Shown piece by piece: positions 1 to 58,916 of a stretch of 58,916 nucleotides of DNA. Under the pieces are notes generated by a model, which was not told where the DNA came from, ran no database searches, and was given only the letters and a program-made list of their open reading frames with translations. Origin of the DNA: a virus. Made by a program: the position numbers and the translations under genes. Numbering within the stretch: position 1 is the stretch's first letter; every line of letters starts with the position of its first letter. The DNA lies in IMG/VR virus record IMGVR_UViG_3300009285_006111, positions 1 through 58,916 of that record; one strand, 5' to 3'.

Positions 1-802
1 ATCCCGGCAATACTGATGCGGGTAGCTGTCTCGTCTCAACGGCACGATACAGTTGTTCCAAAGTCGGCTTTACGCCGCCGAAATACTGGGCTGCTGCTTC
101 CAGCGCCTGCAACTCCGTTCGAGGAACTGTTGGGTTCCCGTGAGTAAGAGTTGCCACGTTTGGAGGAGTCAAGTCCCCAGCACGTTGAGCAATCGCGTTC
201 GGGTCCAAGGATTCGCTGCCCTTCTTTAAGGTATCAAGCTGAGCCTGGATTGCCGACAACTTACCGTCGTACTCAGTGATCGTCTTACGTTCCTGAGCAC
301 GTACTGCCTGCAGTCCATTCCATCCACTATCAGCAAGGTCCTGTAGGGACCCACTGGTGTTTAGACTGGTTACAGGAACGCCCAGTGCGGTAAATTGCTG
401 CAGATAACCAGCCGCTGCCTGGGCATCTGCCGCTTGCTGCTGTATTGCGCGCATTCGAAACTCGCGCTCTTCTACTAACTTAGAAAGGCGAGAGTTATCG
501 TAACGCAACGCTTCGGCTTCTTCCATTCCGGCCATCTTCTCCCGGTGGTAAGCCTCTTCCCATCGTGCCTTCTCTTCTTCAGATTGTGCACTTAGAGAGT
601 TGATCTGCCCTTGATACGTGCTTTGCAGCCGTCTCAGGTTTCGATCATTCTCAGTCTTCATCGCGTTAAGAGAAGTCTGAGTTGCTTCAAGTGTGCTCTT
701 AAGTTCCGCCGCTTGAGCTGCCCAGTCTACCTTGTCCGCGGCTTCGCCGCCTACGGGCTGTGTGCCCGGTGCGGCAGAATTGGCTACCATTTCTGGCTCC
801 AT
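1..802 (-). CDS. Scaffold-like coiled-coil protein (partial, runs off left edge)
   Basis: The reading frame is open from an ATG at 802 to the window edge, giving about 267 residues without a stop. The start is supported by GGAGG five bases upstream. After an Ala/Pro/Gly-rich N-terminus, the middle is rich in Glu, Lys, Gln and Ala with heptad-like spacing (EEEKARWEEAY, LSKLVEEREFRMRAIQQQ), as in phage scaffolding proteins. It has its own promoter (888-917) and follows the giant virion gene, where a scaffold/capsid pair would be expected. The scaffold role is inference from composition and position; the capsid gene would lie beyond the edge. Confidence 0.6.
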   Translation of the reverse strand, partial: MEPEMVANSAAPGTQPVGGEAADKVDWAAQAAELKSTLEATQTSLNAMKTENDRNLRRLQSTYQGQINSLSAQSEEEKARWEEAYHREKMAGMEEAEALRYDNSRLSKLVEEREFRMRAIQQQAADAQAAAGYLQQFTALGVPVTSLNTSGSLQDLADSGWNGLQAVRAQERKTITEYDGKLSAIQAQLDTLKKGSESLDPNAIAQRAGDLTPPNVATLTHGNPTVPRTELQALEAAAQYFGGVKPTLEQLYRAVETRQLPASVLPG

Positions 803-887
803 TCTTACCTCCACGGACGGCTAAAGGGTGCCGTCTACCATTAGATTGTTGTACGTAAAAATAGCGAGCTTTACGCCCACTGTCCTA

Positions 888-917
888 ATAATACCAAAAC
901 GAACCATCCCATGTCAA
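888..917 (-). promoter_or_regulatory. Sigma-70 type promoter for the scaffold-like gene
   Basis: Reading leftward, TTGACA (917-912) and TATTAT (893-888) are separated by 18 bp, about 85 bp upstream of the 802 start. It sits in the only sizeable gap of the head region. Confidence 0.6.
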
Positions 918-920
918 GTG

Positions 921-3900
921 CTAGACCTTCGTAACTACGCCGCCGCCCCCACCCTTTGTTGCAGCCTTCTGGCTCTCGGCAATAAGTTCGGCTATGTAAG
1001 CGGCCCATTCCCCTGCCTTTACGGCCCCCAAGTAGGCCAAAGCTGGACCAGATAGCGGCTTACCCTCAGCCTTTAGGTCCACGATCTCATTCAATACACC
1101 CTTTGGAGTACCCTTGCCGAACCCAGCCGGCCAGAACGGAGACCCTGCTACGCCGCCAGAACCCAAGATTCGAGGATCGGCCAGCCGATTAGTATCATAG
1201 GTAGAGCGATAACCCTGCCCCACCATTGTTTCTCTTGGAGTAAAGCTACCACCCCCACCACCACTAAAGGAAGTCTGTCTTCGGCCTCCACCGCCACCAC
1301 CCCCACCAGAAGTTCCACGCTTCTCTGCGCCTTCTCCGGCCAAGCCAGTCTGGGTTGTGTAGGCTTCTGGATTGTAGTACTTAGCCCAAAGTTGGTTGTC
1401 TTCGCCATAGGCGTCTCGCATATCGTAGTATTCGTCAATCTCTGGGTTGTCCTTTCTGTATGCCTTTTTATCGGCTCCAGATAGAACGCCATATACAGCC
1501 AATAGGTGTCGGAAATCCTCACCGAAGGTATTGGTTATTCCCTTCCAGAAATCATCGTTTAGCCGCTTGGCCGCTCCCCACTCGACTAACTGTGCCTGAG
1601 TGGGTGTACCTACTCCCATGGCCTCGGCAGTCTTCTTGACTATGCCATGCAACTCTTGAAGCTTAGCGTAGTCCTCAAACCCGCCGCCGGTTTCATACCA
1701 AGCAGTAATGCTGTCAGTCTCACCGCCCGCCTTTACGAAAGCTTCCTTGAATACATCGAAGTTCTCGCCCGGGCCGATCGCTGCCAACATTTCCCACACT
1801 TCGCTTTCTACAACTCCCCGTTCACTATTCGGAAGATTTCTTTCCTCAATAGTCTTTAGGGATGTAGCACCAAAGACTTCCGCCAACTGCGCTGGCGTAA
1901 ACTTACCCTCTGGGTAATTCTCCAATATCCATCGTTGAAGTTCTGGTAGCCCAAGACCCTTAGCCTTTTCTAACCATTCTTGCTCAGCAGTTTCTTGCTC
2001 ATAAGAGTTCAAAGATTCCCATTCTTTCTGCTTAGCCATATATGGGTCCCACTGTAGAGCCTTGAATGCGTTATTCATGGCCTCAAATGCCGTATCGTTC
2101 TTTAAGCGATATGCGTCATAGCCTTCGGCATTTGTCTGCTTCAATAGTCCTTTAACCACGGCCTCCGGTACGATTATTCGATGGCCCGGAATCTCTAATG
2201 GATTCTCGCCATCCTCAAAACCAGCGCGACCCGCAACTTCGTGAACCAAGAATGCGCCAGCTAGATCGGTTCCGACTCCAGGTAAGTCTTCCTTCCACGC
2301 CTCTACGCGCGCAACCCAACTGTCATATGGTTCCTCATCTTCAACATACCACTTAGGCATCGTGGCATCAATGTAACTCCACCACATCCGTTCAAAGTTA
2401 TCTGCAATCGTCTTTTCAGTCTTGTAGCCAACGATCCAATCTCGCTGTGCCACAGCATAAGCAGGATGATCGTCCAGAGCCTTGCGGGTACGGAAATAGT
2501 TCTTAAAGCAGGTTCGGCGTACCGCGGAGTCTGAACCAATACCGCCGCTAAGCTGACACTCATTAAGCTGATCGTGTGCCAAGGCCAAGGAATCATAGTA
2601 GGCTTGAGTGACTTCATTCTCATGAATTCTCTGAGCCATGAGTTCAATACGCTCTTGTCCATAAGCCTGTCCGCCGCCCTGCGTCTCTACCCAACGTGAA
2701 GCGCCATAAAGCTGAGAAACCCACCCCTCTGGGGTTTCCCACTTCATATTCTGGTAAATCTCCATACGAGTCTCTGGTACAGGATCAAGTTGGAAGATCG
2801 CGGTACCAGTTACGTTATTAATAGAATCCTTCAAGAAGTTAAGGTTATCTCGAACCGCCATGAGCTGAGCTTCGGCGTCTGAAAATTCCTTTGGATAGAT
2901 TCCAGTAAAGAAGCCCAGAAGCTGTGAGTAGTACTGGGTTTGCTCGATATGGTCGCGAGCCGCTATCCATCGAGGATTTTCTCGATTACGTGTAATGTGT
3001 TCTTTATCAAAGGTCGGCGCACCAAATTCATCATAGCCAGTAACCACGAAACCAAGAGCATTGTAAATCTCGCTCTGCACTTTGGCAAGATTATCTGGAT
3101 TCTCCGTAAGCTCCTGCAGGGCGCGCATATATATTTCCTGTTCTACCAAGAAGTCCATCCATCCTACATCCTCAGTAAACAGGCCAGGGTCTCCTGGGTA
3201 ACGAGACTGGCGAAGCGCGCGTCGAATGTCCCGCTGAATCCATGGAGGAACTACCACATCCACTTGTGAAATCAAAGAGCCCACAGGGTATCTCTGAGTA
3301 TCAAGCATTCCTCCCTGAATCAAGAGGAATTGAATCCATGGGGCCGGTCGGAAACCAAACATCTGTCCATACTCGTAAGCATAGTTAAGAGCCTCTTCAT
3401 ATGGTCCAATGTTGTCAGGAAACTCTCCAGCATATGGAGAAGGCCGCGGCAATACGTATTTACCCGAAGAAAAGTATATTGGGTTGAACCATAGATCAGT
3501 ACCGGGCAATCGAAAGTATCCGTATAGGCTGCGCAATGGTCGGCCTGCACTATCGGTCGCACCGTTGTCAATCTGGTGCTTGCGTTGGGTTCTCTGATAT
3601 CGACTCCACCACGCCAAATATTCTGGGTGCTGCGCAAAAGCCTTAATCCAAAATATCGGTCCACGACTCTGGAACATCCAGAATGGGGAGACAGATTTTA
3701 TCATGTTGTCAATACGATAGTTCCTACCGTATTCCAACATCCGGTCCTGCGTAAACTTAACTGCCCCCTCAAATGTGTCTGTGCCCGTGGCAGCATTAGT
3801 CATCGCTGAAAGTTCTTCTAGACGGCCTGGATTAACATCCGCAATTGCCTTGGTTCCATCCATAGCAACGTCGTGTGCCGCTCCCTTTCGCCAAATAGCC

Positions 3901-6900
3901 TCATCAAGGATTCCCCGAATAAGCGTTCTCTGGTCGGCTGGGATGTTGGCAAAATCCATTGTGCCGTCAGCGAGGCCCTTTACTATGCCCTGCTTCAGTT
4001 CTTCCAAGCTTCTTGTAAGCGCCGATCTCTGGGCAGTGATGTCATTCGTAATTCGCAACCAGGACTGAATACCGTCAGATAGCATCCAGCGAGGGATCGG
4101 ACCCGCCGCGTGCCCCACTAATTCTGGGGGCAGAGTAGCGATGTCAATAGACACGGCCAGGGCTCGGGCTTCGTCCTGTAGGCGACGTAGGGCTCCAATG
4201 GTATCTTGATGTACGGGAGGTGCCGCTGCTTCTGTAATCCCTCGTCGTAAAGCATCATTTAGTGCGCCCTGTTCTGCTCTTGCCCATTGAAGTTCTGAAG
4301 AGCCCGCTGGCATGTCAAAGATTTCACTTGTTATTTGCGCTAAACGAGTTTCTATTTGCGATCTGGACATGTATCCAGAAGCATATCTTCCTAATGCTTC
4401 ACCCTGAACAAATAATTGATCTGAAAGGCCACTTAGACGAGCAACTTCTTGTTCTAAGAAGTCAATGAATCCCTGACGAGTTTGAGTGGCTTCTGCCCCC
4501 CAGCGACTTCGTAGCGACTCTCCACCATCATCAGCCTGAGTAGCGAAGGCTTCCCACAAGTTATCTGCGTGTTGAGTAGCATCGTCAATAACCTGCCCGG
4601 CGTTCTCTCCAAACTCCTTAGCCACAACCTTTGCTACGTCCGCGGTGGTCTGAGCCGCGCTAGTAGACGCTACATGCTGTGCAGTAAAGGCGGCGTTAAA
4701 GGCCGCTTCCGCGTTCTTGATAGTTACGTTTCTTCCAAAGAAGCTTTGAATCAGGTGTTTGCGTAGGTACACCGTACCCCGCCAAGAACTAAAAGACACA
4801 CGCGTACCCGCGCCTGCGTCGGTTAGACGAATAGCCCGCAGTGCCCCATTCTCAAAGTCTAGGTCAACGCCAGCCTTAAACAGGATGTCTCGAAGACCCG
4901 GCACTTCCACGATCTCTCCCCGGAGAGCGGCTTCGATAGCCTCATCATTGAAAGTGATGATGGCTTCGTAAACTTGCTGACCAAGGCGATCAAAATGTTC
5001 CCACGCCGCTGCTCGAAGAGGACCTGGATCAAGTCTTAAGGGACCAGGGAAGACGCGCAGGAAAAACTTCTTAACATTATCTCGAATGAGACGAAGTTGT
5101 GCATCATGATGCAACAGAGCTTTAGCAACTGCAAGGTTTTGTGTGCCCTTTGCAAGTGCCTCAGCGGTCCCAGCCGCCGTGTCTATGGCTTCAGAGATTT
5201 GTCGTTCGGCATCGAATAGCCGGGCGGTAGACTCACGTTGCAGTTCTCCAAGGCGGTAGTAATCCTCGCTCATGGTGTAGACAATCTTCTTGCCTACTCG
5301 CATTTGCTCGGTAGTTACGGTTAGTTCCTCACCTTCCAGTCCTAGGCGTACTTCTCCTTCCTGTACGCCGAGCCGAACGCCGCCGGACCCACGAGTACGT
5401 ACGGCATCCCGAGCTTCCTCGGGAGTCATCTTTACCCAAGTCTGCTCGCCGTCGCCAAGCCCCATGCGAAATTCATGTCCAGGTTCGAATACTTCACCAT
5501 CCTTTACTGGACGCCACCAATCATCACCAACACGAACCGCACCACTGCGCGTTCGGTCAATAACTACTGGTTCTACTACTCCAGGGATTGGTCGTGTAGT
5601 GCCCGCAGTGCCGCCCGGTCGCATATCATCAGCAAGCGATCTTAGGGCTGGGTCATTACTACGATCAACTAACTCTGAGTTGATCTTGTAGATTGCCTCA
5701 TCTACATACTCTGTGACGGCTTGAACTCTGCCTTCTGGCTTTACCTTGCGCAGTACATCTTCAATATCCTCGACAATAGGCCGGAAGATGAGCGCCCGCA
5801 TCCGGCGGTCCACTCCGTTCTTTTGAAGTATATCTTCCCAGTTATCTGGAAGTATCTGCGAGAATAAACGCTCGCTTCGTCTACCTGAGCCACCCAGTAT
5901 GTTCATAAACTCTGCGGCTTTCTCTACATCATCAGCGGACGCTAACCATGCTTTACGAAAAGCAGAAATGGTATCGGGAGTCGCACCCAGTTGAACCATG
6001 TCATCGACGATCTTCTCCAAATTAAACTGATCCATTGTCCAGAATACAGAATCAAACTTCTGGATAGACAATCTAGTTCGAAGCCCGAATTCTATCAGTG
6101 CATTTGTATTGACTGCCCCACGCGCTAGAATGTTCTTGGTCATACCTACTTGATCCCAAGACCAGCGCAAAATCTTCTGCAACAAGTTATCTGTTGCGCT
6201 GCGCGCCTGCCGTACTGCTCTCTTCTCTGCAATAATTTGTCGCCGAGCGTCAGTTAGAAGACTTAGTGGACCATACTTAAACCGTTGGCCCTGCAGTGCT
6301 CTCTCCACAATGGGTTCAACGTAATCTAATTCCCCTTCTAGTTCGTGGATAGCACGACTAAATGCCGTCTTAAATTCTTCTCGAAGAAGATTACGACCAA
6401 GCAATCGACGAGTATTGATGCTATGTAGAGTGCCCATGTCATCATACAACTTACCGCCCGAGAGCAAGAAACGTACAGTAGAATCCAGGTAGTTAATAGC
6501 CGTCCAGCCCGGACGCAATCCCAACCACCACTCAAACAAGTGGTTTCTGAATCCGTAGAACAGTTTAAACGCGCCGCGACCCAACTCCATGTCGCCTTCC
6601 ATATTCACGCCAATGCGCTTCATAAACTGCCAAATAGGGTTGTCGTCCAAAGTCTCTGGACCTAGCTTTGTTTCATGCAATCGTCTATAGACAGTTTCAA
6701 AGTTCTGTGCAAACTCACCAGCAACGAGACGTGGCTTAGATGCGATTTCTTCTGCAATAGCCTTAGCCTTACTTACCTGCTGAGCTACTGGCAGATTAGG
6801 GAAATCTCGAATGGTGTCCCGGATCGCACGGTCATAACTGCGCTGAAAGATGATGTTATAGGCATCGTCAATAAGTTGTCCCCAGTTGTCTGGGTTAATG

Positions 6901-8999
6901 CGCTGCATCCATGCTTCGGACATATTAGGATTGTATAAGTCCTGTAAACCGCGCGCAAGAACTTGCCATCTTCGCGTCACACTCGCAGGTAATTCTGCGA
7001 TTGCGTCTGGGTTGCCTTTAGCAGCCGAAGCCAAAACTTCAATCATCTGGTCTAAACCACGGGTTGTACCAATAGGCCCTGTCAAGGTTTGTTCAGTACC
7101 TTGCGCCAGCTTCTGAATCAAGTTACTTGCATTTCTCTTATAAACTCCAGCAACAGAGCTATGAGCCTCTGCAAAGAAGAAATCTAGCACAGTTCTGATG
7201 GGCTTAGTCTCAAGCACGCCCGTAGACCTAACCGCCCGGCCACCTAGTCTAAATAGATCACCGATTCCTCCACCCACCTCTGAAAGAATCTTTTTCCCTG
7301 TGCCAATGCCCATGAAGTTGGATATGTCGAAAGCAATACCCATGGCAAGGTTTACGCCCGCATGTTCGTAATTATCTCGTATGGTACGAATTACGCGCGG
7401 GTCTAGTGGACCCATATTCTCAAGTTCCGCTATAGCCACGGCCTTAAGGAAGGCTTCCTCTCTCCAAGGCTCATCCAGTCTAGACCACATAAAGAATGGG
7501 CTATACCAATGTGCCGCGCGAAGTTCAAGCTGCTTAGCCTCGGTCATAAGGCTAACTGCTAATCCCCCCTTTCCTTCTGCCAGAGCAGCATGCGCCTGCG
7601 ACTCTAAATTCGACTTCTCATGGAGAGCTTCCTTGCGGGTCTCTTCCATTCTATCTCTATCCCGATTACTTCTCGCTAAGGCCTCTTGTTGTAACCCAGG
7701 TTCAGCGTTAAAGATGCCCTGAACGTAGGCATCAAACTCTTCATCAGAGTCAAAGGTATCTCGATAAATCCCCATGTCCCCAACTCGACCACTTAAGCCT
7801 CCGCGGCTATAAATGGCAAGCATGGTTTCCATAGAGCGGTCGAACTCACCCCGCCAATAATCTGGGGGAGTAACCCAAGTAATCTCATCGGCCCGTCCAC
7901 TAGCGATGAGTGTGTCTATTTCATCTTCTGTATACTTAGTGTTCGTGTCTTTATCAACGCCATATGGCTTAATCTCTTGTCCAAATATGCCCGCGCCAAC
8001 CTCTCGCATATTGGCATACTCATATCCTAAGCCGGTAACAAATACCTTCCCAAGACTTGTAATACCGGCCCACGCCAACTCCATGTGAGAAATACCCGGA
8101 CGCCCTTCCTCTGATTCTCGGGTTGTAACATTGGCTAAACCGCGAACTGGCTCTTCCAATAGTCTAAGGGCATCAAAAGCACTTTCCCACCAAGCAAGTT
8201 TCAGTGGAGTAGGTTGTGGAACATCATGCAGAGTAGGAACAAACGCGGTGTCTTGGGGTAGATTTCTAGTAATAGAATCCTGCCACATTTGAGTACCACC
8301 AGCATCATAGGCACCAAGCTCAATTCCTTGCAGCTTCTGCTCTACTCCCATTATGTACAAATCTTGGCGCTCTTGTAGAGTCAGGGGCTTAATGAAATCA
8401 TTCTCGATCATTCCCATTGTGTAGGAAATGCCGGTGTCTTCTATAGACCATGTTTGCTGCTTAGGGTCCCAGAATAGGGGCATGCCGGTCGGATCAGTGG
8501 TTGGGTACGGATCATTATTCTCATCAAAACCCAGGAATACAATATTTCCGTACTCCGGCCACTTCTGCTCTGCGTGTCTCCAGATAGGCAAAATCTGACG
8601 CGTCTCTTCTGCGGCATTAACAGTATCCGCAAATGCGTCAGTATTCCAGAAATCTTCTCTCTCTAGTGTAGGTACTCGGGGGTCTTCTACTCTATCTGGC
8701 AGCACCAAGGTCATACCTGGGTGCAATACTTGACGGCCCGGGTTAGAACCCTGAAGGTCTACCTTGTACCGCTCGTCTCCATATATTCGAAGAGCGATAG
8801 AACCCCAAGAATCACCAGGGGTAACGAAGTAGATATCACTACCTTCGTTACTCTGGCGAGGGGGCAAATCTCCGCCGCCGCCTCCCCCGAATGCCGGTTG
8901 TCTGCCCGTTATAGCTGAGGCACGACTAAAGACATCTTCGGGACTAGTGGTAGAAAATGATGGCGGAGGTGGGGTAGAAGTTGGAGGATAGGTTGGCAA
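921..8999 (-). CDS. Giant 2692-residue LysM-containing virion protein
   Basis: One uninterrupted frame of 2692 codons. A LysM-like domain lies near residues 54-102 (VTPGDSWGSIALRIYGDE, then NPG and LVLP), suggesting peptidoglycan contact. The middle is predominantly helical with aromatic-rich stretches such as SPFWMFQSRGPIFWIKAF. The C-terminus holds two poly-Gly runs. The start is a TTG directly after the TAA of the upstream gene, with GAGGG just before it. It lies between the portal block and the scaffold-like gene. Such giant proteins are usually packaged in the head and ejected with DNA, or sit in the tail as lysins; which applies here is inference. I saw no catalytic lysozyme or protease motif. 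Confidence 0.75.
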   Translation of the reverse strand: MPTYPPTSTPPPPSFSTTSPEDVFSRASAITGRQPAFGGGGGGDLPPRQSNEGSDIYFVTPGDSWGSIALRIYGDERYKVDLQGSNPGRQVLHPGMTLVLPDRVEDPRVPTLEREDFWNTDAFADTVNAAEETRQILPIWRHAEQKWPEYGNIVFLGFDENNDPYPTTDPTGMPLFWDPKQQTWSIEDTGISYTMGMIENDFIKPLTLQERQDLYIMGVEQKLQGIELGAYDAGGTQMWQDSITRNLPQDTAFVPTLHDVPQPTPLKLAWWESAFDALRLLEEPVRGLANVTTRESEEGRPGISHMELAWAGITSLGKVFVTGLGYEYANMREVGAGIFGQEIKPYGVDKDTNTKYTEDEIDTLIASGRADEITWVTPPDYWRGEFDRSMETMLAIYSRGGLSGRVGDMGIYRDTFDSDEEFDAYVQGIFNAEPGLQQEALARSNRDRDRMEETRKEALHEKSNLESQAHAALAEGKGGLAVSLMTEAKQLELRAAHWYSPFFMWSRLDEPWREEAFLKAVAIAELENMGPLDPRVIRTIRDNYEHAGVNLAMGIAFDISNFMGIGTGKKILSEVGGGIGDLFRLGGRAVRSTGVLETKPIRTVLDFFFAEAHSSVAGVYKRNASNLIQKLAQGTEQTLTGPIGTTRGLDQMIEVLASAAKGNPDAIAELPASVTRRWQVLARGLQDLYNPNMSEAWMQRINPDNWGQLIDDAYNIIFQRSYDRAIRDTIRDFPNLPVAQQVSKAKAIAEEIASKPRLVAGEFAQNFETVYRRLHETKLGPETLDDNPIWQFMKRIGVNMEGDMELGRGAFKLFYGFRNHLFEWWLGLRPGWTAINYLDSTVRFLLSGGKLYDDMGTLHSINTRRLLGRNLLREEFKTAFSRAIHELEGELDYVEPIVERALQGQRFKYGPLSLLTDARRQIIAEKRAVRQARSATDNLLQKILRWSWDQVGMTKNILARGAVNTNALIEFGLRTRLSIQKFDSVFWTMDQFNLEKIVDDMVQLGATPDTISAFRKAWLASADDVEKAAEFMNILGGSGRRSERLFSQILPDNWEDILQKNGVDRRMRALIFRPIVEDIEDVLRKVKPEGRVQAVTEYVDEAIYKINSELVDRSNDPALRSLADDMRPGGTAGTTRPIPGVVEPVVIDRTRSGAVRVGDDWWRPVKDGEVFEPGHEFRMGLGDGEQTWVKMTPEEARDAVRTRGSGGVRLGVQEGEVRLGLEGEELTVTTEQMRVGKKIVYTMSEDYYRLGELQRESTARLFDAERQISEAIDTAAGTAEALAKGTQNLAVAKALLHHDAQLRLIRDNVKKFFLRVFPGPLRLDPGPLRAAAWEHFDRLGQQVYEAIITFNDEAIEAALRGEIVEVPGLRDILFKAGVDLDFENGALRAIRLTDAGAGTRVSFSSWRGTVYLRKHLIQSFFGRNVTIKNAEAAFNAAFTAQHVASTSAAQTTADVAKVVAKEFGENAGQVIDDATQHADNLWEAFATQADDGGESLRSRWGAEATQTRQGFIDFLEQEVARLSGLSDQLFVQGEALGRYASGYMSRSQIETRLAQITSEIFDMPAGSSELQWARAEQGALNDALRRGITEAAAPPVHQDTIGALRRLQDEARALAVSIDIATLPPELVGHAAGPIPRWMLSDGIQSWLRITNDITAQRSALTRSLEELKQGIVKGLADGTMDFANIPADQRTLIRGILDEAIWRKGAAHDVAMDGTKAIADVNPGRLEELSAMTNAATGTDTFEGAVKFTQDRMLEYGRNYRIDNMIKSVSPFWMFQSRGPIFWIKAFAQHPEYLAWWSRYQRTQRKHQIDNGATDSAGRPLRSLYGYFRLPGTDLWFNPIYFSSGKYVLPRPSPYAGEFPDNIGPYEEALNYAYEYGQMFGFRPAPWIQFLLIQGGMLDTQRYPVGSLISQVDVVVPPWIQRDIRRALRQSRYPGDPGLFTEDVGWMDFLVEQEIYMRALQELTENPDNLAKVQSEIYNALGFVVTGYDEFGAPTFDKEHITRNRENPRWIAARDHIEQTQYYSQLLGFFTGIYPKEFSDAEAQLMAVRDNLNFLKDSINNVTGTAIFQLDPVPETRMEIYQNMKWETPEGWVSQLYGASRWVETQGGGQAYGQERIELMAQRIHENEVTQAYYDSLALAHDQLNECQLSGGIGSDSAVRRTCFKNYFRTRKALDDHPAYAVAQRDWIVGYKTEKTIADNFERMWWSYIDATMPKWYVEDEEPYDSWVARVEAWKEDLPGVGTDLAGAFLVHEVAGRAGFEDGENPLEIPGHRIIVPEAVVKGLLKQTNAEGYDAYRLKNDTAFEAMNNAFKALQWDPYMAKQKEWESLNSYEQETAEQEWLEKAKGLGLPELQRWILENYPEGKFTPAQLAEVFGATSLKTIEERNLPNSERGVVESEVWEMLAAIGPGENFDVFKEAFVKAGGETDSITAWYETGGGFEDYAKLQELHGIVKKTAEAMGVGTPTQAQLVEWGAAKRLNDDFWKGITNTFGEDFRHLLAVYGVLSGADKKAYRKDNPEIDEYYDMRDAYGEDNQLWAKYYNPEAYTTQTGLAGEGAEKRGTSGGGGGGGGRRQTSFSGGGGGSFTPRETMVGQGYRSTYDTNRLADPRILGSGGVAGSPFWPAGFGKGTPKGVLNEIVDLKAEGKPLSGPALAYLGAVKAGEWAAYIAELIAESQKAATKGGGGGVVTKV

Positions 9000-9266
9000 T
9001 TAGCCCTCGATTATTGATTCAGCACCTATTTCTAAATCCATGGCCTGCTCTTCGGCAGCCTTAATTCTTGGTCTACCTCTCGGTGCCAGAGGCTTTGGAG
9101 GATTTGGCACATATGCTGGGTCTTCTAGGGCCTCTCGAATAAACAAAACGTAGAACTTGTTATTCTCTTTATATAGTTTATCAACAGCCCATCCCTCTCG
9201 GGACCACTTGTTGCAAACTATATCAACCTCTCCAGCGCCTATACTTGCAAACTTATACTCTTTCAT
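9000..9266 (-). CDS. Small protein with AT-hook-like motif
   Basis: 88 residues with AAGGAG upstream of the ATG. The N-terminal half looks like a compact alpha/beta fold (YKFASIGAGEVDIVCNKW, then FYVLFIREAL). The C-terminal half contains LAPRGRPRIKAAE, which matches the GRP core of an AT-hook. It is coupled directly to the giant gene's TTG start. A DNA-binding role is suggested only by that motif; family not recognised. Confidence 0.65.
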   Translation of the reverse strand: MKEYKFASIGAGEVDIVCNKWSREGWAVDKLYKENNKFYVLFIREALEDPAYVPNPPKPLAPRGRPRIKAAEEQAMDLEIGAESIIEG

Positions 9267-9275
9267 GTTATCTCC

Positions 9276-10247
9276 TTAGAAGTATCTAGGGTTGGGCGGA
9301 CGAATCAAATCACCAAACTTGTTTCGAACCTGTCCGGTTAGGGAACCGGCAGAAAAGAACGGATTAACAAAGCTTCGAGCTAACGGCCCGAACGCACTTA
9401 ATTCTCTACTCTCAGTCTGTGCCAACATCGGATCAAGAGCCGATAACAATTGTCCTTGCTGAGTCTCAGTTAGTTGAGAAGCTCCAGAAGTCAACCTGTA
9501 GTCTTTAACAGTATCTGCTAGACCCCGCAAGAAGTTGTACCCCGGCCCAAAGTCATCCGGGCTCTTTCCAGAAATACTCAAAAGCTCATCAAATGCAGTC
9601 AATGCGTTCTGTGCGCGTTCCCCAGTGAAGAATTGAGTACGAAGTTGGGGGGTAATTTCTGTGGCTGGCTGAAGTCCTTCTAAGAGTTCTGGATTCAAGT
9701 GCGAGAACTGTGTAGGGTTAGATTGATAGAGGTTCGTCGCCACGGTTCTCTGGTCTTCTGGACTCAAAAACGGAATCAGCAAGTTAGAAAGAGTCTGGTA
9801 TTCCGATACTGGGTTTATGACATCCGGTGCCAAAGCCTTCCACCACTCAGGCGCGCTCGCGATCTGGTGCTCGTATGGACTAAATGTAGCAGATATCGGA
9901 GCAAGCGGGCCGGCGGGACCAATATCCTGGATAAACCCACCACCGCCGCCACTACTCCCCGATTGAGTAGATGTTGATGTACCCGATCCAAAGAATTCCT
10001 CAATAAACTGATCGTAAGTATATCCTGCGCCCATAATCTCGGCTAATGCCTGCTGCTGAGACTCGGGTGTTGAATATCCTAAGTCAAGAAGGTAAGGATC
10101 AGGAAGCGGCTGGTCGTCGGGCCAGCTACCTGGAACAGCACCACCAGAACCTCCTACTTGAGTTGATCCTCCATAAGCATCAATTATACCTTGTTGTGTT
10201 TGGGGATCGAGATACTGCCAAACCTGATCGCTAATTCCGTAGGGCAC
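9276..10247 (-). CDS. Uncharacterised head-region protein, 323 aa
   Basis: Contains a Ser/Thr/Gly-rich flexible segment (about residues 92-108, GTSTSTQSGSSGGGGGF) between two mostly helical parts. It lies between the small portal-linked protein and the giant protein. No catalytic motif or membrane segment is visible. A minor head protein is plausible from position alone. Confidence 0.7.
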   Translation of the reverse strand: MPYGISDQVWQYLDPQTQQGIIDAYGGSTQVGGSGGAVPGSWPDDQPLPDPYLLDLGYSTPESQQQALAEIMGAGYTYDQFIEEFFGSGTSTSTQSGSSGGGGGFIQDIGPAGPLAPISATFSPYEHQIASAPEWWKALAPDVINPVSEYQTLSNLLIPFLSPEDQRTVATNLYQSNPTQFSHLNPELLEGLQPATEITPQLRTQFFTGERAQNALTAFDELLSISGKSPDDFGPGYNFLRGLADTVKDYRLTSGASQLTETQQGQLLSALDPMLAQTESRELSAFGPLARSFVNPFFSAGSLTGQVRNKFGDLIRPPNPRYF

Positions 10248-10248
10248 G

Positions 10249-10455
10249 TTACTTTCTCCCGAACAGACGTGGAATGCCCGCTCGTTTAGCTTCCATTACT
10301 CTAATGTACCGCTGAACATGGTCAAATCCAAAACGACGTTGTAGTGCCCGGAAGTGTGTATTTTGCAATTTGCTGTACTGAATCAACGCTGGGTCGGTCT
10401 CCGCCCCAACGCGATCCAACGTGTTCTTCATTGCCTGCTCAAATGGATTACCCAA
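10249..10455 (-). CDS. Small basic protein next to portal
   Basis: 68 residues, helical, with a basic C-terminus (MEAKRAGIPRLFGRK). It overlaps the end of the portal gene by 8 bases, indicating translational coupling. Family not recognised. Confidence 0.6.
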   Translation of the reverse strand: MGNPFEQAMKNTLDRVGAETDPALIQYSKLQNTHFRALQRRFGFDHVQRYIRVMEAKRAGIPRLFGRK

Positions 10456-12304
10456 TTGCTCCTCCTATCGAGCCATCAAGGCCCGGTTGTTGGTTAGAAA
10501 GTCGGTTAACTGTATCAAGGGTTGATTGACCCGGTGCGGGGAATCCGGCTTCCTGTGGAGTTCTTGCGCCAGTAGCACTAGCCGTACCCAACGCGTTACC
10601 TGGGGCCGTTCCACCCCCACCCTCTGCCGGTCTTCCTCCATTCTGGCCCTGTTGATTCATCATCAACTGAATAACCATCATGGCGGCCTGATCCCCCATT
10701 GCGGCGCGCTTTTGTAGTTCAATCAAAATCCCATACTGAACCATAGACGGATGTTGTTCCGCCATTTCCATCATACGCTGCTGCCACTCATCGCCGGGCT
10801 GATCCACATCCCAGTATCGCTCCATCCTAGTTCGTAGAGATAGAGTATCTGCGGACTGTGTTGATAGCGCAGCGTTTGTTACTTGCTGATTAGGGAACTC
10901 GGCCTTGATCTTGGCCGTTACCTTATAGTCAGCAATCTCTCTACCAATCATCTGGTCGGCAAAGTTCTTGCCTTTAAAGGTCCCGTAAACCCGCAGCATA
11001 GAGTTAGAAGCAAAATTGCGAACCAATTTAAGCGCCTTATGCGCCCACTTCGACCAAAACAATTCGATCTGTCGAATAGGCTCAATCAGGCGAATGCGGT
11101 TCTGGTCAGTCATCTGGCTGATAGCAAACCCGGCCCCCTGTCCTTCCATACCAAACAGGATATCGCTGAACCCAGATTGCTGTAGACGAGATCGCAAATA
11201 ATCAATCTGCAGATTCGAGTCCGGGGCATTACCCGGCCATGTTGGGAACCCAATCTCTTCGTCTACGCTTAGGCTAATTGACTTTCCAAATCCAGAGTCA
11301 ACCGTCACGGATCGGCCCGGTAAGGCCTTAACAAACATAGGTAACGAGCTATAAACATCAATCTGGCGCTGTCGCCGGTTGACGTTCCGCTCGATCATCA
11401 CAATAGAAGGCTCAAGTGGGCGGATAACTCCGTGCCCCCACTTATCAGGTTCTTTCAGGTCTACTGGCTTAAAGAATCCAATGGTAAATGGAAGTTCTTC
11501 GTAACCCTCCATAACTCGGGGAGTGAACCCAGGAATGAACTTCTCATTGAATAGAACAGCATTAATAATGTAATCGCCGTCAGGGTAGTGTGCGACCCGC
11601 CAATAATCAATTAGGTCATACTCCACATACATCTTCTCAGCTTCCCGTCCGGTAAAGGTCTCGTCTCTAAAGTTGTATAAGGTTTCTGCGTCATACACAG
11701 ACATGCGAGTTGCGTGAAAAAGATAAAGCCATCGCTGTCTACCGCCAGGGACAATATAGACCTCTAGCGGATCAATAACCTGAGTTCTAAGCGGCAGTTC
11801 CAGGAACGCCCGCATAGGTATAGACTGGGGTGCTCCCAACTCTGCATCGGGATTAGGTAATTGAATTAGGGCGGCGTGTCGATTTGCTAAGTAAGGGTCC
11901 CAGACGCTCTTAACTACTGCGGCCCCGTCTCGAACCATGTGCATATTCACCATGTAAGGAATAAGCATATCCTCTCGATCGTTGGCTACATCAATAGCAC
12001 CATTAAGAAACTTCTCTACGTTATCTGTGGCCTTCTGCTCTTCTGAAGATGGAGACCACCCCACTGCCTTAAACTCTAGGGGATGAGACCCAAGAACACC
12101 AACAGCAACATCAACGACATTAGTGGGCGTAGGATCGGGATACTGTGTCTCGTTAATCTTAGCCCGCGCTTTGTAGTGGGACTGGTCATAAAAATCCCGC
12201 CAACGCTTGATCTGGTTATGCCAAGGCATCGCCATAGTTTTGGCGCGTCTATACCGATCAAGAATTACGGGTAACGTTTCATTAACTAAGGTTTCTTCAG
12301 GCAT
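10448..12304 (-). CDS. Portal protein
   Basis: 618 residues in the portal size range, overlapping the terminase gene by 8 bases. The N-terminal part resembles phage portals (HNQIKRWRDFYDQSHY; INETQYPDPTPTNVVD), with a central IDPLEVYIVPGG segment and the phrase GVIRPLEPSIVMIERNVNRRQRQID typical of the portal core. The C-terminus is a Gly/Gln/Pro-rich tail. Portals form the dodecameric DNA gate in the capsid vertex and dock the terminase. The identification rests on position and general resemblance. Confidence 0.8.
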   Translation of the reverse strand: MPEETLVNETLPVILDRYRRAKTMAMPWHNQIKRWRDFYDQSHYKARAKINETQYPDPTPTNVVDVAVGVLGSHPLEFKAVGWSPSSEEQKATDNVEKFLNGAIDVANDREDMLIPYMVNMHMVRDGAAVVKSVWDPYLANRHAALIQLPNPDAELGAPQSIPMRAFLELPLRTQVIDPLEVYIVPGGRQRWLYLFHATRMSVYDAETLYNFRDETFTGREAEKMYVEYDLIDYWRVAHYPDGDYIINAVLFNEKFIPGFTPRVMEGYEELPFTIGFFKPVDLKEPDKWGHGVIRPLEPSIVMIERNVNRRQRQIDVYSSLPMFVKALPGRSVTVDSGFGKSISLSVDEEIGFPTWPGNAPDSNLQIDYLRSRLQQSGFSDILFGMEGQGAGFAISQMTDQNRIRLIEPIRQIELFWSKWAHKALKLVRNFASNSMLRVYGTFKGKNFADQMIGREIADYKVTAKIKAEFPNQQVTNAALSTQSADTLSLRTRMERYWDVDQPGDEWQQRMMEMAEQHPSMVQYGILIELQKRAAMGDQAAMMVIQLMMNQQGQNGGRPAEGGGGTAPGNALGTASATGARTPQEAGFPAPGQSTLDTVNRLSNQQPGLDGSIGGAIG

Positions 12305-13949
12305 TTAGGCCCTCACGTTTGACATGCTTTTTCCATTGTGCATCGAACTCTTCTTCTGTGAGTCCGCCAGAACGAAGTTGCGGGGGCAGATTAGTCTCCT
12401 CCTGTATCTGTTCTGGAGATTTTTCTTGAAACTGGGAGCCCTCAGCAAACGGTACTTCGATTTGAATGGGCTTACTTACGTCGTAACCGTGTGTCTTATA
12501 GGCATAGAACGTTGCCATCGCTAGGGCGATAGCCGCATCAGTGTGGTGCGCCGAAGCTCGCGGTGGCTTTACGATGCGAAAACCCTTACCTTTTTCTTCT
12601 GCCATAGCGTATTGCATATGGGCACGGAACTCTTCATCCTTATAAGTCAGGATTTTCTGATTCTTAAACAACCCATACAGCGTCTCGCTGGCTGCAGTCA
12701 TATTGCGCAGGGTCTGTGGAAACTCAGTAACGCCCTGGATTGTCACACCCAGACGGGTCATAGAGCGGTGTAGTTGGGTTGGATCATACACTATTGCCGC
12801 AATCTGGAAGCCTTCGTTATGGCGCTCTAGGATATACCGTTCCAACGTGTGTTCAAAGTCCATTGGCTCCGTGGGAGACGGTCTCCAAATCTTGTGGAAG
12901 GCCACATACAACATGTCCTCTTCATAGTCATATTGCACACCAACCACCGCCGTAGAGTCATGCTTAGTAGAGGCATCACAGCCAATGACCACGGGAAGTT
13001 GTCGGCGAGGATTCTTAGTGTCATACTCCAAGGACCCTTTAAGCACCGCCACCGTATCCCACCAAGAGATCGGCATGAATGGCTCCGAGCCAGTTGTCCA
13101 TCTGTTCTCATGCAGACGGGCATACTCGTTCGGCTTCATTCCCGATGCAAGCTGTTCTAGGTAGTAGTCCTCAGTCTGCCATGGCATCCTGTGTGCACTA
13201 TCCCAGTAAGCGAACATACGACCATTTTTCCAGCAGGTCGGCTCGCCGCTCGCATGTGTTATGTCGATCAATTCTGGTACTGGTTCACCATTCAGAACAA
13301 TCTGCTCATATAGACTCCACAGAAGGTCCGACTGTCCCTCGAATCCAGCATAGGTACTAACGAATCGTAGCGAGATCGGGACGCCGGGAATCTTGATCGG
13401 CGTCATTTCTACCCACAAACGATTGGATGCCTCTGACGTGTAGGTCCACAACTCGTCCCAGAGGGTCAAGGCGTGTCGAGAACCAGAAGCGGTCTTATAC
13501 TCTTGTGCAATAGCCTGGATACTCTTGTCGCCGGGATACACCAGCAAGTCTCTGTTTGGCTTCTCGGACAACTTGCCGTTTGGAAAATCGTCCCTACCGT
13601 ATGTGGCGTCAAACAGGAGGTCGTCAAACATTCGGCCCATAGCATGTTCGTAGTCACCCGCTAGGCAGAAACTCTCCGTGTTATCCACCGCTTCCGAACT
13701 AAACCAGCCACCTACACTCGCGCCAATCGTTGTCTTCCCCGACTTCTTTGGACAAGAGTAGATAACAGTTGTATACGGTAACTTCCATACCCCATTTTCC
13801 TGATATGGAGTAAGACAATGCGCAAGAATCCTCTTCTGGTGTACAACCAGTTTTAGAGGTCCCGTCGGTGTTTCCAGATCGGTAACTGGATCATAGGCCC
13901 CGCGAATCCAGAAATTGCCTTCCTCGATCCACTTTACGTAAGGCTTCAA
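12297..13949 (-). CDS. Terminase large subunit (packaging ATPase/nuclease)
   Basis: 550 residues. Walker A is PKKSGKTT (67-74) and Walker B with catalytic acid is LTLWDE (161-166). It is followed by a coupling-like segment (RFVSTYAGFEG). The C-terminal RNase H-like nuclease shows VIGCDAS near residue 335 and a late DAAIALAMATF, consistent with its acidic cluster. It cuts and translocates DNA into the prohead. No small terminase is recognisable beside it; the 83-aa and 214-aa genes upstream are candidates by position only. Confidence 0.92.
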   Translation of the reverse strand: MKPYVKWIEEGNFWIRGAYDPVTDLETPTGPLKLVVHQKRILAHCLTPYQENGVWKLPYTTVIYSCPKKSGKTTIGASVGGWFSSEAVDNTESFCLAGDYEHAMGRMFDDLLFDATYGRDDFPNGKLSEKPNRDLLVYPGDKSIQAIAQEYKTASGSRHALTLWDELWTYTSEASNRLWVEMTPIKIPGVPISLRFVSTYAGFEGQSDLLWSLYEQIVLNGEPVPELIDITHASGEPTCWKNGRMFAYWDSAHRMPWQTEDYYLEQLASGMKPNEYARLHENRWTTGSEPFMPISWWDTVAVLKGSLEYDTKNPRRQLPVVIGCDASTKHDSTAVVGVQYDYEEDMLYVAFHKIWRPSPTEPMDFEHTLERYILERHNEGFQIAAIVYDPTQLHRSMTRLGVTIQGVTEFPQTLRNMTAASETLYGLFKNQKILTYKDEEFRAHMQYAMAEEKGKGFRIVKPPRASAHHTDAAIALAMATFYAYKTHGYDVSKPIQIEVPFAEGSQFQEKSPEQIQEETNLPPQLRSGGLTEEEFDAQWKKHVKREGLNA

Positions 13950-13958
13950 ATTTACTCC

Positions 13959-14210
13959 TTAAAAGATACTTGTATCTTTGTCGAATAAGAAACAAAGACA
14001 AGCAAACCATTTAACGTTTGCGCCCATCGTAATTGGATGGATAATTAGTTGACTCATTTCCCATCCACCCTTGCCAGTTAGGTCATCCGCTAAACTCATA
14101 ATGTCGATCATTAGAGTTTGTAAATCGCCATAATCAGTAGCCGTTACGCATCCCATTTGGCGGCGGCTATCTAGAGTAAAACTTTGAGTGATCGTCGATA
14201 CGCCAGCCAT
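13959..14210 (-). CDS. Uncharacterised 83-aa protein upstream of terminase
   Basis: Its ATG overlaps the TAA of the preceding gene (TAATG). It has two Cys near the C-terminus (FACLCFLF) and no recognisable domain. Position next to terminase makes a packaging or head-completion role possible but unproven. Confidence 0.6.
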   Translation of the reverse strand: MAGVSTITQSFTLDSRRQMGCVTATDYGDLQTLMIDIMSLADDLTGKGGWEMSQLIIHPITMGANVKWFACLCFLFDKDTSIF

Positions 14211-14854
14211 TACTTAGCTCTAACTCTAGGGTTAACGCCGCGCGACTTGAAATATTTTGTCATCGGCTTGCGGCTATTAAGAATATCCGTTAGGTTGGGT
14301 GAAGTAGGATTAGGTGGTGGAGTGGCAATTAATCTTCTACCCTCACTGGCAGCAACTGTAGCCTCAGAAGAAGTTGCTCGCGAAGGAAGGGGTGAAAGCG
14401 ATTGAGAAGGTGATTGTAAGTACGATGATGTGAAGGTGCCCGGCAGTACACTGGGTCTTTGCATTGCTGAACCTAATCCCCGTGCCGCTAACTCTTCAGA
14501 AGTATACCGAGGGTTACTTCCACCCAGAAGTAAACCGCCAGCGCCAACGAGCGCCGCCCCTCCGGCTACACTCCCAATCGTTGAGGGAGTAATAAAACCG
14601 GCCTGACCTGCACCACCCAAACCCGCACCACCGGCTCCCGCAGCCATTCCTTGCTGAGAACCTGTAGCCATTTGAATAGCAAGTCGTGCTTGTGCTACCG
14701 CTTGTTCAGCCTGTTGTAGCAGTTGTCTATTTCTTAGACTGTCTGGTAAATTTAATGACTTGATTCTAGAAAGTTCATTAAGGGCATTTAAAAGTGTCTG
14801 GCCGAGGTTTCCGCCGGGCGGAACTCCACCAGAACCTGGGGGTGCAATAGGCAT
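14210..14854 (-). CDS. Uncharacterised Gly/Ala/Ser-rich 214-aa protein
   Basis: First gene behind the 14.9-kb promoter, hence first of the packaging/head transcript. The N-terminus is helical (LLNALNELSRIKSL, then a Gln-rich helix). It is followed by a Gly/Ala-rich, possibly membrane-inserting stretch (IGSVAGGAALVGAGGLLLGG, about residues 92-111) and a Ser/Pro-rich tail. Function unknown. Confidence 0.65.
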   Translation of the reverse strand: MPIAPPGSGGVPPGGNLGQTLLNALNELSRIKSLNLPDSLRNRQLLQQAEQAVAQARLAIQMATGSQQGMAAGAGGAGLGGAGQAGFITPSTIGSVAGGAALVGAGGLLLGGSNPRYTSEELAARGLGSAMQRPSVLPGTFTSSYLQSPSQSLSPLPSRATSSEATVAASEGRRLIATPPPNPTSPNLTDILNSRKPMTKYFKSRGVNPRVRAK

Positions 14855-14878
14855 AGTAACCTCTCTGAAATACCAAAT

Positions 14879-14896
14879 TACGGGTATATACCCGTA
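14879..14896. promoter_or_regulatory. Perfect 18-bp palindrome, candidate operator
   Basis: TACGGGTATATACCCGTA is self-complementary over all 18 bp and lies just downstream of the -10 box of the packaging-operon promoter, where a repressor would block initiation. It could also form a small hairpin at the mRNA 5' end. Confidence 0.55.
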
Positions 14897-14901
14897 TTTT
14901 T

Positions 14902-14931
14902 ATTATAGCACCCGTCGAGAGGCTACGTCAA
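14902..14931 (-). promoter_or_regulatory. Promoter of the packaging/head operon
   Basis: Leftward TTGACG (14931-14926), 18-bp spacer and a perfect TATAAT (14907-14902). The -35 box overlaps the 3' end of the NeuB-like gene, so the packaging genes can be switched on separately from the cassette upstream. Confidence 0.7.
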
Positions 14932-15828
14932 GCTTAGTTTCTTACGGACCCCTAGCTCAGAAGGGAAGACTACCTTTATACCGTCACCTAGGGCCTCTTC
15001 AACTGCCCGAATGTCCTTAACAAGGCGCTCGAAACCCTGCGGCTCCACACTGGCCGCATGGTCAGTACCCCACATAGACCGATCAAGAGTAATATGCCTC
15101 TCAACCATGTGTGCTCCAAGAGCCACAGCAGCCACAGTCGTAGCCAGTCCAGTTTCATGGCCAGAGTAGCCAACGGGGTGCCCAGCAAGGGTCCGCCATA
15201 GCTGAAACGAAGACACCACACGGAGATTAAGCTCATTATTCGACGCAGGATAAGAAGAATTGCAATGAAAAATACCCCAGTTATCACACCCGTAATCCTC
15301 CAACCAGCGAATCGTCCGTTGTATCTCTCCAAGATCGTGCATACCCGTGGACCAAAAGAAGGGTAGACCCCGGGTTGCGGTGTGGTGCATTACCGTTTCA
15401 TTGCTCATATGCGCAGAGGGCACTTTCAAAAAATCAAAAATGCTTGTATATAAATCCGGTCTACAAATATTGGCTACCTGTTGTGCCGCCCACCTGTCCC
15501 AAACACTAACGCCAACATGGATATTCAGTTCCCGAGCAAGCGGATAAAGAACATCCCTATAAATCTCATTGGGTAACTCCAATCGTTCTTTGTACTCCAT
15601 GTAGGACATTTCCCCCCATGGAGTTTCCTTACGCATATCCCACATATGCTTAGGTACAGACTCTTCCAGTGCTCGTCGAACCTGAAACTTAACTGCGTCA
15701 ACCCCAGCCTCGGCGGCGGCGCGCATCAACTGCTTAGCAATCTCCACATCCCCATTGTGATTGATGCCGATTTCAGCAATGATATAGCAAGGGTGGCCCG
15801 GCCCAATCTCTCTAGTCCCTACGCGCAC
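14923..15828 (-). CDS. NeuB-like N-acetylneuraminate (sialic acid) synthase family protein
   Basis: About 301 residues from a GTG preceded by GGAGGG; the open frame continues upstream, but family homology starts at this GTG. Hallmarks in order: IIAEIGINHNGD, AVKFQV, KVPSAHMSNE, HCNSSYPA, GYSGHETGL and VERHITLDRSMWGTDHAAS. This family condenses phosphoenolpyruvate with N-acetylmannosamine or related sugars to make nonulosonic acids. The fused antifreeze-like C-terminal domain of cellular NeuB is missing. It overlaps the upstream zinc-ribbon gene by 17 bases. It probably serves glycan decoration of virion or host surface; substrate is inferred. Confidence 0.88.
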   Translation of the reverse strand: MRVGTREIGPGHPCYIIAEIGINHNGDVEIAKQLMRAAAEAGVDAVKFQVRRALEESVPKHMWDMRKETPWGEMSYMEYKERLELPNEIYRDVLYPLARELNIHVGVSVWDRWAAQQVANICRPDLYTSIFDFLKVPSAHMSNETVMHHTATRGLPFFWSTGMHDLGEIQRTIRWLEDYGCDNWGIFHCNSSYPASNNELNLRVVSSFQLWRTLAGHPVGYSGHETGLATTVAAVALGAHMVERHITLDRSMWGTDHAASVEPQGFERLVKDIRAVEEALGDGIKVVFPSELGVRKKLSLT

Positions 15829-16009
15829 TTGGCTTCCCTCCCTCAAACTGGAACGCCAAAGGTGTGTAAACCCGTACCATTTCTGTATCCAAGTCAAACT
15901 GCAAACATCGACCACACCAAACCGCCTCAACGGTCTCGTAATCTGCAATAGACATTACTATATCATTTAGATGTCCACAGTATGGACACAGGTAGGGGTA
16001 TGTAGGCAT
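15812..16009 (-). CDS. Small zinc-ribbon protein
   Basis: 65 residues with CPYC (9-12) and CGRC spaced as a four-cysteine zinc ribbon, resembling FmdB-type regulatory ribbons. Coupled with its neighbours inside the sugar cassette. Role unknown. Confidence 0.7.
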   Translation of the reverse strand: MPTYPYLCPYCGHLNDIVMSIADYETVEAVWCGRCLQFDLDTEMVRVYTPLAFQFEGGKPSARRD

Positions 16010-16626
16010 TAGAATGGTCCTATTGTTGTTTCTAGATTGAAATCCTTAGCGAGTACGGCAGTAGTAGGATGCTGAAATGCCGCCAATCGCCAGACATCTT
16101 GCGTTGAGACGATGGTTTTTAGTGCATCATAGACCCCTGACAAATCTACATCATCGAAGATTAAGAAGTTAGATACTCTATCCTTAAACAAATGGAAATC
16201 TATTAGTACGTCATCATATTCGTGGGAACCATCAATGAATCCTACCGTATATTTTCGCTTGGGCAACCTCTTTACTTCTTCTGCCTTTTTCCCAATACGA
16301 GTAATTTTCTCTACAACGTCAGACTTTGCTTCTGCCATCACTTTTTTGAACTCTTCCTCATACGCGGGATCAATAGTAATAACAGATTTCGCAAATAGCG
16401 CCGCCAATAATGCGCTGCCGCCATATCGCGTACCCGTCTCAATATAGTCTCCCGGGAATAAAGTAAGAGCCTGAATGATGTATCCACAAGTCATTGGGCT
16501 AGTTATCGGTCCCTCTGCAAACCCAAGAGACCCAATAACCGCCCCAATTTTCACTCCGGCTAAAGAACCTTGAACAAACTCCCCTCTAAGGGACACTGTG
16601 GACTTATTAAGAGTAGATTCACTCAT
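16009..16626 (-). CDS. Class I methyltransferase-like protein (cephalosporin-hydroxylase/Methyltransf_24 type)
   Basis: 205 residues with a Rossmann-type start GDYIETGTRYGGSA, then VITIDPAYEEE, and GFIDGSHEYDDVLID followed by FLIFDDVD. These match SAM-dependent methyltransferases often found in polysaccharide and phage sugar clusters. It is a paralogue of the 17318-17854 gene (IEVGTRHGASA, GLIDGCHIH, IVLDNVD). Probably modifies a sugar; substrate unknown. Confidence 0.75.
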   Translation of the reverse strand: MSESTLNKSTVSLRGEFVQGSLAGVKIGAVIGSLGFAEGPITSPMTCGYIIQALTLFPGDYIETGTRYGGSALLAALFAKSVITIDPAYEEEFKKVMAEAKSDVVEKITRIGKKAEEVKRLPKRKYTVGFIDGSHEYDDVLIDFHLFKDRVSNFLIFDDVDLSGVYDALKTIVSTQDVWRLAAFQHPTTAVLAKDFNLETTIGPF

Positions 16627-17336
16627 TAGTATGCTCTCCAGTCATCTATTGGAAAAATGGGGCATTTAGTGTCAGGGGTACAGTTAATAATTTCCCCACC
16701 ATTCTGTGCATAGAATTGTTTGGCCACGGTGTAAAACATGTTGGTCTTGGCTACAAACTGTTTCTCGCTCCACCACCACTTACCTGCGCCTCGTCCAAAC
16801 TCCCCATCTTTGGTATTCTCTTTATCATAGGGGATACCGACACCCTCATTATAGCGTGGATCAAAGTGGTCGCCGCGTGGGTCTCTAAATGTATGATTAA
16901 GGCCCACAAGTAATATTCGTTTGAAGCCACGCCGCCATGCTAGCTGTAACATCCCATAAGTTACGGTACCACCAGAAACCAAGGGCTCTCCGGCCTTCTG
17001 CGCAAAAACAGGTAAAAGCCTATTTTCGTGCTCAGCATCATAGTAATTCCACCACTCTAAGATTTCGAAGTTTGGGGGAAAGCCATCGGGATATCGTTTA
17101 GCCAGCATCTTTGAAGAATCAACAGAAAGACAGACTTCCTCTGCCCCGGCCAATCCAACCACCATTTCTTTCTGAAGTTTGGCGGTATGAACCATCTTAA
17201 CGTCCACAACGGTCATATGCTTCGGAGTATACTTCAAGAATACCCGATTCGCCCCAAAGGTGTAGAATCGATCTAGCCATTCATTGGGAACCGCCTTAAG
17301 GGACGGCCCATTGCAGATTATAACGGCAGTTTCCAT
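16626..17336 (-). CDS. DUF115 / MptE-like glycan-cassette protein
   Basis: 236 residues beginning TAVIICNGPSLKAVP and later FGANRVFL, GGTVTYGMLQLAWRRGF and RILLVGLNH. That arrangement is typical of the DUF115 (6-hydroxymethylpterin pyrophosphokinase MptE-like) superfamily, members of which act in nonulosonic-acid glycosylation (motility-associated factors). Placement beside NeuB fits transfer or handling of a sialic-acid-like sugar. Family call is moderately firm; reaction is inferred. Confidence 0.7.
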   Translation of the reverse strand: METAVIICNGPSLKAVPNEWLDRFYTFGANRVFLKYTPKHMTVVDVKMVHTAKLQKEMVVGLAGAEEVCLSVDSSKMLAKRYPDGFPPNFEILEWWNYYDAEHENRLLPVFAQKAGEPLVSGGTVTYGMLQLAWRRGFKRILLVGLNHTFRDPRGDHFDPRYNEGVGIPYDKENTKDGEFGRGAGKWWWSEKQFVAKTNMFYTVAKQFYAQNGGEIINCTPDTKCPIFPIDDWRAY

Positions 17337-17854
17337 GCTATAGCTGTCCTTTTACTAGTACTTTTAAGTAACCATTCAGGATTCATACGAATTCGAGTAA
17401 GACATCCAATAAGCCCAGGAAGATCAACATTGTCAAGAACTATGGCATTGTCTACAACTTTACACATAGCATCCCAATCCCACATGGGAACAGGGTGAAT
17501 ATGACAGCCATCAATTAAACCAGTAACAAATCTTTGTTCTGGCGGTAAGGGCCAGGGTTGAGAATATGTCTGAATTAACCTTATTCTATCTGCAAATCCT
17601 TCTCGCTCTATTATCGCAGTAAGTGTTGCAGAATGTCCTGTTTCAGACGCATTTCCGTATTCTTGATTAAACATCTGATTTTCTAGAGGATCAATACAGT
17701 ATATGTTTCCCAGTGGGCGGGCTACAGCTACCTTTAGGGCACTAGCTCCATGCCTAGTTCCAACTTCTATGTGATCTCCAGTGTATAATCGCCCAATGAA
17801 GTCCAAAGTTGCATACAAATTTCCCTGAAAATTGGGGATGTAACGCGGACTCAT
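17318..17854 (-). CDS. Second methyltransferase-like protein
   Basis: 178 residues, paralogous to the 16009-16626 product: HIEVGTRHGASALKV, IYCIDPLENQ, TGLIDGCHIHP and IVLDNVDLPG. It overlaps the DUF115-like gene by 19 bases and its upstream neighbour by 4. Probably a second modifying activity of the surface-sugar cassette. Confidence 0.72.
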   Translation of the reverse strand: MSPRYIPNFQGNLYATLDFIGRLYTGDHIEVGTRHGASALKVAVARPLGNIYCIDPLENQMFNQEYGNASETGHSATLTAIIEREGFADRIRLIQTYSQPWPLPPEQRFVTGLIDGCHIHPVPMWDWDAMCKVVDNAIVLDNVDLPGLIGCLTRIRMNPEWLLKSTSKRTAIAWKLPL

Positions 17855-18165
17855 AAATAAGAATTTCCTTCTGGGTAATGCTCTAAAACCATTCGAGTTA
17901 AATTCCGACCCTTCTCATCATTAGGCAGGTGGATGATAATAGTCGTCTGAGACTTAGACAACCGGGCCTCTGGAACGGCAACTTTCTCGGGCCGGACTCG
18001 CACGGTCTTATCCCATTCTCGCTGGTATTCTCGCTTGCAATCGAAGCAATAACCATACTTTGGTGGAAAACGATCAACAGGCAAGAAGGCTCCCTTGCCC
18101 CCATTATGTCTTGCACACCATTTCTTTCCGGCGGGTGAATCGTAGGGTGCACTAGTCTTTGGCAT
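17851..18165 (-). CDS. Zinc-finger protein, 104 aa
   Basis: Start chosen at the ATG at 18165 with GAGG upstream; a longer frame exists but is less well supported. WCARHNGGKGAFLPVDRF followed by YCFDCKREYQREW gives a Cys/His pair and a CxxC pair, a small zinc module common in phage genomes. The remainder is helical. Function unknown. Confidence 0.68.
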   Translation of the reverse strand: MPKTSAPYDSPAGKKWCARHNGGKGAFLPVDRFPPKYGYCFDCKREYQREWDKTVRVRPEKVAVPEARLSKSQTTIIIHLPNDEKGRNLTRMVLEHYPEGNSYL

Positions 18166-18457
18166 TAGGTACCTCTGGTTCCATTGTAAGGATGGCAAAT
18201 GGTTCTGGATTCCCATCCGGGGTTGAGAACTTATCTCTGCTAATATCAAATTTATCCGGGTCCTGCATTCCTCGCCATACGCCTTGCTGAAGAACAGAAT
18301 AGGCATATCTATGGCTCACATTAGGGCCATATTTAACAAACACTCCAACAGGATGTCCATTCTTTTCCCATTGGGCACTCATCGTACTCCACCCATCTTC
18401 TAGGTGATTTACGAGATAACTAACGCTCAGACCCTCCGATGGCTTTGATGGCGGCAT
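18152..18457 (-). CDS. Uncharacterised 101-aa protein
   Basis: Mixed alpha/beta composition with aromatic residues. The terminal codons overlap the next gene's start by 14 bases. No recognised domain; supported by gene packing and coding-like composition. Confidence 0.6.
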   Translation of the reverse strand: MPPSKPSEGLSVSYLVNHLEDGWSTMSAQWEKNGHPVGVFVKYGPNVSHRYAYSVLQQGVWRGMQDPDKFDISRDKFSTPDGNPEPFAILTMEPEVPNAKD

Positions 18458-18641
18458 CGCGTTCCTCCCGGATATCTCCGATCGTGATCTGCATGACGAA
18501 CACTAGAAATAAGAAGCTCAGATAGAGTTTAGGTAACTGAAGATAAAGGATATTACCAAAGCCGGCCCCCTCAGTCATCTTCACTATTATGTCTATCCCC
18601 CATCCATCGGGCGTACACACGCCAATATGAAACGGTTTCAT
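18420..18641 (-). CDS. Small membrane protein, 73 aa
   Basis: ATG preceded by GGGAG. A hydrophobic segment near residues 31-53 (LYLQLPKLYLSFLFLVFVMQI) predicts one membrane span, followed by a charged tail. It overlaps both neighbours (38 and 71 bases), more than is usual, so confidence is limited. Confidence 0.45.
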   Translation of the reverse strand: MKPFHIGVCTPDGWGIDIIVKMTEGAGFGNILYLQLPKLYLSFLFLVFVMQITIGDIREERDAAIKAIGGSER

Positions 18642-18786
18642 GTTGCTCCCAAGTATATTCTGGTTTAAACTCCGCCCACGCCCGAATTAAACACCATTCT
18701 ATCAACCAACGGGGCAGTAAACTAACCGTGACCCACTGCAGAGTTTCTTTCAGCGATATTCTGTCTTGTCTGTTGCCATCGTTCAT
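18571..18786 (-). CDS. Uncharacterised Trp-rich 71-aa protein
   Basis: ATG at 18786 has a strong GGGAGG eight bases upstream, so this start is preferred over the longer open frame. It carries an amphipathic, Trp-rich middle (WLIEWCLIRAWAEF). It overlaps the 241-aa gene by 65 bases. Function unknown. Confidence 0.5.
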   Translation of the reverse strand: MNDGNRQDRISLKETLQWVTVSLLPRWLIEWCLIRAWAEFKPEYTWEQHETVSYWRVYARWMGDRHNSEDD

Positions 18787-19447
18787 TGCGTTCTCCCTCC
18801 CATTGTGAGTGCTTTTTCTGGTATTCACTGAAGAACGCGCGAGTTTCCCTGCTCCAGCCCGGGAACATATCATTAACAACCTCTGTACTTGCCCAATACG
18901 GAATATCTGTCAATCTTTCTACCTGTCCATACTTGAACGGATAGCAAAATTCATCAGAAAGTAAGACTTCGATGCCCCGGCGGTGTGCTTCACCCGCCCA
19001 AAGCAGTACATTTGGGGCTTCGAGGTTCTTTTCACGTAAAGAAGATAGTCGAACATCGGAAATGTCAATCGTATTGAACTTTAAGAGGATCGCCATGGCC
19101 ATTTGGTATGAGAAAGTACAAGAATAGCCCACTGGAAACGGCCAACGCCACAAATGATCCAGTTCTACTAGCGGTAGTGCCCAAAAATTGAACTCTGGAT
19201 TATCAGCGTATGCCTTTTCTACCTCTGGTTGCACTAAGATTGGAAAACTATGCTCGGAAAAGAGCCAATCAAGGTGCTCTTGCTTCTCTTTTTGCAAATC
19301 TTCCAGCCGGTGTATCTGAAACCAAGCATTCGGAACTATGCCCACGGGCTCCGTAAGGACATGCAGACCATTGCAAGACCAAAAATCAGCACCTGGAATG
19401 CGAATTTCAGGGCGGGTAAAGTCAAAATTGATTTGAACGGTTTTCAT
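18722..19447 (-). CDS. Uncharacterised 241-aa protein of the sugar cassette
   Basis: Coding-like throughout. The segment NVLLWAGEAHRRGIEVLLSDEF is reminiscent of the C-terminal part of DUF115-type proteins, and the start DFWSCNGLHVL suggests an alpha/beta enzyme, but no catalytic motif is certain. Its ATG overlaps the TGA of the upstream gene (ATGA). Confidence 0.7.
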   Translation of the reverse strand: MKTVQINFDFTRPEIRIPGADFWSCNGLHVLTEPVGIVPNAWFQIHRLEDLQKEKQEHLDWLFSEHSFPILVQPEVEKAYADNPEFNFWALPLVELDHLWRWPFPVGYSCTFSYQMAMAILLKFNTIDISDVRLSSLREKNLEAPNVLLWAGEAHRRGIEVLLSDEFCYPFKYGQVERLTDIPYWASTEVVNDMFPGWSRETRAFFSEYQKKHSQWEGERNERWQQTRQNIAERNSAVGHG

Positions 19448-19692
19448 TTATGCCTCGTATGATCTATAAATCCACCAAAATCTCGTTCACCGCTCGGACA
19501 TACTGGGGTTGCCCATCTTGGCCGGGAGTCTTCCCAATATTCTCTATGGTGATGCCCCATATATCTACTACATTTAGGACATATACACTCGGCAGCGTCT
19601 ACAACAGCGCCCATTTGCAGGAGAACAGCCAATCGACGTTCCGCTTCTCGCCACTGGCCGGGGCTATCCAAATCAACTGCATAAATATTCAT
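19444..19692 (-). CDS. Small Cys/His protein, 82 aa
   Basis: Start placed at the ATG at 19692, which overlaps the TAA of the upstream membrane gene (TAATG). CICPKC followed by a His cluster (MGHHHREYW) and a later Cys suggests a zinc site. Function unknown. Confidence 0.62.
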   Translation of the reverse strand: MNIYAVDLDSPGQWREAERRLAVLLQMGAVVDAAECICPKCSRYMGHHHREYWEDSRPRWATPVCPSGERDFGGFIDHTRHK

Positions 19693-19844
19693 TACTTTAG
19701 CATACTCAAAATAGCTATAATCACCAATGAAGTTAGCATTATCCCAATCCAAGCCAGCCAAATCTCGTTCCAAGTATCAAACGGCTGATCTGTCTTATCT
19801 GGAAAAAGAAACTTCTTAATGGGTTCTATTTTTTTCTTGCTCAT
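19692..19844 (-). CDS. Small single-pass membrane protein, 50 aa
   Basis: Lys-rich cytoplasmic N-terminus (MSKKKIEPIKKF), then a hydrophobic C-terminal helix from about residue 31 to 49 (WIGIMLTSLVIIAILSML). It is stitched to both neighbours by ATGA and TAATG overlaps, which strongly supports it as a gene. Confidence 0.65.
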   Translation of the reverse strand: MSKKKIEPIKKFLFPDKTDQPFDTWNEIWLAWIGIMLTSLVIIAILSMLK

Positions 19845-20146
19845 TTTGGTCTCCAGCCGTTCCACTTGTCTCCAATCGACAGTGTTCGGACTTCCAGGAT
19901 GTTCGTTAGGGGTATCTTATGTGCATCGGACATATTGGGTTGATCCGTTTGGTCTGCTCCAAGTGCCCGATGCGGGGCAAAAACTACATAGTTGTCTGAT
20001 ACAAAGAAAATCCAACCTACGGATTCAATCATTCCCCCATCCATAGCTGCCGCTGCGGCCCACTCTAAGATTTCCTTCTCTGTTGCCCATGCAACTAAAG
20101 AAACGGGGTCTCGCCACTTTATATAGACAAGTCGTGGTTTCTTCAT
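19841..20146 (-). CDS. Uncharacterised 101-aa protein
   Basis: Start chosen at the ATG overlapping the preceding TGA. Contains an Ala-rich helix (ILEWAAAAAMDGG) and beta-rich C-terminal half. No recognised domain. Confidence 0.62.
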   Translation of the reverse strand: MKKPRLVYIKWRDPVSLVAWATEKEILEWAAAAAMDGGMIESVGWIFFVSDNYVVFAPHRALGADQTDQPNMSDAHKIPLTNILEVRTLSIGDKWNGWRPK

Positions 20147-20325
20147 TGTGACTGTATCCACCTAATAATCACATCTAATTTGCGATCTATTTCGGCCAAT
20201 CGTTCGGTATCCGAATATTCTTCTGTCCCCGACATCACGTTACTGTTATTGTATGTCGAACATATATGCCCAACGTTTGGCAACACAATACCCTGACAGA
20301 TTGGACATAAAGCATACCAATCCAT
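20143..20325 (-). CDS. Small zinc-finger-like protein, 60 aa
   Basis: CPICQG near the N-terminus followed by GHIC gives a potential Cys3His zinc site. The C-terminal half is helical (RLAEIDRKLDVIIRWIQ). Function unknown. Confidence 0.6.
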   Translation of the reverse strand: MDWYALCPICQGIVLPNVGHICSTYNNSNVMSGTEEYSDTERLAEIDRKLDVIIRWIQSQ

Positions 20326-20326
20326 A

Positions 20327-20599
20327 CTACTCGATCCTCGCTATTGGCCCATCGAAGCTCGGACTGTCTAACGACTCTATTTCTGGGTTTAGTATATAAT
20401 AGTCAATAAGCGCCTGAAGTGCTTCAAAGAAATGCCCTTCCGCATATTCTAACCAAAAACCATACTGATACCCGCCGCGCTCCCACTTCATTCCAAGAGA
20501 GTTATATTCGATGTCTACCCCCTCATAACTGCCCCTAAGAGGATCAATAAGTATATCTCGCTCCGCCGCATCTTTTTGGATAATAGTAAAGGTTCTCAT
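20327..20599 (-). CDS. Uncharacterised acidic 90-aa protein
   Basis: Start placed at the ATG preceded by GGAGAG; the longer frame would overlap the upstream gene heavily. Acidic, aromatic-rich (GGYQYGFWLEYAEGHFFEALQ). No domain recognised. Confidence 0.62.
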   Translation of the reverse strand: MRTFTIIQKDAAERDILIDPLRGSYEGVDIEYNSLGMKWERGGYQYGFWLEYAEGHFFEALQALIDYYILNPEIESLDSPSFDGPIARIE

Positions 20600-20607
20600 T
20601 ATCTCTC

Positions 20608-20898
20608 CTATCTTAACCAGATTGTTGCCAAGATGACCGGCCCCAAGAACATAGCCAAAGTAGCCACCACCGCCAATACCGTCTGCCACCACTCAGTAGC
20701 AGAACTATCTATTGGATCACAGCCAATAGAGGCCATGTTGAGCACAGCCGCCGCGTCCAGGTCTTGTTGGATAATTCCGTTGTGTGGATGACCCCAATGA
20801 GCACTACGAAAATGGAAAGTATCACCGGCTACGATCTTTGGCAGCACTCCATTCTCAACATGAAATCTGCGAACTAATCCGGGTGTCCAGTGGCTCAT
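20608..20898 (-). CDS. Membrane-anchored 96-aa protein
   Basis: GGAGG precedes the ATG at 20898, which overlaps the upstream stop. The N-terminal two-thirds is soluble and His-rich. Residues about 72-94 (TVLAVVATLAMFLGPVILATIW) form a C-terminal membrane helix. Function unknown. Confidence 0.63.
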   Translation of the reverse strand: MSHWTPGLVRRFHVENGVLPKIVAGDTFHFRSAHWGHPHNGIIQQDLDAAAVLNMASIGCDPIDSSATEWWQTVLAVVATLAMFLGPVILATIWLR

Positions 20899-21125
20899 TG
20901 TTCCTCCACTACATGCCACACAGCAGACTGGGATTTTGTTGCCCTTCCAAATCTTTCTAGTCGTTCGTTATAGTCGTTATAAGCACGAGTCTTTGCAAAC
21001 ATTCCCGAGTACTCCGCAGAACGTACCCAGTCTTTTGTGTCTTTCCAACTGGAGTAGGCCCATTCTTCAACCATCCAATCCCCATAGTTGGACTTACGAA
21101 TTCGGACTCTTGGGTGATGATCCAT
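20895..21125 (-). CDS. Uncharacterised basic 76-aa protein
   Basis: Second gene of the leftward operon. Basic N-terminus (DHHPRVRIRKSNYG) and aromatic-rich body. No clear ribosome-binding site; probably coupled to the gene two bases upstream. Confidence 0.6.
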   Translation of the reverse strand: MDHHPRVRIRKSNYGDWMVEEWAYSSWKDTKDWVRSAEYSGMFAKTRAYNDYNERLERFGRATKSQSAVWHVVEEQ

Positions 21126-21126
21126 G

Positions 21127-21312
21127 TTAATATCCTATCCAGGTCCCCACTATCGCCAGTACCCCTGCGCCGATCGCTACGACAATGCCGATTGGCAAAA
21201 GTGTCAGGAAAAGTAACCCCAAGAGGGTAGGGAATATCAGCATTATAACAGTAAGAGTGGATCGATCATCAGAAAAGAGCCAGTCGAAATAGCGGTCAAA
21301 AAGTTTGCTCAT
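21127..21312 (-). CDS. Small membrane protein, first gene of leftward operon
   Basis: 61 residues, preceded by AGGAGAG. Residues about 20-60 are hydrophobic (two closely spaced helices: VIMLIFPTLLGLLFLTLL and IGIVVAIGAGVLAIVGTW). It directly follows the 21332-21360 promoter, so it is an immediate product of the leftward transcript. Function unknown. Confidence 0.65.
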   Translation of the reverse strand: MSKLFDRYFDWLFSDDRSTLTVIMLIFPTLLGLLFLTLLPIGIVVAIGAGVLAIVGTWIGY

Positions 21313-21856
21313 CTATCTCTCCTATACTTATAGAGTATCATACTTCGGTAATTGTGTCAAGTACGAACTTATATTACCCAATATGGGACCCAAATTCCAT
21401 AGTTCGACCCCGCCCCCAAATAGTTAACGAAAAAGGCCGCAACATGGTAATTTGGGTCTCAGAGGAACGTAAGGGGTAGTCCGCCCAAATACCGAATAAA
21501 CCGTAATATGTTACCAATAAGCCAGATCACGCACCCATACACACCGCCCCCCTCATGGTACCTACCCCCCATAATCGATCGAATAGGGTTGGATGGTCAG
21601 GGTAATAAGCCCGCCGCACATTGTAGGTTACTGTGTGTGTGTGTATGTGTGTATATGTGCAGAGTTGGATGCCCCGCCCTGGTCCTTGGAGTAGGGAGTA
21701 AGAGTGTGTTGTCTGACCATAGCTCCTTCATTGGCGATGCTAGTACCAGTCTAAGTACCAAGTCTAATGCTAATATAGAGTATGAAAGGCGGTTGTCCAG
21801 GTACGTCTCTAAATATATCATACCCCGCTCTACTGTACCCTTATCAATCACCAAAG
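21313..21856. promoter_or_regulatory. Divergent control region between the two arms
   Basis: About 540 bp with no convincing gene. It contains the leftward promoter (21332-21360) and an inverted repeat GACCCAAATT (21387-21396) with AATTTGGGTC (21449-21458), extendable to 14 bp with one bulge. It also has a GT-rich tract (about 21631-21658) and two tandem 12-13-bp direct repeats GTACC(A)AGTCTAA-like (21743-21767) just before TAATAT (21771-21776), a possible rightward -10. Transcription must diverge here, so operator or origin elements are expected. Confidence 0.55.
21332..21360 (-). promoter_or_regulatory. Leftward promoter of the minus-strand operon
   Basis: Perfect TTGACA (21360-21355), 17-bp spacer and TACTCT (21337-21332), about 20 bp from the first start codon with its AGGAGAG site. 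Confidence 0.65.
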
Positions 21857-22045
21857 ATGAAGAAGGAAGTTAGACCAAAGAATCTCCAGCCATATCTTCC
21901 CGGCTTGGAGCCCAGCTTCACCATTCAAGAACTCGAAGAACTGACACTTGAGTTACTTGAAATCGAAAAGGCCGAACGTACCCTGGCCACCATGTTCAAA
22001 GAAGCAAAAAGGAGATCAAATGCACTACAATACGGAAGCCGATAG
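21857..22045 (+). CDS. Uncharacterised 62-aa helical protein
   Basis: First rightward gene. The acidic helix FTIQELEELTLEL is followed by a basic C-terminus. An earlier in-frame ATG lies at 21782 but its added residues look non-coding; neither start has a good ribosome-binding site. Function unknown. Confidence 0.5.
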   Translation: MKKEVRPKNLQPYLPGLEPSFTIQELEELTLELLEIEKAERTLATMFKEAKRRSNALQYGSR

Positions 22046-22403
22046 ACAACGTGCTTTATCGCTTCGCCTGGTCGAAAGTGCAAAATCCGACAGGTCTCAG
22101 CGAGAGCATGAAAACTGCATGCGAGTAACCCGCAATGCCGCCGGGCTAATCGTCCATTGCTACTCCTGCGAAGAAGCGCATGCAGACCTGACATTCTCCG
22201 GTATGATCCACACCGAAGAAGATCAGTTCGAACCCATAGAGCGCACGAACGAAACCCAAGGCGCTCCGTGTGATCGCTGCGGCTCCGTTGAAACCAGCTT
22301 CGTTGATGACCATATGACATGCTTAAAATGTGATGCAGTCAAACATGTCTATGACTTCGAATTCGGCGAAGCTAAACTACACTTCGGTCCTAAGTGGGAC
22401 TAA
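22020..22403 (+). CDS. Zinc-ribbon protein, 127 aa
   Basis: ATG at 22020 has AGGAG upstream. The C-terminal part has CDRCGS then MTCLKCDAV, a four-Cys zinc ribbon. A further CYSC pair lies mid-protein. It overlaps the preceding gene by 26 bases. Likely an early regulatory or nucleic-acid-binding protein; unproven. Confidence 0.7.
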   Translation: MHYNTEADRQRALSLRLVESAKSDRSQREHENCMRVTRNAAGLIVHCYSCEEAHADLTFSGMIHTEEDQFEPIERTNETQGAPCDRCGSVETSFVDDHMTCLKCDAVKHVYDFEFGEAKLHFGPKWD

Positions 22404-22412
22404 GGAGATACC

Positions 22413-22637
22413 ATGGACACAGGCTACTATGACGAAGCTGGCTTATACGTGACGACGCTAGAAGAAGTTCAAGAAGAAATCTGGCTCGATCACGTACTAG
22501 AACGCCTACACAACGGCGAAAAGCTCTCACCCGATCTAAGAGAAAAGCTCATCATCATGGGCTTTGATCCCAACTCTGGGGACTACATGGATAACAATGA
22601 CATGGACCCCATCGATCTAAGAGAGCTTGACGAGTAA
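22413..22637 (+). CDS. Acidic 74-aa protein
   Basis: AAGGAG precedes the ATG. Very acidic, especially at the C-terminus (DPIDLRELDE). Followed at once by a terminator, so it ends the first early transcript. Function unknown. Confidence 0.65.
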   Translation: MDTGYYDEAGLYVTTLEEVQEEIWLDHVLERLHNGEKLSPDLREKLIIMGFDPNSGDYMDNNDMDPIDLRELDE

Positions 22638-22642
22638 CTTCT

Positions 22643-22679
22643 AGCCCCGGCGTCGCCTTGGCGTCGGGGCTATATTTTT
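22643..22679 (+). terminator. Rho-independent terminator
   Basis: A GC-rich hairpin starting AGCCCCG and ending CGGGGCT, followed by TATATTTTT, directly after the acidic 74-aa gene. Confidence 0.75.
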
Positions 22680-22800
22680 GGAAGATCAAAACAAAGAAAA
22701 AGAAAGAAAACCCCAGGCCTTTTTTCTCGCCCTCCGCCTGTCGGCGTCGTCGGGCTCGAAAAAAGAGCCCCGAAACCTAATTCAAAGGAAAGAAAACCCC

Positions 22801-22894
22801 TTCAAGACTAACCCCTGGGATAAGTCAGCATGTTTCATTAGCAGATGTAGCAATACATCCTGATAAACACTGACTCCCAGGCGTTAGTCTTGAA
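22801..22894 (+). ncRNA. Long near-perfect hairpin RNA or DNA structure with GCAA tetraloop
   Basis: Arms 22801-22820 and 22875-22894 pair over 20 bp with one mismatch. Inside, GTCAG/CTGAC, TGTTT/AAACA and AGCAG/CTGAT (one mismatch) continue the stack, ending in ATGTA-GCAA-TACAT, a GNRA-capped stem. The whole 94-nt segment folds on itself. It lies between the early terminator and the duplicated leader before SSB. It could be a small RNA, an mRNA leader or a DNA hairpin used in replication; it does not resemble a terminator. Confidence 0.65.
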
Positions 22895-22898
22895 ACAA

Positions 22899-22939
22899 TG
22901 ACCCAGCACTTCCCGGACATGTGAGACAAGAAAACACAT
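22899..22939 (+). repeat. Direct repeat copy A of the SSB leader
   Basis: 41 bp matching 23081-23121 except at five positions, all A here and G in copy B. The changes include the Shine-Dalgarno segment (AAGAAAAC here, AAGGAGAC there). Confidence 0.8.
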
Positions 22940-22949
22940 TCAAAAAAAC

Positions 22950-23144
22950 ATGCAAAAAATCTACCCTGACCATTTTGAATGTCCTAACTGTGGCTATCAA
23001 TCATCTAGAAAGGGTATAATATACAACAACAACAAATTTTGCAATGAAAAATACCTTATAGAATACATTTCCAAGCTAAGTGACCCGGCACTTCCCGGGC
23101 GTGTGAGACAAGGAGACACATCATGCAGGAAGTTACGATCGTAG
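22950..23144 (+). CDS. Short AT-rich ORF with zinc-finger-like start (doubtful)
   Basis: 64 codons from ATG, with HFECPNCGYQSS near the N-terminus and a later Cys. Its C-terminal third reads through copy B of the repeated leader and into SSB, suggesting a remnant or insertion rather than an evolved protein end. No Shine-Dalgarno site survives in its own leader copy. Confidence 0.3.
   Translation: MQKIYPDHFECPNCGYQSSRKGIIYNNNKFCNEKYLIEYISKLSDPALPGRVRQGDTSCRKLRS
23081..23121 (+). repeat. Direct repeat copy B, the functional SSB leader
   Basis: Contains AGGAG eight bases before the SSB ATG. 36 of 41 positions match copy A at 22899-22939. Confidence 0.8.
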
Positions 23145-23476
23145 GAAACCTTGGAAACGACCCGGTACTTCGGGAACACAACGGAACCAAGGTCACGAAC
23201 CTAAGTGTAGCAGACAATCGTCGCTACACCCGTCAGGTTGACGAAGGCGAAGTAGAAGTCAAGGAAACGATCTGGTTCGACGTTGCAGTCTGGGGCGCTC
23301 AAGCAGAAGCTTGCGTCGAGTACCTCAAGACCGGGCGGCAGGTTCTCATTCAGGGGTCCTTGATCCCGGATGACGCCGGCAATCCCCGCATCTTCGAGCG
23401 CAACGATGGCAGTCCAGGCTCCAAGTTCGAAGTCAGAGCCCGCCGAGTCCAGTTCCTCGGTCGAGCCGAAGCCTAA
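23123..23476 (+). CDS. ssb: Single-stranded DNA-binding protein (SSB)
   Basis: 117 residues with the OB-fold pattern of bacterial SSB: TIVGNLGNDPVLRE, then VTNLSVADNRRY, ETIWFDVAVWG and GRQVLIQGSL, finishing with RARRVQFLG. The acidic C-terminal tip of cellular SSB is absent; the protein ends soon after the OB fold. It coats replication and recombination intermediates. It stands alone between structured non-coding stretches. Confidence 0.93.
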   Translation: MQEVTIVGNLGNDPVLREHNGTKVTNLSVADNRRYTRQVDEGEVEVKETIWFDVAVWGAQAEACVEYLKTGRQVLIQGSLIPDDAGNPRIFERNDGSPGSKFEVRARRVQFLGRAEA

Positions 23477-23491
23477 GTAAGTCTTCCTTCT

Positions 23492-23522
23492 ACAATAGCC
23501 ACCTTAAACAAGTGGCTATTGT
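23492..23522 (+). other. Perfect 11-bp hairpin after SSB
   Basis: ACAATAGCCAC (23492-23502) pairs with GTGGCTATTGT (23512-23522) around a 9-nt loop. No U-tract follows, so it is not a standard terminator. The gap to 23768 also holds AGGCCCC/GGGGCTT and CCGGGCCCGC/GCGGGCCCGG hairpins. Confidence 0.6.
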
Positions 23523-23768
23523 GGTGCGAACCAACATCCCGACCACCACTAAGGCCCCCCAGATACTTACATCTGCCAGGGGCTTTCGTGGTGCAGGTAC
23601 CAACTAGCGTCAGCACCTCATAGGCTAGGTCCGGGCAAAACGCTGACAGAAAAGCCCGGTAACACCCCCGCACCCGGGCCCGCAACATATCCCATCCAAA
23701 AACGTATAGCGGGCCCGGTTGCCAATACAAAAAACTTACCCAATAATTATTAGAAAACAGGAAATTGT

Positions 23769-24005
23769 ATGGCCCCAAAAATTACTCAACGACTCTACAA
23801 TATTAATACAAAAGACCCAAATGCTAAAAAAGTTCCTGTTATAGTTTGGGAAGCATTAGTAGAATTAGTATCTAAGATTGAAGACTTAGATATGGTGTTG
23901 AATGTAAATCGAAATATGTATGACGTAGAATCAAATAGTGCAAATGAATTTATTAGTGCTCTTGCTATACTAGATGAAATTATTTGGGATAATGAAAATA
24001 AATAA
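23769..24005 (+). CDS. AT-rich 78-aa acidic protein, first gene of the AT-rich island
   Basis: A sharp drop in GC begins here. Mostly helical (VIVWEALVELVSKIEDLDMVL), acidic C-terminus. Family not recognised. Confidence 0.6.
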   Translation: MAPKITQRLYNINTKDPNAKKVPVIVWEALVELVSKIEDLDMVLNVNRNMYDVESNSANEFISALAILDEIIWDNENK

Positions 24006-24153
24006 TATAATTACATTCCTAACAATCCTTGACTTCTGGATTATAATAAAACTAGTCAGACACATGTGGACACCACCCAAATCTTTCATCTTTGAAGTCT
24101 TTATCTTGGCACTTGCATTCCTTGCCATCTGGCTATTCGCAGGACTAACCTAA
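23992..24153 (+). CDS. Small membrane protein, 53 aa
   Basis: Starts inside the end of the preceding gene and stops as TAATG with the next. Two hydrophobic stretches (ITFLTILDFWIIIKLV and FEVFILALAFLAIWLFAGL) predict two spans or one span plus an amphipathic helix. Confidence 0.55.
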   Translation: MKINNIITFLTILDFWIIIKLVRHMWTPPKSFIFEVFILALAFLAIWLFAGLT

Positions 24154-24458
24154 TGAAATTAAAAGAAATCCTACTAGAAATCCTACTACTCTGGACTACA
24201 TCAATAATACTAATAACAATCCTAACCTTTTTCTTTCTAAATTTTAGACCAATACCCAAATGCCAAGAAGATCAAGTACTTATTGGCACAGGAAACTTCA
24301 GTAATAGCCGATGGTCACAATACCAGTGTGGCCCAGCGGCTGATAACTACATTGACCCTGACTATCTAGACTTCCTACTCTGCATCAAAGACAATCCAAC
24401 CTGCAGCCATAATGGTGCTGGACCAATCCCCAATCCCGAAAGGACAAAACCAAAGTGA
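24153..24458 (+). CDS. Membrane protein with Cys-containing outer domain
   Basis: 101 residues. A single long hydrophobic segment (about 9-30) is followed by an ectodomain with four Cys (KCQED, QYQCG, LLCIK, PTCSH) likely forming disulphides outside the cell. It overlaps the sortase-like gene by four bases (GTGA), so the two are co-translated. Confidence 0.65.
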   Translation: MKLKEILLEILLLWTTSIILITILTFFFLNFRPIPKCQEDQVLIGTGNFSNSRWSQYQCGPAADNYIDPDYLDFLLCIKDNPTCSHNGAGPIPNPERTKPK

Positions 24459-25210
24459 AGCGTTATATTCTACCCCTAATCTTCTGTATTCCCGCACTTC
24501 TGACTCCACTACTCGTAGCCCGAGCCAATGGACAAGATACCTGTCCACAATCAGAAGGTTGGACCAAAATCGACAGCGATGATCTCAGTCTATACCCTGT
24601 AGATGGAGCAACTGAATACTGCTTCAAAGCCGGCAGCTCCAACAGCCAAGGCTGCGAAGGCGGCCTATTCGAATCATGGCCTCAACCAGAAGGCACCTGC
24701 GGCCTAAGCCACTGGGCCTATTTCATTCCTGAACCAGAAGAAACCGCAACCCCAATCCCAACCGACGAACCAACACCTACTGAAACCCCGGTAGATGACC
24801 CAACTCCTACTCCTACTGATGAATTTGATCCAACCCCAACTCCTACCGAAGAAAGTCTTCCTTCACCAACTCCAACAGATACAGAACTACCAAAAGCAGG
24901 ATTTGTAAGCCAAGGCGAAATTATGAACGGAGAACCTTGGCAACTAACCGTACCCGGCTACGTATGGGCAGGTCACAACCAAAGCGATTGGCCGGCTGGA
25001 CAATGGTGGATGTTGTGGGAAGGACTTGAGTTCCAATTCAATGGAGCTTGGTACACCACCATCGAATATATCATCGCCGATCCCACCGAAGTCGAACTGA
25101 TCGGACGCGCGGCAGACTTCGATCTAATGCTAATCACCTGCCGCGGATATAATCCAATCACCAATACCTGGGCACAACGACTGGTAATCTTTGCCAACCT
25201 AAGCAACTAG
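24455..25210 (+). CDS. Secreted sortase-like protein with Pro/Thr linker
   Basis: 251 residues from a GTG. A signal peptide (about 1-25) precedes a Cys-containing domain with four Cys (to about residue 92), a Pro/Thr/Asp/Glu linker (about 93-146) and a C-terminal domain. That domain has AGHN (His174), LITCRG (Cys229) and QRLVIF (Arg242). His, TLxTC-type Cys and downstream Arg are the sortase triad, and the closing pattern matches class E/F-type sortases. Sortases join surface proteins to cell wall or to each other. A phage-encoded sortase placed among membrane genes could modify the host surface. The order of domains is unusual, because sortases normally anchor directly after the N-terminal helix. 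Confidence 0.72.
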   Translation: MKRYILPLIFCIPALLTPLLVARANGQDTCPQSEGWTKIDSDDLSLYPVDGATEYCFKAGSSNSQGCEGGLFESWPQPEGTCGLSHWAYFIPEPEETATPIPTDEPTPTETPVDDPTPTPTDEFDPTPTPTEESLPSPTPTDTELPKAGFVSQGEIMNGEPWQLTVPGYVWAGHNQSDWPAGQWWMLWEGLEFQFNGAWYTTIEYIIADPTEVELIGRAADFDLMLITCRGYNPITNTWAQRLVIFANLSN

Positions 25211-25219
25211 GAGAACAAC

Positions 25220-25312
25220 ATGACATTCGAAGCACGCATCGCCATCGGCATCTGGCTGCTAGTCTTCACCATGCTGGGATTAATCGTAATTGCCAGCAAG
25301 ATCGTCTGGTAA
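25220..25312 (+). CDS. 30-residue membrane peptide
   Basis: TAGGAGAA precedes the ATG, and its stop overlaps the next start (TAATG). Nearly all hydrophobic (IAIGIWLLVFTMLGLIVIAS), so a single-span micropeptide. Confidence 0.6.
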   Translation: MTFEARIAIGIWLLVFTMLGLIVIASKIVW

Positions 25313-25686
25313 TGAGCACAGCTTACATAGTTTTCTACATCGGCGCGTTCAGCGCCATCATACTTGGTCTAATTGGTATAGCACTAACCAAGAGAGAAAA
25401 CACACCAATCATAGACCTATTGAATCCAGATGAACTTAAAAGCTACTGGACTCAACGATTAATTACAGAAGGTATAACTCAATGTACCCTATGTAAATCA
25501 GAATTTCGGCCAGGACCCGGCGAGAGTGAACGAGTATGTACCATCTGCATGCCACCAAGATTAATACAACCAACACCAGAACTAGCACCAAGAACATACC
25601 ACCCAGTAGGTGGAAGAGCCTACACTCCATTATCTCAATGGTGGCCAGAACTATATGCCAAAGACAATGATAACACTGATAGCTAA
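25312..25686 (+). CDS. Membrane-anchored zinc-ribbon protein
   Basis: 124 residues with an N-terminal helix (about 4-26, IVFYIGAFSAIILGLIGIAL) and then CTLCKSEF and CTICMPPR, a four-Cys ribbon. Function unknown. Confidence 0.65.
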   Translation: MSTAYIVFYIGAFSAIILGLIGIALTKRENTPIIDLLNPDELKSYWTQRLITEGITQCTLCKSEFRPGPGESERVCTICMPPRLIQPTPELAPRTYHPVGGRAYTPLSQWWPELYAKDNDNTDS

Positions 25687-25801
25687 CATAATCTGGGCAA
25701 CAATCCCCGCTATCATCTTCTATTTCATCGTCACCACAAACCCGTGGTTACTAACCCTAATATGGAGCGCCGGGCTAATTTACTACGCCCTATCAAAATG
25801 A
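25667..25801 (+). CDS. Small membrane protein, 44 aa
   Basis: Start chosen at the internal ATG overlapping the preceding gene end. Almost entirely hydrophobic (IIWATIPAIIFYFIV, then LLTLIWSAGLIYYAL), predicting two spans. Confidence 0.55.
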   Translation: MITLIANIIWATIPAIIFYFIVTTNPWLLTLIWSAGLIYYALSK

Positions 25802-26049
25802 ATTACTCATTCTACAAACACAAACAATTCCCAAAATCACCTTCAGTAGCAGAACAAACACTACTAATCCAAGCCGGATTCCTCGAAGACCTCAAACCAC
25901 TAAGAACAGGAATCATACAAATCTATGATGGCCGATGGTTCGCAGCTCAACATTCTATGGGCTACTGGCTAGTAACTGATCTCTATCCAAGCAGAATAAA
26001 ACTACTCTGGGCGCTATTCAGAAAAACGGCCCACTGGCAAGGAATCTAA
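25798..26049 (+). CDS. Uncharacterised 83-aa protein
   Basis: ATGA overlap with the gene before and TAATG with the gene after. The sequence IIQIYDGRWFAAQHSMGYWLVTDL looks like a small beta domain. Not recognised. Confidence 0.6.
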   Translation: MNYSFYKHKQFPKSPSVAEQTLLIQAGFLEDLKPLRTGIIQIYDGRWFAAQHSMGYWLVTDLYPSRIKLLWALFRKTAHWQGI

Positions 26050-26261
26050 TGACACAACCATTTACCAACGACCTATTTTGGGACTGTGAATGCGAAAATG
26101 CTTACATTCACTCAAAAAACCTAAGACTTAAATGCCCAAAATGTGGAGCCGAAGAATCTGAACAACCTGACAGCCACACATCAGAAGTATTAAATGGCAA
26201 CCCACTAATATTTCATACAACTCGAGATTACGCTCACGCAATAGACCTAAACGCTGAATAA
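26049..26261 (+). CDS. Small zinc-ribbon protein, 70 aa
   Basis: DCECEN and LKCPKCGAEE give a four-Cys zinc ribbon. Coupled to its upstream neighbour. Confidence 0.62.
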   Translation: MTQPFTNDLFWDCECENAYIHSKNLRLKCPKCGAEESEQPDSHTSEVLNGNPLIFHTTRDYAHAIDLNAE

Positions 26262-26262
26262 C

Positions 26263-26574
26263 ATGACACTCGTATCCGAAGAAGATGCCTTAAATGAAAT
26301 ACTAAAAGGCATTGAACTTGCACAAGAAAGAATCGCCGCAGGCACATTAGGCTGCTTTCATTGCATGAAAAACAAGGCAACCAACGTAATACTCCTAGTC
26401 ACAGACAAAATAGAAAATGGAGCAAAAATCGACAATATCCGAGTAATTCACGCCGGCATTTGTTCCATGTGCGAAATGCTTGCATCTGAAGCAGATAAAC
26501 AAGCAGCCGCAGATAAACTATTTAAAGAACAACCACAGACCAGAAGCCAAACGGGCGCGGCAGGCGGCTTATAA
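26263..26574 (+). CDS. Zinc-binding-like protein whose 3' end overlaps a tRNA
   Basis: 103 residues with CFHCMKNK and later GICSMCEM, a possible split zinc site. The last 12 codons and the stop lie inside tRNA-Ile at 26537-26609, so the C-terminal SQTGAAGGL tail is probably a by-product of tRNA insertion. Confidence 0.58.
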   Translation: MTLVSEEDALNEILKGIELAQERIAAGTLGCFHCMKNKATNVILLVTDKIENGAKIDNIRVIHAGICSMCEMLASEADKQAAADKLFKEQPQTRSQTGAAGGL

Positions 26575-26609
26575 CCGTCTTACAGATGGTTCAATTCCAT
26601 CCTGGTCTA
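26537..26609 (+). tRNA. tRNA-Ile(UAU), isolated inside the AT-rich island
   Basis: Complete cloverleaf: acceptor AGACCAG/CTGGTCT, D-stem GCC/GGC, anticodon stem GGCGG/CCGTC with loop CTTATAA, T-stem GATGG/CCATC with loop TTCAATT, A73, then CCT (no CCA). Reads AUA, an Ile codon used heavily by the surrounding genes. Confidence 0.88.
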
Positions 26610-26655
26610 CCTAAAAAACATAAAAAGACACCTAAAATAACCAAAAAAGAAAAAA

Positions 26656-26871
26656 ATGCCTAATTGGACAATCTCTCTAGGTAAAGAAGGTCCTACAGAT
26701 TCTACATTAATATTAACACATCCAGAAGGTCATAATAGAGAAGCATTTATAGAATCTGAAGCATGGTTTTGTTTAAGTGCAATTGCTGGAATGGAATATC
26801 CCTATAAAATCCCTACAAATAGATTTGACTCACATATTTGTAATTTAATATGGGCTCATGCAAATTTTTAA
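26656..26871 (+). CDS. Uncharacterised AT-rich 71-aa protein
   Basis: Free-standing between tRNA-Ile and the next gene, with coding-like composition (NWTISLGKEGPTDSTLILTH). No domain recognised. Confidence 0.55.
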   Translation: MPNWTISLGKEGPTDSTLILTHPEGHNREAFIESEAWFCLSAIAGMEYPYKIPTNRFDSHICNLIWAHANF

Positions 26872-26905
26872 CTAACAAAAAAACAAAACCACTTCCCTTT
26901 CTAAA

Positions 26906-27178
26906 ATGAACTTTATAGAAACTCGTCGCAACAATAAAAAAATAATGCAATTATTTGGATTCGAATACAATCTAGACGATAATGACGTACTCTATGAATG
27001 TGATACACCAAACAACAATAACCGACTAAAAGCCATAATAGAAGACATAGCCAAACTAGACGACTGCGAACATGGTATACCCCTCGATCTATGCACAATT
27101 TGCCCTAATGAACTAACACACCCAAATTGCCCACATGGCCTCCCAATACTCATCTGCATGAAATGCACCCATGGCTAA
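26906..27178 (+). CDS. Protein with duplicated Cys-His-Gly zinc motif
   Basis: 90 residues. The C-terminal part has two similar units, CEHGIPLDLCTIC and CPHGLPILICMKC, each a likely zinc site, as found in small phage or actinobacterial proteins of unknown role. It overlaps the amidoligase start by eight bases. Confidence 0.62.
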   Translation: MNFIETRRNNKKIMQLFGFEYNLDDNDVLYECDTPNNNNRLKAIIEDIAKLDDCEHGIPLDLCTICPNELTHPNCPHGLPILICMKCTHG

Positions 27179-28334
27179 ACAAATAATCGATAGCGTCGGC
27201 ATTGAAATGGAATTCATGAACATAAACAGAACCGATCCTAGATTCATATCTAGAATACGAACTAACCTAAGAAATTATAAACTAGGACATGACGCTTCAT
27301 GTGAAACACCAATCTTCGCAATAGGAAACCATGAAATAACACTAGATACCAAAAAAGCAAGACAACTACTTGAAAACTTAACAAATAAAATAGTCATTGG
27401 TGGAGAACTAGCTTCTCCAATCATAGATACAATTTCACCAGATTGGATTCTTGAAATTCACAAACTATGCTCCATACTTAAAGAATATGGAGAAATAGAA
27501 GACACACCTAGAGCAAGCTTCCACGTTCATATAAATCTATCTCGAGAAGCCCCACTATATGTAATCTTAAACCTCCTAAAACTAACACTAGAATATGAAG
27601 CAATTCTATTCAGATTAGGTGGGATGGGCAGACGCCAACGCGGCGAGCAAAATCAATATGCCTACTGCAGACCATATCTAGGAAATGGTCCTCCAGTAAT
27701 AAATATACGAACCATAAATTACCCAATTCTAAATCCAAAAGACCTACTTGAATCAACCTCAATACAGCAATTCTTTACAAGATACGGAAATGCCTATCAC
27801 TTAGCAGAAAACGGAGCCAAATACATTACACCCAGATACATGAGTGTAAATTTTTATCCAATCTTAACTCAAGGCTCCTTAGAATTCAGAACTGCCAACA
27901 AAACACTAAACCCCAGATATATCATAGCTTGGACAAACTTCTGTAAAGCAATAGTAAAAAGAGCCTTTAGCACATCAGACATCCAACTTATTGATCCATT
28001 ACCATTAGCCGACAACAAAACAATATCAACAAGAGAATTCATATATCGAATAGAAACACTAAACCTAGACGAAGCAACTCTAAATACACTGATAGAAATA
28101 TGGGAAACATCTCCAACACCCATTTTTGACAACAAATGGATGTATTCCCATTTAGAAGAACCAACTAGACTTGACCCAGAAATATATGCACCAACTCCAC
28201 TACCAAAGAAAACAAAAATTGTAGAACCAAAAATAATTGATGTAAGAAATGCAGAAAGAAACAACGACCCAGATCATGAAAATGACGTAGAAAAATTTCT
28301 AAACGAAAATCCAGACATAGACGACGAACAATAA
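27171..28334 (+). CDS. Amidoligase (glutamine-synthetase-like COOH-NH2 ligase)
   Basis: 387 residues. Family marks: GIEMEF (10-15) for the first metal/ATP acidic residues, SFHVHINLS near 118-126 and GSLEFRTAN near 239. These are the conserved Glu, His and Arg positions of the putative amidoligase family (glutamine-synthetase fold). Such enzymes couple ATP hydrolysis to amide or peptide bond formation. It starts a block with class II amidotransferase, ATP-grasp ligase, a second amidoligase and class I amidotransferase. No Shine-Dalgarno site is visible; translation is probably coupled. Confidence 0.85.
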   Translation: MAKQIIDSVGIEMEFMNINRTDPRFISRIRTNLRNYKLGHDASCETPIFAIGNHEITLDTKKARQLLENLTNKIVIGGELASPIIDTISPDWILEIHKLCSILKEYGEIEDTPRASFHVHINLSREAPLYVILNLLKLTLEYEAILFRLGGMGRRQRGEQNQYAYCRPYLGNGPPVINIRTINYPILNPKDLLESTSIQQFFTRYGNAYHLAENGAKYITPRYMSVNFYPILTQGSLEFRTANKTLNPRYIIAWTNFCKAIVKRAFSTSDIQLIDPLPLADNKTISTREFIYRIETLNLDEATLNTLIEIWETSPTPIFDNKWMYSHLEEPTRLDPEIYAPTPLPKKTKIVEPKIIDVRNAERNNDPDHENDVEKFLNENPDIDDEQ

Positions 28335-29503
28335 TGTGCCAACTAACTCTCATTGAATTCAAAGATCAACGCCTGGCTAAACTGATAATCAGGCCATTAA
28401 CTGAAATCAACACAGTTGGAATATCCACCTTCGCCAACAACGATGGTTTTGGATATGTCTGCTTCTCTAATTTAGATAACATTATTAAAACAAAAGAAAG
28501 TGCACAAAACTGGTGGACAGATAATAAAACACAACTCCTAAAACCCAACAAAAACATAAACGGATTATATCATGTAAGAGCCTGTAGCCCAGGACAGCCC
28601 AAAAACGATCCTATACATTCTCATCCAGTAATCAATGGAAACTTAATCCAGATACATAATGGAACACTAGAAATCAATAAATTCGATAAAGAAAATAAAG
28701 AACTACAACACCTAATAAATGTAAACAACACAGATAGCAGAAACTTCTTAAATACACTAGAACATTTCGTTGAACAAAACCCGCCACTAACCAAAGAACA
28801 CATACTTAAAACCTTAGATCATTGGTATGGAACTTATGCTCTAATGCTAATAGATAAACGAGTAAAAAATCAAGTATTCATAGTAAAAGATGACAAGAAA
28901 ACTCTAAATAGCTGCACCTTCTATCATCAAAAAGAACCTATAGGAATCATTATAAACACTGGTGAATTCGAACTAAACTATATCGCACGCATCATCGAAA
29001 GCTTCTTAGACCTAGCAGATGAAACCAAAATCACATATGAAATAGAAAAAATCCCAGATTTAAAAATATTAAACTACAAAATAGGATCATACGCATACCC
29101 AGAAATCATTGAAGAAATCCCCACAAAGAAAGCAGAAAACAAACAAACCGCAGTAACCATATTCCACCGACAACAACCAACTTATTATTACCAAAAAGAC
29201 AATAAACCAATAATCTCTTTGCTAGCCAAACTTAACATCTCATATACCGAACTACAAGTAATCTCAGAAGTTTGCCTCGGCAAAAACATTTTCATACTAG
29301 ATGAAACAGAAATCCATCAACTTCAACAATTCCTAGAATATCTAGACAAACAATACTACAATAAAAACAAAACTGAAACTTGGATTGCTCTAACCAAAAA
29401 AACAGACAAAAGAAAACTCTACCAAGCAAAAAACATAGAGTTCCCTTACACTCTAAATAGCAACAACACATTAAAGAAACTACAAAAATCATACCCACTA
29501 TAA
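28334..29503 (+). CDS. Class II (Ntn) glutamine amidotransferase-like protein
   Basis: 389 residues beginning Met-Cys, so removal of Met exposes the nucleophilic Cys. Supporting motifs are YHVRACSPG near 78-86 and IQIHNGTL near 105-112, equivalent to the HxRxAT and NG motifs of the GlnB/YafJ/GlmS class. The first 230 residues form this domain; the rest (to 389) is unassigned and AT-rich. It would release ammonia from glutamine for amide synthesis by the adjacent ligases. The start overlaps the preceding TAA. Confidence 0.82.
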   Translation: MCQLTLIEFKDQRLAKLIIRPLTEINTVGISTFANNDGFGYVCFSNLDNIIKTKESAQNWWTDNKTQLLKPNKNINGLYHVRACSPGQPKNDPIHSHPVINGNLIQIHNGTLEINKFDKENKELQHLINVNNTDSRNFLNTLEHFVEQNPPLTKEHILKTLDHWYGTYALMLIDKRVKNQVFIVKDDKKTLNSCTFYHQKEPIGIIINTGEFELNYIARIIESFLDLADETKITYEIEKIPDLKILNYKIGSYAYPEIIEEIPTKKAENKQTAVTIFHRQQPTYYYQKDNKPIISLLAKLNISYTELQVISEVCLGKNIFILDETEIHQLQQFLEYLDKQYYNKNKTETWIALTKKTDKRKLYQAKNIEFPYTLNSNNTLKKLQKSYPL

Positions 29504-29504
29504 A

Positions 29505-30275
29505 ATGAATAACTACAAAGGGCTATTGGTCTTCAACGAACAATCATTCATTTCAGCAAAAGCCCTAGCCAAGCATTTAAACCTAAGACCAATAAAGAAC
29601 GACATAACAATTGCGAGATTATCAAAAAGATTACCAATCAAAATAAGATACGGAAACTCCCATGTACCACACAAACAAGATACAAACTTCAACTCCACCT
29701 CCGTAATACAACTTTGCTCAAACAGCTTGGCGTTTTCAAATTTTTGCCAAAACAACAATATACTTAGTCCTATATACAACGACATCAATATAGAACATAA
29801 TCTAACTTATCCTAAGGACTATCCAGTACTACTAAGAAATAAATATCACAGAGCAGGAAACGACATACTAATTGCCTACAATCCAGACTACTTATACGAT
29901 AACGAATTCAATCACGAATACTGGACAGAATTCTTTCCAACTGAATATGAAATTAGAATACATTATATAAATAAAAATATAATTAGAATATTCCTAAAGC
30001 AACACCCACAAAATGAAAAACCAGAAATACCCATAAGAACAGCCAGACTTGGCTGGCACTACAGCATCAAACCAGAAAATGACGAAGAAAGATTCAAACA
30101 AGCAAAAACACTAGTACATGACATAGCAGAACAAATAAATCTAGGATTCGGCGCATTCGATATGGCATGGTCAAACGAACACAAAAAATACATCATCTGG
30201 GAAATCAACACAGCACCAGGCCTTAACGCAAATACTCTAGAACTATACGCTCAACACTTAAATCAGGTAATATAA
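29505..30275 (+). CDS. ATP-grasp ligase
   Basis: 256 residues. YPVLLRNKYHRAGNDI (about 104-119) carries the nucleotide-binding Lys and the Gly-rich loop. Near the end, FGAFDMAW and WEINTAPGLNANTLELY give the metal-binding Asp, Glu and Asn of the ATP-grasp core. These enzymes make an acyl phosphate and join it to an amine or thiol. In this cassette it is a candidate peptide or amino-acid ligase. Confidence 0.85.
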   Translation: MNNYKGLLVFNEQSFISAKALAKHLNLRPIKNDITIARLSKRLPIKIRYGNSHVPHKQDTNFNSTSVIQLCSNSLAFSNFCQNNNILSPIYNDINIEHNLTYPKDYPVLLRNKYHRAGNDILIAYNPDYLYDNEFNHEYWTEFFPTEYEIRIHYINKNIIRIFLKQHPQNEKPEIPIRTARLGWHYSIKPENDEERFKQAKTLVHDIAEQINLGFGAFDMAWSNEHKKYIIWEINTAPGLNANTLELYAQHLNQVI

Positions 30276-30276
30276 A

Positions 30277-31464
30277 ATGCAACCTACCATATCCCTACAA
30301 ACATTAGTAAATCCGCCAGAAAATGAATTCAATGGCGTAATCCATTCATTAGAAAAATGGGGCGATTGTAAAATCGACTCAACTCATAGCCTAGAATATC
30401 CCATAGCAAGTTCATTCGACAAAAACGAAATTGTGATCCAATCAAAAATTCCACTAAGCAAATTAGAACTAAACAAAATCAAAGACTTCACAATAAGAAA
30501 CATAGCAACAATGGAGAAAATACTTTTCAATACCTCCATAGAACCAATAGCATACAAAATAAAAAATGGCTTCAACTCAAAATGGATGGCTACTTCAACA
30601 CTAACTGACAGCCTGAAACCACTTACATTAGCTACATTAACACAAGCCATAACAAAACAATCTGATCACAGGGGATTTCTAATCACTATCGGAAATGAAC
30701 TTATACAAATCTACAAACCCTATTTAACTCCCGCTACAATCCTGTTAATACTAGACAAATATGCAGACAAAGATATCCCAGTAACCCAAACCAAAACTCA
30801 TGAAGAAATAACCATAAACGGTCTAGTACTAATGATGAACATTCTGGAAAGCAACTTAAATATTAATCTATCTATAATTTCAAATGTCGAATATATGTAC
30901 AAATCACTAAAAGACAAAAACCTACTACTACATGTACCCACAACCTTTAATGAAAAATACATAAAAGACATCTCTACCAAGAAACTAATAAAATTATTTG
31001 CAGCAGTTAACTCCAATCCCACCATACCCCAAAAAGAAACTACAACAACACCAGACAAGACACTAACCATACACAAAACTATCTCAACAGACAAATTCGC
31101 TCATCTAACAACATACATAAAGCCATTATCAAAACTACTAAGCAAGGACTTATCCGCAGATGAATCAATAGAAGCATTAGTAGCTACAGAACTAGTAGTA
31201 CCCGATTGTGAAATAACATTAAAAATGAAAGACAATATCATCAACCTAACACCAAAAGATTTCAAGTACGCCTACATAGATGAAGAAGAACTATGGTTAG
31301 TACTAGAAGATGATGTAACATTAAGCACCAATGAAAAAAATATAGTCTCCGAATTTCTAGAAGAAGAACAACCAACATTTGAAAAAGTCAATCTATGCTA
31401 TGACTACGAACAAAAATTGTCTGATAAAATCAAAGGACAAGTCCTTCTTCTTGAAGGAGCATAA
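30277..31464 (+). CDS. Uncharacterised 395-aa protein of the amidoligase cassette
   Basis: Lys/Thr/Ile-rich, no catalytic motif recognised. The order is a mixed alpha/beta N-terminal half, a Thr-rich linker near 250-265 (KETTTTPDKTL) and an acidic C-terminal domain (EEELWLVLEDDV). It lies between the ATP-grasp gene and the second amidoligase, so it may be substrate, scaffold or partner. Confidence 0.68.
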   Translation: MQPTISLQTLVNPPENEFNGVIHSLEKWGDCKIDSTHSLEYPIASSFDKNEIVIQSKIPLSKLELNKIKDFTIRNIATMEKILFNTSIEPIAYKIKNGFNSKWMATSTLTDSLKPLTLATLTQAITKQSDHRGFLITIGNELIQIYKPYLTPATILLILDKYADKDIPVTQTKTHEEITINGLVLMMNILESNLNINLSIISNVEYMYKSLKDKNLLLHVPTTFNEKYIKDISTKKLIKLFAAVNSNPTIPQKETTTTPDKTLTIHKTISTDKFAHLTTYIKPLSKLLSKDLSADESIEALVATELVVPDCEITLKMKDNIINLTPKDFKYAYIDEEELWLVLEDDVTLSTNEKNIVSEFLEEEQPTFEKVNLCYDYEQKLSDKIKGQVLLLEGA

Positions 31465-31467
31465 ATA

Positions 31468-31884
31468 ATGATAAACTTAATCTGCGATAAATGTCACCAC
31501 ACACTATCCATAAAAATCAATCTTAAAAATCTAAACTCACAAGTAAGACTTATACTATCTGAAAATAACCCCGCCGAACTAAAACTACAAGCCTATGGAA
31601 CAACAGCCATAAATCCACTTATAGAAATTATAAGTTATAGATGTGATTCATGCAGAAAAGTAAAATCAATAGACGAAATATACATCTGGTCAAATACAAA
31701 TGACAAAGTAATAAAGGCATCTGACGCCGAAATATTCCTATTTCCTGATCGACCTTGGAATAATCTCGTACAAGAAAAATCTAACACAACTCCAGATGAC
31801 ATAAAGAAAAAACACAAAATGAAAGAAGAAACAGTAATCGTAAAAGTAACTTTAAACGATCTAAACTGGAAACGAAGTGAATAA
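31468..31884 (+). CDS. Zinc-ribbon protein, 138 aa
   Basis: CDKCHHT at the N-terminus and YRCDSCRKV near residue 58 form a four-Cys site. It overlaps the next start by eight bases. Confidence 0.65.
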   Translation: MINLICDKCHHTLSIKINLKNLNSQVRLILSENNPAELKLQAYGTTAINPLIEIISYRCDSCRKVKSIDEIYIWSNTNDKVIKASDAEIFLFPDRPWNNLVQEKSNTTPDDIKKKHKMKEETVIVKVTLNDLNWKRSE

Positions 31885-32848
31885 CCTAAACCATATCTTT
31901 GGAACAGACCCAGAAGCATTCATCTTCGACAAATTCATAAAAGATGAAAAACTAGGATTAATTCCAAACATAATTCCTCCAATCGCACTAGTACATGACT
32001 TCGGAGCAACCTACGAAACCATAAAAGGTAAAAATGTACTAATCAAAACAGAAGAATTTCAATGGTCAGAAGATGGTGCAGCAATAGAACTTCAAATGAA
32101 TCCAACAAACGATTCAGCAACATTCTTATCAAGAATTGCTCTTGCAAAAATTGAACTCAATAGTTTCCTTTCACAATTCAATTTAGAAGCAACCACAGCT
32201 TTTCCAGTAGGCTTTTTCAACCTAAACAAATACTGGAAGAAAAGAAATGAAGACTTTCGAAGTTGCGTAATCTTCGGTTGCGATCCCGATGAATTTCCTT
32301 ATAAATACATAGAACTAGGTCTAGATGATCCAGAAAATAAACACACATTAAACGTAGAAACACATAAATATCGTTATGGTGGCGGCCATATCCACATCCA
32401 AGCACCAACAAAAAATCCCGAAATCTATCTAGATAACTGGGCTAAAGCATCTATAGTATTTGACTTCCTAGCTGGATTAGGAAACGTATCATTCGCCAAA
32501 CCTACCCAAACTAGAAAGCTAGAAAAGTTCAGACTAAACTACTATGGAAAACCAGGTAGAATAAGATTGCAATTCTACAAAGAAAAACCAAAAACATATG
32601 GAATAGAATACAGAGCACTTTCCAATTCTTGGACAAATTATCCAAACATGACAAACAATCTTCTTCATTTACTAGACATTGCAGCTACAGTAATTGAAAA
32701 AGACATGGGAGATAAATTCATCACCCACTTTGAAAAAGATATACCATTAATGCACAAAACAATCCGAACACTAAATAAAACTATAGCAACAACTCTACTA
32801 CAAAGGTGTCTAACATGGACAAAAAAGAATATAAAAAGCAACTCCTAA
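31877..32848 (+). CDS. phiEco32-like type 2 amidoligase (COOH-NH2 ligase)
   Basis: 323 residues from a GTG. Ordered motifs: FGTDPEAF (8-15), DGAAIELQMNP, FGCDPDEFPYK, YGGGHIHI, YYGKPGRIR and GIEYRALSNSW. This set is characteristic of the phage amidoligase type 2 family named after phage phiEco32, another glutamine-synthetase-fold ligase lineage. Having both types in one operon implies two successive amide-forming steps. Confidence 0.88.
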   Translation: MNNLNHIFGTDPEAFIFDKFIKDEKLGLIPNIIPPIALVHDFGATYETIKGKNVLIKTEEFQWSEDGAAIELQMNPTNDSATFLSRIALAKIELNSFLSQFNLEATTAFPVGFFNLNKYWKKRNEDFRSCVIFGCDPDEFPYKYIELGLDDPENKHTLNVETHKYRYGGGHIHIQAPTKNPEIYLDNWAKASIVFDFLAGLGNVSFAKPTQTRKLEKFRLNYYGKPGRIRLQFYKEKPKTYGIEYRALSNSWTNYPNMTNNLLHLLDIAATVIEKDMGDKFITHFEKDIPLMHKTIRTLNKTIATTLLQRCLTWTKKNIKSNS

Positions 32849-33534
32849 ATAATACACATCTAAAAGAAATGATTGAAGTGGACAAATATCGAATATCTTA
32901 TTCTGTAATTTACGGCCACTCAATAGACACATTAGGTCAACTCGCATGTTTTGCGGGACTCAAAAGTGTATTGCAAGACAAGCATAACATGGTATACCTA
33001 TTAAAGAAAATTGCAAAAACAAAAATAGCATACTTTACAACCCTAAAAAGCCTACAAAAAATATTCAAAAACACATTCACAATTAACTACACAAATCTAA
33101 ATTCAGACTACATCCTTGTAGAAATCCATTCAATAAACGAAGATATAGACAAAAACTTAGAAGAAATAGGATTCATCATAATCGGAGTATTACTAAGAAG
33201 TATAGATTTTGAATACATACGTAAACTAGAAAAATTACCTACCACTAGTAAACGAACAAATATAGTCACAATCGTAAAAGATTTATACACCTTTAATAAA
33301 GAAGGTTGGAGTTCTCACGCCATCTATAGTGGATTAAGCAGACACCCAGAAGTCACCGATGAATATTTCAAAAACATCATCTCAATCTTTGGTAAACCTA
33401 ACAAGAAATTAAACAAAAAGACAACAATAAACGCAATGCAACACTATAGAAAAAATCACCAAATAAGAGAATCAATAGGATACGACTACGCCTACAAAGC
33501 AATACTAAACATACTTTACCCAGGAGTATATTAA
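32815..33534 (+). CDS. Uncharacterised 239-aa protein of the amidoligase cassette
   Basis: A GTG three codons upstream (32806) is an equally possible start. Helical, Lys/Ile-rich; SHAIYSGLSRHPEVTDEYF is its most distinctive part. It overlaps the second amidoligase by 34 bases. No recognised domain. Confidence 0.65.
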   Translation: MDKKEYKKQLLNNTHLKEMIEVDKYRISYSVIYGHSIDTLGQLACFAGLKSVLQDKHNMVYLLKKIAKTKIAYFTTLKSLQKIFKNTFTINYTNLNSDYILVEIHSINEDIDKNLEEIGFIIIGVLLRSIDFEYIRKLEKLPTTSKRTNIVTIVKDLYTFNKEGWSSHAIYSGLSRHPEVTDEYFKNIISIFGKPNKKLNKKTTINAMQHYRKNHQIRESIGYDYAYKAILNILYPGVY

Positions 33535-34185
33535 ATGTTAATAGGAATAACCGATACAGGAATGATACCCCGAACCCGATGGCAAAAATTACTCAAACCA
33601 TTCATTAATGATCTACAAATAACCAGAATCTCACATCACAGCAAAATCAATAGAAACATAGACCTCATCATATTCGATGGCGGCGCAGACGTAACTCCAT
33701 ACCTATACGGAGAACGTCCAGAATGGTATACTCACTACAATCTCCAAAGAGACCTCATAGAAAGAACCATAGCACTACAATACATGAGAAATGAAAGAAC
33801 CAAATATGTGGGAATATGTCGCGGCCATCAATTCCTCAATACAATCTTCAATGGAACTCTTCATCAAGACCTAAACGCAATCAAAAAAGGACACGAAATA
33901 AGACATGATGTCACCCCATTCCCAAACTCAGAAATCACCAAATATATAAAAGAACTCAGATTCGAAGTCAATAGTTATCATCACCAAGCCATCCGAGAAA
34001 TAGGAACTGAATTAAAAGCAACTCTATTTGATCCACTTACCGAAGTAATAGAAGGAATAGAATCAGATACAAAAATAGACTATCTACAAGACAAAGTAAG
34101 AGCTGTACAATGTCATCCTGAAGACATACGTGAATTTGCAGAAGCTCCCAACCTAATCAAATATCTATTCAGGTTGCCAATATGA
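33535..34185 (+). CDS. Class I glutamine amidotransferase / gamma-glutamyl hydrolase-like (peptidase C26)
   Basis: 216 residues. FDGGADVTP sets the oxyanion loop region, GICRGHQFLN holds the nucleophile Cys (about residue 99), and YHHQA plus QCHPED supply the catalytic His-Glu pair. These are the marks of PuuD/peptidase C26-type proteins, which cleave gamma-glutamyl bonds or release ammonia. In this operon it may trim or undo what the ligases make, or supply ammonia. Confidence 0.87.
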   Translation: MLIGITDTGMIPRTRWQKLLKPFINDLQITRISHHSKINRNIDLIIFDGGADVTPYLYGERPEWYTHYNLQRDLIERTIALQYMRNERTKYVGICRGHQFLNTIFNGTLHQDLNAIKKGHEIRHDVTPFPNSEITKYIKELRFEVNSYHHQAIREIGTELKATLFDPLTEVIEGIESDTKIDYLQDKVRAVQCHPEDIREFAEAPNLIKYLFRLPI

Positions 34186-34262
34186 GCACAGACCAAGAAA
34201 CAATAGAAATACTAATTGAAGACATGAAAAACGGCGTAGGCGGGGGTATTAAATGTCATTAA
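34182..34262 (+). CDS. 26-residue peptide gene with Gly-rich C-terminus
   Basis: Begins as ATGA with the class I amidotransferase stop and ends overlapping the next gene. The peptide is acidic, then ends GVGGGIKCH. Its exact coupling argues that it is translated. A short Gly-tailed peptide beside amide ligases could be a ligation substrate, but that is speculation. Confidence 0.45.
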   Translation: MSTDQETIEILIEDMKNGVGGGIKCH

Positions 34263-34654
34263 CAGATCAACAAATTTTAGCTATAAAAAATAAATTAAAC
34301 CTAAAAAACACAACTATTCAATCATATAGAAATAAATACACCATTTTCAAAAATCAACAAAAAATTTTCCAAATAATGCTCCAAAGTTTTCCTAATACTT
34401 GTGGCACATTCATTGCATCTGAACTATATTTTTTTGCCAGTACAGAAAAAGATAAAGAACTGGCCTTCAAAATAATATATGAAATAACCAAAATAAAAAG
34501 AAAATCAGCTATAATCTATTTAGCTGCACAATGGCAAACAAACATTAAAGATAGTTTAATAAAACAAAAATGGCAAAAACTAACTGGCTCTTTCATAAAC
34601 CACAATTCTCACAATAAAAACATACTTTACATAAAACATGTATACAAATCATGA
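34253..34654 (+). CDS. Uncharacterised AT-rich 133-aa basic protein
   Basis: Lys/Asn/Gln-rich and helical. Overlaps both neighbours by four to ten bases. No domain recognised. Confidence 0.6.
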   Translation: MSLTDQQILAIKNKLNLKNTTIQSYRNKYTIFKNQQKIFQIMLQSFPNTCGTFIASELYFFASTEKDKELAFKIIYEITKIKRKSAIIYLAAQWQTNIKDSLIKQKWQKLTGSFINHNSHNKNILYIKHVYKS

Positions 34655-35034
34655 CCAAAACAACCCCTAGCCATATACACCACAATAGAATGAGAGAATT
34701 TCCCCGACGAGAACTCCTACAACTAACAGTAGCAGCATTTCAAGCAGGCCTTAAAGATATCCAAAGAGAATGGCCAGCCGAAGGATTATGGGATGAAATA
34801 GCAAATCGCTGGCATTGGTTCGATCTAGCCGGCCAACATAATGACAATCTAATCCTATTCGATTTCGAACCAGGATACTGGGACAGCCGCCCAACTAAAC
34901 CAGAACTAGAAAGAACACAACAAAAAAAAGCTTGGGCGGAGCTTAATAAAATACCACTAATGATCGTAAAACATGGATATACAACCCTAGAACTTACAAT
35001 CCTAATCCGCAAATTTCTAATGGAAAACCAATGA
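34651..35034 (+). CDS. Uncharacterised 127-aa protein, possibly nuclease-like
   Basis: Contains LILFDFEPGYWDSRP followed by helix and ELNKIPLMIVKHGYTTLEL, an arrangement loosely like restriction-endonuclease folds (acidic residue, then Ile-Val-Lys strand). The family is not certain. ATGA overlap with the previous gene. Confidence 0.6.
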   Translation: MTKTTPSHIHHNRMREFPRRELLQLTVAAFQAGLKDIQREWPAEGLWDEIANRWHWFDLAGQHNDNLILFDFEPGYWDSRPTKPELERTQQKKAWAELNKIPLMIVKHGYTTLELTILIRKFLMENQ

Positions 35035-35171
35035 AAAACCTAATCTGCTTAATAGTAGGACACGACTGGTGGCTATTTAAAACCGCCCAATTTAGTACAA
35101 AATCAGGAAAAATCCTCTATAGACCCGAACATTATCGCTGTTTAAGATGTAATGAAAAAAGAATAATCTAA
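35031..35171 (+). CDS. Small DUF1660-like zinc protein, 46 aa
   Basis: Starts KNLICLIVGHDWWL and ends YRCLRCNEKR, the C-x-GHxW and CxxC layout of the small phage DUF1660-like family. It closes the AT-rich island and overlaps the previous stop by four bases. Confidence 0.65.
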   Translation: MKNLICLIVGHDWWLFKTAQFSTKSGKILYRPEHYRCLRCNEKRII

Positions 35172-35283
35172 ACACTACAACCTATTTAAATCTTTTACCT
35201 AAGAAAACCCAACAGAATAGTTATCATCAATATCTGAAACTTATATGCGCGCGGCCACCACTCACCAGTAATATATATGTGAC

Positions 35284-35357
35284 TTGACACGACCCAAGGC
35301 TTAAAATACGAGCGCCGCAAGGCAGGGGATGCACGTGCGGCGACTCAAAGGAGAGAG
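35284..35357 (+). promoter_or_regulatory. Structured leader with TTGACA box between island and next gene
   Basis: TTGACA at 35284-35289 has only a weak -10 (TACGAG, spacing 17). Downstream, CGCCGC (35313-35318) pairs with GCGGCG (35337-35342), followed by AAAGGAG and a nine-codon ORF. Confidence 0.35.
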
Positions 35358-35387
35358 ATGGGAGCGGGGTGCTCCCTACCCTCATAA
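35358..35387 (+). CDS. Possible nine-codon leader peptide
   Basis: AAAGGAG precedes ATG; the product would be MGAGCSLPS. A perfect hairpin GGGAGC-loop-GCTCCC (35360-35376) lies within it. It could be a leader or attenuator upstream of the 35446 gene, or chance. Confidence 0.3.
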   Translation: MGAGCSLPS

Positions 35388-35392
35388 TACTA

Positions 35393-35422
35393 TAGACATA
35401 GCCTCCACGTCAATGGTATAAT
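35393..35422 (+). promoter_or_regulatory. Promoter of the 35446 gene
   Basis: TAGACA (35393-35398), 18-bp spacer and perfect TATAAT (35417-35422), 24 bp before the start codon. Confidence 0.6.
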
Positions 35423-35445
35423 TTGGAAATAAGGAAAAGTGAACC

Positions 35446-36120
35446 ATGAACGACCCAATAAGACGAGACAACAGACTATTTAGCTGGATAGACACCTTCA
35501 AAGGCCTATTCGTAATCACTGCCATAGGGTTCAGTCTAGTTGTGGCTTTCCATAAACTAACTGAAATGGGCATAATCCCACCAATCCACATAATCATAGG
35601 GGAACCAACACCAATTCCTACCGATTCAACACCCCAGCCAACCTTACCCCCAACGCCACGGCCAAGCCCAACGCCACGGCCAAGCCCAACACCCCTACCA
35701 GCATTACCAGAAGGCGCACAGACTCTAATTGATGCAACTCGAACCAAAATCCAAGATAACCCCCTTATGGTAACGGGTAAACTAACGTTCTTTGATATAT
35801 GCCCAGCCACAGAGCTAGTAACAGGGTCCGCCGGCCAAATCTGCCTAGGACTATCACTATATGACACAAAAGTAACGCCCAGCGATGAAGAAGCCGACGC
35901 ATTCTTTGGCCCACTCAAGGAGCTACTCCAAGCCCTATCAGAACAAGGATGGTATGGCCGGCTGTATGTCTTTTTCATAGGCGAAAACATGGATAATCTC
36001 ATAGTACACGCACGCTCCCTATACATGAAGCCAGACGACCCGACTGTTTGGTACTCAGATATTCGCATCGCGGAACCTATAATTGCACCCAATTGGCTAC
36101 TAGGGCTTGACATTTCCTGA
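35446..36120 (+). CDS. Membrane-anchored protein with Pro/Thr/Ser stalk
   Basis: 224 residues. A charged N-terminus precedes one membrane helix (about 19-37, GLFVITAIGFSLVVAFH), a stalk of PTP repeats (about 54-85, with a duplicated PRPSPT unit) and an outer domain of about 135 residues (GKLTFFDICPAT, CLGLSLYDTK). Type II topology with an external domain is likely. Pro/Thr stalks like this are common in Chloroflexota surface proteins. Function unknown. Confidence 0.72.
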   Translation: MNDPIRRDNRLFSWIDTFKGLFVITAIGFSLVVAFHKLTEMGIIPPIHIIIGEPTPIPTDSTPQPTLPPTPRPSPTPRPSPTPLPALPEGAQTLIDATRTKIQDNPLMVTGKLTFFDICPATELVTGSAGQICLGLSLYDTKVTPSDEEADAFFGPLKELLQALSEQGWYGRLYVFFIGENMDNLIVHARSLYMKPDDPTVWYSDIRIAEPIIAPNWLLGLDIS

Positions 36121-36135
36121 AAAACATGCTACAAT
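36107..36135 (+). promoter_or_regulatory. Promoter upstream of the HNH gene
   Basis: Perfect TTGACA (36107-36112), 17-bp spacer and TACAAT (36130-36135), overlapping the end of the preceding gene. Confidence 0.7.
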
Positions 36136-36198
36136 ATCAGTAAGTTGAGCCGGTGAAACCCTTGGTACTTAGTTTACTGTTCGCAAACAAAGGGCAAA

Positions 36199-36510
36199 AT
36201 GAGCACATTTTACGAAATGGTATGGGATTTCTGGACACCAAAGGGTGCGGAAGGGCCTCCCTGTATTCTGAACTATGCCCCCGCCGTCACCCTCCATGAG
36301 ATCAAACCAAGGTCTACCTACCGTAATTGGCGGGATGACCCCCTGAATAGCGTTCCTGTCTGCCATGAATGCCATGAAAAGGTACAGGCAAATACCGGCG
36401 GCTGGGAGGGACGATTAGTAGAAGCAAGAACTATTCGTCTACAAGCTATTGAAGACTGGAAGGGAACGAGAGAGCTTTGGGATACCGAGAAAGAAGGAAT
36501 GGATGAGTAG
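36199..36510 (+). CDS. HNH endonuclease-like protein
   Basis: 103 residues with LHEIKPRS, then NSVPVCHECHEKV, matching the H-N-H core with one CxxC of the zinc knuckle. An upstream Cys may be the other zinc ligand. Possibly a free-standing homing or packaging-associated nuclease; the terminase is far away, so homing is more likely. Confidence 0.65.
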   Translation: MSTFYEMVWDFWTPKGAEGPPCILNYAPAVTLHEIKPRSTYRNWRDDPLNSVPVCHECHEKVQANTGGWEGRLVEARTIRLQAIEDWKGTRELWDTEKEGMDE

Positions 36511-37120
36511 AATTTTCTTTACCGCAGATCAACATTTCTTTCACACAAAAGCCAACCTATTAGCCAACCGTCCATTTGATACTCTAGACAAGATGAATAG
36601 CCATATGATTATGTGCTGGAATGCAGTAGTGCGACCAGACGATGCTATATACCACCTTGGAGACATATCATTTGGCAAGGCGGGAGAAACCATTGGTATA
36701 CTTAAGGGACTAAATGGAACCATATATCTAATACCCGGCAACCATGACCGATGGCTAGATCATTATGACAATGAACTGGGAAGCAAACTGAACTTTCTAC
36801 CTGACCTTACAAAAATGAACTTCAACCACACTAAAATATGGCTATGTCATTACCCACTTCGATGCTGGGAAGGAAACTTCAAGGGAGCCATGCATCTATA
36901 TGGACATACACATGGAGAGATCGAGAACCAGCGCCTACCTCGCTCAATGGACATAGGAGTAGATGCGGTCGGATACTACCCTCTGTATATTGGAGATGTG
37001 TGGGCTAAGCTAGATAAGGAACCTATTATCCCTGAAGAAGCCCGCATACGAGGCGAAGAAGATGCTAAGATATTAGCCGAAAGCTGGAAACTATGGGAGA
37101 AAAGGTGGACAAATGGCTAA
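36503..37120 (+). CDS. Calcineurin-like metallophosphoesterase
   Basis: 205 residues; the start is the ATG overlapping the preceding gene. Metal motifs in order: FFTADQHFFH, HLGDISFG, PGNHDRW, CHYPLR and YGHTHGE. This is the full set of a phage/bacterial phosphoesterase of the calcineurin superfamily. It may act on nucleotides or RNA ends; the substrate is not evident. Confidence 0.9.
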   Translation: MSRIFFTADQHFFHTKANLLANRPFDTLDKMNSHMIMCWNAVVRPDDAIYHLGDISFGKAGETIGILKGLNGTIYLIPGNHDRWLDHYDNELGSKLNFLPDLTKMNFNHTKIWLCHYPLRCWEGNFKGAMHLYGHTHGEIENQRLPRSMDIGVDAVGYYPLYIGDVWAKLDKEPIIPEEARIRGEEDAKILAESWKLWEKRWTNG

Positions 37121-37283
37121 TCTATTCAAGTGTAGCTCCGGGCGTAAGTATCGAATGAGATACTGCCCAAAGCACGGGGTATTCTCTCTATATGACTATC
37201 CCCATGACTGCGCAAACAGTACCTTACCTGTAATAGAACCCACGCCGGCTCGACCACTTGGCTGGAAGAAAGGAAGAAAGTAA
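37113..37283 (+). CDS. Small Cys/His protein, 56 aa
   Basis: FKCSSG, YCPKHG and HDCAN give three Cys and two His. TAATG overlap with the next gene supports it. Confidence 0.6.
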   Translation: MANLFKCSSGRKYRMRYCPKHGVFSLYDYPHDCANSTLPVIEPTPARPLGWKKGRK

Positions 37284-37393
37284 TGAACAGAAATTACCTA
37301 GACCTATGGACGTTCTTCAAACTCGTTGCTTTGTCTGCAGCAGTATCATTGGCTATAATGTTAGCTTTAGCCATATTCTTTCCGTGGGGATAA
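37283..37393 (+). CDS. 36-residue membrane peptide
   Basis: Charged start then one hydrophobic helix (FFKLVALSAAVSLAIMLALA). TAATG coupled to the gene before. Confidence 0.55.
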   Translation: MNRNYLDLWTFFKLVALSAAVSLAIMLALAIFFPWG

Positions 37394-37397
37394 TAAC

Positions 37398-37700
37398 ATG
37401 GGAGCTGGACCTAAGATTACTTGTCTAACCTGTGGATATACCATTCAAAGTATGAGTCATCATAACATGGAATGGTGTGGATGCAATGACGAACGCTATG
37501 CTATTGCTGTAGATGGAGGCGACATATATCTAAAGTTCACCCAAGGCGACCTGTCTAGCTACATGTATGCAGAAGAAGAGTATGCTGACTGGCCGGATGA
37601 AAACCCGCCGCGGGTCTCGAAAGGAAGCCTTCCTAATATGGGTGTAGACGGCAAAAGTGTAAAACTACTAGCAGGGCTAAAAGGAGTGCCCAAGAAATGA
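37398..37700 (+). CDS. DUF7695-like zinc protein
   Basis: 100 residues; ITCLTCGYTIQS, a His pair, WCGCND and IAVDGGDIYLK follow the CxxC / CxC / VDGGxxY pattern of a small phage zinc-ribbon family. Function unknown. Confidence 0.62.
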   Translation: MGAGPKITCLTCGYTIQSMSHHNMEWCGCNDERYAIAVDGGDIYLKFTQGDLSSYMYAEEEYADWPDENPPRVSKGSLPNMGVDGKSVKLLAGLKGVPKK

Positions 37701-37879
37701 ATATAAGTGAACAGCAAGAATTGATAGACATGATTTATGATAGACCTAAAGATGAAGTAGTAAAGAAAATAAATGTTCTGTACACTCGTATTGAAACCCT
37801 AGAAGCAGAAATTGAAAATCTAAAACAGACCATATATAATTCTACACTACGAAGAAAGGATTCACCATATGACCGATAA
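37697..37879 (+). CDS. Coiled-coil 60-aa protein
   Basis: Heptad-rich (VLYTRIETLEAEIENLKQTIY). ATGA overlap with the previous gene. Probably oligomeric; role unknown. Confidence 0.6.
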   Translation: MNISEQQELIDMIYDRPKDEVVKKINVLYTRIETLEAEIENLKQTIYNSTLRRKDSPYDR

Positions 37880-38081
37880 ACTAGAAATAGGTGAGATGTG
37901 GGGATTTGCCGATCAATGTGAAGCCACCGTTTACCCCATGACAGCAGAACTATACGACCGCTGGCATGGCACTTGGATGGCTACCCCGGCGGTCCAGTGG
38001 TTTATGAACTTTGGGGAAGGTTCAGAAGCAGACTGGCTAGATGCTCTAGGCGGGCCGGATGAAAATCTATCTAATAGGTAG
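37869..38081 (+). CDS. Uncharacterised 70-aa protein
   Basis: Acidic, Trp-rich (DRWHGTWMATPAVQWFMNFG). Overlaps both neighbours (11 and 23 bases). Confidence 0.58.
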   Translation: MTDKLEIGEMWGFADQCEATVYPMTAELYDRWHGTWMATPAVQWFMNFGEGSEADWLDALGGPDENLSNR

Positions 38082-38556
38082 CCTAAGAAACCCAAAAGTA
38101 CCAGAGTTAGCCAAGAACCTAAGACAACTAGAATTTGATGTGTTTGATGACTGGTATGCCGCCGGAGAACTAGCCGACGACGCCTGGAGAGACTATGAAA
38201 AAGCCCGGGGGCATAACTTTAGAGAAGCTCTAGAAGGGTACGCCGCCGACCATGTATTCAGATTTGACATGCGCCACCTAGACCAGTCAGACATAGGCAT
38301 CCTCCTATTACCCGCCGGAAAAAGTGGACACCTAGAACTAGGTTATCTCATTGGGCGCGGCTGTAAATGCTACATAGTCTATCCAGAAGAGCCAGAGCGG
38401 TTTGACGTGATGTATCTCATGGCAGATAAGGTATTTAATGGTGAAAAAGACTTGTTAGAATACCTAAGAAAACTGCCTCTTGACGCTTCAAGAAGCATAA
38501 ACGTTTCTTTCGTGGCCGCGGGCCACTCATCTCCACCCCTACTTGGAGGAGAGTAG
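38059..38556 (+). CDS. Nucleoside 2-deoxyribosyltransferase-like protein
   Basis: 165 residues. KIYLIGSLRNPKVPELA at the N-terminus, DMRHLDQSDIGILLLPAGK mid-protein and GHLELGYLIGRG place it in the nucleoside deoxyribosyltransferase / nucleotide N-hydrolase fold (DNPH1-like). Such phage enzymes salvage or strip nucleobases from deoxynucleotides. It is the last gene before the tRNA array. Confidence 0.78.
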   Translation: MKIYLIGSLRNPKVPELAKNLRQLEFDVFDDWYAAGELADDAWRDYEKARGHNFREALEGYAADHVFRFDMRHLDQSDIGILLLPAGKSGHLELGYLIGRGCKCYIVYPEEPERFDVMYLMADKVFNGEKDLLEYLRKLPLDASRSINVSFVAAGHSSPPLLGGE

Positions 38557-38563
38557 TTGCCTC

Positions 38564-38592
38564 TTGACAACCAATACAAAGTATGGTACTAT
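38564..38592 (+). promoter_or_regulatory. Promoter of the tRNA array
   Basis: Perfect TTGACA (38564-38569), 17-bp spacer and TACTAT (38587-38592; a TATAAT three bases further is also present). Transcription would enter the structured leader and the tRNAs. Confidence 0.72.
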
Positions 38593-38599
38593 AATAGTG

Positions 38600-38900
38600 T
38601 AGGTAGACAGCTACCTGCTAAACCCTTGCCGAAGCCGTGGGTCGCTCCACGGGCCTATATGGTTGAGCCTAGCCCTTAGCGGGGCAGGGTTCCCTGAGTA
38701 AACCGGGCCACCGGCGGGTGGCAGTACTCCGGGCGGCTGAACTGTCAACTTCGATGTGGGTGATGCCGGGGGTTACGCCAAAGCAGATTACCGAGGCAGC
38801 TCCTCCTCCGACAACCATGACAAGGCACTACTGTGACGCTCCAACGACTATTAGCTCGTGCGTGATGTGGGCCGGTGGGATTCCGGCCCTTGTCTTCCTA
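38600..38900 (+). ncRNA. Structured non-coding leader of the tRNA array
   Basis: No convincing gene in 300 nt. Helices readable by eye: AGGTAG/CTACCT (38601-38616), AACCCT-GCC with GGCAGGGTT (38621-38630 / 38683-38691) enclosing CCGTGG/CCACGG, and GGGCCGG/CCGGCCC (38869-38889). It is probably one or more folded RNAs, or a leader for array processing. Confidence 0.5.
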
Positions 38901-38903
38901 AAC

Positions 38904-38973
38904 GTTGGTGACAGGTATGGACCGGGCGGGTCTCCAAAACCTTGCCGAGGGGGTTCAATTCCCTCCACCTTCG
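38904..38973 (+). tRNA. tRNA-Trp(CCA), divergent
   Basis: Anticodon loop CTCCAAA, variable region of five, T-arm GGGGG-TTCAATT-CCCTC, G73 (Trp-like) followed by CCT. The acceptor GTTGGTG/CACCTTC has two mismatches and the D-arm is short, so it may be degenerate. Confidence 0.5.
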
Positions 38974-39017
38974 CCTCGCCCTTGGCCGGTTAAGGGCGGT
39001 AAACCCCGGCCTTATAC

Positions 39018-39090
39018 ACTCGGCTAACTCAATTGGCAGAGTACCAAGCTGTTAACTTGGGAGTTCGTGGTTCGAATCCACGGCTGAGTG
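39018..39090 (+). tRNA. tRNA-Asn(GUU)
   Basis: Acceptor ACTCGGC/GCTGAGT, D-stem ACTC/GAGT, anticodon stem CCAAG/CTTGG with loop CTGTTAA, T-arm CGTGG-TTCGAAT-CCACG, G73, CCT. Confidence 0.92.
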
Positions 39091-39095
39091 CCTAA

Positions 39096-39177
39096 CCACC
39101 CAATCTTGTTGCGATTCATTGTGGGTGGCTAATCGCAAGTCCCCCCCGTGTTAGACACCGGAATGACACGGTGGGGC
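39096..39177 (+). ncRNA. Inter-tRNA pseudoknot RNA, copy 1
   Basis: CCACCCA (39096-39102) pairs with TGGGTGG (39122-39128). The loop sequence TTGCGAT (39109-39115) pairs with downstream ATCGCAA (39132-39138), a perfect 7+7-bp H-type pseudoknot. A third stem follows (CCGTGT/ACACGG, extended by CCCC/GGGG). Copy 2 at 40897-40963 has the same layout with compensatory changes. Confidence 0.75.
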
Positions 39178-39181
39178 AAAT

Positions 39182-39255
39182 GGGCCTGTAGCTCCAATTG
39201 GGAGAGCGCCCCGCTTGCACCGGGGAGGTTGCGAGTCCGAATCTCGCGAGGTCCA
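39182..39255 (+). tRNA. tRNA-Ala(UGC)
   Basis: Acceptor GGGCCTG/GAGGTCC with a 7-66 mismatch, D-stem GCTC/GAGC, anticodon stem CCCCG/CGGGG with loop CTTGCAC, T-arm GCGAG-TCCGAAT-CTCGC, A73, CCT. Confidence 0.9.
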
Positions 39256-39257
39256 CC

Positions 39258-39330
39258 TGCGGATTGAGGCGCGCATCGAGTACCCTAACGGGGAAAGGAA
39301 AGTCCTCCGCCCGGGCCACGTTACGGCCCC
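39258..39330 (+). ncRNA. Inter-tRNA structured RNA
   Basis: GCGG/CCGC and GAGG/CCTC bracket a CCC-TAAC-GGG hairpin, and GGGCC/GGCCC (loop ACGTTAC) lies at the 3' side. It follows the CCT of tRNA-Ala. Fold is tentative. Confidence 0.4.
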
Positions 39331-39333
39331 AAT

Positions 39334-39410
39334 GTGCTCGTAGTCCAAACGGATACGACGCCGCGCTTCGAACGCGGAAATTGTCAGATCATACCTGACC
39401 GAGCACTCCA
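39334..39410 (+). tRNA. tRNA-Arg(UCG), A54/U58 T-loop
   Basis: Acceptor GTGCTCG/CGAGCAC, anticodon stem CCGCG/CGCGG with loop CTTCGAA, T-stem GTCAG/CTGAC with loop ATCATAC, T73 and encoded CCA. One base separates it from the next tRNA. Confidence 0.9.
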
Positions 39411-39411
39411 T

Positions 39412-39483
39412 CTTGCCGTAGTCGAGTAGACAAGACCCCGCCCTGCGAAGGCGGTAGCGGTGGTGCAAATCCACCCGGTAAGA
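39412..39483 (+). tRNA. tRNA-Arg(GCG)
   Basis: Acceptor CTTGCCG/CGGTAAG, anticodon stem CCGCC/GGCGG with loop CTGCGAA, T-stem GGTGG/CCACC with loop TGCAAAT (G55), A73, CCT. Confidence 0.88.
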
Positions 39484-39489
39484 CCTGAT

Positions 39490-39565
39490 GCCACCGGACC
39501 ACGTTAGGACGTGGACCATCCTTGTAAGATGGAATAAGCTGGTTCGAATCCAGTCGGCGGCTCCA
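39490..39565 (+). tRNA. tRNA-Thr(UGU)
   Basis: Acceptor GCCACCG/CGGCGGC with one A-C mismatch, D-stem CCAC/GTGG, anticodon stem CCATC/GATGG with loop CTTGTAA, T-loop TTCGAAT, T73, CCA; next tRNA one base on. Confidence 0.9.
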
Positions 39566-39566
39566 T

Positions 39567-39642
39567 GCTTTGGTAGCTCAGTTGGCAGAGCACCGCTTTC
39601 GTAAAGCGGGGGCCGCGGGATCGTAGCCCGCCCGAAGCTCCA
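39567..39642 (+). tRNA. tRNA-Thr(CGU), A54/U58 T-loop
   Basis: Acceptor GCTTTGG/CCGAAGC, D-stem GCTC/GAGC, anticodon stem CCGCT/AGCGG with loop TTCGTAA, T-stem GCGGG/CCCGC with loop ATCGTAG, T73, CCA; next tRNA one base on. Confidence 0.92.
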
Positions 39643-39643
39643 T

Positions 39644-39718
39644 GCCGGTGAAGTGTAGGCGGCGACACGCGAACTTGGTAAGTTCGAAAGTTGGGATCGT
39701 GCCCCAACACTGGCTCCA
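39644..39718 (+). tRNA. tRNA-Thr(GGU), A54/U58 T-loop
   Basis: Acceptor GCCGGTG/CACTGGC, D-stem GTGT/ACAC, anticodon stem CGAAC/GTTCG with loop TTGGTAA, T-stem TTGGG/CCCAA with loop ATCGTGC, T73, CCA; next tRNA one base on. Confidence 0.92.
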
Positions 39719-39719
39719 T

Positions 39720-39791
39720 GCGGGGGTAATTCAGTGGTAGAATGTCTCGTTGCCAACGAGAATGTCGCGGGTCCGAATCCCGCTCTCCGCT
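39720..39791 (+). tRNA. tRNA-Gly(GCC)
   Basis: Acceptor GCGGGGG/TCTCCGC (wobble pairs), D-stem ATTC/GAAT, anticodon stem TCTCG/CGAGA with loop TTGCCAA, T-arm GCGGG-TCCGAAT-CCCGC, T73, CCT. Confidence 0.92.
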
Positions 39792-39816
39792 CCTGTCTAT
39801 TATAAAGGAGTTACAA

Positions 39817-40017
39817 ATGAATATAGTGATACGTGTCGCTACTGATCCATTACTAACCGGCATCCTTACTACGGAAGCCAATGATCCGGGGGCAGATCAT
39901 GTAACCTACAACTTCTCAGATGAGGAGTTAAAAGCCATGCAATCAGAATATGCTCCCCCAGGATTTGCCAAAGCTATGCATGAATATCTAATTAGACATA
40001 GTTCTTATCTGAAATAG
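39817..40017 (+). CDS. Small protein inside the tRNA array, 66 aa
   Basis: AAAGGAG precedes the chosen ATG; upstream in-frame codons lie within tRNA-Gly. Sequence MNIVIRVATDPLL then a helical C-terminus. No domain recognised. Confidence 0.65.
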   Translation: MNIVIRVATDPLLTGILTTEANDPGADHVTYNFSDEELKAMQSEYAPPGFAKAMHEYLIRHSSYLK

Positions 40018-40023
40018 AAACGT

Positions 40024-40095
40024 GCTGGTGTAGTTCAGTGGTAGAACGTCAGTTTTCCAAACTGAATGTCGGGAGTTCGAATCTCCCCACCCGCT
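40024..40095 (+). tRNA. tRNA-Gly(UCC)
   Basis: Acceptor GCTGGTG/CACCCGC with one mismatch, D-stem GTTC/GAAC, anticodon stem TCAGT/ACTGA with loop TTTCCAA, T-arm GGGAG-TTCGAAT-CTCCC, T73, CCT. Confidence 0.9.
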
Positions 40096-40110
40096 CCTAG
40101 AAACTGGTAC

Positions 40111-40138
40111 TTGACAAGACCGAAAGATGTGGTAATAT
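40111..40138 (+). promoter_or_regulatory. Internal promoter of the tRNA array
   Basis: Perfect TTGACA (40111-40116), 16-bp spacer and TAATAT (40133-40138). It would start transcription just before the structured RNA at about 40154. Confidence 0.7.
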
Positions 40139-40153
40139 AAAGATAGTAGTAAA

Positions 40154-40242
40154 GCAACCCGGCGGAACTGAGAAGGATGCTCGTCAGCCAGCAAGCCAGT
40201 ATCGAGACCCGTAATTGCTGATAAGCGGGACGCCGGGCTGCA
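40154..40242 (+). ncRNA. Structured RNA with its own promoter
   Basis: Outer stem GCAACCCGGCG with CGCCGGGCTGC (11 positions, one mismatch). Inside, TCAGC/GCTGA and CCCG/CGGG interleave, giving an H-type pseudoknot. No ORF with a ribosome site. It sits between the internal promoter and tRNA-Gln(UUG). Confidence 0.55.
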
Positions 40243-40245
40243 CAT

Positions 40246-40320
40246 TCAATCGTAGGCTAATTGGCAGGCCACCGGGCTTTGAACCCGAGGATGTTGGTCC
40301 GAATCCAGCCGATTGAACCA
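40246..40320 (+). tRNA. tRNA-Gln(UUG)
   Basis: Acceptor TCAATCG/CGATTGA, D-stem GGCT/GGCC, anticodon loop CTTTGAA, T-arm GTTGG-TCCGAAT-CCAGC, A73, CCA; next tRNA one base on. Confidence 0.9.
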
Positions 40321-40321
40321 T

Positions 40322-40401
40322 GGGTCTTACGGCGGTGGACGCTACGCTGTCTGTAAAACAGTTGCCTTCGGGCGAGGGTAGTTCGACTCTACCAGGACCC
40401 A
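40322..40401 (+). tRNA. tRNA-Tyr(GUA)
   Basis: Acceptor GGGTCTT/AGGACCC, anticodon loop CTGTAAA, long variable arm with GCC-TTC-GGGC, T-arm GGTAG-TTCGACT-CTACC, A73, CCT. Confidence 0.9.
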
Positions 40402-40403
40402 CC

Positions 40404-40457
40404 TAGCGCGCCCACTCTAAACCAGGGTACCAAAGTGTGAGATTACCCGGCGCGCTT
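40404..40457 (+). ncRNA. Inter-tRNA structured RNA
   Basis: AGCGCGC at the 5' end pairs with GCGCGCT at the 3' end (7 bp). Inside, GGGTA/TACCC forms a stem whose loop carries AGTG, able to pair with upstream CACT. It follows the CCT of tRNA-Tyr. Confidence 0.5.
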
Positions 40458-40476
40458 TCATCGTCTGCTTTTTCAG

Positions 40477-40519
40477 CCTAATCTACTGGCCCATTGCTGC
40501 GAAAAGGGCCGAGCAGGCT
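40477..40519 (+). ncRNA. Small structured element before tRNA-Gln(CUG)
   Basis: AGCCT/AGGCT enclosing GGCCC/GGGCC; a short two-step hairpin. Confidence 0.35.
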
Positions 40520-40522
40520 CAT

Positions 40523-40594
40523 ACAGGACTAGGCGAACGGTAAGCCGCCGCTCTCTGAAAGCGTAGATTCCTCGTTCGAATCGGGGGTCCTGTA
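40523..40594 (+). tRNA. tRNA-Gln(CUG)
   Basis: Acceptor ACAGGAC/GTCCTGT, D-stem GGC/GCC, anticodon loop CTCTGAA, T-arm CCTCG-TTCGAAT-CGGGG, A73, CCT. Confidence 0.9.
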
Positions 40595-40596
40595 CC

Positions 40597-40690
40597 TGAC
40601 TGAGCATATGACAGGGAAAACCATAAGCCAGAGGGTAGTAGCGGAGACGGTTGCTACTATGTCGGAGTGACCTCTCTCCATGCTCAGTTA
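40597..40690 (+). ncRNA. Inter-tRNA structured RNA
   Basis: ACTGAGCA at the 5' side pairs with TGCTCAGT at the 3' side. Nested inside are AGAGG/CCTCT and TAGTAGC/GCTACTA. It follows the CCT of tRNA-Gln(CUG). Confidence 0.5.
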
Positions 40691-40695
40691 ACCAT

Positions 40696-40769
40696 GCTCT
40701 CGTAGCAAAAATGGATACCGCGCCGAGCTTCTAACTCGGAGACTGTAGGATCATACCCTACCGAGAGTA
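40696..40769 (+). tRNA. tRNA-Arg(UCU), A54/U58 T-loop
   Basis: Acceptor GCTCTCG/CGAGAGT (G-U first pair), weak D-stem, anticodon stem CCGAG/CTCGG with loop CTTCTAA, T-stem GTAGG/CCTAC with loop ATCATAC, A73, CCT. Reads AGA, a main Arg codon of the AT-rich island. Confidence 0.88.
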
Positions 40770-40772
40770 CCT

Positions 40773-40812
40773 AGTGGCCTCAACCTGTGTCACCACTTTA
40801 AAAACGGCACAG
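40773..40812 (+). ncRNA. Inter-tRNA pseudoknot (5+5 bp)
   Basis: AGTGG (40773-40777) pairs with CCACT (40793-40797). The loop CTGTG (40785-40789) pairs with downstream CACAG (40808-40812). It follows the CCT of tRNA-Arg(UCU). Confidence 0.5.
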
Positions 40813-40819
40813 CAATTAT

Positions 40820-40891
40820 CGGGGATAGGTGTAACGGTTGCATGCGCCCCTTGGAAGGGTGTGGTAGCAGGTTCGATCCCTGCATTCCCGA
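40820..40891 (+). tRNA. tRNA-Pro(UGG)
   Basis: Acceptor CGGGGAT/ATTCCCG, anticodon stem CGCCC/GGGTG with loop CTTGGAA, T-arm GCAGG-TTCGATC-CCTGC, A73, CCT. Confidence 0.9.
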
Positions 40892-40896
40892 CCTGA

Positions 40897-40963
40897 CCGC
40901 CCATTTTGTTGCTATCATCTTGGGCGGCTTATAGCAAGGCTCCGCCAACCTATAGGACGGCGG
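40897..40963 (+). ncRNA. Inter-tRNA pseudoknot RNA, copy 2
   Basis: CCGCCCA (40897-40903) pairs with TGGGCGG (40921-40927). The loop TTGCTAT (40909-40915) pairs with ATAGCAA (40931-40937). A third stem CTCCGCC/GGCGGGG follows. Layout matches copy 1 (39096-39177), and base changes in both helices are compensatory. Confidence 0.75.
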
Positions 40964-40970
40964 GGTACTC

Positions 40971-41057
40971 GGAGAGTCTAACATCGGCGTGTGTAGCACT
41001 CTTGAAAAGTGTAGTACGGTGAAACCCGTATTGAGAGTTCGACTCCCTCACTCTCCG
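40971..41057 (+). tRNA. tRNA-Ser(UGA)
   Basis: Acceptor GGAGAGT/ACTCTCC, anticodon loop CTTGAAA, long variable arm with TACGG/CCGTA, T-loop TTCGACT (one stem mismatch), G73, CCT. Confidence 0.88.
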
Positions 41058-41065
41058 CCTGACTC

Positions 41066-41210
41066 AAGATAGGTACCGCCCGCCCGAGGATTATAGATCG
41101 TATAGAAGGCAGGGGTTGTGTGCAAAGCCTATCAACGGGTCCCAAAATGGGTGAGCGACACTCTGGCCCATCGGGTCATCGTCTAAATGCAGGACGTGGG
41201 ACTTGTACAT
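41066..41210 (+). ncRNA. Inter-tRNA structured region
   Basis: GATAGG near 41069 pairs with CCTATC near 41127, and ATGGG pairs with CCCAT further on. No ribosome-binding site or convincing ORF; fold tentative. Confidence 0.35.
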
Positions 41211-41286
41211 GTTGCCAGTAGCCGAGTGGCTCAGGCGTCTGGCTGTGAACCAGATTACGGGAGTTCGATTCTCCTCTGGCACCCCA
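41211..41286 (+). tRNA. tRNA-His(GUG)
   Basis: An extra G at -1 opposite C73, acceptor TTGCCAG/CTGGCAC, anticodon stem TCTGG/CCAGA with loop CTGTGAA, T-arm GGGAG-TTCGATT-CTCCT, CCA; next tRNA one base on. G-1 with C73 is the His signature. Confidence 0.92.
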
Positions 41287-41287
41287 T

Positions 41288-41360
41288 GCAGCTCTAGCTC
41301 AAATGGTAGAGCATCCGCTTGAAGCGCGGAGTGTACCCGGATCGTTACCGGGGGGCTGCA
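41288..41360 (+). tRNA. tRNA-Phe(GAA), A54/U58 T-loop
   Basis: Acceptor GCAGCTC/GGGCTGC, D-stem GCTC/GAGC, anticodon stem TCCGC/GCGGA with loop TTGAAGC, T-stem CCCGG/CCGGG with loop ATCGTTA, A73, CCT. Confidence 0.92.
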
Positions 41361-41366
41361 CCTGAT

Positions 41367-41440
41367 GATCGCTTGGCCGAGTGGCTAGGCGGCAGTCTGC
41401 AAAACTGCATACGAGAGTTCAATTCTCTCAGCGATCTCCA
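41367..41440 (+). tRNA. tRNA-Cys(GCA)
   Basis: Acceptor GATCGCT/AGCGATC, anticodon stem GCAGT/ACTGC with loop CTGCAAA, T-arm GAGAG-TTCAATT-CTCTC, T73, CCA; next tRNA one base on. Confidence 0.92.
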
Positions 41441-41441
41441 T

Positions 41442-41514
41442 ACCTCCGAAGCTCATGTGGATGAGCACGCCGCTCTTAACGGTGAGGTAGCAGGTTCGAA
41501 CCCTGTCGGTGGTA
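41442..41514 (+). tRNA. tRNA-Lys(CUU)
   Basis: Acceptor ACCTCCG/CGGTGGT with one mismatch, D-stem GCTC/GAGC, anticodon stem CGCCG/CGGTG with loop CTCTTAA, T-loop TTCGAAC, A73, CCT. Confidence 0.9.
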
Positions 41515-41529
41515 CCTGAAGGAGAAACA

Positions 41530-41613
41530 ATGTCAAGAGAAGAAAAAGGCACAAAAATAGCTTTAGCAATATTTGTAATAGGTCTTATAGTATTAGCAAT
41601 CATTACTGGCTAA
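41530..41613 (+). CDS. 27-residue membrane peptide inside the tRNA array
   Basis: GAAGGAG precedes the ATG. Charged start (MSREEKGTK) then one helix (IALAIFVIGLIVLAIIT). AT-rich compared with the flanking tRNAs. Confidence 0.6.
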   Translation: MSREEKGTKIALAIFVIGLIVLAIITG

Positions 41614-41620
41614 ATATTAT

Positions 41621-41704
41621 CTCATAGTGGCGGAATGGCAGACGCGCGGGCCTCAAACTCCCGTGTCGCAAGGCGTGAAGGTTCAAGTCCTTCCTGTGAG
41701 ACCA
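41621..41704 (+). tRNA. tRNA-Leu(CAA)
   Basis: Acceptor CTCATAG/CTGTGAG, anticodon loop CTCAAAC (31-39 mismatch), variable arm with CGC/GCG, T-arm GAAGG-TTCAAGT-CCTTC, A73, CCA; next tRNA one base on. Confidence 0.88.
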
Positions 41705-41705
41705 T

Positions 41706-41779
41706 GCTCCTCTATCCCAATCGGCAGAGGAGTCCGGCTTAAACCCGGACCAGTCTGAGTTCGAATCTCAGGGGGAGCA
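41706..41779 (+). tRNA. tRNA with anticodon UAA but short variable loop (nominal Leu)
   Basis: Acceptor GCTCCTC/GGGGAGC, D-stem TCC/GGA, anticodon stem TCCGG/CCGGA with loop CTTAAAC, five-base variable loop CCAGT, T-arm CTGAG-TTCGAAT-CTCAG, A73, CCT. Bacterial Leu tRNAs carry a long variable arm; this one does not, so its amino-acid identity is uncertain. Confidence 0.85.
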
Positions 41780-41781
41780 CC

Positions 41782-41847
41782 TAGTTGGGACGGTTTAATC
41801 ACTTTAGGCCAATGTGCGGGACTAGTGCCCCGCACTTCCAACTACAT
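41782..41847 (+). ncRNA. Inter-tRNA structured RNA
   Basis: TAGTTGG pairs with CCAACTA across the segment (7 bp), enclosing a GTGCGGG/CCCGCAC hairpin. The hairpin loop contains AGTG, which could pair with upstream CACT. Confidence 0.5.
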
Positions 41848-41931
41848 GCAATCGTGGCGGAACTGGCATACGTAGCTGCCTTAGAAGCAGCCGCCCTTAC
41901 GGGATTGGGGGTTCGACTCCCTCCGATTGCA
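41848..41931 (+). tRNA. tRNA-Leu(UAG)
   Basis: Acceptor GCAATCG/CGATTGC, anticodon stem GCTGC/GCAGC with loop CTTAGAA, variable arm CCC-TTAC-GGG, T-loop TTCGACT, A73, CCT. Reads CUA, common in the AT-rich island. Confidence 0.93.
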
Positions 41932-41934
41932 CCT

Positions 41935-42102
41935 ATGTTAAAAATGATTAATCCATGGGACACTCTAAAAGATATTGCAGATAAAGCTAAGGCTTTTCTA
42001 CCAAAAGGACCTCGCCAATTAGAAATTGATAAAGCTATCAAAGAATGGAAAGAAAAGGGTTATGACAAGAAACACGATATTAATGCCCCCGTAGCTCAAT
42101 AG
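41935..42102 (+). CDS. Small helical protein ending inside tRNA-Lys(UUU)
   Basis: 55 residues, amphipathic and charged (TLKDIADKAKAFLPKG, AIKEWKEKGYDKK). No ribosome-binding site. The stop codon lies in the D-loop of the next tRNA, as in the 26263-26574 gene. Confidence 0.45.
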   Translation: MLKMINPWDTLKDIADKAKAFLPKGPRQLEIDKAIKEWKEKGYDKKHDINAPVAQ

Positions 42103-42160
42103 GTAGAGCAAGGGTCTTTTAAACCCGAGGTTGGAGGATCATACCCTCCCGGCGGCACCA
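42085..42160 (+). tRNA. tRNA-Lys(UUU), A54/U58 T-loop
   Basis: Acceptor GCCCCCG/CGGCGGC with one mismatch, D-stem GCTC/GAGC, anticodon loop CTTTTAA, T-stem GGAGG/CCTCC with loop ATCATAC, A73, CCA; next tRNA one base on. Confidence 0.9.
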
Positions 42161-42161
42161 T

Positions 42162-42234
42162 GGTCTCTTCGTCTAGCGGCTAGGACCTCTCCCTTTCAAG
42201 GAGAAGACCGCGGGTTCGAATCCCGCAGAGATCA
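42162..42234 (+). tRNA. tRNA-Glu(UUC)
   Basis: Acceptor GGTCTCT/AGAGATC, D-stem GTCT/GGAC, anticodon stem TCTCC/GGAGA with loop CTTTCAA, T-arm GCGGG-TTCGAAT-CCCGC, A73, CCT. Confidence 0.93.
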
Positions 42235-42308
42235 CCTAAATCTGGACCCTTGAAATAGCCGGTAATACGGCACAGACCCGACCAAGTGAAAGGGTTGGAG
42301 CTTGGGAA

Positions 42309-42482
42309 ATGAGCAATACAATACGTAGAGAGCCTTATCGGTGGACAAACAGGTGGCCCGGCGAACATGTAGGTCGGTATGTTAAGCGCCGATTATCAAA
42401 AGCCCGACGCCGCGCATGGAAAGATGCACATGAGCGGGGGCTTGTTGGAGCAGAACGGGAAGCTAATTGGAAAACTTGGTAA
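42309..42482 (+). CDS. Arg/Trp-rich 57-aa protein inside the tRNA array
   Basis: ATG nine bases after GGAG. Very basic with YRWTNRWPGEHVGRY and RRLSKARRRAWKDAHERG, consistent with RNA or DNA binding. The 70 bases before it hold no clear feature. Confidence 0.6.
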   Translation: MSNTIRREPYRWTNRWPGEHVGRYVKRRLSKARRRAWKDAHERGLVGAEREANWKTW

Positions 42483-42485
42483 CAT

Positions 42486-42558
42486 GCTAACATCGTCTAG
42501 TGGACTAGGACACCACCCTCTCAAGGTGGAGACCGGGGATCATACCCCCGTGATAGCA
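42486..42558 (+). tRNA. tRNA-Glu(CUC), A54/U58 T-loop
   Basis: Acceptor GCTAACA/TGATAGC with one mismatch, D-stem GTCT/GGAC, anticodon stem CCACC/GGTGG with loop CTCTCAA, T-stem CGGGG/CCCCG with loop ATCATAC, A73, CCT. Confidence 0.9.
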
Positions 42559-42570
42559 CCTAACAACGAG

Positions 42571-42756
42571 AGCCGACGCTGAAGCGAAAGCTTTAGAGGA
42601 AACTATGACTCATCCGCGGATCGTGGGAGCCTAACGGCGTTTGCACCACGTATAGTGAGCAACCCTAAAATTCCTAGCGGGAACGCGGCGCTTATGGATA
42701 GGTTGGGGCAGCGGCCCATAAAGGGCAGCCGGGGAAACCCGAGGCAGATGTCGGCT
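42571..42756 (+). ncRNA. 186-nt ornate structured RNA between tRNAs
   Basis: AGCCGAC (42571-42577) pairs with GTCGGCT (42750-42756), closing the element. Inside are AAGC-GAAA-GCTT and CGGG-GAAA-CCCG hairpins (GNRA loops), GCCC-ATAAA-GGGC, and GCGTT/AACGC. No convincing ORF. Confidence 0.6.
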
Positions 42757-42789
42757 GTAAACAGAATCATAGTTACATCGTTGCAAAAC

Positions 42790-42879
42790 GGAGCTTTGGC
42801 TGAGAGGCCGAAAGCGCCCCCCTGCTAAGGGGGTAGGGTATAACAGCCCTCGCTGGTTCGAATCCAGCAGGCTCCGCCA
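42790..42879 (+). tRNA. tRNA-Ser(GCU)
   Basis: Acceptor GGAGCTT/AGGCTCC, anticodon stem CCCCC/GGGGG with loop CTGCTAA, long variable arm, T-arm GCTGG-TTCGAAT-CCAGC, G73, CCA; next tRNA one base on. Confidence 0.93.
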
Positions 42880-42880
42880 T

Positions 42881-42955
42881 CTTCTACTGGTGTTCCGGGA
42901 GCACATCGCTCTGATAAAGCGACATAGGCAGGTTCAACTCCTGCGTAGAGGACCA
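42881..42955 (+). tRNA. tRNA-Ile(GAU)
   Basis: Acceptor CTTCTAC/GTAGAGG, D-stem GTGT/GCAC, anticodon stem TCGCT/AGCGA with loop CTGATAA, T-arm GCAGG-TTCAACT-CCTGC, A73, CCA; next tRNA one base on. Confidence 0.92.
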
Positions 42956-42956
42956 T

Positions 42957-43049
42957 ACCCTACGGGCGTGACGGTAACGCAACGGCATTATAACCCGTGT
43001 AGCGTCTGATAAGCGCGAGAACTGGGTTCGATTCCCAGGTAGGGTACCA
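42957..43049 (+). tRNA. tRNA with anticodon UAU and a long variable arm
   Basis: Acceptor ACCCTAC/GTAGGGT, D-stem GCGT/ACGC, anticodon stem ACGGC/CCCGT (31-39 C-C mismatch) with loop ATTATAA, a 23-base variable arm with GCG/CGC, T-arm CTGGG-TTCGATT-CCCAG, A73, CCA. UAU reads AUA (Ile), but the long arm and A73 resemble a Leu-type body. Confidence 0.85.
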
Positions 43050-43050
43050 C

Positions 43051-43124
43051 GGTTTGTTAGAGGAGAGGCCGTCCTCGGGTCCCTGTCAAGGACCACATCA
43101 CGGGTTCGAATCCCGTACAGACCG
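43051..43124 (+). tRNA. tRNA-Asp(GUC)
   Basis: Acceptor GGTTTGT/ACAGACC, D-stem GAGG/CCTC, anticodon stem GGTCC/GGACC with loop CTGTCAA, T-arm ACGGG-TTCGAAT-CCCGT, G73, CCT. Confidence 0.93.
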
Positions 43125-43128
43125 CCTA

Positions 43129-43298
43129 GTAGTGCCCAGCCCCCGTGGGTTGGCTGATGGGAATACTGCCAACATCTGGCCCGGCAATCTTTACTGCGGC
43201 TGAAGAGCGTAAGCGAAACCTTCGGGTCCCGCGGAGTCCACCCAGCCGGGGAATAACTGTGGACCTTATGCCCATCCCCTTCGGGGCCTGAGCACTAC
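43129..43298 (+). ncRNA. 170-nt ornate structured RNA between tRNAs
   Basis: GTAGTGC (43129-43135) pairs with GCACTAC (43292-43298). Inside, GATGGG/CCCATC, GTCCAC/GTGGAC and two UUCG-capped hairpins (ACC-TTCG-GGT and CCCC-TTCG-GGGG). No convincing ORF. It follows the CCT of tRNA-Asp. Confidence 0.62.
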
Positions 43299-43304
43299 AA
43301 TCAT

Positions 43305-43381
43305 GCCCGCCTAGCTCAATTGGTCAGAGCGTCTTCCTTACAAGAAGAGGGTTGGGGGTTCGAGTCCCTCGGTAGGCACCA
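43305..43381 (+). tRNA. tRNA-Val(UAC)
   Basis: Acceptor GCCCGCC/GGTAGGC with one mismatch, anticodon stem TCTTC/GAAGA with loop CTTACAA, T-loop TTCGAGT, A73, CCA; next tRNA one base on. Confidence 0.91.
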
Positions 43382-43382
43382 C

Positions 43383-43456
43383 ACCGGATTGCCAGAGATG
43401 GTCATTGGGTCCGCTTCATAAGCGGAATTGGGGTGGTTCGAATCCACTATCCGGTA
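43383..43456 (+). tRNA. tRNA-Met(CAU), elongator or Ile2
   Basis: Acceptor ACCGGAT/ATCCGGT with a paired first position (so not initiator), anticodon stem TCCGC/GCGGA with loop TTCATAA, T-loop TTCGAAT, A73, CCT. Lysidine-modified Ile2 identity cannot be excluded. Confidence 0.88.
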
Positions 43457-43459
43457 CCT

Positions 43460-43531
43460 TGCGGGGTAGAGCAGTGGTAGCTCGCTTGGCTCATAACCAG
43501 GAGGCCGCCTGTTCGATTCAGGCCCCCGCTA
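43460..43531 (+). tRNA. Initiator tRNA-fMet(CAU)
   Basis: TGCGGGG/CCCCGCT leaves positions 1 and 72 unpaired (T-T). The D-arm has A11-U24, and the anticodon loop is CTCATAA. These are bacterial initiator hallmarks. The anticodon stem has two G-C pairs plus A-U in place of the usual three G-C. Confidence 0.88.
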
Positions 43532-43536
43532 CCTAC

Positions 43537-43564
43537 TTGACAATTGGCTAAAACGTGGTATTAT
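43537..43564 (+). promoter_or_regulatory. Promoter of the replication module
   Basis: Perfect TTGACA (43537-43542), 16-bp spacer and TATTAT (43559-43564), 18 bp before the first start codon. Confidence 0.72.
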
Positions 43565-43581
43565 AAGAATAGAAGAAGACG

Positions 43582-43791
43582 ATGGAAAACTTTGCAGCAT
43601 TACTGGACTGGGCGAATACTAACGGCGTGCGTTTGACTCTGAAGTTCATCCCGAGTCAGGCGCCCGCCGTATTTGTTATTGAGGCACAAGTACCCCGACC
43701 TGCGGCGGGAGATAATATGTTTGAGTTTGTTAGACGGAGAGGAAAGACCGTACAAGAAGTGTGCGGTAAGTTTCTAGAACATGTACGATGA
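43582..43791 (+). CDS. Uncharacterised 69-aa protein
   Basis: First gene after the promoter; mixed alpha/beta with a basic C-terminus. Overlaps the SNF2-like gene by 11 bases. Confidence 0.62.
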   Translation: MENFAALLDWANTNGVRLTLKFIPSQAPAVFVIEAQVPRPAAGDNMFEFVRRRGKTVQEVCGKFLEHVR

Positions 43792-44575
43792 GAGACTTTA
43801 TGACTTTCAACGAACCGGATGCCAATTCATCGAAAGTTCTGGCGGACGATGTATCATTGGTGATGAAATGGGATTGGGTAAGACTGTTATGGCTCTTGCG
43901 TGGTTGGAATCACAGTCAGCCATCCAACGCGTGCTGGTCGTCGCTCCCGCCAATGTCATCCATAAGTGGAAGAGAGAAATAGATACATGGACAAAGAGAC
44001 ATGCCCATATTGTGGCTGGGTTCAGCACTCCTATTCCACAAGCATCTGTAACCCTCGTAATGAGCTACTCAGTAATGTCGAAGCGATACAAGGAACTGCG
44101 GGACTTCAGCCCGGAGCTAGTGATATGGGACGAATCACATTACCTCAAAGGAAACCGCAAGAAGGTGCAGAGGGTAGCGGCGGCGCTCCAATTGAAATCA
44201 CCATACGTACTGTTTTTAAGTGGGACGCCATTTCTGAATCGTCCGATAGAACTTTTCAATATGCTGGACATGGTTCAGCCGGGCAAGTGGAGTTTGGGGA
44301 GTTATGGAACGAGATACTGCGGCGGATTCAACTATCACGGGGGGCCATTGCAGGGGGCAATGAACCTCAGCGAATTACGATCACGATTGAAATCGGTGAT
44401 GATACGGCGGCTAAAGAGAGACGTGCTGGAGGAATTACCATCCCTACAAAGGGTTCTTCTTCCGGCGGACATCAAGACGGAGGAATACAGAGAAGCTTTG
44501 ATTGGGATTAACCGAGATATGGAACAAATAGAAATGCAAGTACAAGGAGAGATAATTAATGGAATTCTGGACTAA
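43781..44575 (+). CDS. SNF2-type helicase, N-terminal ATPase domain only
   Basis: 264 residues with motif I DEMGLGKT, Ia VVAPANV, motif II WDESH and motif III LSGTPFLN, then an SNF2-like LKSVMIRRLKRDVLEELP. The second RecA-like domain (motifs V and VI) is absent, and the next frame does not supply it. A lone half is unlikely to translocate unless a partner exists elsewhere. Confidence 0.85.
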   Translation: MYDERLYDFQRTGCQFIESSGGRCIIGDEMGLGKTVMALAWLESQSAIQRVLVVAPANVIHKWKREIDTWTKRHAHIVAGFSTPIPQASVTLVMSYSVMSKRYKELRDFSPELVIWDESHYLKGNRKKVQRVAAALQLKSPYVLFLSGTPFLNRPIELFNMLDMVQPGKWSLGSYGTRYCGGFNYHGGPLQGAMNLSELRSRLKSVMIRRLKRDVLEELPSLQRVLLPADIKTEEYREALIGINRDMEQIEMQVQGEIINGILD

Positions 44576-45053
44576 CGTATTAATATGGGCGGCATTCTGG
44601 TATGGGGTAATTCAGATATACAGATTTTTCCAGAGACCCGGCAAGAACAGTAAAGCCATACGTTCGGACCTAGGACTTACTATCAAAGACTCGGCGGGCC
44701 ATTACATTCACTACGATGAACCTCTAGTCTGTCCTATCTGTGGTAAGGATTTTTACCGTTGGCAATGGACGGAAGCGGAAGAGCGCGATCCAGACTTTAG
44801 GAAAAATTATTATACACATATTTTACACGATGATATATATCGGCTACCTTGTCCAACCTGCGCTAAAGATAAGCATAACTACATACTGGAGACCAATAGG
44901 CTAGAGCACAATAAGGAAGTAGCTAGATGGAACAAGTTGTCTATGAAAGAACGAAAAGAAGAAGCAACTCGATGGTATGCAAGTTCAGCCCCAAACGATA
45001 ACGGTCCTGATTTGAGCGATAGAACGCCCTGGGGACCAGAGGATGAAGAATAG
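44559..45053 (+). CDS. Membrane-anchored zinc-ribbon protein, 164 aa
   Basis: N-terminal helix (TNVLIWAAFWYGVIQIY), then LVCPICGKDF and LPCPTCAKDK form a four-Cys site separated by about 36 residues. Overlaps the SNF2 gene by 17 bases. Function unknown. Confidence 0.7.
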   Translation: MEFWTNVLIWAAFWYGVIQIYRFFQRPGKNSKAIRSDLGLTIKDSAGHYIHYDEPLVCPICGKDFYRWQWTEAEERDPDFRKNYYTHILHDDIYRLPCPTCAKDKHNYILETNRLEHNKEVARWNKLSMKERKEEATRWYASSAPNDNGPDLSDRTPWGPEDEE

Positions 45054-45090
45054 TATCCGTTAGGGAGCAGCCAAACAACAGGAGAAAACT

Positions 45091-45846
45091 ATGGGTACAG
45101 GATCAAAACAACGTAAGGTGTACGGCCCGCGCGGACGCGGGAGCATTACAATGCTTCCAGTAGAAGCAGTAACGCCCGAAGACTGGAAGGAAATCAAGGT
45201 TACAATTTTCGACAAGGAAGGCTTTAAGGAAGTCTTCCGTCTGGACCCCGCAGACGTAACGCGGGAGTTTGGAAGCTGGATATTGAAACCCATCAACGAT
45301 GTGTTCATCGAGCTAACGGCAGAGGAAGACAACATCAAGTCAGTGAGACCGCTGGAGGGAACCTTTCTCCTACGCTTCTCTAGATTTGCTGCCCGAGTTG
45401 ACGCAGAAACCGGACAGGCATTAGCTCCAACCATCAAGAATAAGGATGCAGAGCGGGTTACTATCCCGGCAACTGGAGCATCTTGGACTAACCCTCCGCA
45501 CTCCGAGTTCTATGCGATACTGCGAGTGGAAGCAACAGAGATCGGCAAGGAAACGGAACTGGCCGGTATGGAAGCCGTGCGGCCTCTGGTTTACATGTTC
45601 GAACGTAACCCACAGACCGGATTGGTTGACATCGTATGGGACCGCAAGTTCTGGTACGATCAGCTAATCAACTTCCTTACTGTCACCGGCTACGACTTTG
45701 ATGCTGACTCTCTGACGCCAAGCGAAAATGTGCTGGGCGAGTTACAGAACATTCTGCAAGGGCGAAATGTGGCATTTCGTGGTACCTTCGCGGATGGTTG
45801 GCTACAACGAGAATTAGCAGACGCCCCTATTGGGGTAGAAATCTAA
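45091..45846 (+). CDS. Uncharacterised 251-aa protein of the replication module
   Basis: AGGAG precedes the ATG. Beta-rich with basic N-terminus (GTGSKQRKVYGPRGRGS). Abundant acidic beta segments and position near the primase would suit a nucleic-acid-binding accessory, but no family is recognised. Confidence 0.7.
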   Translation: MGTGSKQRKVYGPRGRGSITMLPVEAVTPEDWKEIKVTIFDKEGFKEVFRLDPADVTREFGSWILKPINDVFIELTAEEDNIKSVRPLEGTFLLRFSRFAARVDAETGQALAPTIKNKDAERVTIPATGASWTNPPHSEFYAILRVEATEIGKETELAGMEAVRPLVYMFERNPQTGLVDIVWDRKFWYDQLINFLTVTGYDFDADSLTPSENVLGELQNILQGRNVAFRGTFADGWLQRELADAPIGVEI

Positions 45847-45881
45847 ATTGGGAGCTTGGCTGCTCCCCAATGGAGACTAAC

Positions 45882-46052
45882 ATGTGTGATAACTGTACTG
45901 AAGCGGCTATTGAAGAACGAAACATAGCTAGAGAAGCTTTAGAAGAAGCAATTGGTATGCTTATGGATGAATCAATTGTAACACCGGGCAGTGCAGCTTT
46001 AGAGCGTTTACAAAACGCTCTTATGTTTCAATCTGAAAATTGGGGTCCTTAG
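45882..46052 (+). CDS. Small helical protein, 56 aa
   Basis: GGAG six bases upstream of the ATG. Acidic helix (EAAIEERNIAREALEEAIG). Its TAG overlaps the GTG of the primase-like gene. Confidence 0.6.
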   Translation: MCDNCTEAAIEERNIAREALEEAIGMLMDESIVTPGSAALERLQNALMFQSENWGP

Positions 46053-46918
46053 TGAGCAAAGTAACATTTGAGCAAATTCGAGAACTACTCGGCGAGAACG
46101 CCGATTTGATGAGTGCCGGGTATTTGCTGACCAATTGCCCCTGGCATGACGATCGAGAGGCAAGCCTACTTGTTTACCCGGATGGCTGGTGGGTGTGTTT
46201 GGGAGAATGTGCAACCCACGGCCCAAACTACAAGCTGTATGCGGAGTTATCCAGTCCCGGCACTACAGCGAGAGGCCGACGGGACATTCCAATTGGCCGT
46301 CCCCCATACCTGCCTACGACCGAGGAAGAGCAGGTAGAGTTTGTGACTAAAGCACATTCAGTCTTAACCCGCAATGCGTCGTTTAGATGGTATCCTGAGA
46401 CGCGCGGCATTGAAGGGAGAATAGAACCATGCGAACTTGGTTGGCACGAAGGTTGGCTCGTTTTGCCCGTAAAATCGGAGGACAACGAGATAATTGGGAT
46501 AATTATTCGGTCTGGACCGCAAGCGGAGAAGCTAACAGGAATACGTTTTTCTCAACCGTCAGGACAGAGATCAATGGTTTATTGCCCAGATTGGAGTTTG
46601 ACTTTGCGGGACCCTGGGCCGTTATACATAGTGTTTGGTATGATAGACGCACTGACGCTATCCGAATTACGTTTGCCAGTCCTAACTACAACAGGTGGAG
46701 CCAAGAGTTTCGATCCGAAGTGGTTAAACAAATACTCGAAGAAAATAATGATAATTCCAGATAAAGGCGAGGAATCACAGGCATATGAACTTGCCGCTGG
46801 GTTAGATTGGAGAGGGCACGTGAAACTGCTTGCCTATCCTGACGGATTTAAAGACCCTAACGACTATGCCATGGCCGGTAAATCAGATCAACTATTAAGG
46901 GAGTTAATCGGTGTCTGA
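46052..46918 (+). CDS. Primase-like protein with CHC2 zinc finger and altered Toprim domain
   Basis: 288 residues; GTG start overlaps the upstream stop. N-terminal zinc finger: NCPWH then VCLGECATHG (C-x2-H...C-x3-C). Toprim-like domain at the C-terminal half: LYIVFGMIDALTL, TTTGGAKSFDPKW, IMIIPDKGEES and DGFKDPNDYAM. In canonical primases the first is (V)EG and the second DxD; here the catalytic Glu is Phe and DxD is DKG. It may be an atypical or inactive primase. Confidence 0.78.
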   Translation: MSKVTFEQIRELLGENADLMSAGYLLTNCPWHDDREASLLVYPDGWWVCLGECATHGPNYKLYAELSSPGTTARGRRDIPIGRPPYLPTTEEEQVEFVTKAHSVLTRNASFRWYPETRGIEGRIEPCELGWHEGWLVLPVKSEDNEIIGIIIRSGPQAEKLTGIRFSQPSGQRSMVYCPDWSLTLRDPGPLYIVFGMIDALTLSELRLPVLTTTGGAKSFDPKWLNKYSKKIMIIPDKGEESQAYELAAGLDWRGHVKLLAYPDGFKDPNDYAMAGKSDQLLRELIGV

Positions 46919-47111
46919 CGGGAAGGAAGTCTTCACTATGCCTAAGTGTGCAGCTTGTCCGGGGCGCTCAACGGCATTACATGGAATAGAAAACCTACCC
47001 TTTATGCCGTTATGTCCTGTACATGTACAGATGGCATACGATGATCCAGAAACACTTTTGCAGGAAGTGAAATCTCGCGGACGGATTAAACTAGAGGAGA
47101 ACATAGAATGA
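46911..47111 (+). CDS. Small zinc-binding-like protein, 66 aa
   Basis: GTG start. KCAACPG and LCPVHVQ form a Cys3His-type site. Overlaps both neighbours. Confidence 0.62.
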   Translation: MSDGKEVFTMPKCAACPGRSTALHGIENLPFMPLCPVHVQMAYDDPETLLQEVKSRGRIKLEENIE

Positions 47112-47494
47112 AGAAGATGTTGATTGCAGTAGCGTTGTTTACAGCATTTCTTGTAGGGTGTGCCCAGCCAGCGGACGTGGCGTCTCGCAATCTATCGCTT
47201 GCTGCCGATAACTTTCAGATTACCAGACGCATTGTGTTTTATAATGGCATCAATGGTGATTACATTCTGGTGATTGAAGGTACATGCTCATTAGGGAATT
47301 ACGATGCAGTGGGTGAGTTATCTGTAACATGTCAGACTGGACCTAACGCATTCAAGAAGCACTTCCTAGGCCTATCTGACAACGTGACTTACTTTGCCGA
47401 ACAAATCGAAAGTGCCGACACTGATTTATACCACTACCGGGTGATCTTCCGTCCATCAACAATCATCCCGGATGCAGAAGTAGACTTACCGTAG
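47108..47494 (+). CDS. Phage beta-sandwich lipoprotein
   Basis: 128 residues with a lipoprotein signal (FLVGC; Cys18 as lipidated residue). The body matches the widespread phage beta-sandwich lipoprotein family: ADNFQITRRIVFYNGI, TCSLGNYD, TVTCQTG-like and KKHFLGLSDNVTYFAEQI. Role in superinfection exclusion or surface change is suspected for such proteins but not shown. Confidence 0.85.
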   Translation: MKKMLIAVALFTAFLVGCAQPADVASRNLSLAADNFQITRRIVFYNGINGDYILVIEGTCSLGNYDAVGELSVTCQTGPNAFKKHFLGLSDNVTYFAEQIESADTDLYHYRVIFRPSTIIPDAEVDLP

Positions 47495-47541
47495 GTAAAC
47501 TTCGTCCGCGAGATTTCACTTCTTACAAAGGAGCAGGGAGA

Positions 47542-47784
47542 ATGACTGAATCAGCCAGCACTAAGTTATTTCGTCTTATTCTGCAGATAGAAGAGAAAGC
47601 CAGATATTCGGATGACACCTATCTGATGCCCGAGATTGTGTTACTTATTAAGTTGAGCGAGTCCGTCGCCGCCCTAGAAGCCAAGCTGGAGGCGATGGAT
47701 AGAGAAATTAGGCGTTTGCCGCCCAGCATACGAAATGAATTTCGTCGTCGGGTTGCCGCCCAAGAGGCACTTGACAAACCTTGA
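47542..47784 (+). CDS. Uncharacterised helical 80-aa protein
   Basis: AAGGAG upstream. Coiled-coil-like (VAALEAKLEAMDREIRRLPP). The last codons overlap the 47771 promoter. Confidence 0.62.
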   Translation: MTESASTKLFRLILQIEEKARYSDDTYLMPEIVLLIKLSESVAALEAKLEAMDREIRRLPPSIRNEFRRRVAAQEALDKP

Positions 47785-47799
47785 CATGTGTGCTAGTAT
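47771..47799 (+). promoter_or_regulatory. Internal promoter before the 47820 gene
   Basis: Perfect TTGACA (47771-47776), 17-bp spacer and TAGTAT (47794-47799). It would drive the helicase and polymerase block. Confidence 0.65.
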
Positions 47800-47819
47800 A
47801 TAGTTAAGGAGAGAACAAC

Positions 47820-48077
47820 ATGAAATCAGTAGAACAGGCAGTAAACGATGCAGTTGCAAAGAAGGTTTTGAACAAGATTGATATTGAGGCAATAGCAACT
47901 AGAGTAGCCCCACAAATCGAGAAAGCTATAGAACAGGGAATAATCGAAGGCTTTAAGGAAGTCTATTGGGCAGATGCCATTAATGACGTTCTGTTCTCTA
48001 GAGACTCAGATTTTGAAGCCTTCATTCTAAAGTCACTTGGCATCTATAAACCACCAGCAAAGAAGAAGAAAAAGTAA
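47820..48077 (+). CDS. Uncharacterised 85-aa protein with Lys-rich tail
   Basis: AAGGAGAG upstream of ATG. Helical with basic tail (PPAKKKKK). First gene of the helicase/polymerase transcript. Confidence 0.65.
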   Translation: MKSVEQAVNDAVAKKVLNKIDIEAIATRVAPQIEKAIEQGIIEGFKEVYWADAINDVLFSRDSDFEAFILKSLGIYKPPAKKKKK

Positions 48078-48080
48078 CTT

Positions 48081-49241
48081 ATGAACCAGCGCAGAACAAG
48101 CGAGGTATGCTTTGGTTTGGTCCTAAAGGGGGCCGAGCCGGGCGTCTTCAACCCTGAGCATTTCTCTGAGCCCTACAACTCCGCCCTGCAAGATGTGGGG
48201 CGGATGGGGCTTCCTGAGCTAAAGGCCAACCATGGCTTTGATGCTATGCGGACTGCAGAACTAGCAGCAGAGGGCATTAGCATTGATGAAGCCGCAGATT
48301 GGGCACGACTATTGCAGACCCGCGCTGTTCAGGCGGACGTAGGAAAACGGCTTGTTCGAATAGGGGAGAAGTTGAAGGAGGGAGAGGGTGAGGATAGCAA
48401 CAAGATTCTACAACTTGCATCACAACTGGATAGAGGGGAGAGCGGCTTTGTTAGCATGGCGGACGTTGCTCTTCTTAGGGAAGACGAGATTTGGGCTCCC
48501 TGTGGCTACGAACCTATTGACGCGAATGCCGGCGGGCTTCCTTATGCTGGGCTCACGATTGTATCAGGACCAGCGAAGCTTGGTAAGACAACCCTTCTAC
48601 TCCGATTACTCGCAGAGAACGCAAAGCGCGGACTATATTCGGCGTTCTTCTCGCTGGAAATGAGAAAGGAACTAGCGAAGGCCCGACTGCTTCAAGTAGA
48701 AGGTCTAACTAATGAACAGATGGACTTCATTCGTATCATAGATGAACCAATGAATGAGGCCCGAGTCCAGAGCGAAGCGATGCGGCTGGCATCGGAATAT
48801 GACTTGAAGCTAATAGGCGTAGACTATGCCAGCAAGATGCTGTATGGTAGACCGCCGGGCGTAGAGTCAATGAGTAGTATTTACATGGGCATGGGCGACC
48901 TGTCTAAGAACAGTGAAATACCCACCCTTCTGATCGCTGGAGTATCTAGAAACTATGTCGGCGGAGAAGCAGATGTAAGTTCAATTTGGTATTCTGGCAT
49001 CGCAGAACATGAGGCATCCCTAATTATCATTGTTCACAACCCGGCACTACTTGATATAGACATGAGCAGCAAGAACAAGGCGGGGCTTCCTTATGTACCT
49101 GGAATGGGCTACCTAAAGTTTGGGGCCAGTCGGCTGGGACTAAAGCGGGGCAGTCTCGGAGCCGCACAAGTTCGATGGAATGATGAAAATGGAACTTGGG
49201 GTTCCCGGACTTTAGAATGGTACCCTCACTACTCTGGTTGA
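48081..49241 (+). CDS. DnaB-like replicative helicase (RecA fold)
   Basis: 386 residues. Walker A is SGPAKLGKTTL near 165, followed by SAFFSLEMRKELA as in DnaB. Walker B is LKLIGVDYA, and sensor-like IIIVHNP and LGAAQVRWN follow. The N-terminal 130 residues have a DnaB-N-like helical layout (VLKGAEPGVFNPEHF). It likely unwinds DNA ahead of the phage polymerase, with the primase-like product as partner. Confidence 0.82.
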   Translation: MNQRRTSEVCFGLVLKGAEPGVFNPEHFSEPYNSALQDVGRMGLPELKANHGFDAMRTAELAAEGISIDEAADWARLLQTRAVQADVGKRLVRIGEKLKEGEGEDSNKILQLASQLDRGESGFVSMADVALLREDEIWAPCGYEPIDANAGGLPYAGLTIVSGPAKLGKTTLLLRLLAENAKRGLYSAFFSLEMRKELAKARLLQVEGLTNEQMDFIRIIDEPMNEARVQSEAMRLASEYDLKLIGVDYASKMLYGRPPGVESMSSIYMGMGDLSKNSEIPTLLIAGVSRNYVGGEADVSSIWYSGIAEHEASLIIIVHNPALLDIDMSSKNKAGLPYVPGMGYLKFGASRLGLKRGSLGAAQVRWNDENGTWGSRTLEWYPHYSG

Positions 49242-49245
49242 CAAC

Positions 49246-49713
49246 ATGAAAACTCTATATTGGTTAGTGGGGCTATTAGAGGGAGAAGGAAGTTTTGATC
49301 TTGCTAACTCGTTACGCCTACGCTATGGTACTGTAGATTTAGATTCTGCAAATAAAGTAACACAAAAAATACGGGGAAACTTAACTAGTGGACATACCCC
49401 AACAGGAAGAACATTCTATACAGTACAAATTCATGGCATATTGGCATATCAATGGATGGTTATGCTATATCCTTTAATGAGTGCAAGACGAAAACAACAA
49501 ATCAAAAAGTCAGTAGAGGAATGGTTACGCCGTCCAGGCGGCACAATTGGAATGCTAAATGGGCAAGCCAAACTTACTGAAAAAGACATTAGAGAAATCC
49601 GAAGACTTGCTAAGATTAGAATTACACACGATATAATAGGAAAAATGTTTAGAGTATGCCGTTCAAACGTGGGAAAAATAGTCAATAGAAAGTCCTGGTC
49701 CCATGTCAGTTAA
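49246..49713 (+). CDS. Homing endonuclease, single LAGLIDADG motif
   Basis: 155 residues. VGLLEGEGSFD is a LAGLIDADG-type helix (one copy, so a dimer is expected). The C-terminus has an AKLTEKDIREIRRLAK...KSWSHV helix-turn-helix of the DNA-binding type seen in HNH homing enzymes. AT-richer than both neighbours and inserted between helicase and polymerase, so probably mobile. Confidence 0.82.
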   Translation: MKTLYWLVGLLEGEGSFDLANSLRLRYGTVDLDSANKVTQKIRGNLTSGHTPTGRTFYTVQIHGILAYQWMVMLYPLMSARRKQQIKKSVEEWLRRPGGTIGMLNGQAKLTEKDIREIRRLAKIRITHDIIGKMFRVCRSNVGKIVNRKSWSHVS

Positions 49714-51364
49714 CTTAGTTGGATTAGATACAGAATGGTTTCAACACTATGGAAATTTACATAGACCAGGAGGTAAATTTGCATGTCTAACAACATCTGG
49801 TTTGGGGGTCCCGACAAACAATTTTCTATCTGCCGACAAGGAAGAGAGCCAGAAGTACCTTTTGGCCTTGAAGGAGTACGATGGTGTAATTGCACTTCAG
49901 AATGCAATTTACGACATACGCCAATTGACCCATCACGGGATTTGGCCGATGGGATGGGAGCCGGCAGTATGGGACACAATGATGGTGGAGCAGGACCTAT
50001 TCGGGGGATGGTATCAGAGCTTCAGCCTCCAGGCCCTAGCACGGAGACATCTTAGACTGTACCTAGAGAAGGATATTCGGAACGAATTTGTGGATGCTAC
50101 AGAGCTTACGCCAGATATGGCACAGTACGCTATACAAGACGCTGATGTAACTCGACAGGTAGCTCTGGCACAATGGAAAATAGTCTATAATGAGTATGCC
50201 AATGAGTTCCCGTGGTATTGGGAGATAGATCAACCGGCGATGTGGGCAGTAATGAATATGAAGCCCATTCGCATGGATGTAGATGGATGGATTGCAAACG
50301 CCGAAGCTCTATTAGAAGAAGGGCATCGGATACAGGAAGGGTTGGGCTTCAACGTGAAATCCCAACCACAAGTGCAGGCGGCGCTCAAGGCTGCGGGCAT
50401 TAAGAAGATTCGTAAGGATTCATCCTGCGATCAAGAGTCCTTAGAGGGCTGGCTAAAGGGGGCTAATGAGCATCAGACTACACTCCTAAATGGAATTTTG
50501 CGGGCGCGGCATTGCCGAGACGCCTATGCCAAGTATGGTCCTAAGTTTGTTGCCACCAATGTAGAAGAAGGGAATTTGATTTACCCGGACTGGAAGACTA
50601 CAGGACCTGAGACTGGCCGTATGGCTTGCTCGGACCCAAACATGATGAACATTCCAAAGAAGGATGAGGGATTGGTTTACCGCTCATACTTCTTGGCAAG
50701 CCCGGGCAACGAGTTATTGGTTGTAGACCAGAACCAGCAGGAACCCTGCTATAGTGCACAGTTGTCTAGGGATAAGACTCTACGACAAGAACTCATTGAT
50801 GGAATAGACCTGCATCAAGTAAATGCCGATTTGTTCCGAGTAGATCGGGACCGCGGCAAGAAGATTCACTTAAGCCTGAACTATGGCAAGAGCGCCTGGG
50901 GATTGGCAACAGAGCATAACCTAGATATAGAGGAAGTAGAGGACGGCCTACGAAAACGCCGACAGCACTATCCTGAGTATCACGCTTGGATGGACAGACA
51001 GAAGCGGCAGGCCGAGCGGGTAAATTACGTAAACACCGTAACGGGCCGCAGGGTTTGGACAAACCCTTACAACCATCAGTCATCACGGAACGCAATAAAC
51101 GGCCCAATACAAGGGTCGGCAGCAGACCACACGAAGTTGGCTCTGGTCTACACCCGGGAATTATGCAAGGCCAAAGGACTAGAATTTCTGGTAAACATTA
51201 TGGTACACGATGAAATGGTATTGGATGTACCAAAAGGCCTGATACCACAGTACAGGGAAATCGTAACGGAAGCGTGGTTAGAGGCAGGACATAAGCTTAT
51301 GCCAAATGTCCCGACGAAACTAGTAATCAAAACGGGACCGAATTGGAGAGACCTTAATGCCTAA
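49703..51364 (+). CDS. polA: Family A DNA polymerase with 3'-5' exonuclease
   Basis: 553 residues. Exonuclease motifs: DTE (9-11), NAIYD and YAIQDAD. Polymerase motif A is VDQNQQEP, motif B is RGKKIHLSLNYG and motif C is VHDEM. The residue aligned with E. coli Phe762 is Leu (KKIHLSLNYG against the AINFGLIYG register). No 5'-3' nuclease domain. It overlaps the homing endonuclease end by 11 bases. Confidence 0.94.
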   Translation: MSVNLVGLDTEWFQHYGNLHRPGGKFACLTTSGLGVPTNNFLSADKEESQKYLLALKEYDGVIALQNAIYDIRQLTHHGIWPMGWEPAVWDTMMVEQDLFGGWYQSFSLQALARRHLRLYLEKDIRNEFVDATELTPDMAQYAIQDADVTRQVALAQWKIVYNEYANEFPWYWEIDQPAMWAVMNMKPIRMDVDGWIANAEALLEEGHRIQEGLGFNVKSQPQVQAALKAAGIKKIRKDSSCDQESLEGWLKGANEHQTTLLNGILRARHCRDAYAKYGPKFVATNVEEGNLIYPDWKTTGPETGRMACSDPNMMNIPKKDEGLVYRSYFLASPGNELLVVDQNQQEPCYSAQLSRDKTLRQELIDGIDLHQVNADLFRVDRDRGKKIHLSLNYGKSAWGLATEHNLDIEEVEDGLRKRRQHYPEYHAWMDRQKRQAERVNYVNTVTGRRVWTNPYNHQSSRNAINGPIQGSAADHTKLALVYTRELCKAKGLEFLVNIMVHDEMVLDVPKGLIPQYREIVTEAWLEAGHKLMPNVPTKLVIKTGPNWRDLNA

Positions 51365-51872
51365 AGAACAGTGTCCACACTGTGGAGACTTTCTACTGTC
51401 TTCCCGTGGCCCGATCAATACTAACATTCTAGTAGTTGGGGATTATCCTGACTGGTTCGACGTGCTAATGGGTACACCCTTCTGTGGCGGAGACAAGAAA
51501 GTGCGAGCGGGGAACATCATAGCGGGAGAGCTTGAACGGGCGAGCATCAACCCGGCACGGGTTAGATTCACAAACCTCTGGTTACACGGCAAGAAGAAGA
51601 AGGGGGAATGTGAGCCAGGGTTTCACGCTACGGCCTTTATGAATGAGTTACTACGCGTAGAGTTTGCCCTGATCGCCGGCACTGATCCGTTACAGGTCTT
51701 GTTAGGAGAGAACATTTCTGCTGCAGAGTTTAATGGATTGCCGATACCAAGGGAAGTCTTGCCCGCCAATGTACAAGCTATGGCAATGGTCAAGGCCTCT
51801 ACAGGATTCGATATGCTGGGCGAGGTTAGGTTAGCCATAACCCGATTTGGAGAAATGACACATGGCAAATGA
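51357..51872 (+). CDS. Uracil-DNA glycosylase superfamily-like protein
   Basis: 171 residues starting with a CPHC zinc pair. VVGDYPDW stands for the usual GEAPG loop, then GTPFCGGDKK, RFTNLWL and FALIAGTDPLQVLLGE. The order fits family 4/5 UDG-like folds. The water-activating motif is altered, so activity is uncertain. Confidence 0.7.
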   Translation: MPKEQCPHCGDFLLSSRGPINTNILVVGDYPDWFDVLMGTPFCGGDKKVRAGNIIAGELERASINPARVRFTNLWLHGKKKKGECEPGFHATAFMNELLRVEFALIAGTDPLQVLLGENISAAEFNGLPIPREVLPANVQAMAMVKASTGFDMLGEVRLAITRFGEMTHGK

Positions 51873-52503
51873 CGCGGCGTTGTTCCTTTCAAATAACGAG
51901 TGGGAGGAACTAGTAGAGACCACAGATCGCGCAATAGAACTCTCACTGCTCTCGGGAACACCGGAAGTAGCATTTGAGTTTGGGCGCAATATCATACGAG
52001 AGGGGCGTATCAAAGGAGTTAAGTTAGCCAAACTCTTCTATGAACTTAAGCGGGCTTGGCCCAAGTTTGAAACCGGCGGAGATCGAGTAGAGGATGCGGT
52101 TGAACGGGAAATGGGTGTGCCCAAAGACACGTTCATGAAGTATGCTAACGCTTTTCAGTACGTTGTCCTAGACCATCCTAGGTTGGCTGGCAAGCCAATT
52201 GAGGGGCTTATCAAGTTGATCGCCGCGGCGCGTGAGGGCGACTTTGAAGAGGAGGATTGGGATGATCTCGAAATGGCTCCAGATGTTAAAGCGATGTTGG
52301 AAATACGGGATCGGGTTCGGGATACTCATACTTCTGGTAATACTCGTCTTCATAGATGGAGAACGCCGGAAGGTACGCTTTATTGCAAGCGTGGCCCGCG
52401 CGGAAAGATTAAACAGTTTGGATTCCTTGTCCCGGAAACGGGAGATGAAGATATAGACGCCGCAGTAGCAACTACACTAGCGTCGGGGATACACGATCAA
52501 TGA
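51862..52503 (+). CDS. Uncharacterised 213-aa protein
   Basis: Helical N-terminal half with KLFYELKRAWPKF and acidic middle (EEEDWDDLEM), beta-rich C-terminal part. Overlaps neighbours at both ends. Candidate recombination or DNA-binding accessory by context only. Confidence 0.68.
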   Translation: MANDAALFLSNNEWEELVETTDRAIELSLLSGTPEVAFEFGRNIIREGRIKGVKLAKLFYELKRAWPKFETGGDRVEDAVEREMGVPKDTFMKYANAFQYVVLDHPRLAGKPIEGLIKLIAAAREGDFEEEDWDDLEMAPDVKAMLEIRDRVRDTHTSGNTRLHRWRTPEGTLYCKRGPRGKIKQFGFLVPETGDEDIDAAVATTLASGIHDQ

Positions 52504-53036
52504 AACGAGCTATAGTAGACGTAGATGGAATTCTCTGGAATCTGTACTATCCACTAACTGAGTTACTACAAAAGTTGTACCCAGAAACAATAGGCACAGA
52601 TATGTCAAACTGGAACTGGTTCCTTGAGTATATGACAAAGGAGCAGTTCTATGCCGCAGTTGATATAGTTCATATGACACAAATAAACTATCCAGCATTT
52701 TCAGGTGCCACAGAACTGTTCAATGTCCTAAATCAAAAAGAGTATGAAATTTGCGTAGCCTCACATAGAGCGGAAAATACCGCCCACCTATTGTCCAAGT
52801 GGCTAGAAATAAATGAACTAAAGCCCTACTCGATGGTATATACTGGACATAATAAGAAAGAATTTGTTGAACGAGGTTGTTTGGTTATTGATGATTCACC
52901 TATAACCATTGACTTTGCCTTATCTAAAGATTGTGATGTACACTATCTTGCATGGCCATGGAATCAGGACAAGCGGGGTAATAGCTGGTCTGACCTATAT
53001 CAACTGTTAGGAGCTATTAACGATGGGAGAAATTAG
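52500..53036 (+). CDS. HAD-like 5'(3')-deoxyribonucleotidase
   Basis: 178 residues: DVDGILWN (motif I with two Asp), ICVASHRAEN (motif II) and LVIDDSP (motif III). Matches NT5C-type phosphatases that dephosphorylate deoxynucleotides. ATGA overlap with the gene before. Confidence 0.82.
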   Translation: MKRAIVDVDGILWNLYYPLTELLQKLYPETIGTDMSNWNWFLEYMTKEQFYAAVDIVHMTQINYPAFSGATELFNVLNQKEYEICVASHRAENTAHLLSKWLEINELKPYSMVYTGHNKKEFVERGCLVIDDSPITIDFALSKDCDVHYLAWPWNQDKRGNSWSDLYQLLGAINDGRN

Positions 53037-53370
53037 AACATTCGTAAGCGGGGCCACCCGCGACACCGATGAAAATAAGCTAGATTGGGAAGGATTTATT
53101 TCTCCAATAGCAATGCGGGTATTCGCAGAATACATGCACAAGCATAGGTTGCAGGCCGATGGAACCCTAAGAACCGCAGACAATTGGCAGAAGGGGATGC
53201 CCCGCCGACAACTTATAAAGAGTTTAGTTCGACATGCTTGGGACTTGTGGTTCACGTGGCGGGCTGATCCAGAGAACACGAAGGAACTTGTGGCACTACT
53301 ATGTGCCATCCTATTCAACGTTCAGGCGATGTTGCTTGAACTAGCCCTTGGGCGGAGCGTGGAGGAATGA
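53023..53370 (+). CDS. DUF5664-like (dATP/dGTP diphosphohydrolase-type) protein
   Basis: 115 residues with the hallmark phrases GATRDTDENKLD, AEYMHKHRLQADGTLR and DNWQKGMPRR, then a helical end (RHAWDLWFTWRADPENTKE). This all-alpha family is commonly annotated as dATP/dGTP diphosphohydrolase N-terminal. It probably tunes the deoxynucleotide pool. Family recall is firm; the reaction here is inferred. Confidence 0.8.
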   Translation: MGEIRTFVSGATRDTDENKLDWEGFISPIAMRVFAEYMHKHRLQADGTLRTADNWQKGMPRRQLIKSLVRHAWDLWFTWRADPENTKELVALLCAILFNVQAMLLELALGRSVEE

Positions 53371-54401
53371 ACGATGAAATACGAGGAATGGAAGAAATAC
53401 GAAGACGCGCGGAAAGAGTCATTGGGAATTTCCGGCCAGTCGAACGCACTGCGTCCGGTCTCTGGTCCTTCGATCGGGCCGTTGGATTCCGCGGCGAATT
53501 GGGAACACCGTCTAGAGGAATTATTGAACTCTACGGGGATGAGCACACAGGAAAAAGCACTCTTGCTTACTATCTTGTGGGACGTCGTGCGGGGAACAAA
53601 CGAATAGTAGTTTGTGACTTAGAAGCATCCATAAATAAAGAATATGTTGAGGCCGTAACCCACAATGCTGGACATACCGGCGAGATTTTCTTGGTGGACT
53701 ATACGGAGACTGAGAAGAAGCAGGAAGTACCCCGCCCCCATGAAAAGATGGTACAGGAAACGGTGGACTATCTGCTGGACGACGAGGTATCTGGAGCTAT
53801 TGTAGACTCCTATGGTGCATTTGCAAGCGAAGTAGCTCGGGCCAAGCCAATTGGAGAACGTACCATGGGACAGGAAGCCAAGACCCTAAACGATGTAGCC
53901 AAGCGAGTTAACACGTGGCTGCGCTTGAACGAGGACCCGAAGTGGTACTTCGTAATCAACCATACCAGCCCCAATATCGGTGGACAGGGGTTCTCTACGC
54001 CCGGCGGCAGAAAGACCAAGTACCTAGCTATTGTGCGGGCGTGGATTCGACGCATAGAGAGCGACTGGCCAAAGGATACCGGAAACTTTGTGGCCGAGGT
54101 TGCCATACAAAAGTTAAAGTATGGGGCCAAGGGCCGCAAGGGCTGGGTATATTTTATCCCGGGCTTTGGGATTAGTCGGGAAATGACTGCCGTAACTGAT
54201 TGTATCAAGCTGGGGCTGGCGAAGGCTGATAATACAATCAAACTTGAAGTTATGGATGGCGACGACAAAGAGTGGAAATGGATGTCACAGGGTAGGATTG
54301 GTACGCTGGCGGAGCAGGCACTAGAACCAGAGAAGCATCAGAAGACCTTTGAGCCCTTCTATGAAGCGTTGGCTCGATACAATAAGGAGAACCCAGTGTG
54401 A
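53367..54401 (+). CDS. RecA-like recombinase
   Basis: 344 residues. Walker A is LYGDEHTGKSTL, then VVCDLEASINKEY and Walker B SGAIVDSYGAF, with a late WYFVINHTSPNIGGQGFSTPGG corresponding to the L2/Q-loop region. Shorter than cellular RecA. It drives recombination-dependent replication and repair with the nearby nucleases. Confidence 0.88.
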   Translation: MNDEIRGMEEIRRRAERVIGNFRPVERTASGLWSFDRAVGFRGELGTPSRGIIELYGDEHTGKSTLAYYLVGRRAGNKRIVVCDLEASINKEYVEAVTHNAGHTGEIFLVDYTETEKKQEVPRPHEKMVQETVDYLLDDEVSGAIVDSYGAFASEVARAKPIGERTMGQEAKTLNDVAKRVNTWLRLNEDPKWYFVINHTSPNIGGQGFSTPGGRKTKYLAIVRAWIRRIESDWPKDTGNFVAEVAIQKLKYGAKGRKGWVYFIPGFGISREMTAVTDCIKLGLAKADNTIKLEVMDGDDKEWKWMSQGRIGTLAEQALEPEKHQKTFEPFYEALARYNKENPV

Positions 54402-54402
54402 C

Positions 54403-55212
54403 ATGCCTTTCCATAAGCTTTGGGAGCAACAATTGGAAGAGGAGTTGTCTCAACAGATGTTCACAGTAAGTAAGTCTTCATTAGAGAAGTTCTTCAGCGG
54501 ATGTGCATACCGCGCATATCTCTATCGGCATTGGAGTTTGAAGCCTGAGTTCATGCCCGCGCCCATGAAGTTTGGCATAGCTGTGCATGAGGTTATCGAG
54601 AAAAGTCTTGAGCAAGGCAAGCCTCCAGTAGCCATAACTTATGAATCTATACCGTCGATGGAAGTAATGACGCGGGCTGAACGTGCACTTAATTGGATAG
54701 AGAAAAAGGGCTATCGCATTCTCGCCACTGAGGTCAAGCACATAGCGCCGCTGACTGAAGACATGCAACTCTTTGGGATCATAGATGTAATAGCCGAGAC
54801 TCCCGAAGGCGAGAGTGTCCTGATAGATTGGAAGACGAGTAGTAAACTCTGGAATACCACCAAATTGCCCGGCGGGGAACTCATTTACGTGGGGGCCAAA
54901 GGGTGGCAGGGACCTATTTACTTGACACCACCCTATAAGAGTGATATACTAAAAGAGTGGCCAAACAAGATGAAATATGTGGTCATTCCAGAGTACGAAA
55001 CTGTCGAAGCTTACGACTACTACAAGAGTGCCGACGACGACCAAGCTTTGGTAGCCGCGGCGGGGCTAATGAAGCATGCACGTGATACAGGTAACTACCC
55101 CAAAAATATCGGAACCTATACCTGTAACAGTTGTGATTTTAAACACGTGTGCTGGCAAATTCCCGGATGGGAAAAATACTATACCGAACGTAGAAGAGGA
55201 GACGAAGAATGA
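54403..55212 (+). CDS. PD-(D/E)XK nuclease, RecB/Cas4-like
   Basis: 269 residues; start chosen at the ATG two bases after the upstream stop. FGIAVHEVIEKSL, LFGIIDVIAE (catalytic Asp) and SVLIDWKTSSK (D-x-K) mark the core. CNSCDFKHVCW near the C-terminus with an early FSGCAY suggests an iron-sulphur cluster as in Cas4/AddB. Likely a 5' or 3' resection exonuclease partner of the RecA-like protein. Confidence 0.86.
   Translation: MPFHKLWEQQLEEELSQQMFTVSKSSLEKFFSGCAYRAYLYRHWSLKPEFMPAPMKFGIAVHEVIEKSLEQGKPPVAITYESIPSMEVMTRAERALNWIEKKGYRILATEVKHIAPLTEDMQLFGIIDVIAETPEGESVLIDWKTSSKLWNTTKLPGGELIYVGAKGWQGPIYLTPPYKSDILKEWPNKMKYVVIPEYETVEAYDYYKSADDDQALVAAAGLMKHARDTGNYPKNIGTYTCNSCDFKHVCWQIPGWEKYYTERRRGDEE
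54922..54950 (+). promoter_or_regulatory. Candidate promoter inside the nuclease gene
   Basis: Perfect TTGACA (54922-54927), 17-bp spacer and TATACT (54945-54950), within coding sequence; might boost the downstream resolvase block. Confidence 0.4.
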
Positions 55213-55658
55213 ATGTAGCTGGATTGCAGAATCGTGCAGGGGAACTGATGAAGCGCGTCGAGACCCTGCTTGTGGATGTCAAGATCGCGCGCACAAAACA
55301 AGCTGAGGCTAAGTATGCCTACGAGGATGCCGAGCAGCGGCTCCAAGACCTACAGGCGTTTATCTACACCAACCTACAGCAGAATCCTGAGATCAAATGG
55401 CAGAACCCAAACCCGGTATTGCTGGCTGACGGCACTACCCCAATGCCGGAGTATGAAGCACAGTATCGTACTATGCTTGCTAACTTCTTGATTCAGGAGA
55501 ATACAGCCTTTCAAGAACTTATGAAGGAACGTAACACAACCAAGGAAGCGTACTACGAAGCTGACAAGAACGTAGTGTCGATCATGGAAGAGCTTGGAGT
55601 CTCTAAGGCAGAAATGGCGTTGGTTGCCGCACTCCTAAGATTGGCGGATGACAGCTAA
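55209..55658 (+). CDS. Coiled-coil 149-aa protein
   Basis: Long helices (ELMKRVETLLVDVKIARTKQAEAKYAYEDAEQ region; later VSIMEELGVSKAEM). Overlaps both neighbours. Resembles small phage accessory coiled coils near RuvC genes; no function assigned. Confidence 0.66.
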   Translation: MNVAGLQNRAGELMKRVETLLVDVKIARTKQAEAKYAYEDAEQRLQDLQAFIYTNLQQNPEIKWQNPNPVLLADGTTPMPEYEAQYRTMLANFLIQENTAFQELMKERNTTKEAYYEADKNVVSIMEELGVSKAEMALVAALLRLADDS

Positions 55659-56229
55659 ACCATTGGCCTTGGACGAATTCAAGTTTGAGACCGTTAGCGA
55701 GAAGGTATGGCAAATCCCCTCGGGGGAAGTTAAGGTCACGGTTTCCTACTCCAAGATTCCTGGAATGCGCAAGTGGATAGGAGTTGGGGTAGACCCGGGC
55801 AGGAACTTCGGAATAGCTACACTAGACGGGAGAGAGGTCTGGATATTCCAGGGCGCCTTACCCAAAGAAGAACCAAACGAGAAATGGCGATATGGGATTG
55901 CGGCGTATGAACTAATGAGCAACCCCACTCGCTTTCATGGGAAAGGACCCGCGGTAGTTGAAGGAGCAGCGTTTAATGAACCGTATGGACAACCGGATTT
56001 GGCTCACATACGTATGGGCTTTGTTCTTGGCTTACACTACACTGGGGTTTCTGTTGCTATTGCGCCCCCTGCTACGATACGCGCTGCGGCGCTTGGAAGT
56101 GGGAAGCTGGGCGGGCTTGAAGTCTGGCCGGAAATTAACCACAATGCTGCGGATGCGCTCGCGATTGCGCTCTATGCGGCTGGATTAACCAAAGGAGATC
56201 AGACACTTGCAGCCGATTTACGTCCTTGA
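55648..56229 (+). CDS. RuvC-like Holliday junction resolvase
   Basis: 193 residues. IGVGVDPGRNFGIA gives the first Asp, AVVEGAAFN the Glu, and HNAADALAIAL the C-terminal acidic pair. Cuts four-way junctions or branched replication forks before packaging. Same size as the RuvC fold. Confidence 0.88.
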   Translation: MTAKPLALDEFKFETVSEKVWQIPSGEVKVTVSYSKIPGMRKWIGVGVDPGRNFGIATLDGREVWIFQGALPKEEPNEKWRYGIAAYELMSNPTRFHGKGPAVVEGAAFNEPYGQPDLAHIRMGFVLGLHYTGVSVAIAPPATIRAAALGSGKLGGLEVWPEINHNAADALAIALYAAGLTKGDQTLAADLRP

Positions 56230-56680
56230 TCTAGAGTATCGTCAAAGTGGCGACATCAAGGAAATTGGAGTAGCCCTAGTAATCGAAACAGAAGAAGGTA
56301 AGTATCTAGCAGCAAAGCCTGAGTCGAACCATCTTATTCGACTTGGGGAATCACCAAAGCACTCCCTGTTCGAGGCATGTGAAATGATAAAGAACATGGG
56401 TGCAGAGAAGCGTATGTGGGCGAGTTGGGGAACCAACGACCGCCACGAGCTAAAGCGGCAGACAGAAGACGCGATGTTAGCGATGCCCGTCGGCTACTTT
56501 CATATTGACATCGCTCCAATGTATGCCGCATTATATGGTCTCGACCGCCCCATTAGACTTAAAGCGGCGGCAGAGATTACAACTGGAAGATTCTATGGAA
56601 GCCAGCACCATGCCGAGGATGATGCGTGGAATGCTGCTCGGGTGCTGGCTGTCCTTATGAATCGGTACGACCGTAGCTAA
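56207..56680 (+). CDS. DEDD-type 3'-5' exonuclease (DnaQ-like)
   Basis: 157 residues from a TTG with AAAGGAG nine bases upstream. YVLDLEY (D-E), WGTNDRHELK (D) and HHAEDDAWNAARVL (H, D) are the DEDDh positions. Probably a proofreading-type or DNA-processing exonuclease. Confidence 0.82.
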   Translation: MQPIYVLDLEYRQSGDIKEIGVALVIETEEGKYLAAKPESNHLIRLGESPKHSLFEACEMIKNMGAEKRMWASWGTNDRHELKRQTEDAMLAMPVGYFHIDIAPMYAALYGLDRPIRLKAAAEITTGRFYGSQHHAEDDAWNAARVLAVLMNRYDRS

Positions 56681-57012
56681 TGAAAACTATAAAAGAACGA
56701 AGAAAATATGATAACGCACGAATGAAAAAATACCTTCAAAAACTTCGAGCCATCATAATCGAAGCTTATGGTGGACGATGTTCTTGTTGTGGAGAAACAG
56801 AATATCATTTTTTAGAACTAAATCATGTTAATGGTGGTGGAAGACAAGAACAATTAAACCTAGGAGGCCCTGCTGCGGTATGGCGAAAAGCAAAAAGAGA
56901 AGGGTATCCTAATATCTATAATCTATTATGTGCCAATTGTAATCGAGGCACACATAGAAATGGGGGAATTTGCCCCCATAAATCTGACTCAATTGGAGGA
57001 AACCAAACATGA
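56680..57012 (+). CDS. HNH endonuclease, AT-rich insertion
   Basis: 110 residues, clearly AT-richer than neighbours. CSCCGE, LELNHVNGGG and LLCANCNRGTH form the HNH core with a zinc knuckle. Free-standing homing endonuclease is most likely. TAATG and ATGA overlaps tie it into the operon. Confidence 0.85.
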   Translation: MKTIKERRKYDNARMKKYLQKLRAIIIEAYGGRCSCCGETEYHFLELNHVNGGGRQEQLNLGGPAAVWRKAKREGYPNIYNLLCANCNRGTHRNGGICPHKSDSIGGNQT

Positions 57013-57362
57013 GTCTAGCAGAGTTGGTGGCATCGCTACAAGTAGATGGCGATGCAGTAGTAGCCCTGGCCGGAGCTATGGCGCTGGGAATCTTCGCACT
57101 CACACAGGCCCTAAAGGTCTTGGGGGTAGCGAATGACCCGGTGGTTACAGGCCGAATCGCCCTAGCAATTGCTGGCGTTGAGGGCGCACTGGTGGTGGCC
57201 GCGTATTTCTTCCCGGTCTTCATTCCAGTGGGTATGATCGTATACGCCACAGTGTTAGCGGTCTCAGCCGCGGCTAATGGTTATCAGTATCTTGCTAAGC
57301 CGATCCTGAGCCGGCTGTTCCCGGATGCAAGTTTCTCATCAGAGGACTTGAGCCCGGAGTAA
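57009..57362 (+). CDS. Small multi-span membrane protein (holin-like)
   Basis: 117 residues with three hydrophobic segments (about 18-38, 49-72, 74-90) and a short charged tail ending SSEDLSPE. Size and topology fit a class I holin, but it lies in the replication arm away from any visible endolysin, so that label is tentative. Confidence 0.6.
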   Translation: MSLAELVASLQVDGDAVVALAGAMALGIFALTQALKVLGVANDPVVTGRIALAIAGVEGALVVAAYFFPVFIPVGMIVYATVLAVSAAANGYQYLAKPILSRLFPDASFSSEDLSPE

Positions 57363-57422
57363 GGAAATAGGGGGCGGGGCCTAAAACCTCGCCCCCAACT
57401 TATCCGATATACGAGGATACTA

Positions 57423-58280
57423 ATGAATAAATGGAAAGAAAAGCGGACACTCTTAGTAACCGCCGCGGCCCGTAACGTTGGATCACTAGGAATCAATTGG
57501 GTTGCTGTAGGAGAAGAGCTAGGAGAAACCGCTAAGAGTTGCGAGAGCGCATTTTGGCGGGCAGAGCAGGATGAGAATGGACAATTGGGCGATGACATTC
57601 GAATCCTTCGAGCGAGGATTGCCGGTAACACTTATATACAAATGCTACCCGCTTTCCCGGGCTACACCATCGATGCCCTAAAAGCTCGCGCGGAAGTGTT
57701 GGCCGGTGCTGGTAACAATGCATGGCTTCGGGATGAGCGCGTAGCGTTCTTCGATTTGGAGTTCTATAACTTTGACGCTGACTTCGGTTTTCTTCTTAGC
57801 TGGAGTATCAAGTATCTAGATGGAGCAATCGTGCACAGCGTAATCACCCGAGACGAAGCAATTAACTACGACAAACTGGATCGTCGTCTTTGTGAAGAGT
57901 TTCTAGAAGAAATCGAAGACATAGATACTCTGGTTGGATATTATTCAACCAAGACAGACGTTCCATATATGTTATCCAGATGTTTATGGTGGGGGCTACC
58001 CTTCCCAACTTTTGGGCAGAAGCACCATGTCGATATGTTCTACAAGGCCCGCAAGTTATTGAAGACTCACCGCAAGAGTCAGGCCGCAGTAGGGGCATTC
58101 TTGCTGAAGGAAAATACCTATAAGAACCATGTGAATATGGAGATATGGAATCGCGCACGTCTAGGCGAACCGGCGGCGCTCGGTTATGTTCTCGACCATA
58201 ATGATCGAGATGTAATGGACCTAGAAGGAATCTACAAGATTTTGTTACCTTACTTTAGTGCCAAGCGCAACTCATTGTAG
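57423..58280 (+). CDS. RNase H-like (YprB-type) exonuclease with N-terminal helical domain
   Basis: 285 residues. The first 65 residues look like a helix-turn-helix module (NWVAVGEELGETAKSCESAFWR). The catalytic part has VAFFDLEFYNFDADFG (D-E), TDVPYMLSR (D) and LDHNDRDVMDLEG (H, D). Last plus-strand gene before the terminator. Confidence 0.8.
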   Translation: MNKWKEKRTLLVTAAARNVGSLGINWVAVGEELGETAKSCESAFWRAEQDENGQLGDDIRILRARIAGNTYIQMLPAFPGYTIDALKARAEVLAGAGNNAWLRDERVAFFDLEFYNFDADFGFLLSWSIKYLDGAIVHSVITRDEAINYDKLDRRLCEEFLEEIEDIDTLVGYYSTKTDVPYMLSRCLWWGLPFPTFGQKHHVDMFYKARKLLKTHRKSQAAVGAFLLKENTYKNHVNMEIWNRARLGEPAALGYVLDHNDRDVMDLEGIYKILLPYFSAKRNSL

Positions 58281-58302
58281 GTAACTGGCCTCCCCGGAAA
58301 AC

Positions 58303-58334
58303 AAAAGGCCCACCTTGAATGAAGTGGGCCTTTT
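58303..58334. terminator. Bidirectional rho-independent terminator
   Basis: AAAAGGCCCAC (58303-58313) pairs with GTGGGCCTTTT (58324-58334). The A/T flanks give a U-tract in both directions, between convergent operons. Confidence 0.85.
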
Positions 58335-58351
58335 CATTTCATGTGTATGGA

Positions 58352-58501
58352 TTACTTCTTTAAAACGTAACCCGCGATGCCGCCGATACCCGCGGCGGCG
58401 GTACTAAACAAGGTACCATCAATCCCTTGAGACAAAGCATAAGCCTCAAGTCCACCGATCACAGCAATTGCAAACAGTGCTATCCAATATTTTGCGCTCA
58501 T
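58352..58501 (-). CDS. Small membrane protein, 49 aa
   Basis: Two hydrophobic stretches (YWIALFAIAVIGGLEAYAL and TLFSTAAAGIGGIAGYVL). ATGA overlap with the upstream gene. Last gene of the leftward operon, ending at the shared terminator. Confidence 0.65.
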   Translation of the reverse strand: MSAKYWIALFAIAVIGGLEAYALSQGIDGTLFSTAAAGIGGIAGYVLKK

Positions 58502-58611
58502 TTCAAAATAACCTCTATGATTCGCCACGCGACATAGGCAATAAAAATGCCAGCCCATAGTTGTACTAGGACTTGCGCGTTCGTTAGTTTTGGTTCTGAT
58601 GACTTGTTCAT
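58498..58611 (-). CDS. 37-residue membrane peptide
   Basis: Charged start (MNKSSEPKLTN) and one helix (VLVQLWAGIFIAYVAWRIIEVIL). Stitched to both neighbours by ATGA overlaps. Could be a small holin or spanin-type component; unproven. Confidence 0.55.
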   Translation of the reverse strand: MNKSSEPKLTNAQVLVQLWAGIFIAYVAWRIIEVILK

Positions 58612-58916
58612 TGTAGCGCCCTTTTAAGTTCCTCGTAAGCGGACAAAGATAACGTAATAGTTTTAGTTTGTACGGGAGGAGCCACCGGCCCCACCCACGT
58701 ATTAAACACCTCTTCGGATACATCACTGATGTCTATGAGTCCAGGATTTCCGGCAGTGTCAATGAATCCCGGCGCGCGCCAGTCCAGAATTGTCTGAACC
58801 ATAATCCCACCATTGGGCCATCCCCTGATCGGAGTATCCGGCGCGGGGTCCGATTCCCACAAGTCCCGAGTATAGATAGAGTGTGATAGAGGTACGAACG
58901 GAGAACACCAACTGTC
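58608..58916 (-). CDS. C-terminal part of a late structural-like protein (partial, runs off right edge)
   Basis: The frame is open to the edge, so the start lies outside; an internal TTG at 58862 is not convincing. Visible part: aromatic/Pro-rich (IRGWPNGGIMVQTILDWRAPGFID), then PPVQTKTITLSLSAYEELKRAL. Reminiscent of tail or receptor-binding protein C-termini, but no family is recognised. Confidence 0.5.
   Translation of the reverse strand, partial: DSWCSPFVPLSHSIYTRDLWESDPAPDTPIRGWPNGGIMVQTILDWRAPGFIDTAGNPGLIDISDVSEEVFNTWVGPVAPPVQTKTITLSLSAYEELKRALQ

Follow-up and report, generated by a model that had tools for sequence, protein, structure and literature searches.

The window, a 58,916-nt virus record from IMG/VR (IMGVR_UViG_3300009285_006111), raises the question of what a phage makes with a dense run of ligases and amidotransferases, and on what target they act. 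The first-pass annotation had placed an amide-bond chemistry cassette at 27171-34262. The start of that span holds, but the cassette proper stops at 34185. It is a single tight operon of eight genes and ~7 kb on the plus strand (27171-34185), in the order Amidoligase_2, class II glutamine amidotransferase (GATase II), ATP-grasp ligase, D, E, COOH.NH2 ligase, G, and class I glutamine amidotransferase (GATase I). The spacing between adjacent genes ranges from a 3-nt gap to a 43-nt overlap. All eight frames are open, and alignments show that the catalytic motifs are intact. Promoter and terminator scans gave signals at chance level.

The five enzymes named by the first-pass annotation were each recovered at this place through Pfam, PHROG, or profile matches and through their active-site residues. 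The Amidoligase_2 protein (27171-28334, 387 aa), a carboxylate-amine ligase with a GS fold, matched PF12224 (E 1.8e-11; 44.8 bits, cut-off 22) and phrog_7469/2443. Its residues E12, E14, H118, H120, E143, E238, and R240 are invariant among seven aligned lineage members. The second GS-fold enzyme, a COOH.NH2 ligase type 2 (31877-32848, 323 aa), matched phrog_3815 (E 1.9e-23) and fell below the cut-off for PF14395. D11, E13, E71, H171, H173, R230, E244, and R246 are invariant in this protein across two alignments, and tblastn found matches to it in 209 phage records. The ATP-grasp ligase (29505-30275, 256 aa) is of the RimK/Ddl type. It matched phrog_2599, ribosomal protein S6 glutaminyl transferase (E 1.6e-13), has D219, E233, and N235 invariant in the alignment, and gave weak profile matches to structures of Ddl, RimK, and other ATP-grasp ligases.

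The class II (Ntn) amidotransferase-type protein (28334-29503, 389 aa) is very diverged, and its match to GATase_7 reached only E 0.014. The lineage profile matched the structures of PurF and GlmS (E 4e-7 to 8e-6) and, weakly, EgtC. C2, R82, N109, G110, and D134 are invariant and correspond to Cys1, Arg73, Asn98, Gly99, and Asp123 of GlmS; the N-terminal cysteine nucleophile and the GlmS-type Arg, Asn, Gly, and Asp that mark class II membership are present. The C-terminal half of the protein has no family assignment. The class I enzyme (33535-34185, 216 aa), which resembles C26 gamma-glutamyl hydrolases, matched PF07722 at E 2.8e-28 and contains the Cys-His-Glu triad (C95, H194, and E196). Its profile matched the structures of Lin1909 and PuuD. 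EgtC and PuuD are gamma-glutamyl hydrolases, and these profile matches leave the substrate specificity of the window enzymes unfixed.

This five-enzyme set is the published "peptidoglycan modification cassette" of LUZ24-, phiEco32-, and RIO-1-like phages (PMC5498523, PMC11945000, PMC3890496), and the earlier tie to known phage amidoligase/ATP-grasp/amidotransferase clusters was right. The novelty implied for having the two amidoligase types together with the two amidotransferase classes was not supported by comparison, because that combination is the published norm and all five enzymes occur in 70 further contig stretches. We also saw the set in LUZ24-like, Zobellviridae, and Vibrio phages. 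The known cassette (PSA-HP1/RIO-1, LUZ24, PaP3, tf, and phiEco32) shares with the window the five enzyme families and a site near early/replication genes. The window enzymes differ from it in sequence (mostly ~16-28% identity; 28-36% for the class I enzyme), the gene order is rearranged, and the window has its own partners, D, E, and G. Zobellviridae phage T5S1-k141_444551 (PQ867842) and Pseudomonas phage vB_PaP_DMTU_1 (PV659690) carry the five enzymes in a single run, as the window does, but their order is different (hyp-GATase I-GATase II-COOH.NH2-hyp-amidoligase-ATP-grasp, with linked MazG). Neither cassette yielded a homologue of D, E, or G, nor of the AAA+ protein described below. Gamma-glutamyl cyclotransferase is an accessory gene of many members; it is present in 40 other loci, was found neither in the window nor in the loci of its clade, and is also missing from the T5S1 and DMTU_1 annotations. 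Its absence is non-defining for membership. The feature that marks membership, a cluster of Amidoligase_2, COOH.NH2 ligase type 2, ATP-grasp, and glutamine amidotransferases, is found in the window. Judged from its sequence, the window cassette is a highly diverged member of the described peptidoglycan modification cassette.

A nucleotide search of known phages found nothing, and single-protein scans of viral contigs returned zero relatives. Relatives in viral contigs were recovered with alignment queries. In a four-protein tree, the window groups with RuvB-bearing cassettes from 11 IMG/VR contigs in a clade of its own (bootstrap 94-98; 94-100 at the nodes that hold the window). The clade order is amidoligase, GATase II, ATP-grasp, RuvB-like AAA+ ATPase, D, E, COOH.NH2 ligase, G, and GATase I. 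All 11 relatives have the RuvB-like gene, an addition relative to the known cassette. It directly follows ATP-grasp in 10 of them and lies ~240 nt later in L008. It is conserved as strongly as the ligases, matches all ten other loci, and belongs to the clade core. Its product has a winged helix and is ~29 residues shorter than RuvB between Walker A and sensor 1. In a literature search, amidoligase and RuvB were both named in one jumbo-phage review, as single mentions.

The window is nested inside this RuvB-bearing clade despite lacking the gene. Comparison with the 11 lineage loci places the empty site at 30276, between ATP-grasp and D, and a six-frame search of the entire record gave no match. 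The gene may sit beyond the ends of the contig, since this linear record is perhaps incomplete. Two relatives, L087 (3300037722_000240) and L088 (3300005821_000002), keep the operon order of the window, and D and E occupy the corresponding positions. Of the five enzymes, four are 35-50% identical to their counterparts there, and the class II amidotransferase is 29-31% identical; for single proteins, we measured 47-51% for Amidoligase_2 and 40-41% for ATP-grasp. Unlike the window, both have the RuvB-like gene, a duplicated G, and a long C-terminal extension of the amidoligase. What sets the locus apart is its separate clade, the clade's partners that resemble RuvB (AAA+) and a Zn ribbon, and the lack of the AAA+ gene in the window. 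The comparison reveals a second cassette lineage, whose AAA+ partner was not expected, and it separates lineage-specific parts from a core made up of the three ligases, the class II enzyme, and, in most members, the class I enzyme.

The cassette sits in an AT-rich island (26500-35300). GC in the island is 0.29-0.38, against 0.46 across the whole window; cassette genes have a GC3 of 0.25-0.34, whereas replication and structural genes have about 0.45-0.55. The window DNA polymerase is 28-31% identical to those of L087 and L088, whereas the cassette ligases reach 40-50%. The TerL of the window phage has no match. Given the GC island and a cassette closer to its relatives than the DNA polymerase is, the cassette looks horizontally acquired as a unit. 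Scans of bacterial genomes found no Amidoligase_2 relative and one partial relative of the COOH.NH2 ligase, in an Omnitrophota bin; the short contig that carries it holds no other cassette gene.

The unassigned partners pointed out by the first-pass annotation proved to be real: independent contigs hold a homologue of each or a protein at the matching position. Protein D (30277-31464, 395 aa) matched the protein in the same slot of L087 by BLASTP (25% over 146 aa, E 7e-7). The D-slot proteins of L087 and L088 match each other at E 8e-14, and an independent weak profile match was found in L183 (E 9e-4). The AlphaFold model of D is poor (pLDDT 41). Protein E (31468-31884, 138 aa) has two CxxC motifs (C6/C9 and C59/C62), of which C9, C59, and C62 are common to seven lineage members; it is probably a Zn ribbon. 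Independent profile matches to E were found in L183, L178, and L180 (E 5e-17 to 6e-14), and it precedes the COOH.NH2 ligase in the window and in nearly all clade members. Protein G (32806-33534, 242 aa) matched the same slot of L088 by BLASTP (E 5e-11), where the gene is duplicated. Because its GTG start gives a 43-nt overlap with the preceding gene, the true start may be downstream. The AlphaFold model of G is weak (pLDDT 54) and confident only locally. The best match of its core, a ribosomal protein S6 permutant, has a middling Z of 5.0, which we took as a common arrangement and not as a fold assignment. Equating D or G with hyp1/hyp2 of the LUZ24/Zobellviridae cassettes was unsupported (BLASTP E >0.1).

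What might these proteins do together? We give an even chance to a horizontally acquired operon for ribosome-independent amide/peptide-bond synthesis, a divergent amidoligase cassette that probably alters the host envelope. The five families with their active-site motifs, the recurrence of the set in other phages and contigs, the published proposal, the PuuD/EgtC profile matches, the GC island, and the identity contrast between the cassette ligases and the DNA polymerase argue for this reading. In it, the three ligases, two of the GS fold and one ATP-grasp, would use ATP to activate carboxylates for coupling to amines or amino acids, and the outcome would be a short peptide, probably with a gamma linkage, or an aminoacyl addition. 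The class II enzyme would either provide ammonia from glutamine or cleave a gamma-glutamyl amide; the class I (C26) enzyme would strip gamma-glutamyl groups in the manner of PuuA/PuuD or EgtA/EgtC. D, E, and G may be accessory or targeting factors. The product would most likely change the host envelope during infection. For the known cassette, the published idea is that peptidoglycan stem peptides are altered, which would block superinfection or ease lysis. We infer the order of reactions, the gamma linkage, and the benefit, and take the cell-wall target from the published inference. Phage annotations have listed the cassette for a long time with no product proven, and in the literature on it we found no experiment that demonstrates a product or target. 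Two features of the clade argue against a cell-wall role: it lacks the gamma-glutamyl cyclotransferase that the other lineage carries, and a RuvB-like ATPase is not obviously needed in a wall pathway.

PuuA/PuuD and EgtA/EgtC are ligase and hydrolase sets that make and unmake soluble gamma-glutamyl metabolites. The cassette could likewise make a soluble small peptide or gamma-glutamyl metabolite (a signal, an osmolyte, or a nucleotide-salvage or defence-blocking compound) and leave the wall unmodified. The profile matches to PuuD and EgtC fit this idea, as does an operon in which no transport or wall-anchoring gene was recognised. The benefit to the phage is not evident, however, and published authors prefer the envelope; we regard such a metabolite as unlikely. 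Modification of a protein, in which, for example, a subunit of the ribosome or of RNA polymerase gains amino acids in RimK style, strikes us as decidedly unlikely. The closest PHROG of the ATP-grasp enzyme and its weak RimK match point that way, and the Zn-ribbon-like E could serve as an adaptor, but the RimK match spans just part of the protein, and three ligases with two amidohydrolases exceed what protein tailing requires.

The RuvB-like partner suggests two further models. The clade may be a distinct system in which the shortened RuvB-family AAA+ protein is an integral motor or loader for amide ligases on DNA, RNA, or nucleoprotein, with the window phage using a substitute or no motor; we hold this to be quite unlikely. 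That the clade cassette modifies nucleic acid or nucleoprotein, with the RuvB-like motor or a substitute bringing the enzymes to DNA, we consider quite improbable. A winged-helix AAA+ protein in the clade core agrees with it, and for CmoY, amide ligation by a phage enzyme onto DNA bases has been proven (PMC12783734). Both CmoX/CmoY hypermodification and the window involve phage-encoded, ATP-dependent amide ligation, but CmoY is an asparagine-synthetase homologue (PMC12783734) and the window ligases are GS-fold and ATP-grasp enzymes. Family scans of the window proteins scanned recognised no CmoA, CmoX, or asparagine-synthetase-type ligase, and no DNA carboxymethyltransferase or other base-handle enzyme. 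The RuvB-like gene is also absent from the window, and the AAA+ protein may act in remodelling, as a chaperone, and have no role at DNA.

Loss of this core gene, missing where relatives have one, could mean that the cassette is decaying or non-functional in the window phage, which is very improbable given eight open frames, intact motifs, tight coupling, and a possibly incomplete record that may have left the gene off the contig. The window offers a compact natural set of eight genes in 7 kb, free of both the AAA+ gene and the cyclotransferase, in which the minimal chemistry is testable.

The window carries a real, intact and well-bounded cassette of eight genes at 27171-34185 (+). The first-pass annotation had proposed an amide-bond cassette of two amidoligases, an ATP-grasp enzyme and both classes of amidotransferase, and its gene calls are borne out by the family assignments along this order: an amidoligase (Amidoligase_2, PF12224), a class II amidotransferase-type protein, an ATP-grasp protein, protein D, the two-CxxC protein E, a COOH.NH2 ligase type 2, protein G and a class I amidotransferase/C26. 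The spacing is tight, from 3 nt apart to a 43 nt overlap, so the genes very probably form one transcription unit. Two of the enzymes have diverged too far for Pfam alone to identify them: GATase_7 matches the class II protein at E 0.014, and for the COOH.NH2 ligase PF14395 stays below cut-off (E 0.042). A PHROGs match (E 1.9e-23) secured the ligase, a profile search against solved structures matched the class II protein to PurF (E 4e-7) and GlmS (E 2e-6), and invariant catalytic residues back both identities.

The active sites of these enzymes are preserved. The class II protein retains Cys2, Arg82, Asn109, Gly110 and Asp134, invariant in our alignment, which we take to correspond to GlmS Cys1, Arg73, Asn98, Gly99 and Asp123. 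Cys95, His194 and Glu196 are retained in the class I enzyme, with His-Pro immediately before Glu196; the ATP-grasp protein keeps Asp219, Glu233 and Asn235, and in both GS-fold ligases the acidic and His positions are conserved. Judged by sequence, the cassette enzymes show no sign of decay.

The combination of five enzymes, which had prompted the first-pass annotation, is not new. All five occur in a single run in Pseudomonas phage vB_PaP_DMTU_1 and in Zobellviridae phage T5S1-k141_444551, and the full set is present in 70 further fetched contig stretches, some of which overlap on the same contig. Such loci have been named peptidoglycan modification cassettes, and it has been proposed that they change the wall, either to guard against superinfection or to assist lysis (PMC5498523, PMC11945000, PMC10580990). 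Our literature search for the cassette product found no experimental demonstration. The window cassette stands out not for its enzyme mix but because its clade has an AAA+ partner of its own, which is missing here.

Alignment-based scans of contigs recovered closer relatives, led by L087 (IMG/VR 3300037722_000240) and L088 (3300005821_000002). Their identity to the window is 47-51% for the amidoligase, 44-48% for the COOH.NH2 ligase, 40-41% for the ATP-grasp protein, 36-40% for the class I enzyme and 29-31% for the class II enzyme. Further relatives are L007, L008, L011, L089, L173, L178, L180, L183 and L185. In a four-protein tree, the window joins L087 and L088, then L173 (support 100), within a 12-member clade (support 94-98) that is separate from LUZ24/Zobellviridae-type cassettes. 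Gamma-glutamyl cyclotransferase, found in 40 other cassette loci, is present in none of this clade. In the L185 cassette (3622-12725), class I amidotransferase and ATP-grasp genes each occur twice, which suggests duplication within the pathway.

The typical gene order of the clade is amidoligase, class II, ATP-grasp, RuvB-like AAA+, D, E, COOH.NH2 ligase, G and class I. The RuvB-family protein (250-275 aa) follows ATP-grasp in all 11 relatives and comprises RuvB_N, lid and RuvB_C winged-helix domains, with an invariant Walker A lysine and a conserved Walker B (DE[IV]H) and arginine finger. Three of these contigs were recruited through this gene. The other eight (L007, L008, L011, L087, L088, L089, L173 and the L171/L178 contig) were found via other genes, and all eight carry it. 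Each of five proteins (amidoligase, class II, ATP-grasp, RuvB-like and COOH.NH2) finds a match in all ten other loci at E 1e-5, against only 32 of 151 flanking ORFs with a match in any; by this sequence comparison the AAA+ gene is a core part of the clade's cassette. It was found in none of the cassette loci outside the clade. L182 encodes a cassette-family RuvB-like protein (8995-9768) with no other cassette gene within the fetched 9 kb on either side.

In bacterial RuvB, the stretch from Walker A to sensor 1 includes the RuvA-contacting hairpin. The best RuvB structure has ~29 extra residues there (query 47-95 versus chain 73-150), and because this stretch is so shortened, the phage protein is probably not a RuvA partner. 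A search of all frames of the window found no RuvB-like sequence. Since the window nests within a RuvB-bearing clade, the simplest reading is that the gene was lost or relocated in this phage, whose linear record may be incomplete. Its absence suggests that the partner would not be required for catalysis.

Enzymes of the GS-fold and ATP-grasp families make acyl phosphates and couple these to amines, class II proteins can supply ammonia or cleave gamma-glutamyl amides (GlmS, EgtC), and C26 enzymes cleave gamma-glutamyl bonds (PuuD). By analogy, the best-supported reading is a pathway that ligates gamma-glutamyl groups or peptides and in which the attached group can be taken off again: the ligases and ATP-grasp protein would activate carboxylates as acyl phosphates for coupling to amines, the class II protein would provide ammonia or cut gamma-glutamyl amides, and the class I enzyme would cut gamma-glutamyl bonds. 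We tentatively favor the wall as target, as published. A metabolite, protein or nucleic acid may be modified instead, and the RuvB-like partner slightly raises the case for nucleic acid in this clade.

The partner proteins are conserved to different degrees. E belongs to a family of small cysteine-pair proteins present in nearly every clade member; its gene takes the slot preceding that of the COOH.NH2 ligase, with L008 as the exception. D is homologous between the window and L087 (E 7e-7) and between L087 and L088 (E 8e-14); wider homology is positional and rated weak, because the search profile included these sequences. The window G is homologous to that of L088 (E 5e-11), a locus that carries the gene in duplicate. 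Structure models of D and G were poor, and none of the partner proteins could be given a function. L089 has three tandem paralogues (~300-340 aa; 10137-13063) after the COOH.NH2 ligase, and in several other clade members a G-like gene stands in two such copies side by side.

The cassette lies in a 26.5-35.3 kb island with 29-38% GC, versus 46% for the whole record, and depressed third-position GC. The window DNA polymerase is 28-31% identical to those of L087 and L088, no closer than to other contigs (26-34%), and a TerL search of the relatives' contigs, run without a positive control, gave no match. The best fit is that the cassette moved in as a unit from a phage lineage that is AT-rich. The backbone of this phage is also poorly known, since among 50,697 phage records the large terminase (12297-13949, -) has a single relative, a weak one (a Christensenellales phage, 21%, E 7e-6). 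The late module includes a NeuB-family sialic-acid-synthase-like gene (PF03102, E 8e-60) with relatives in few phage records, lying next to a weak MptE-like gene and two Methyltransf_24 genes (14923-15948 and 16009-17854, both -). A 264 aa ORF at 43781-44575 is a solitary N-terminal half of an SNF2-type helicase, apparently without the C-terminal lobe. A lone tRNA-Ile (26537-26611) overlaps the end of ORF 26263-26574, and a 32-gene tRNA array at 39018-43533 (+) covers most amino acids.
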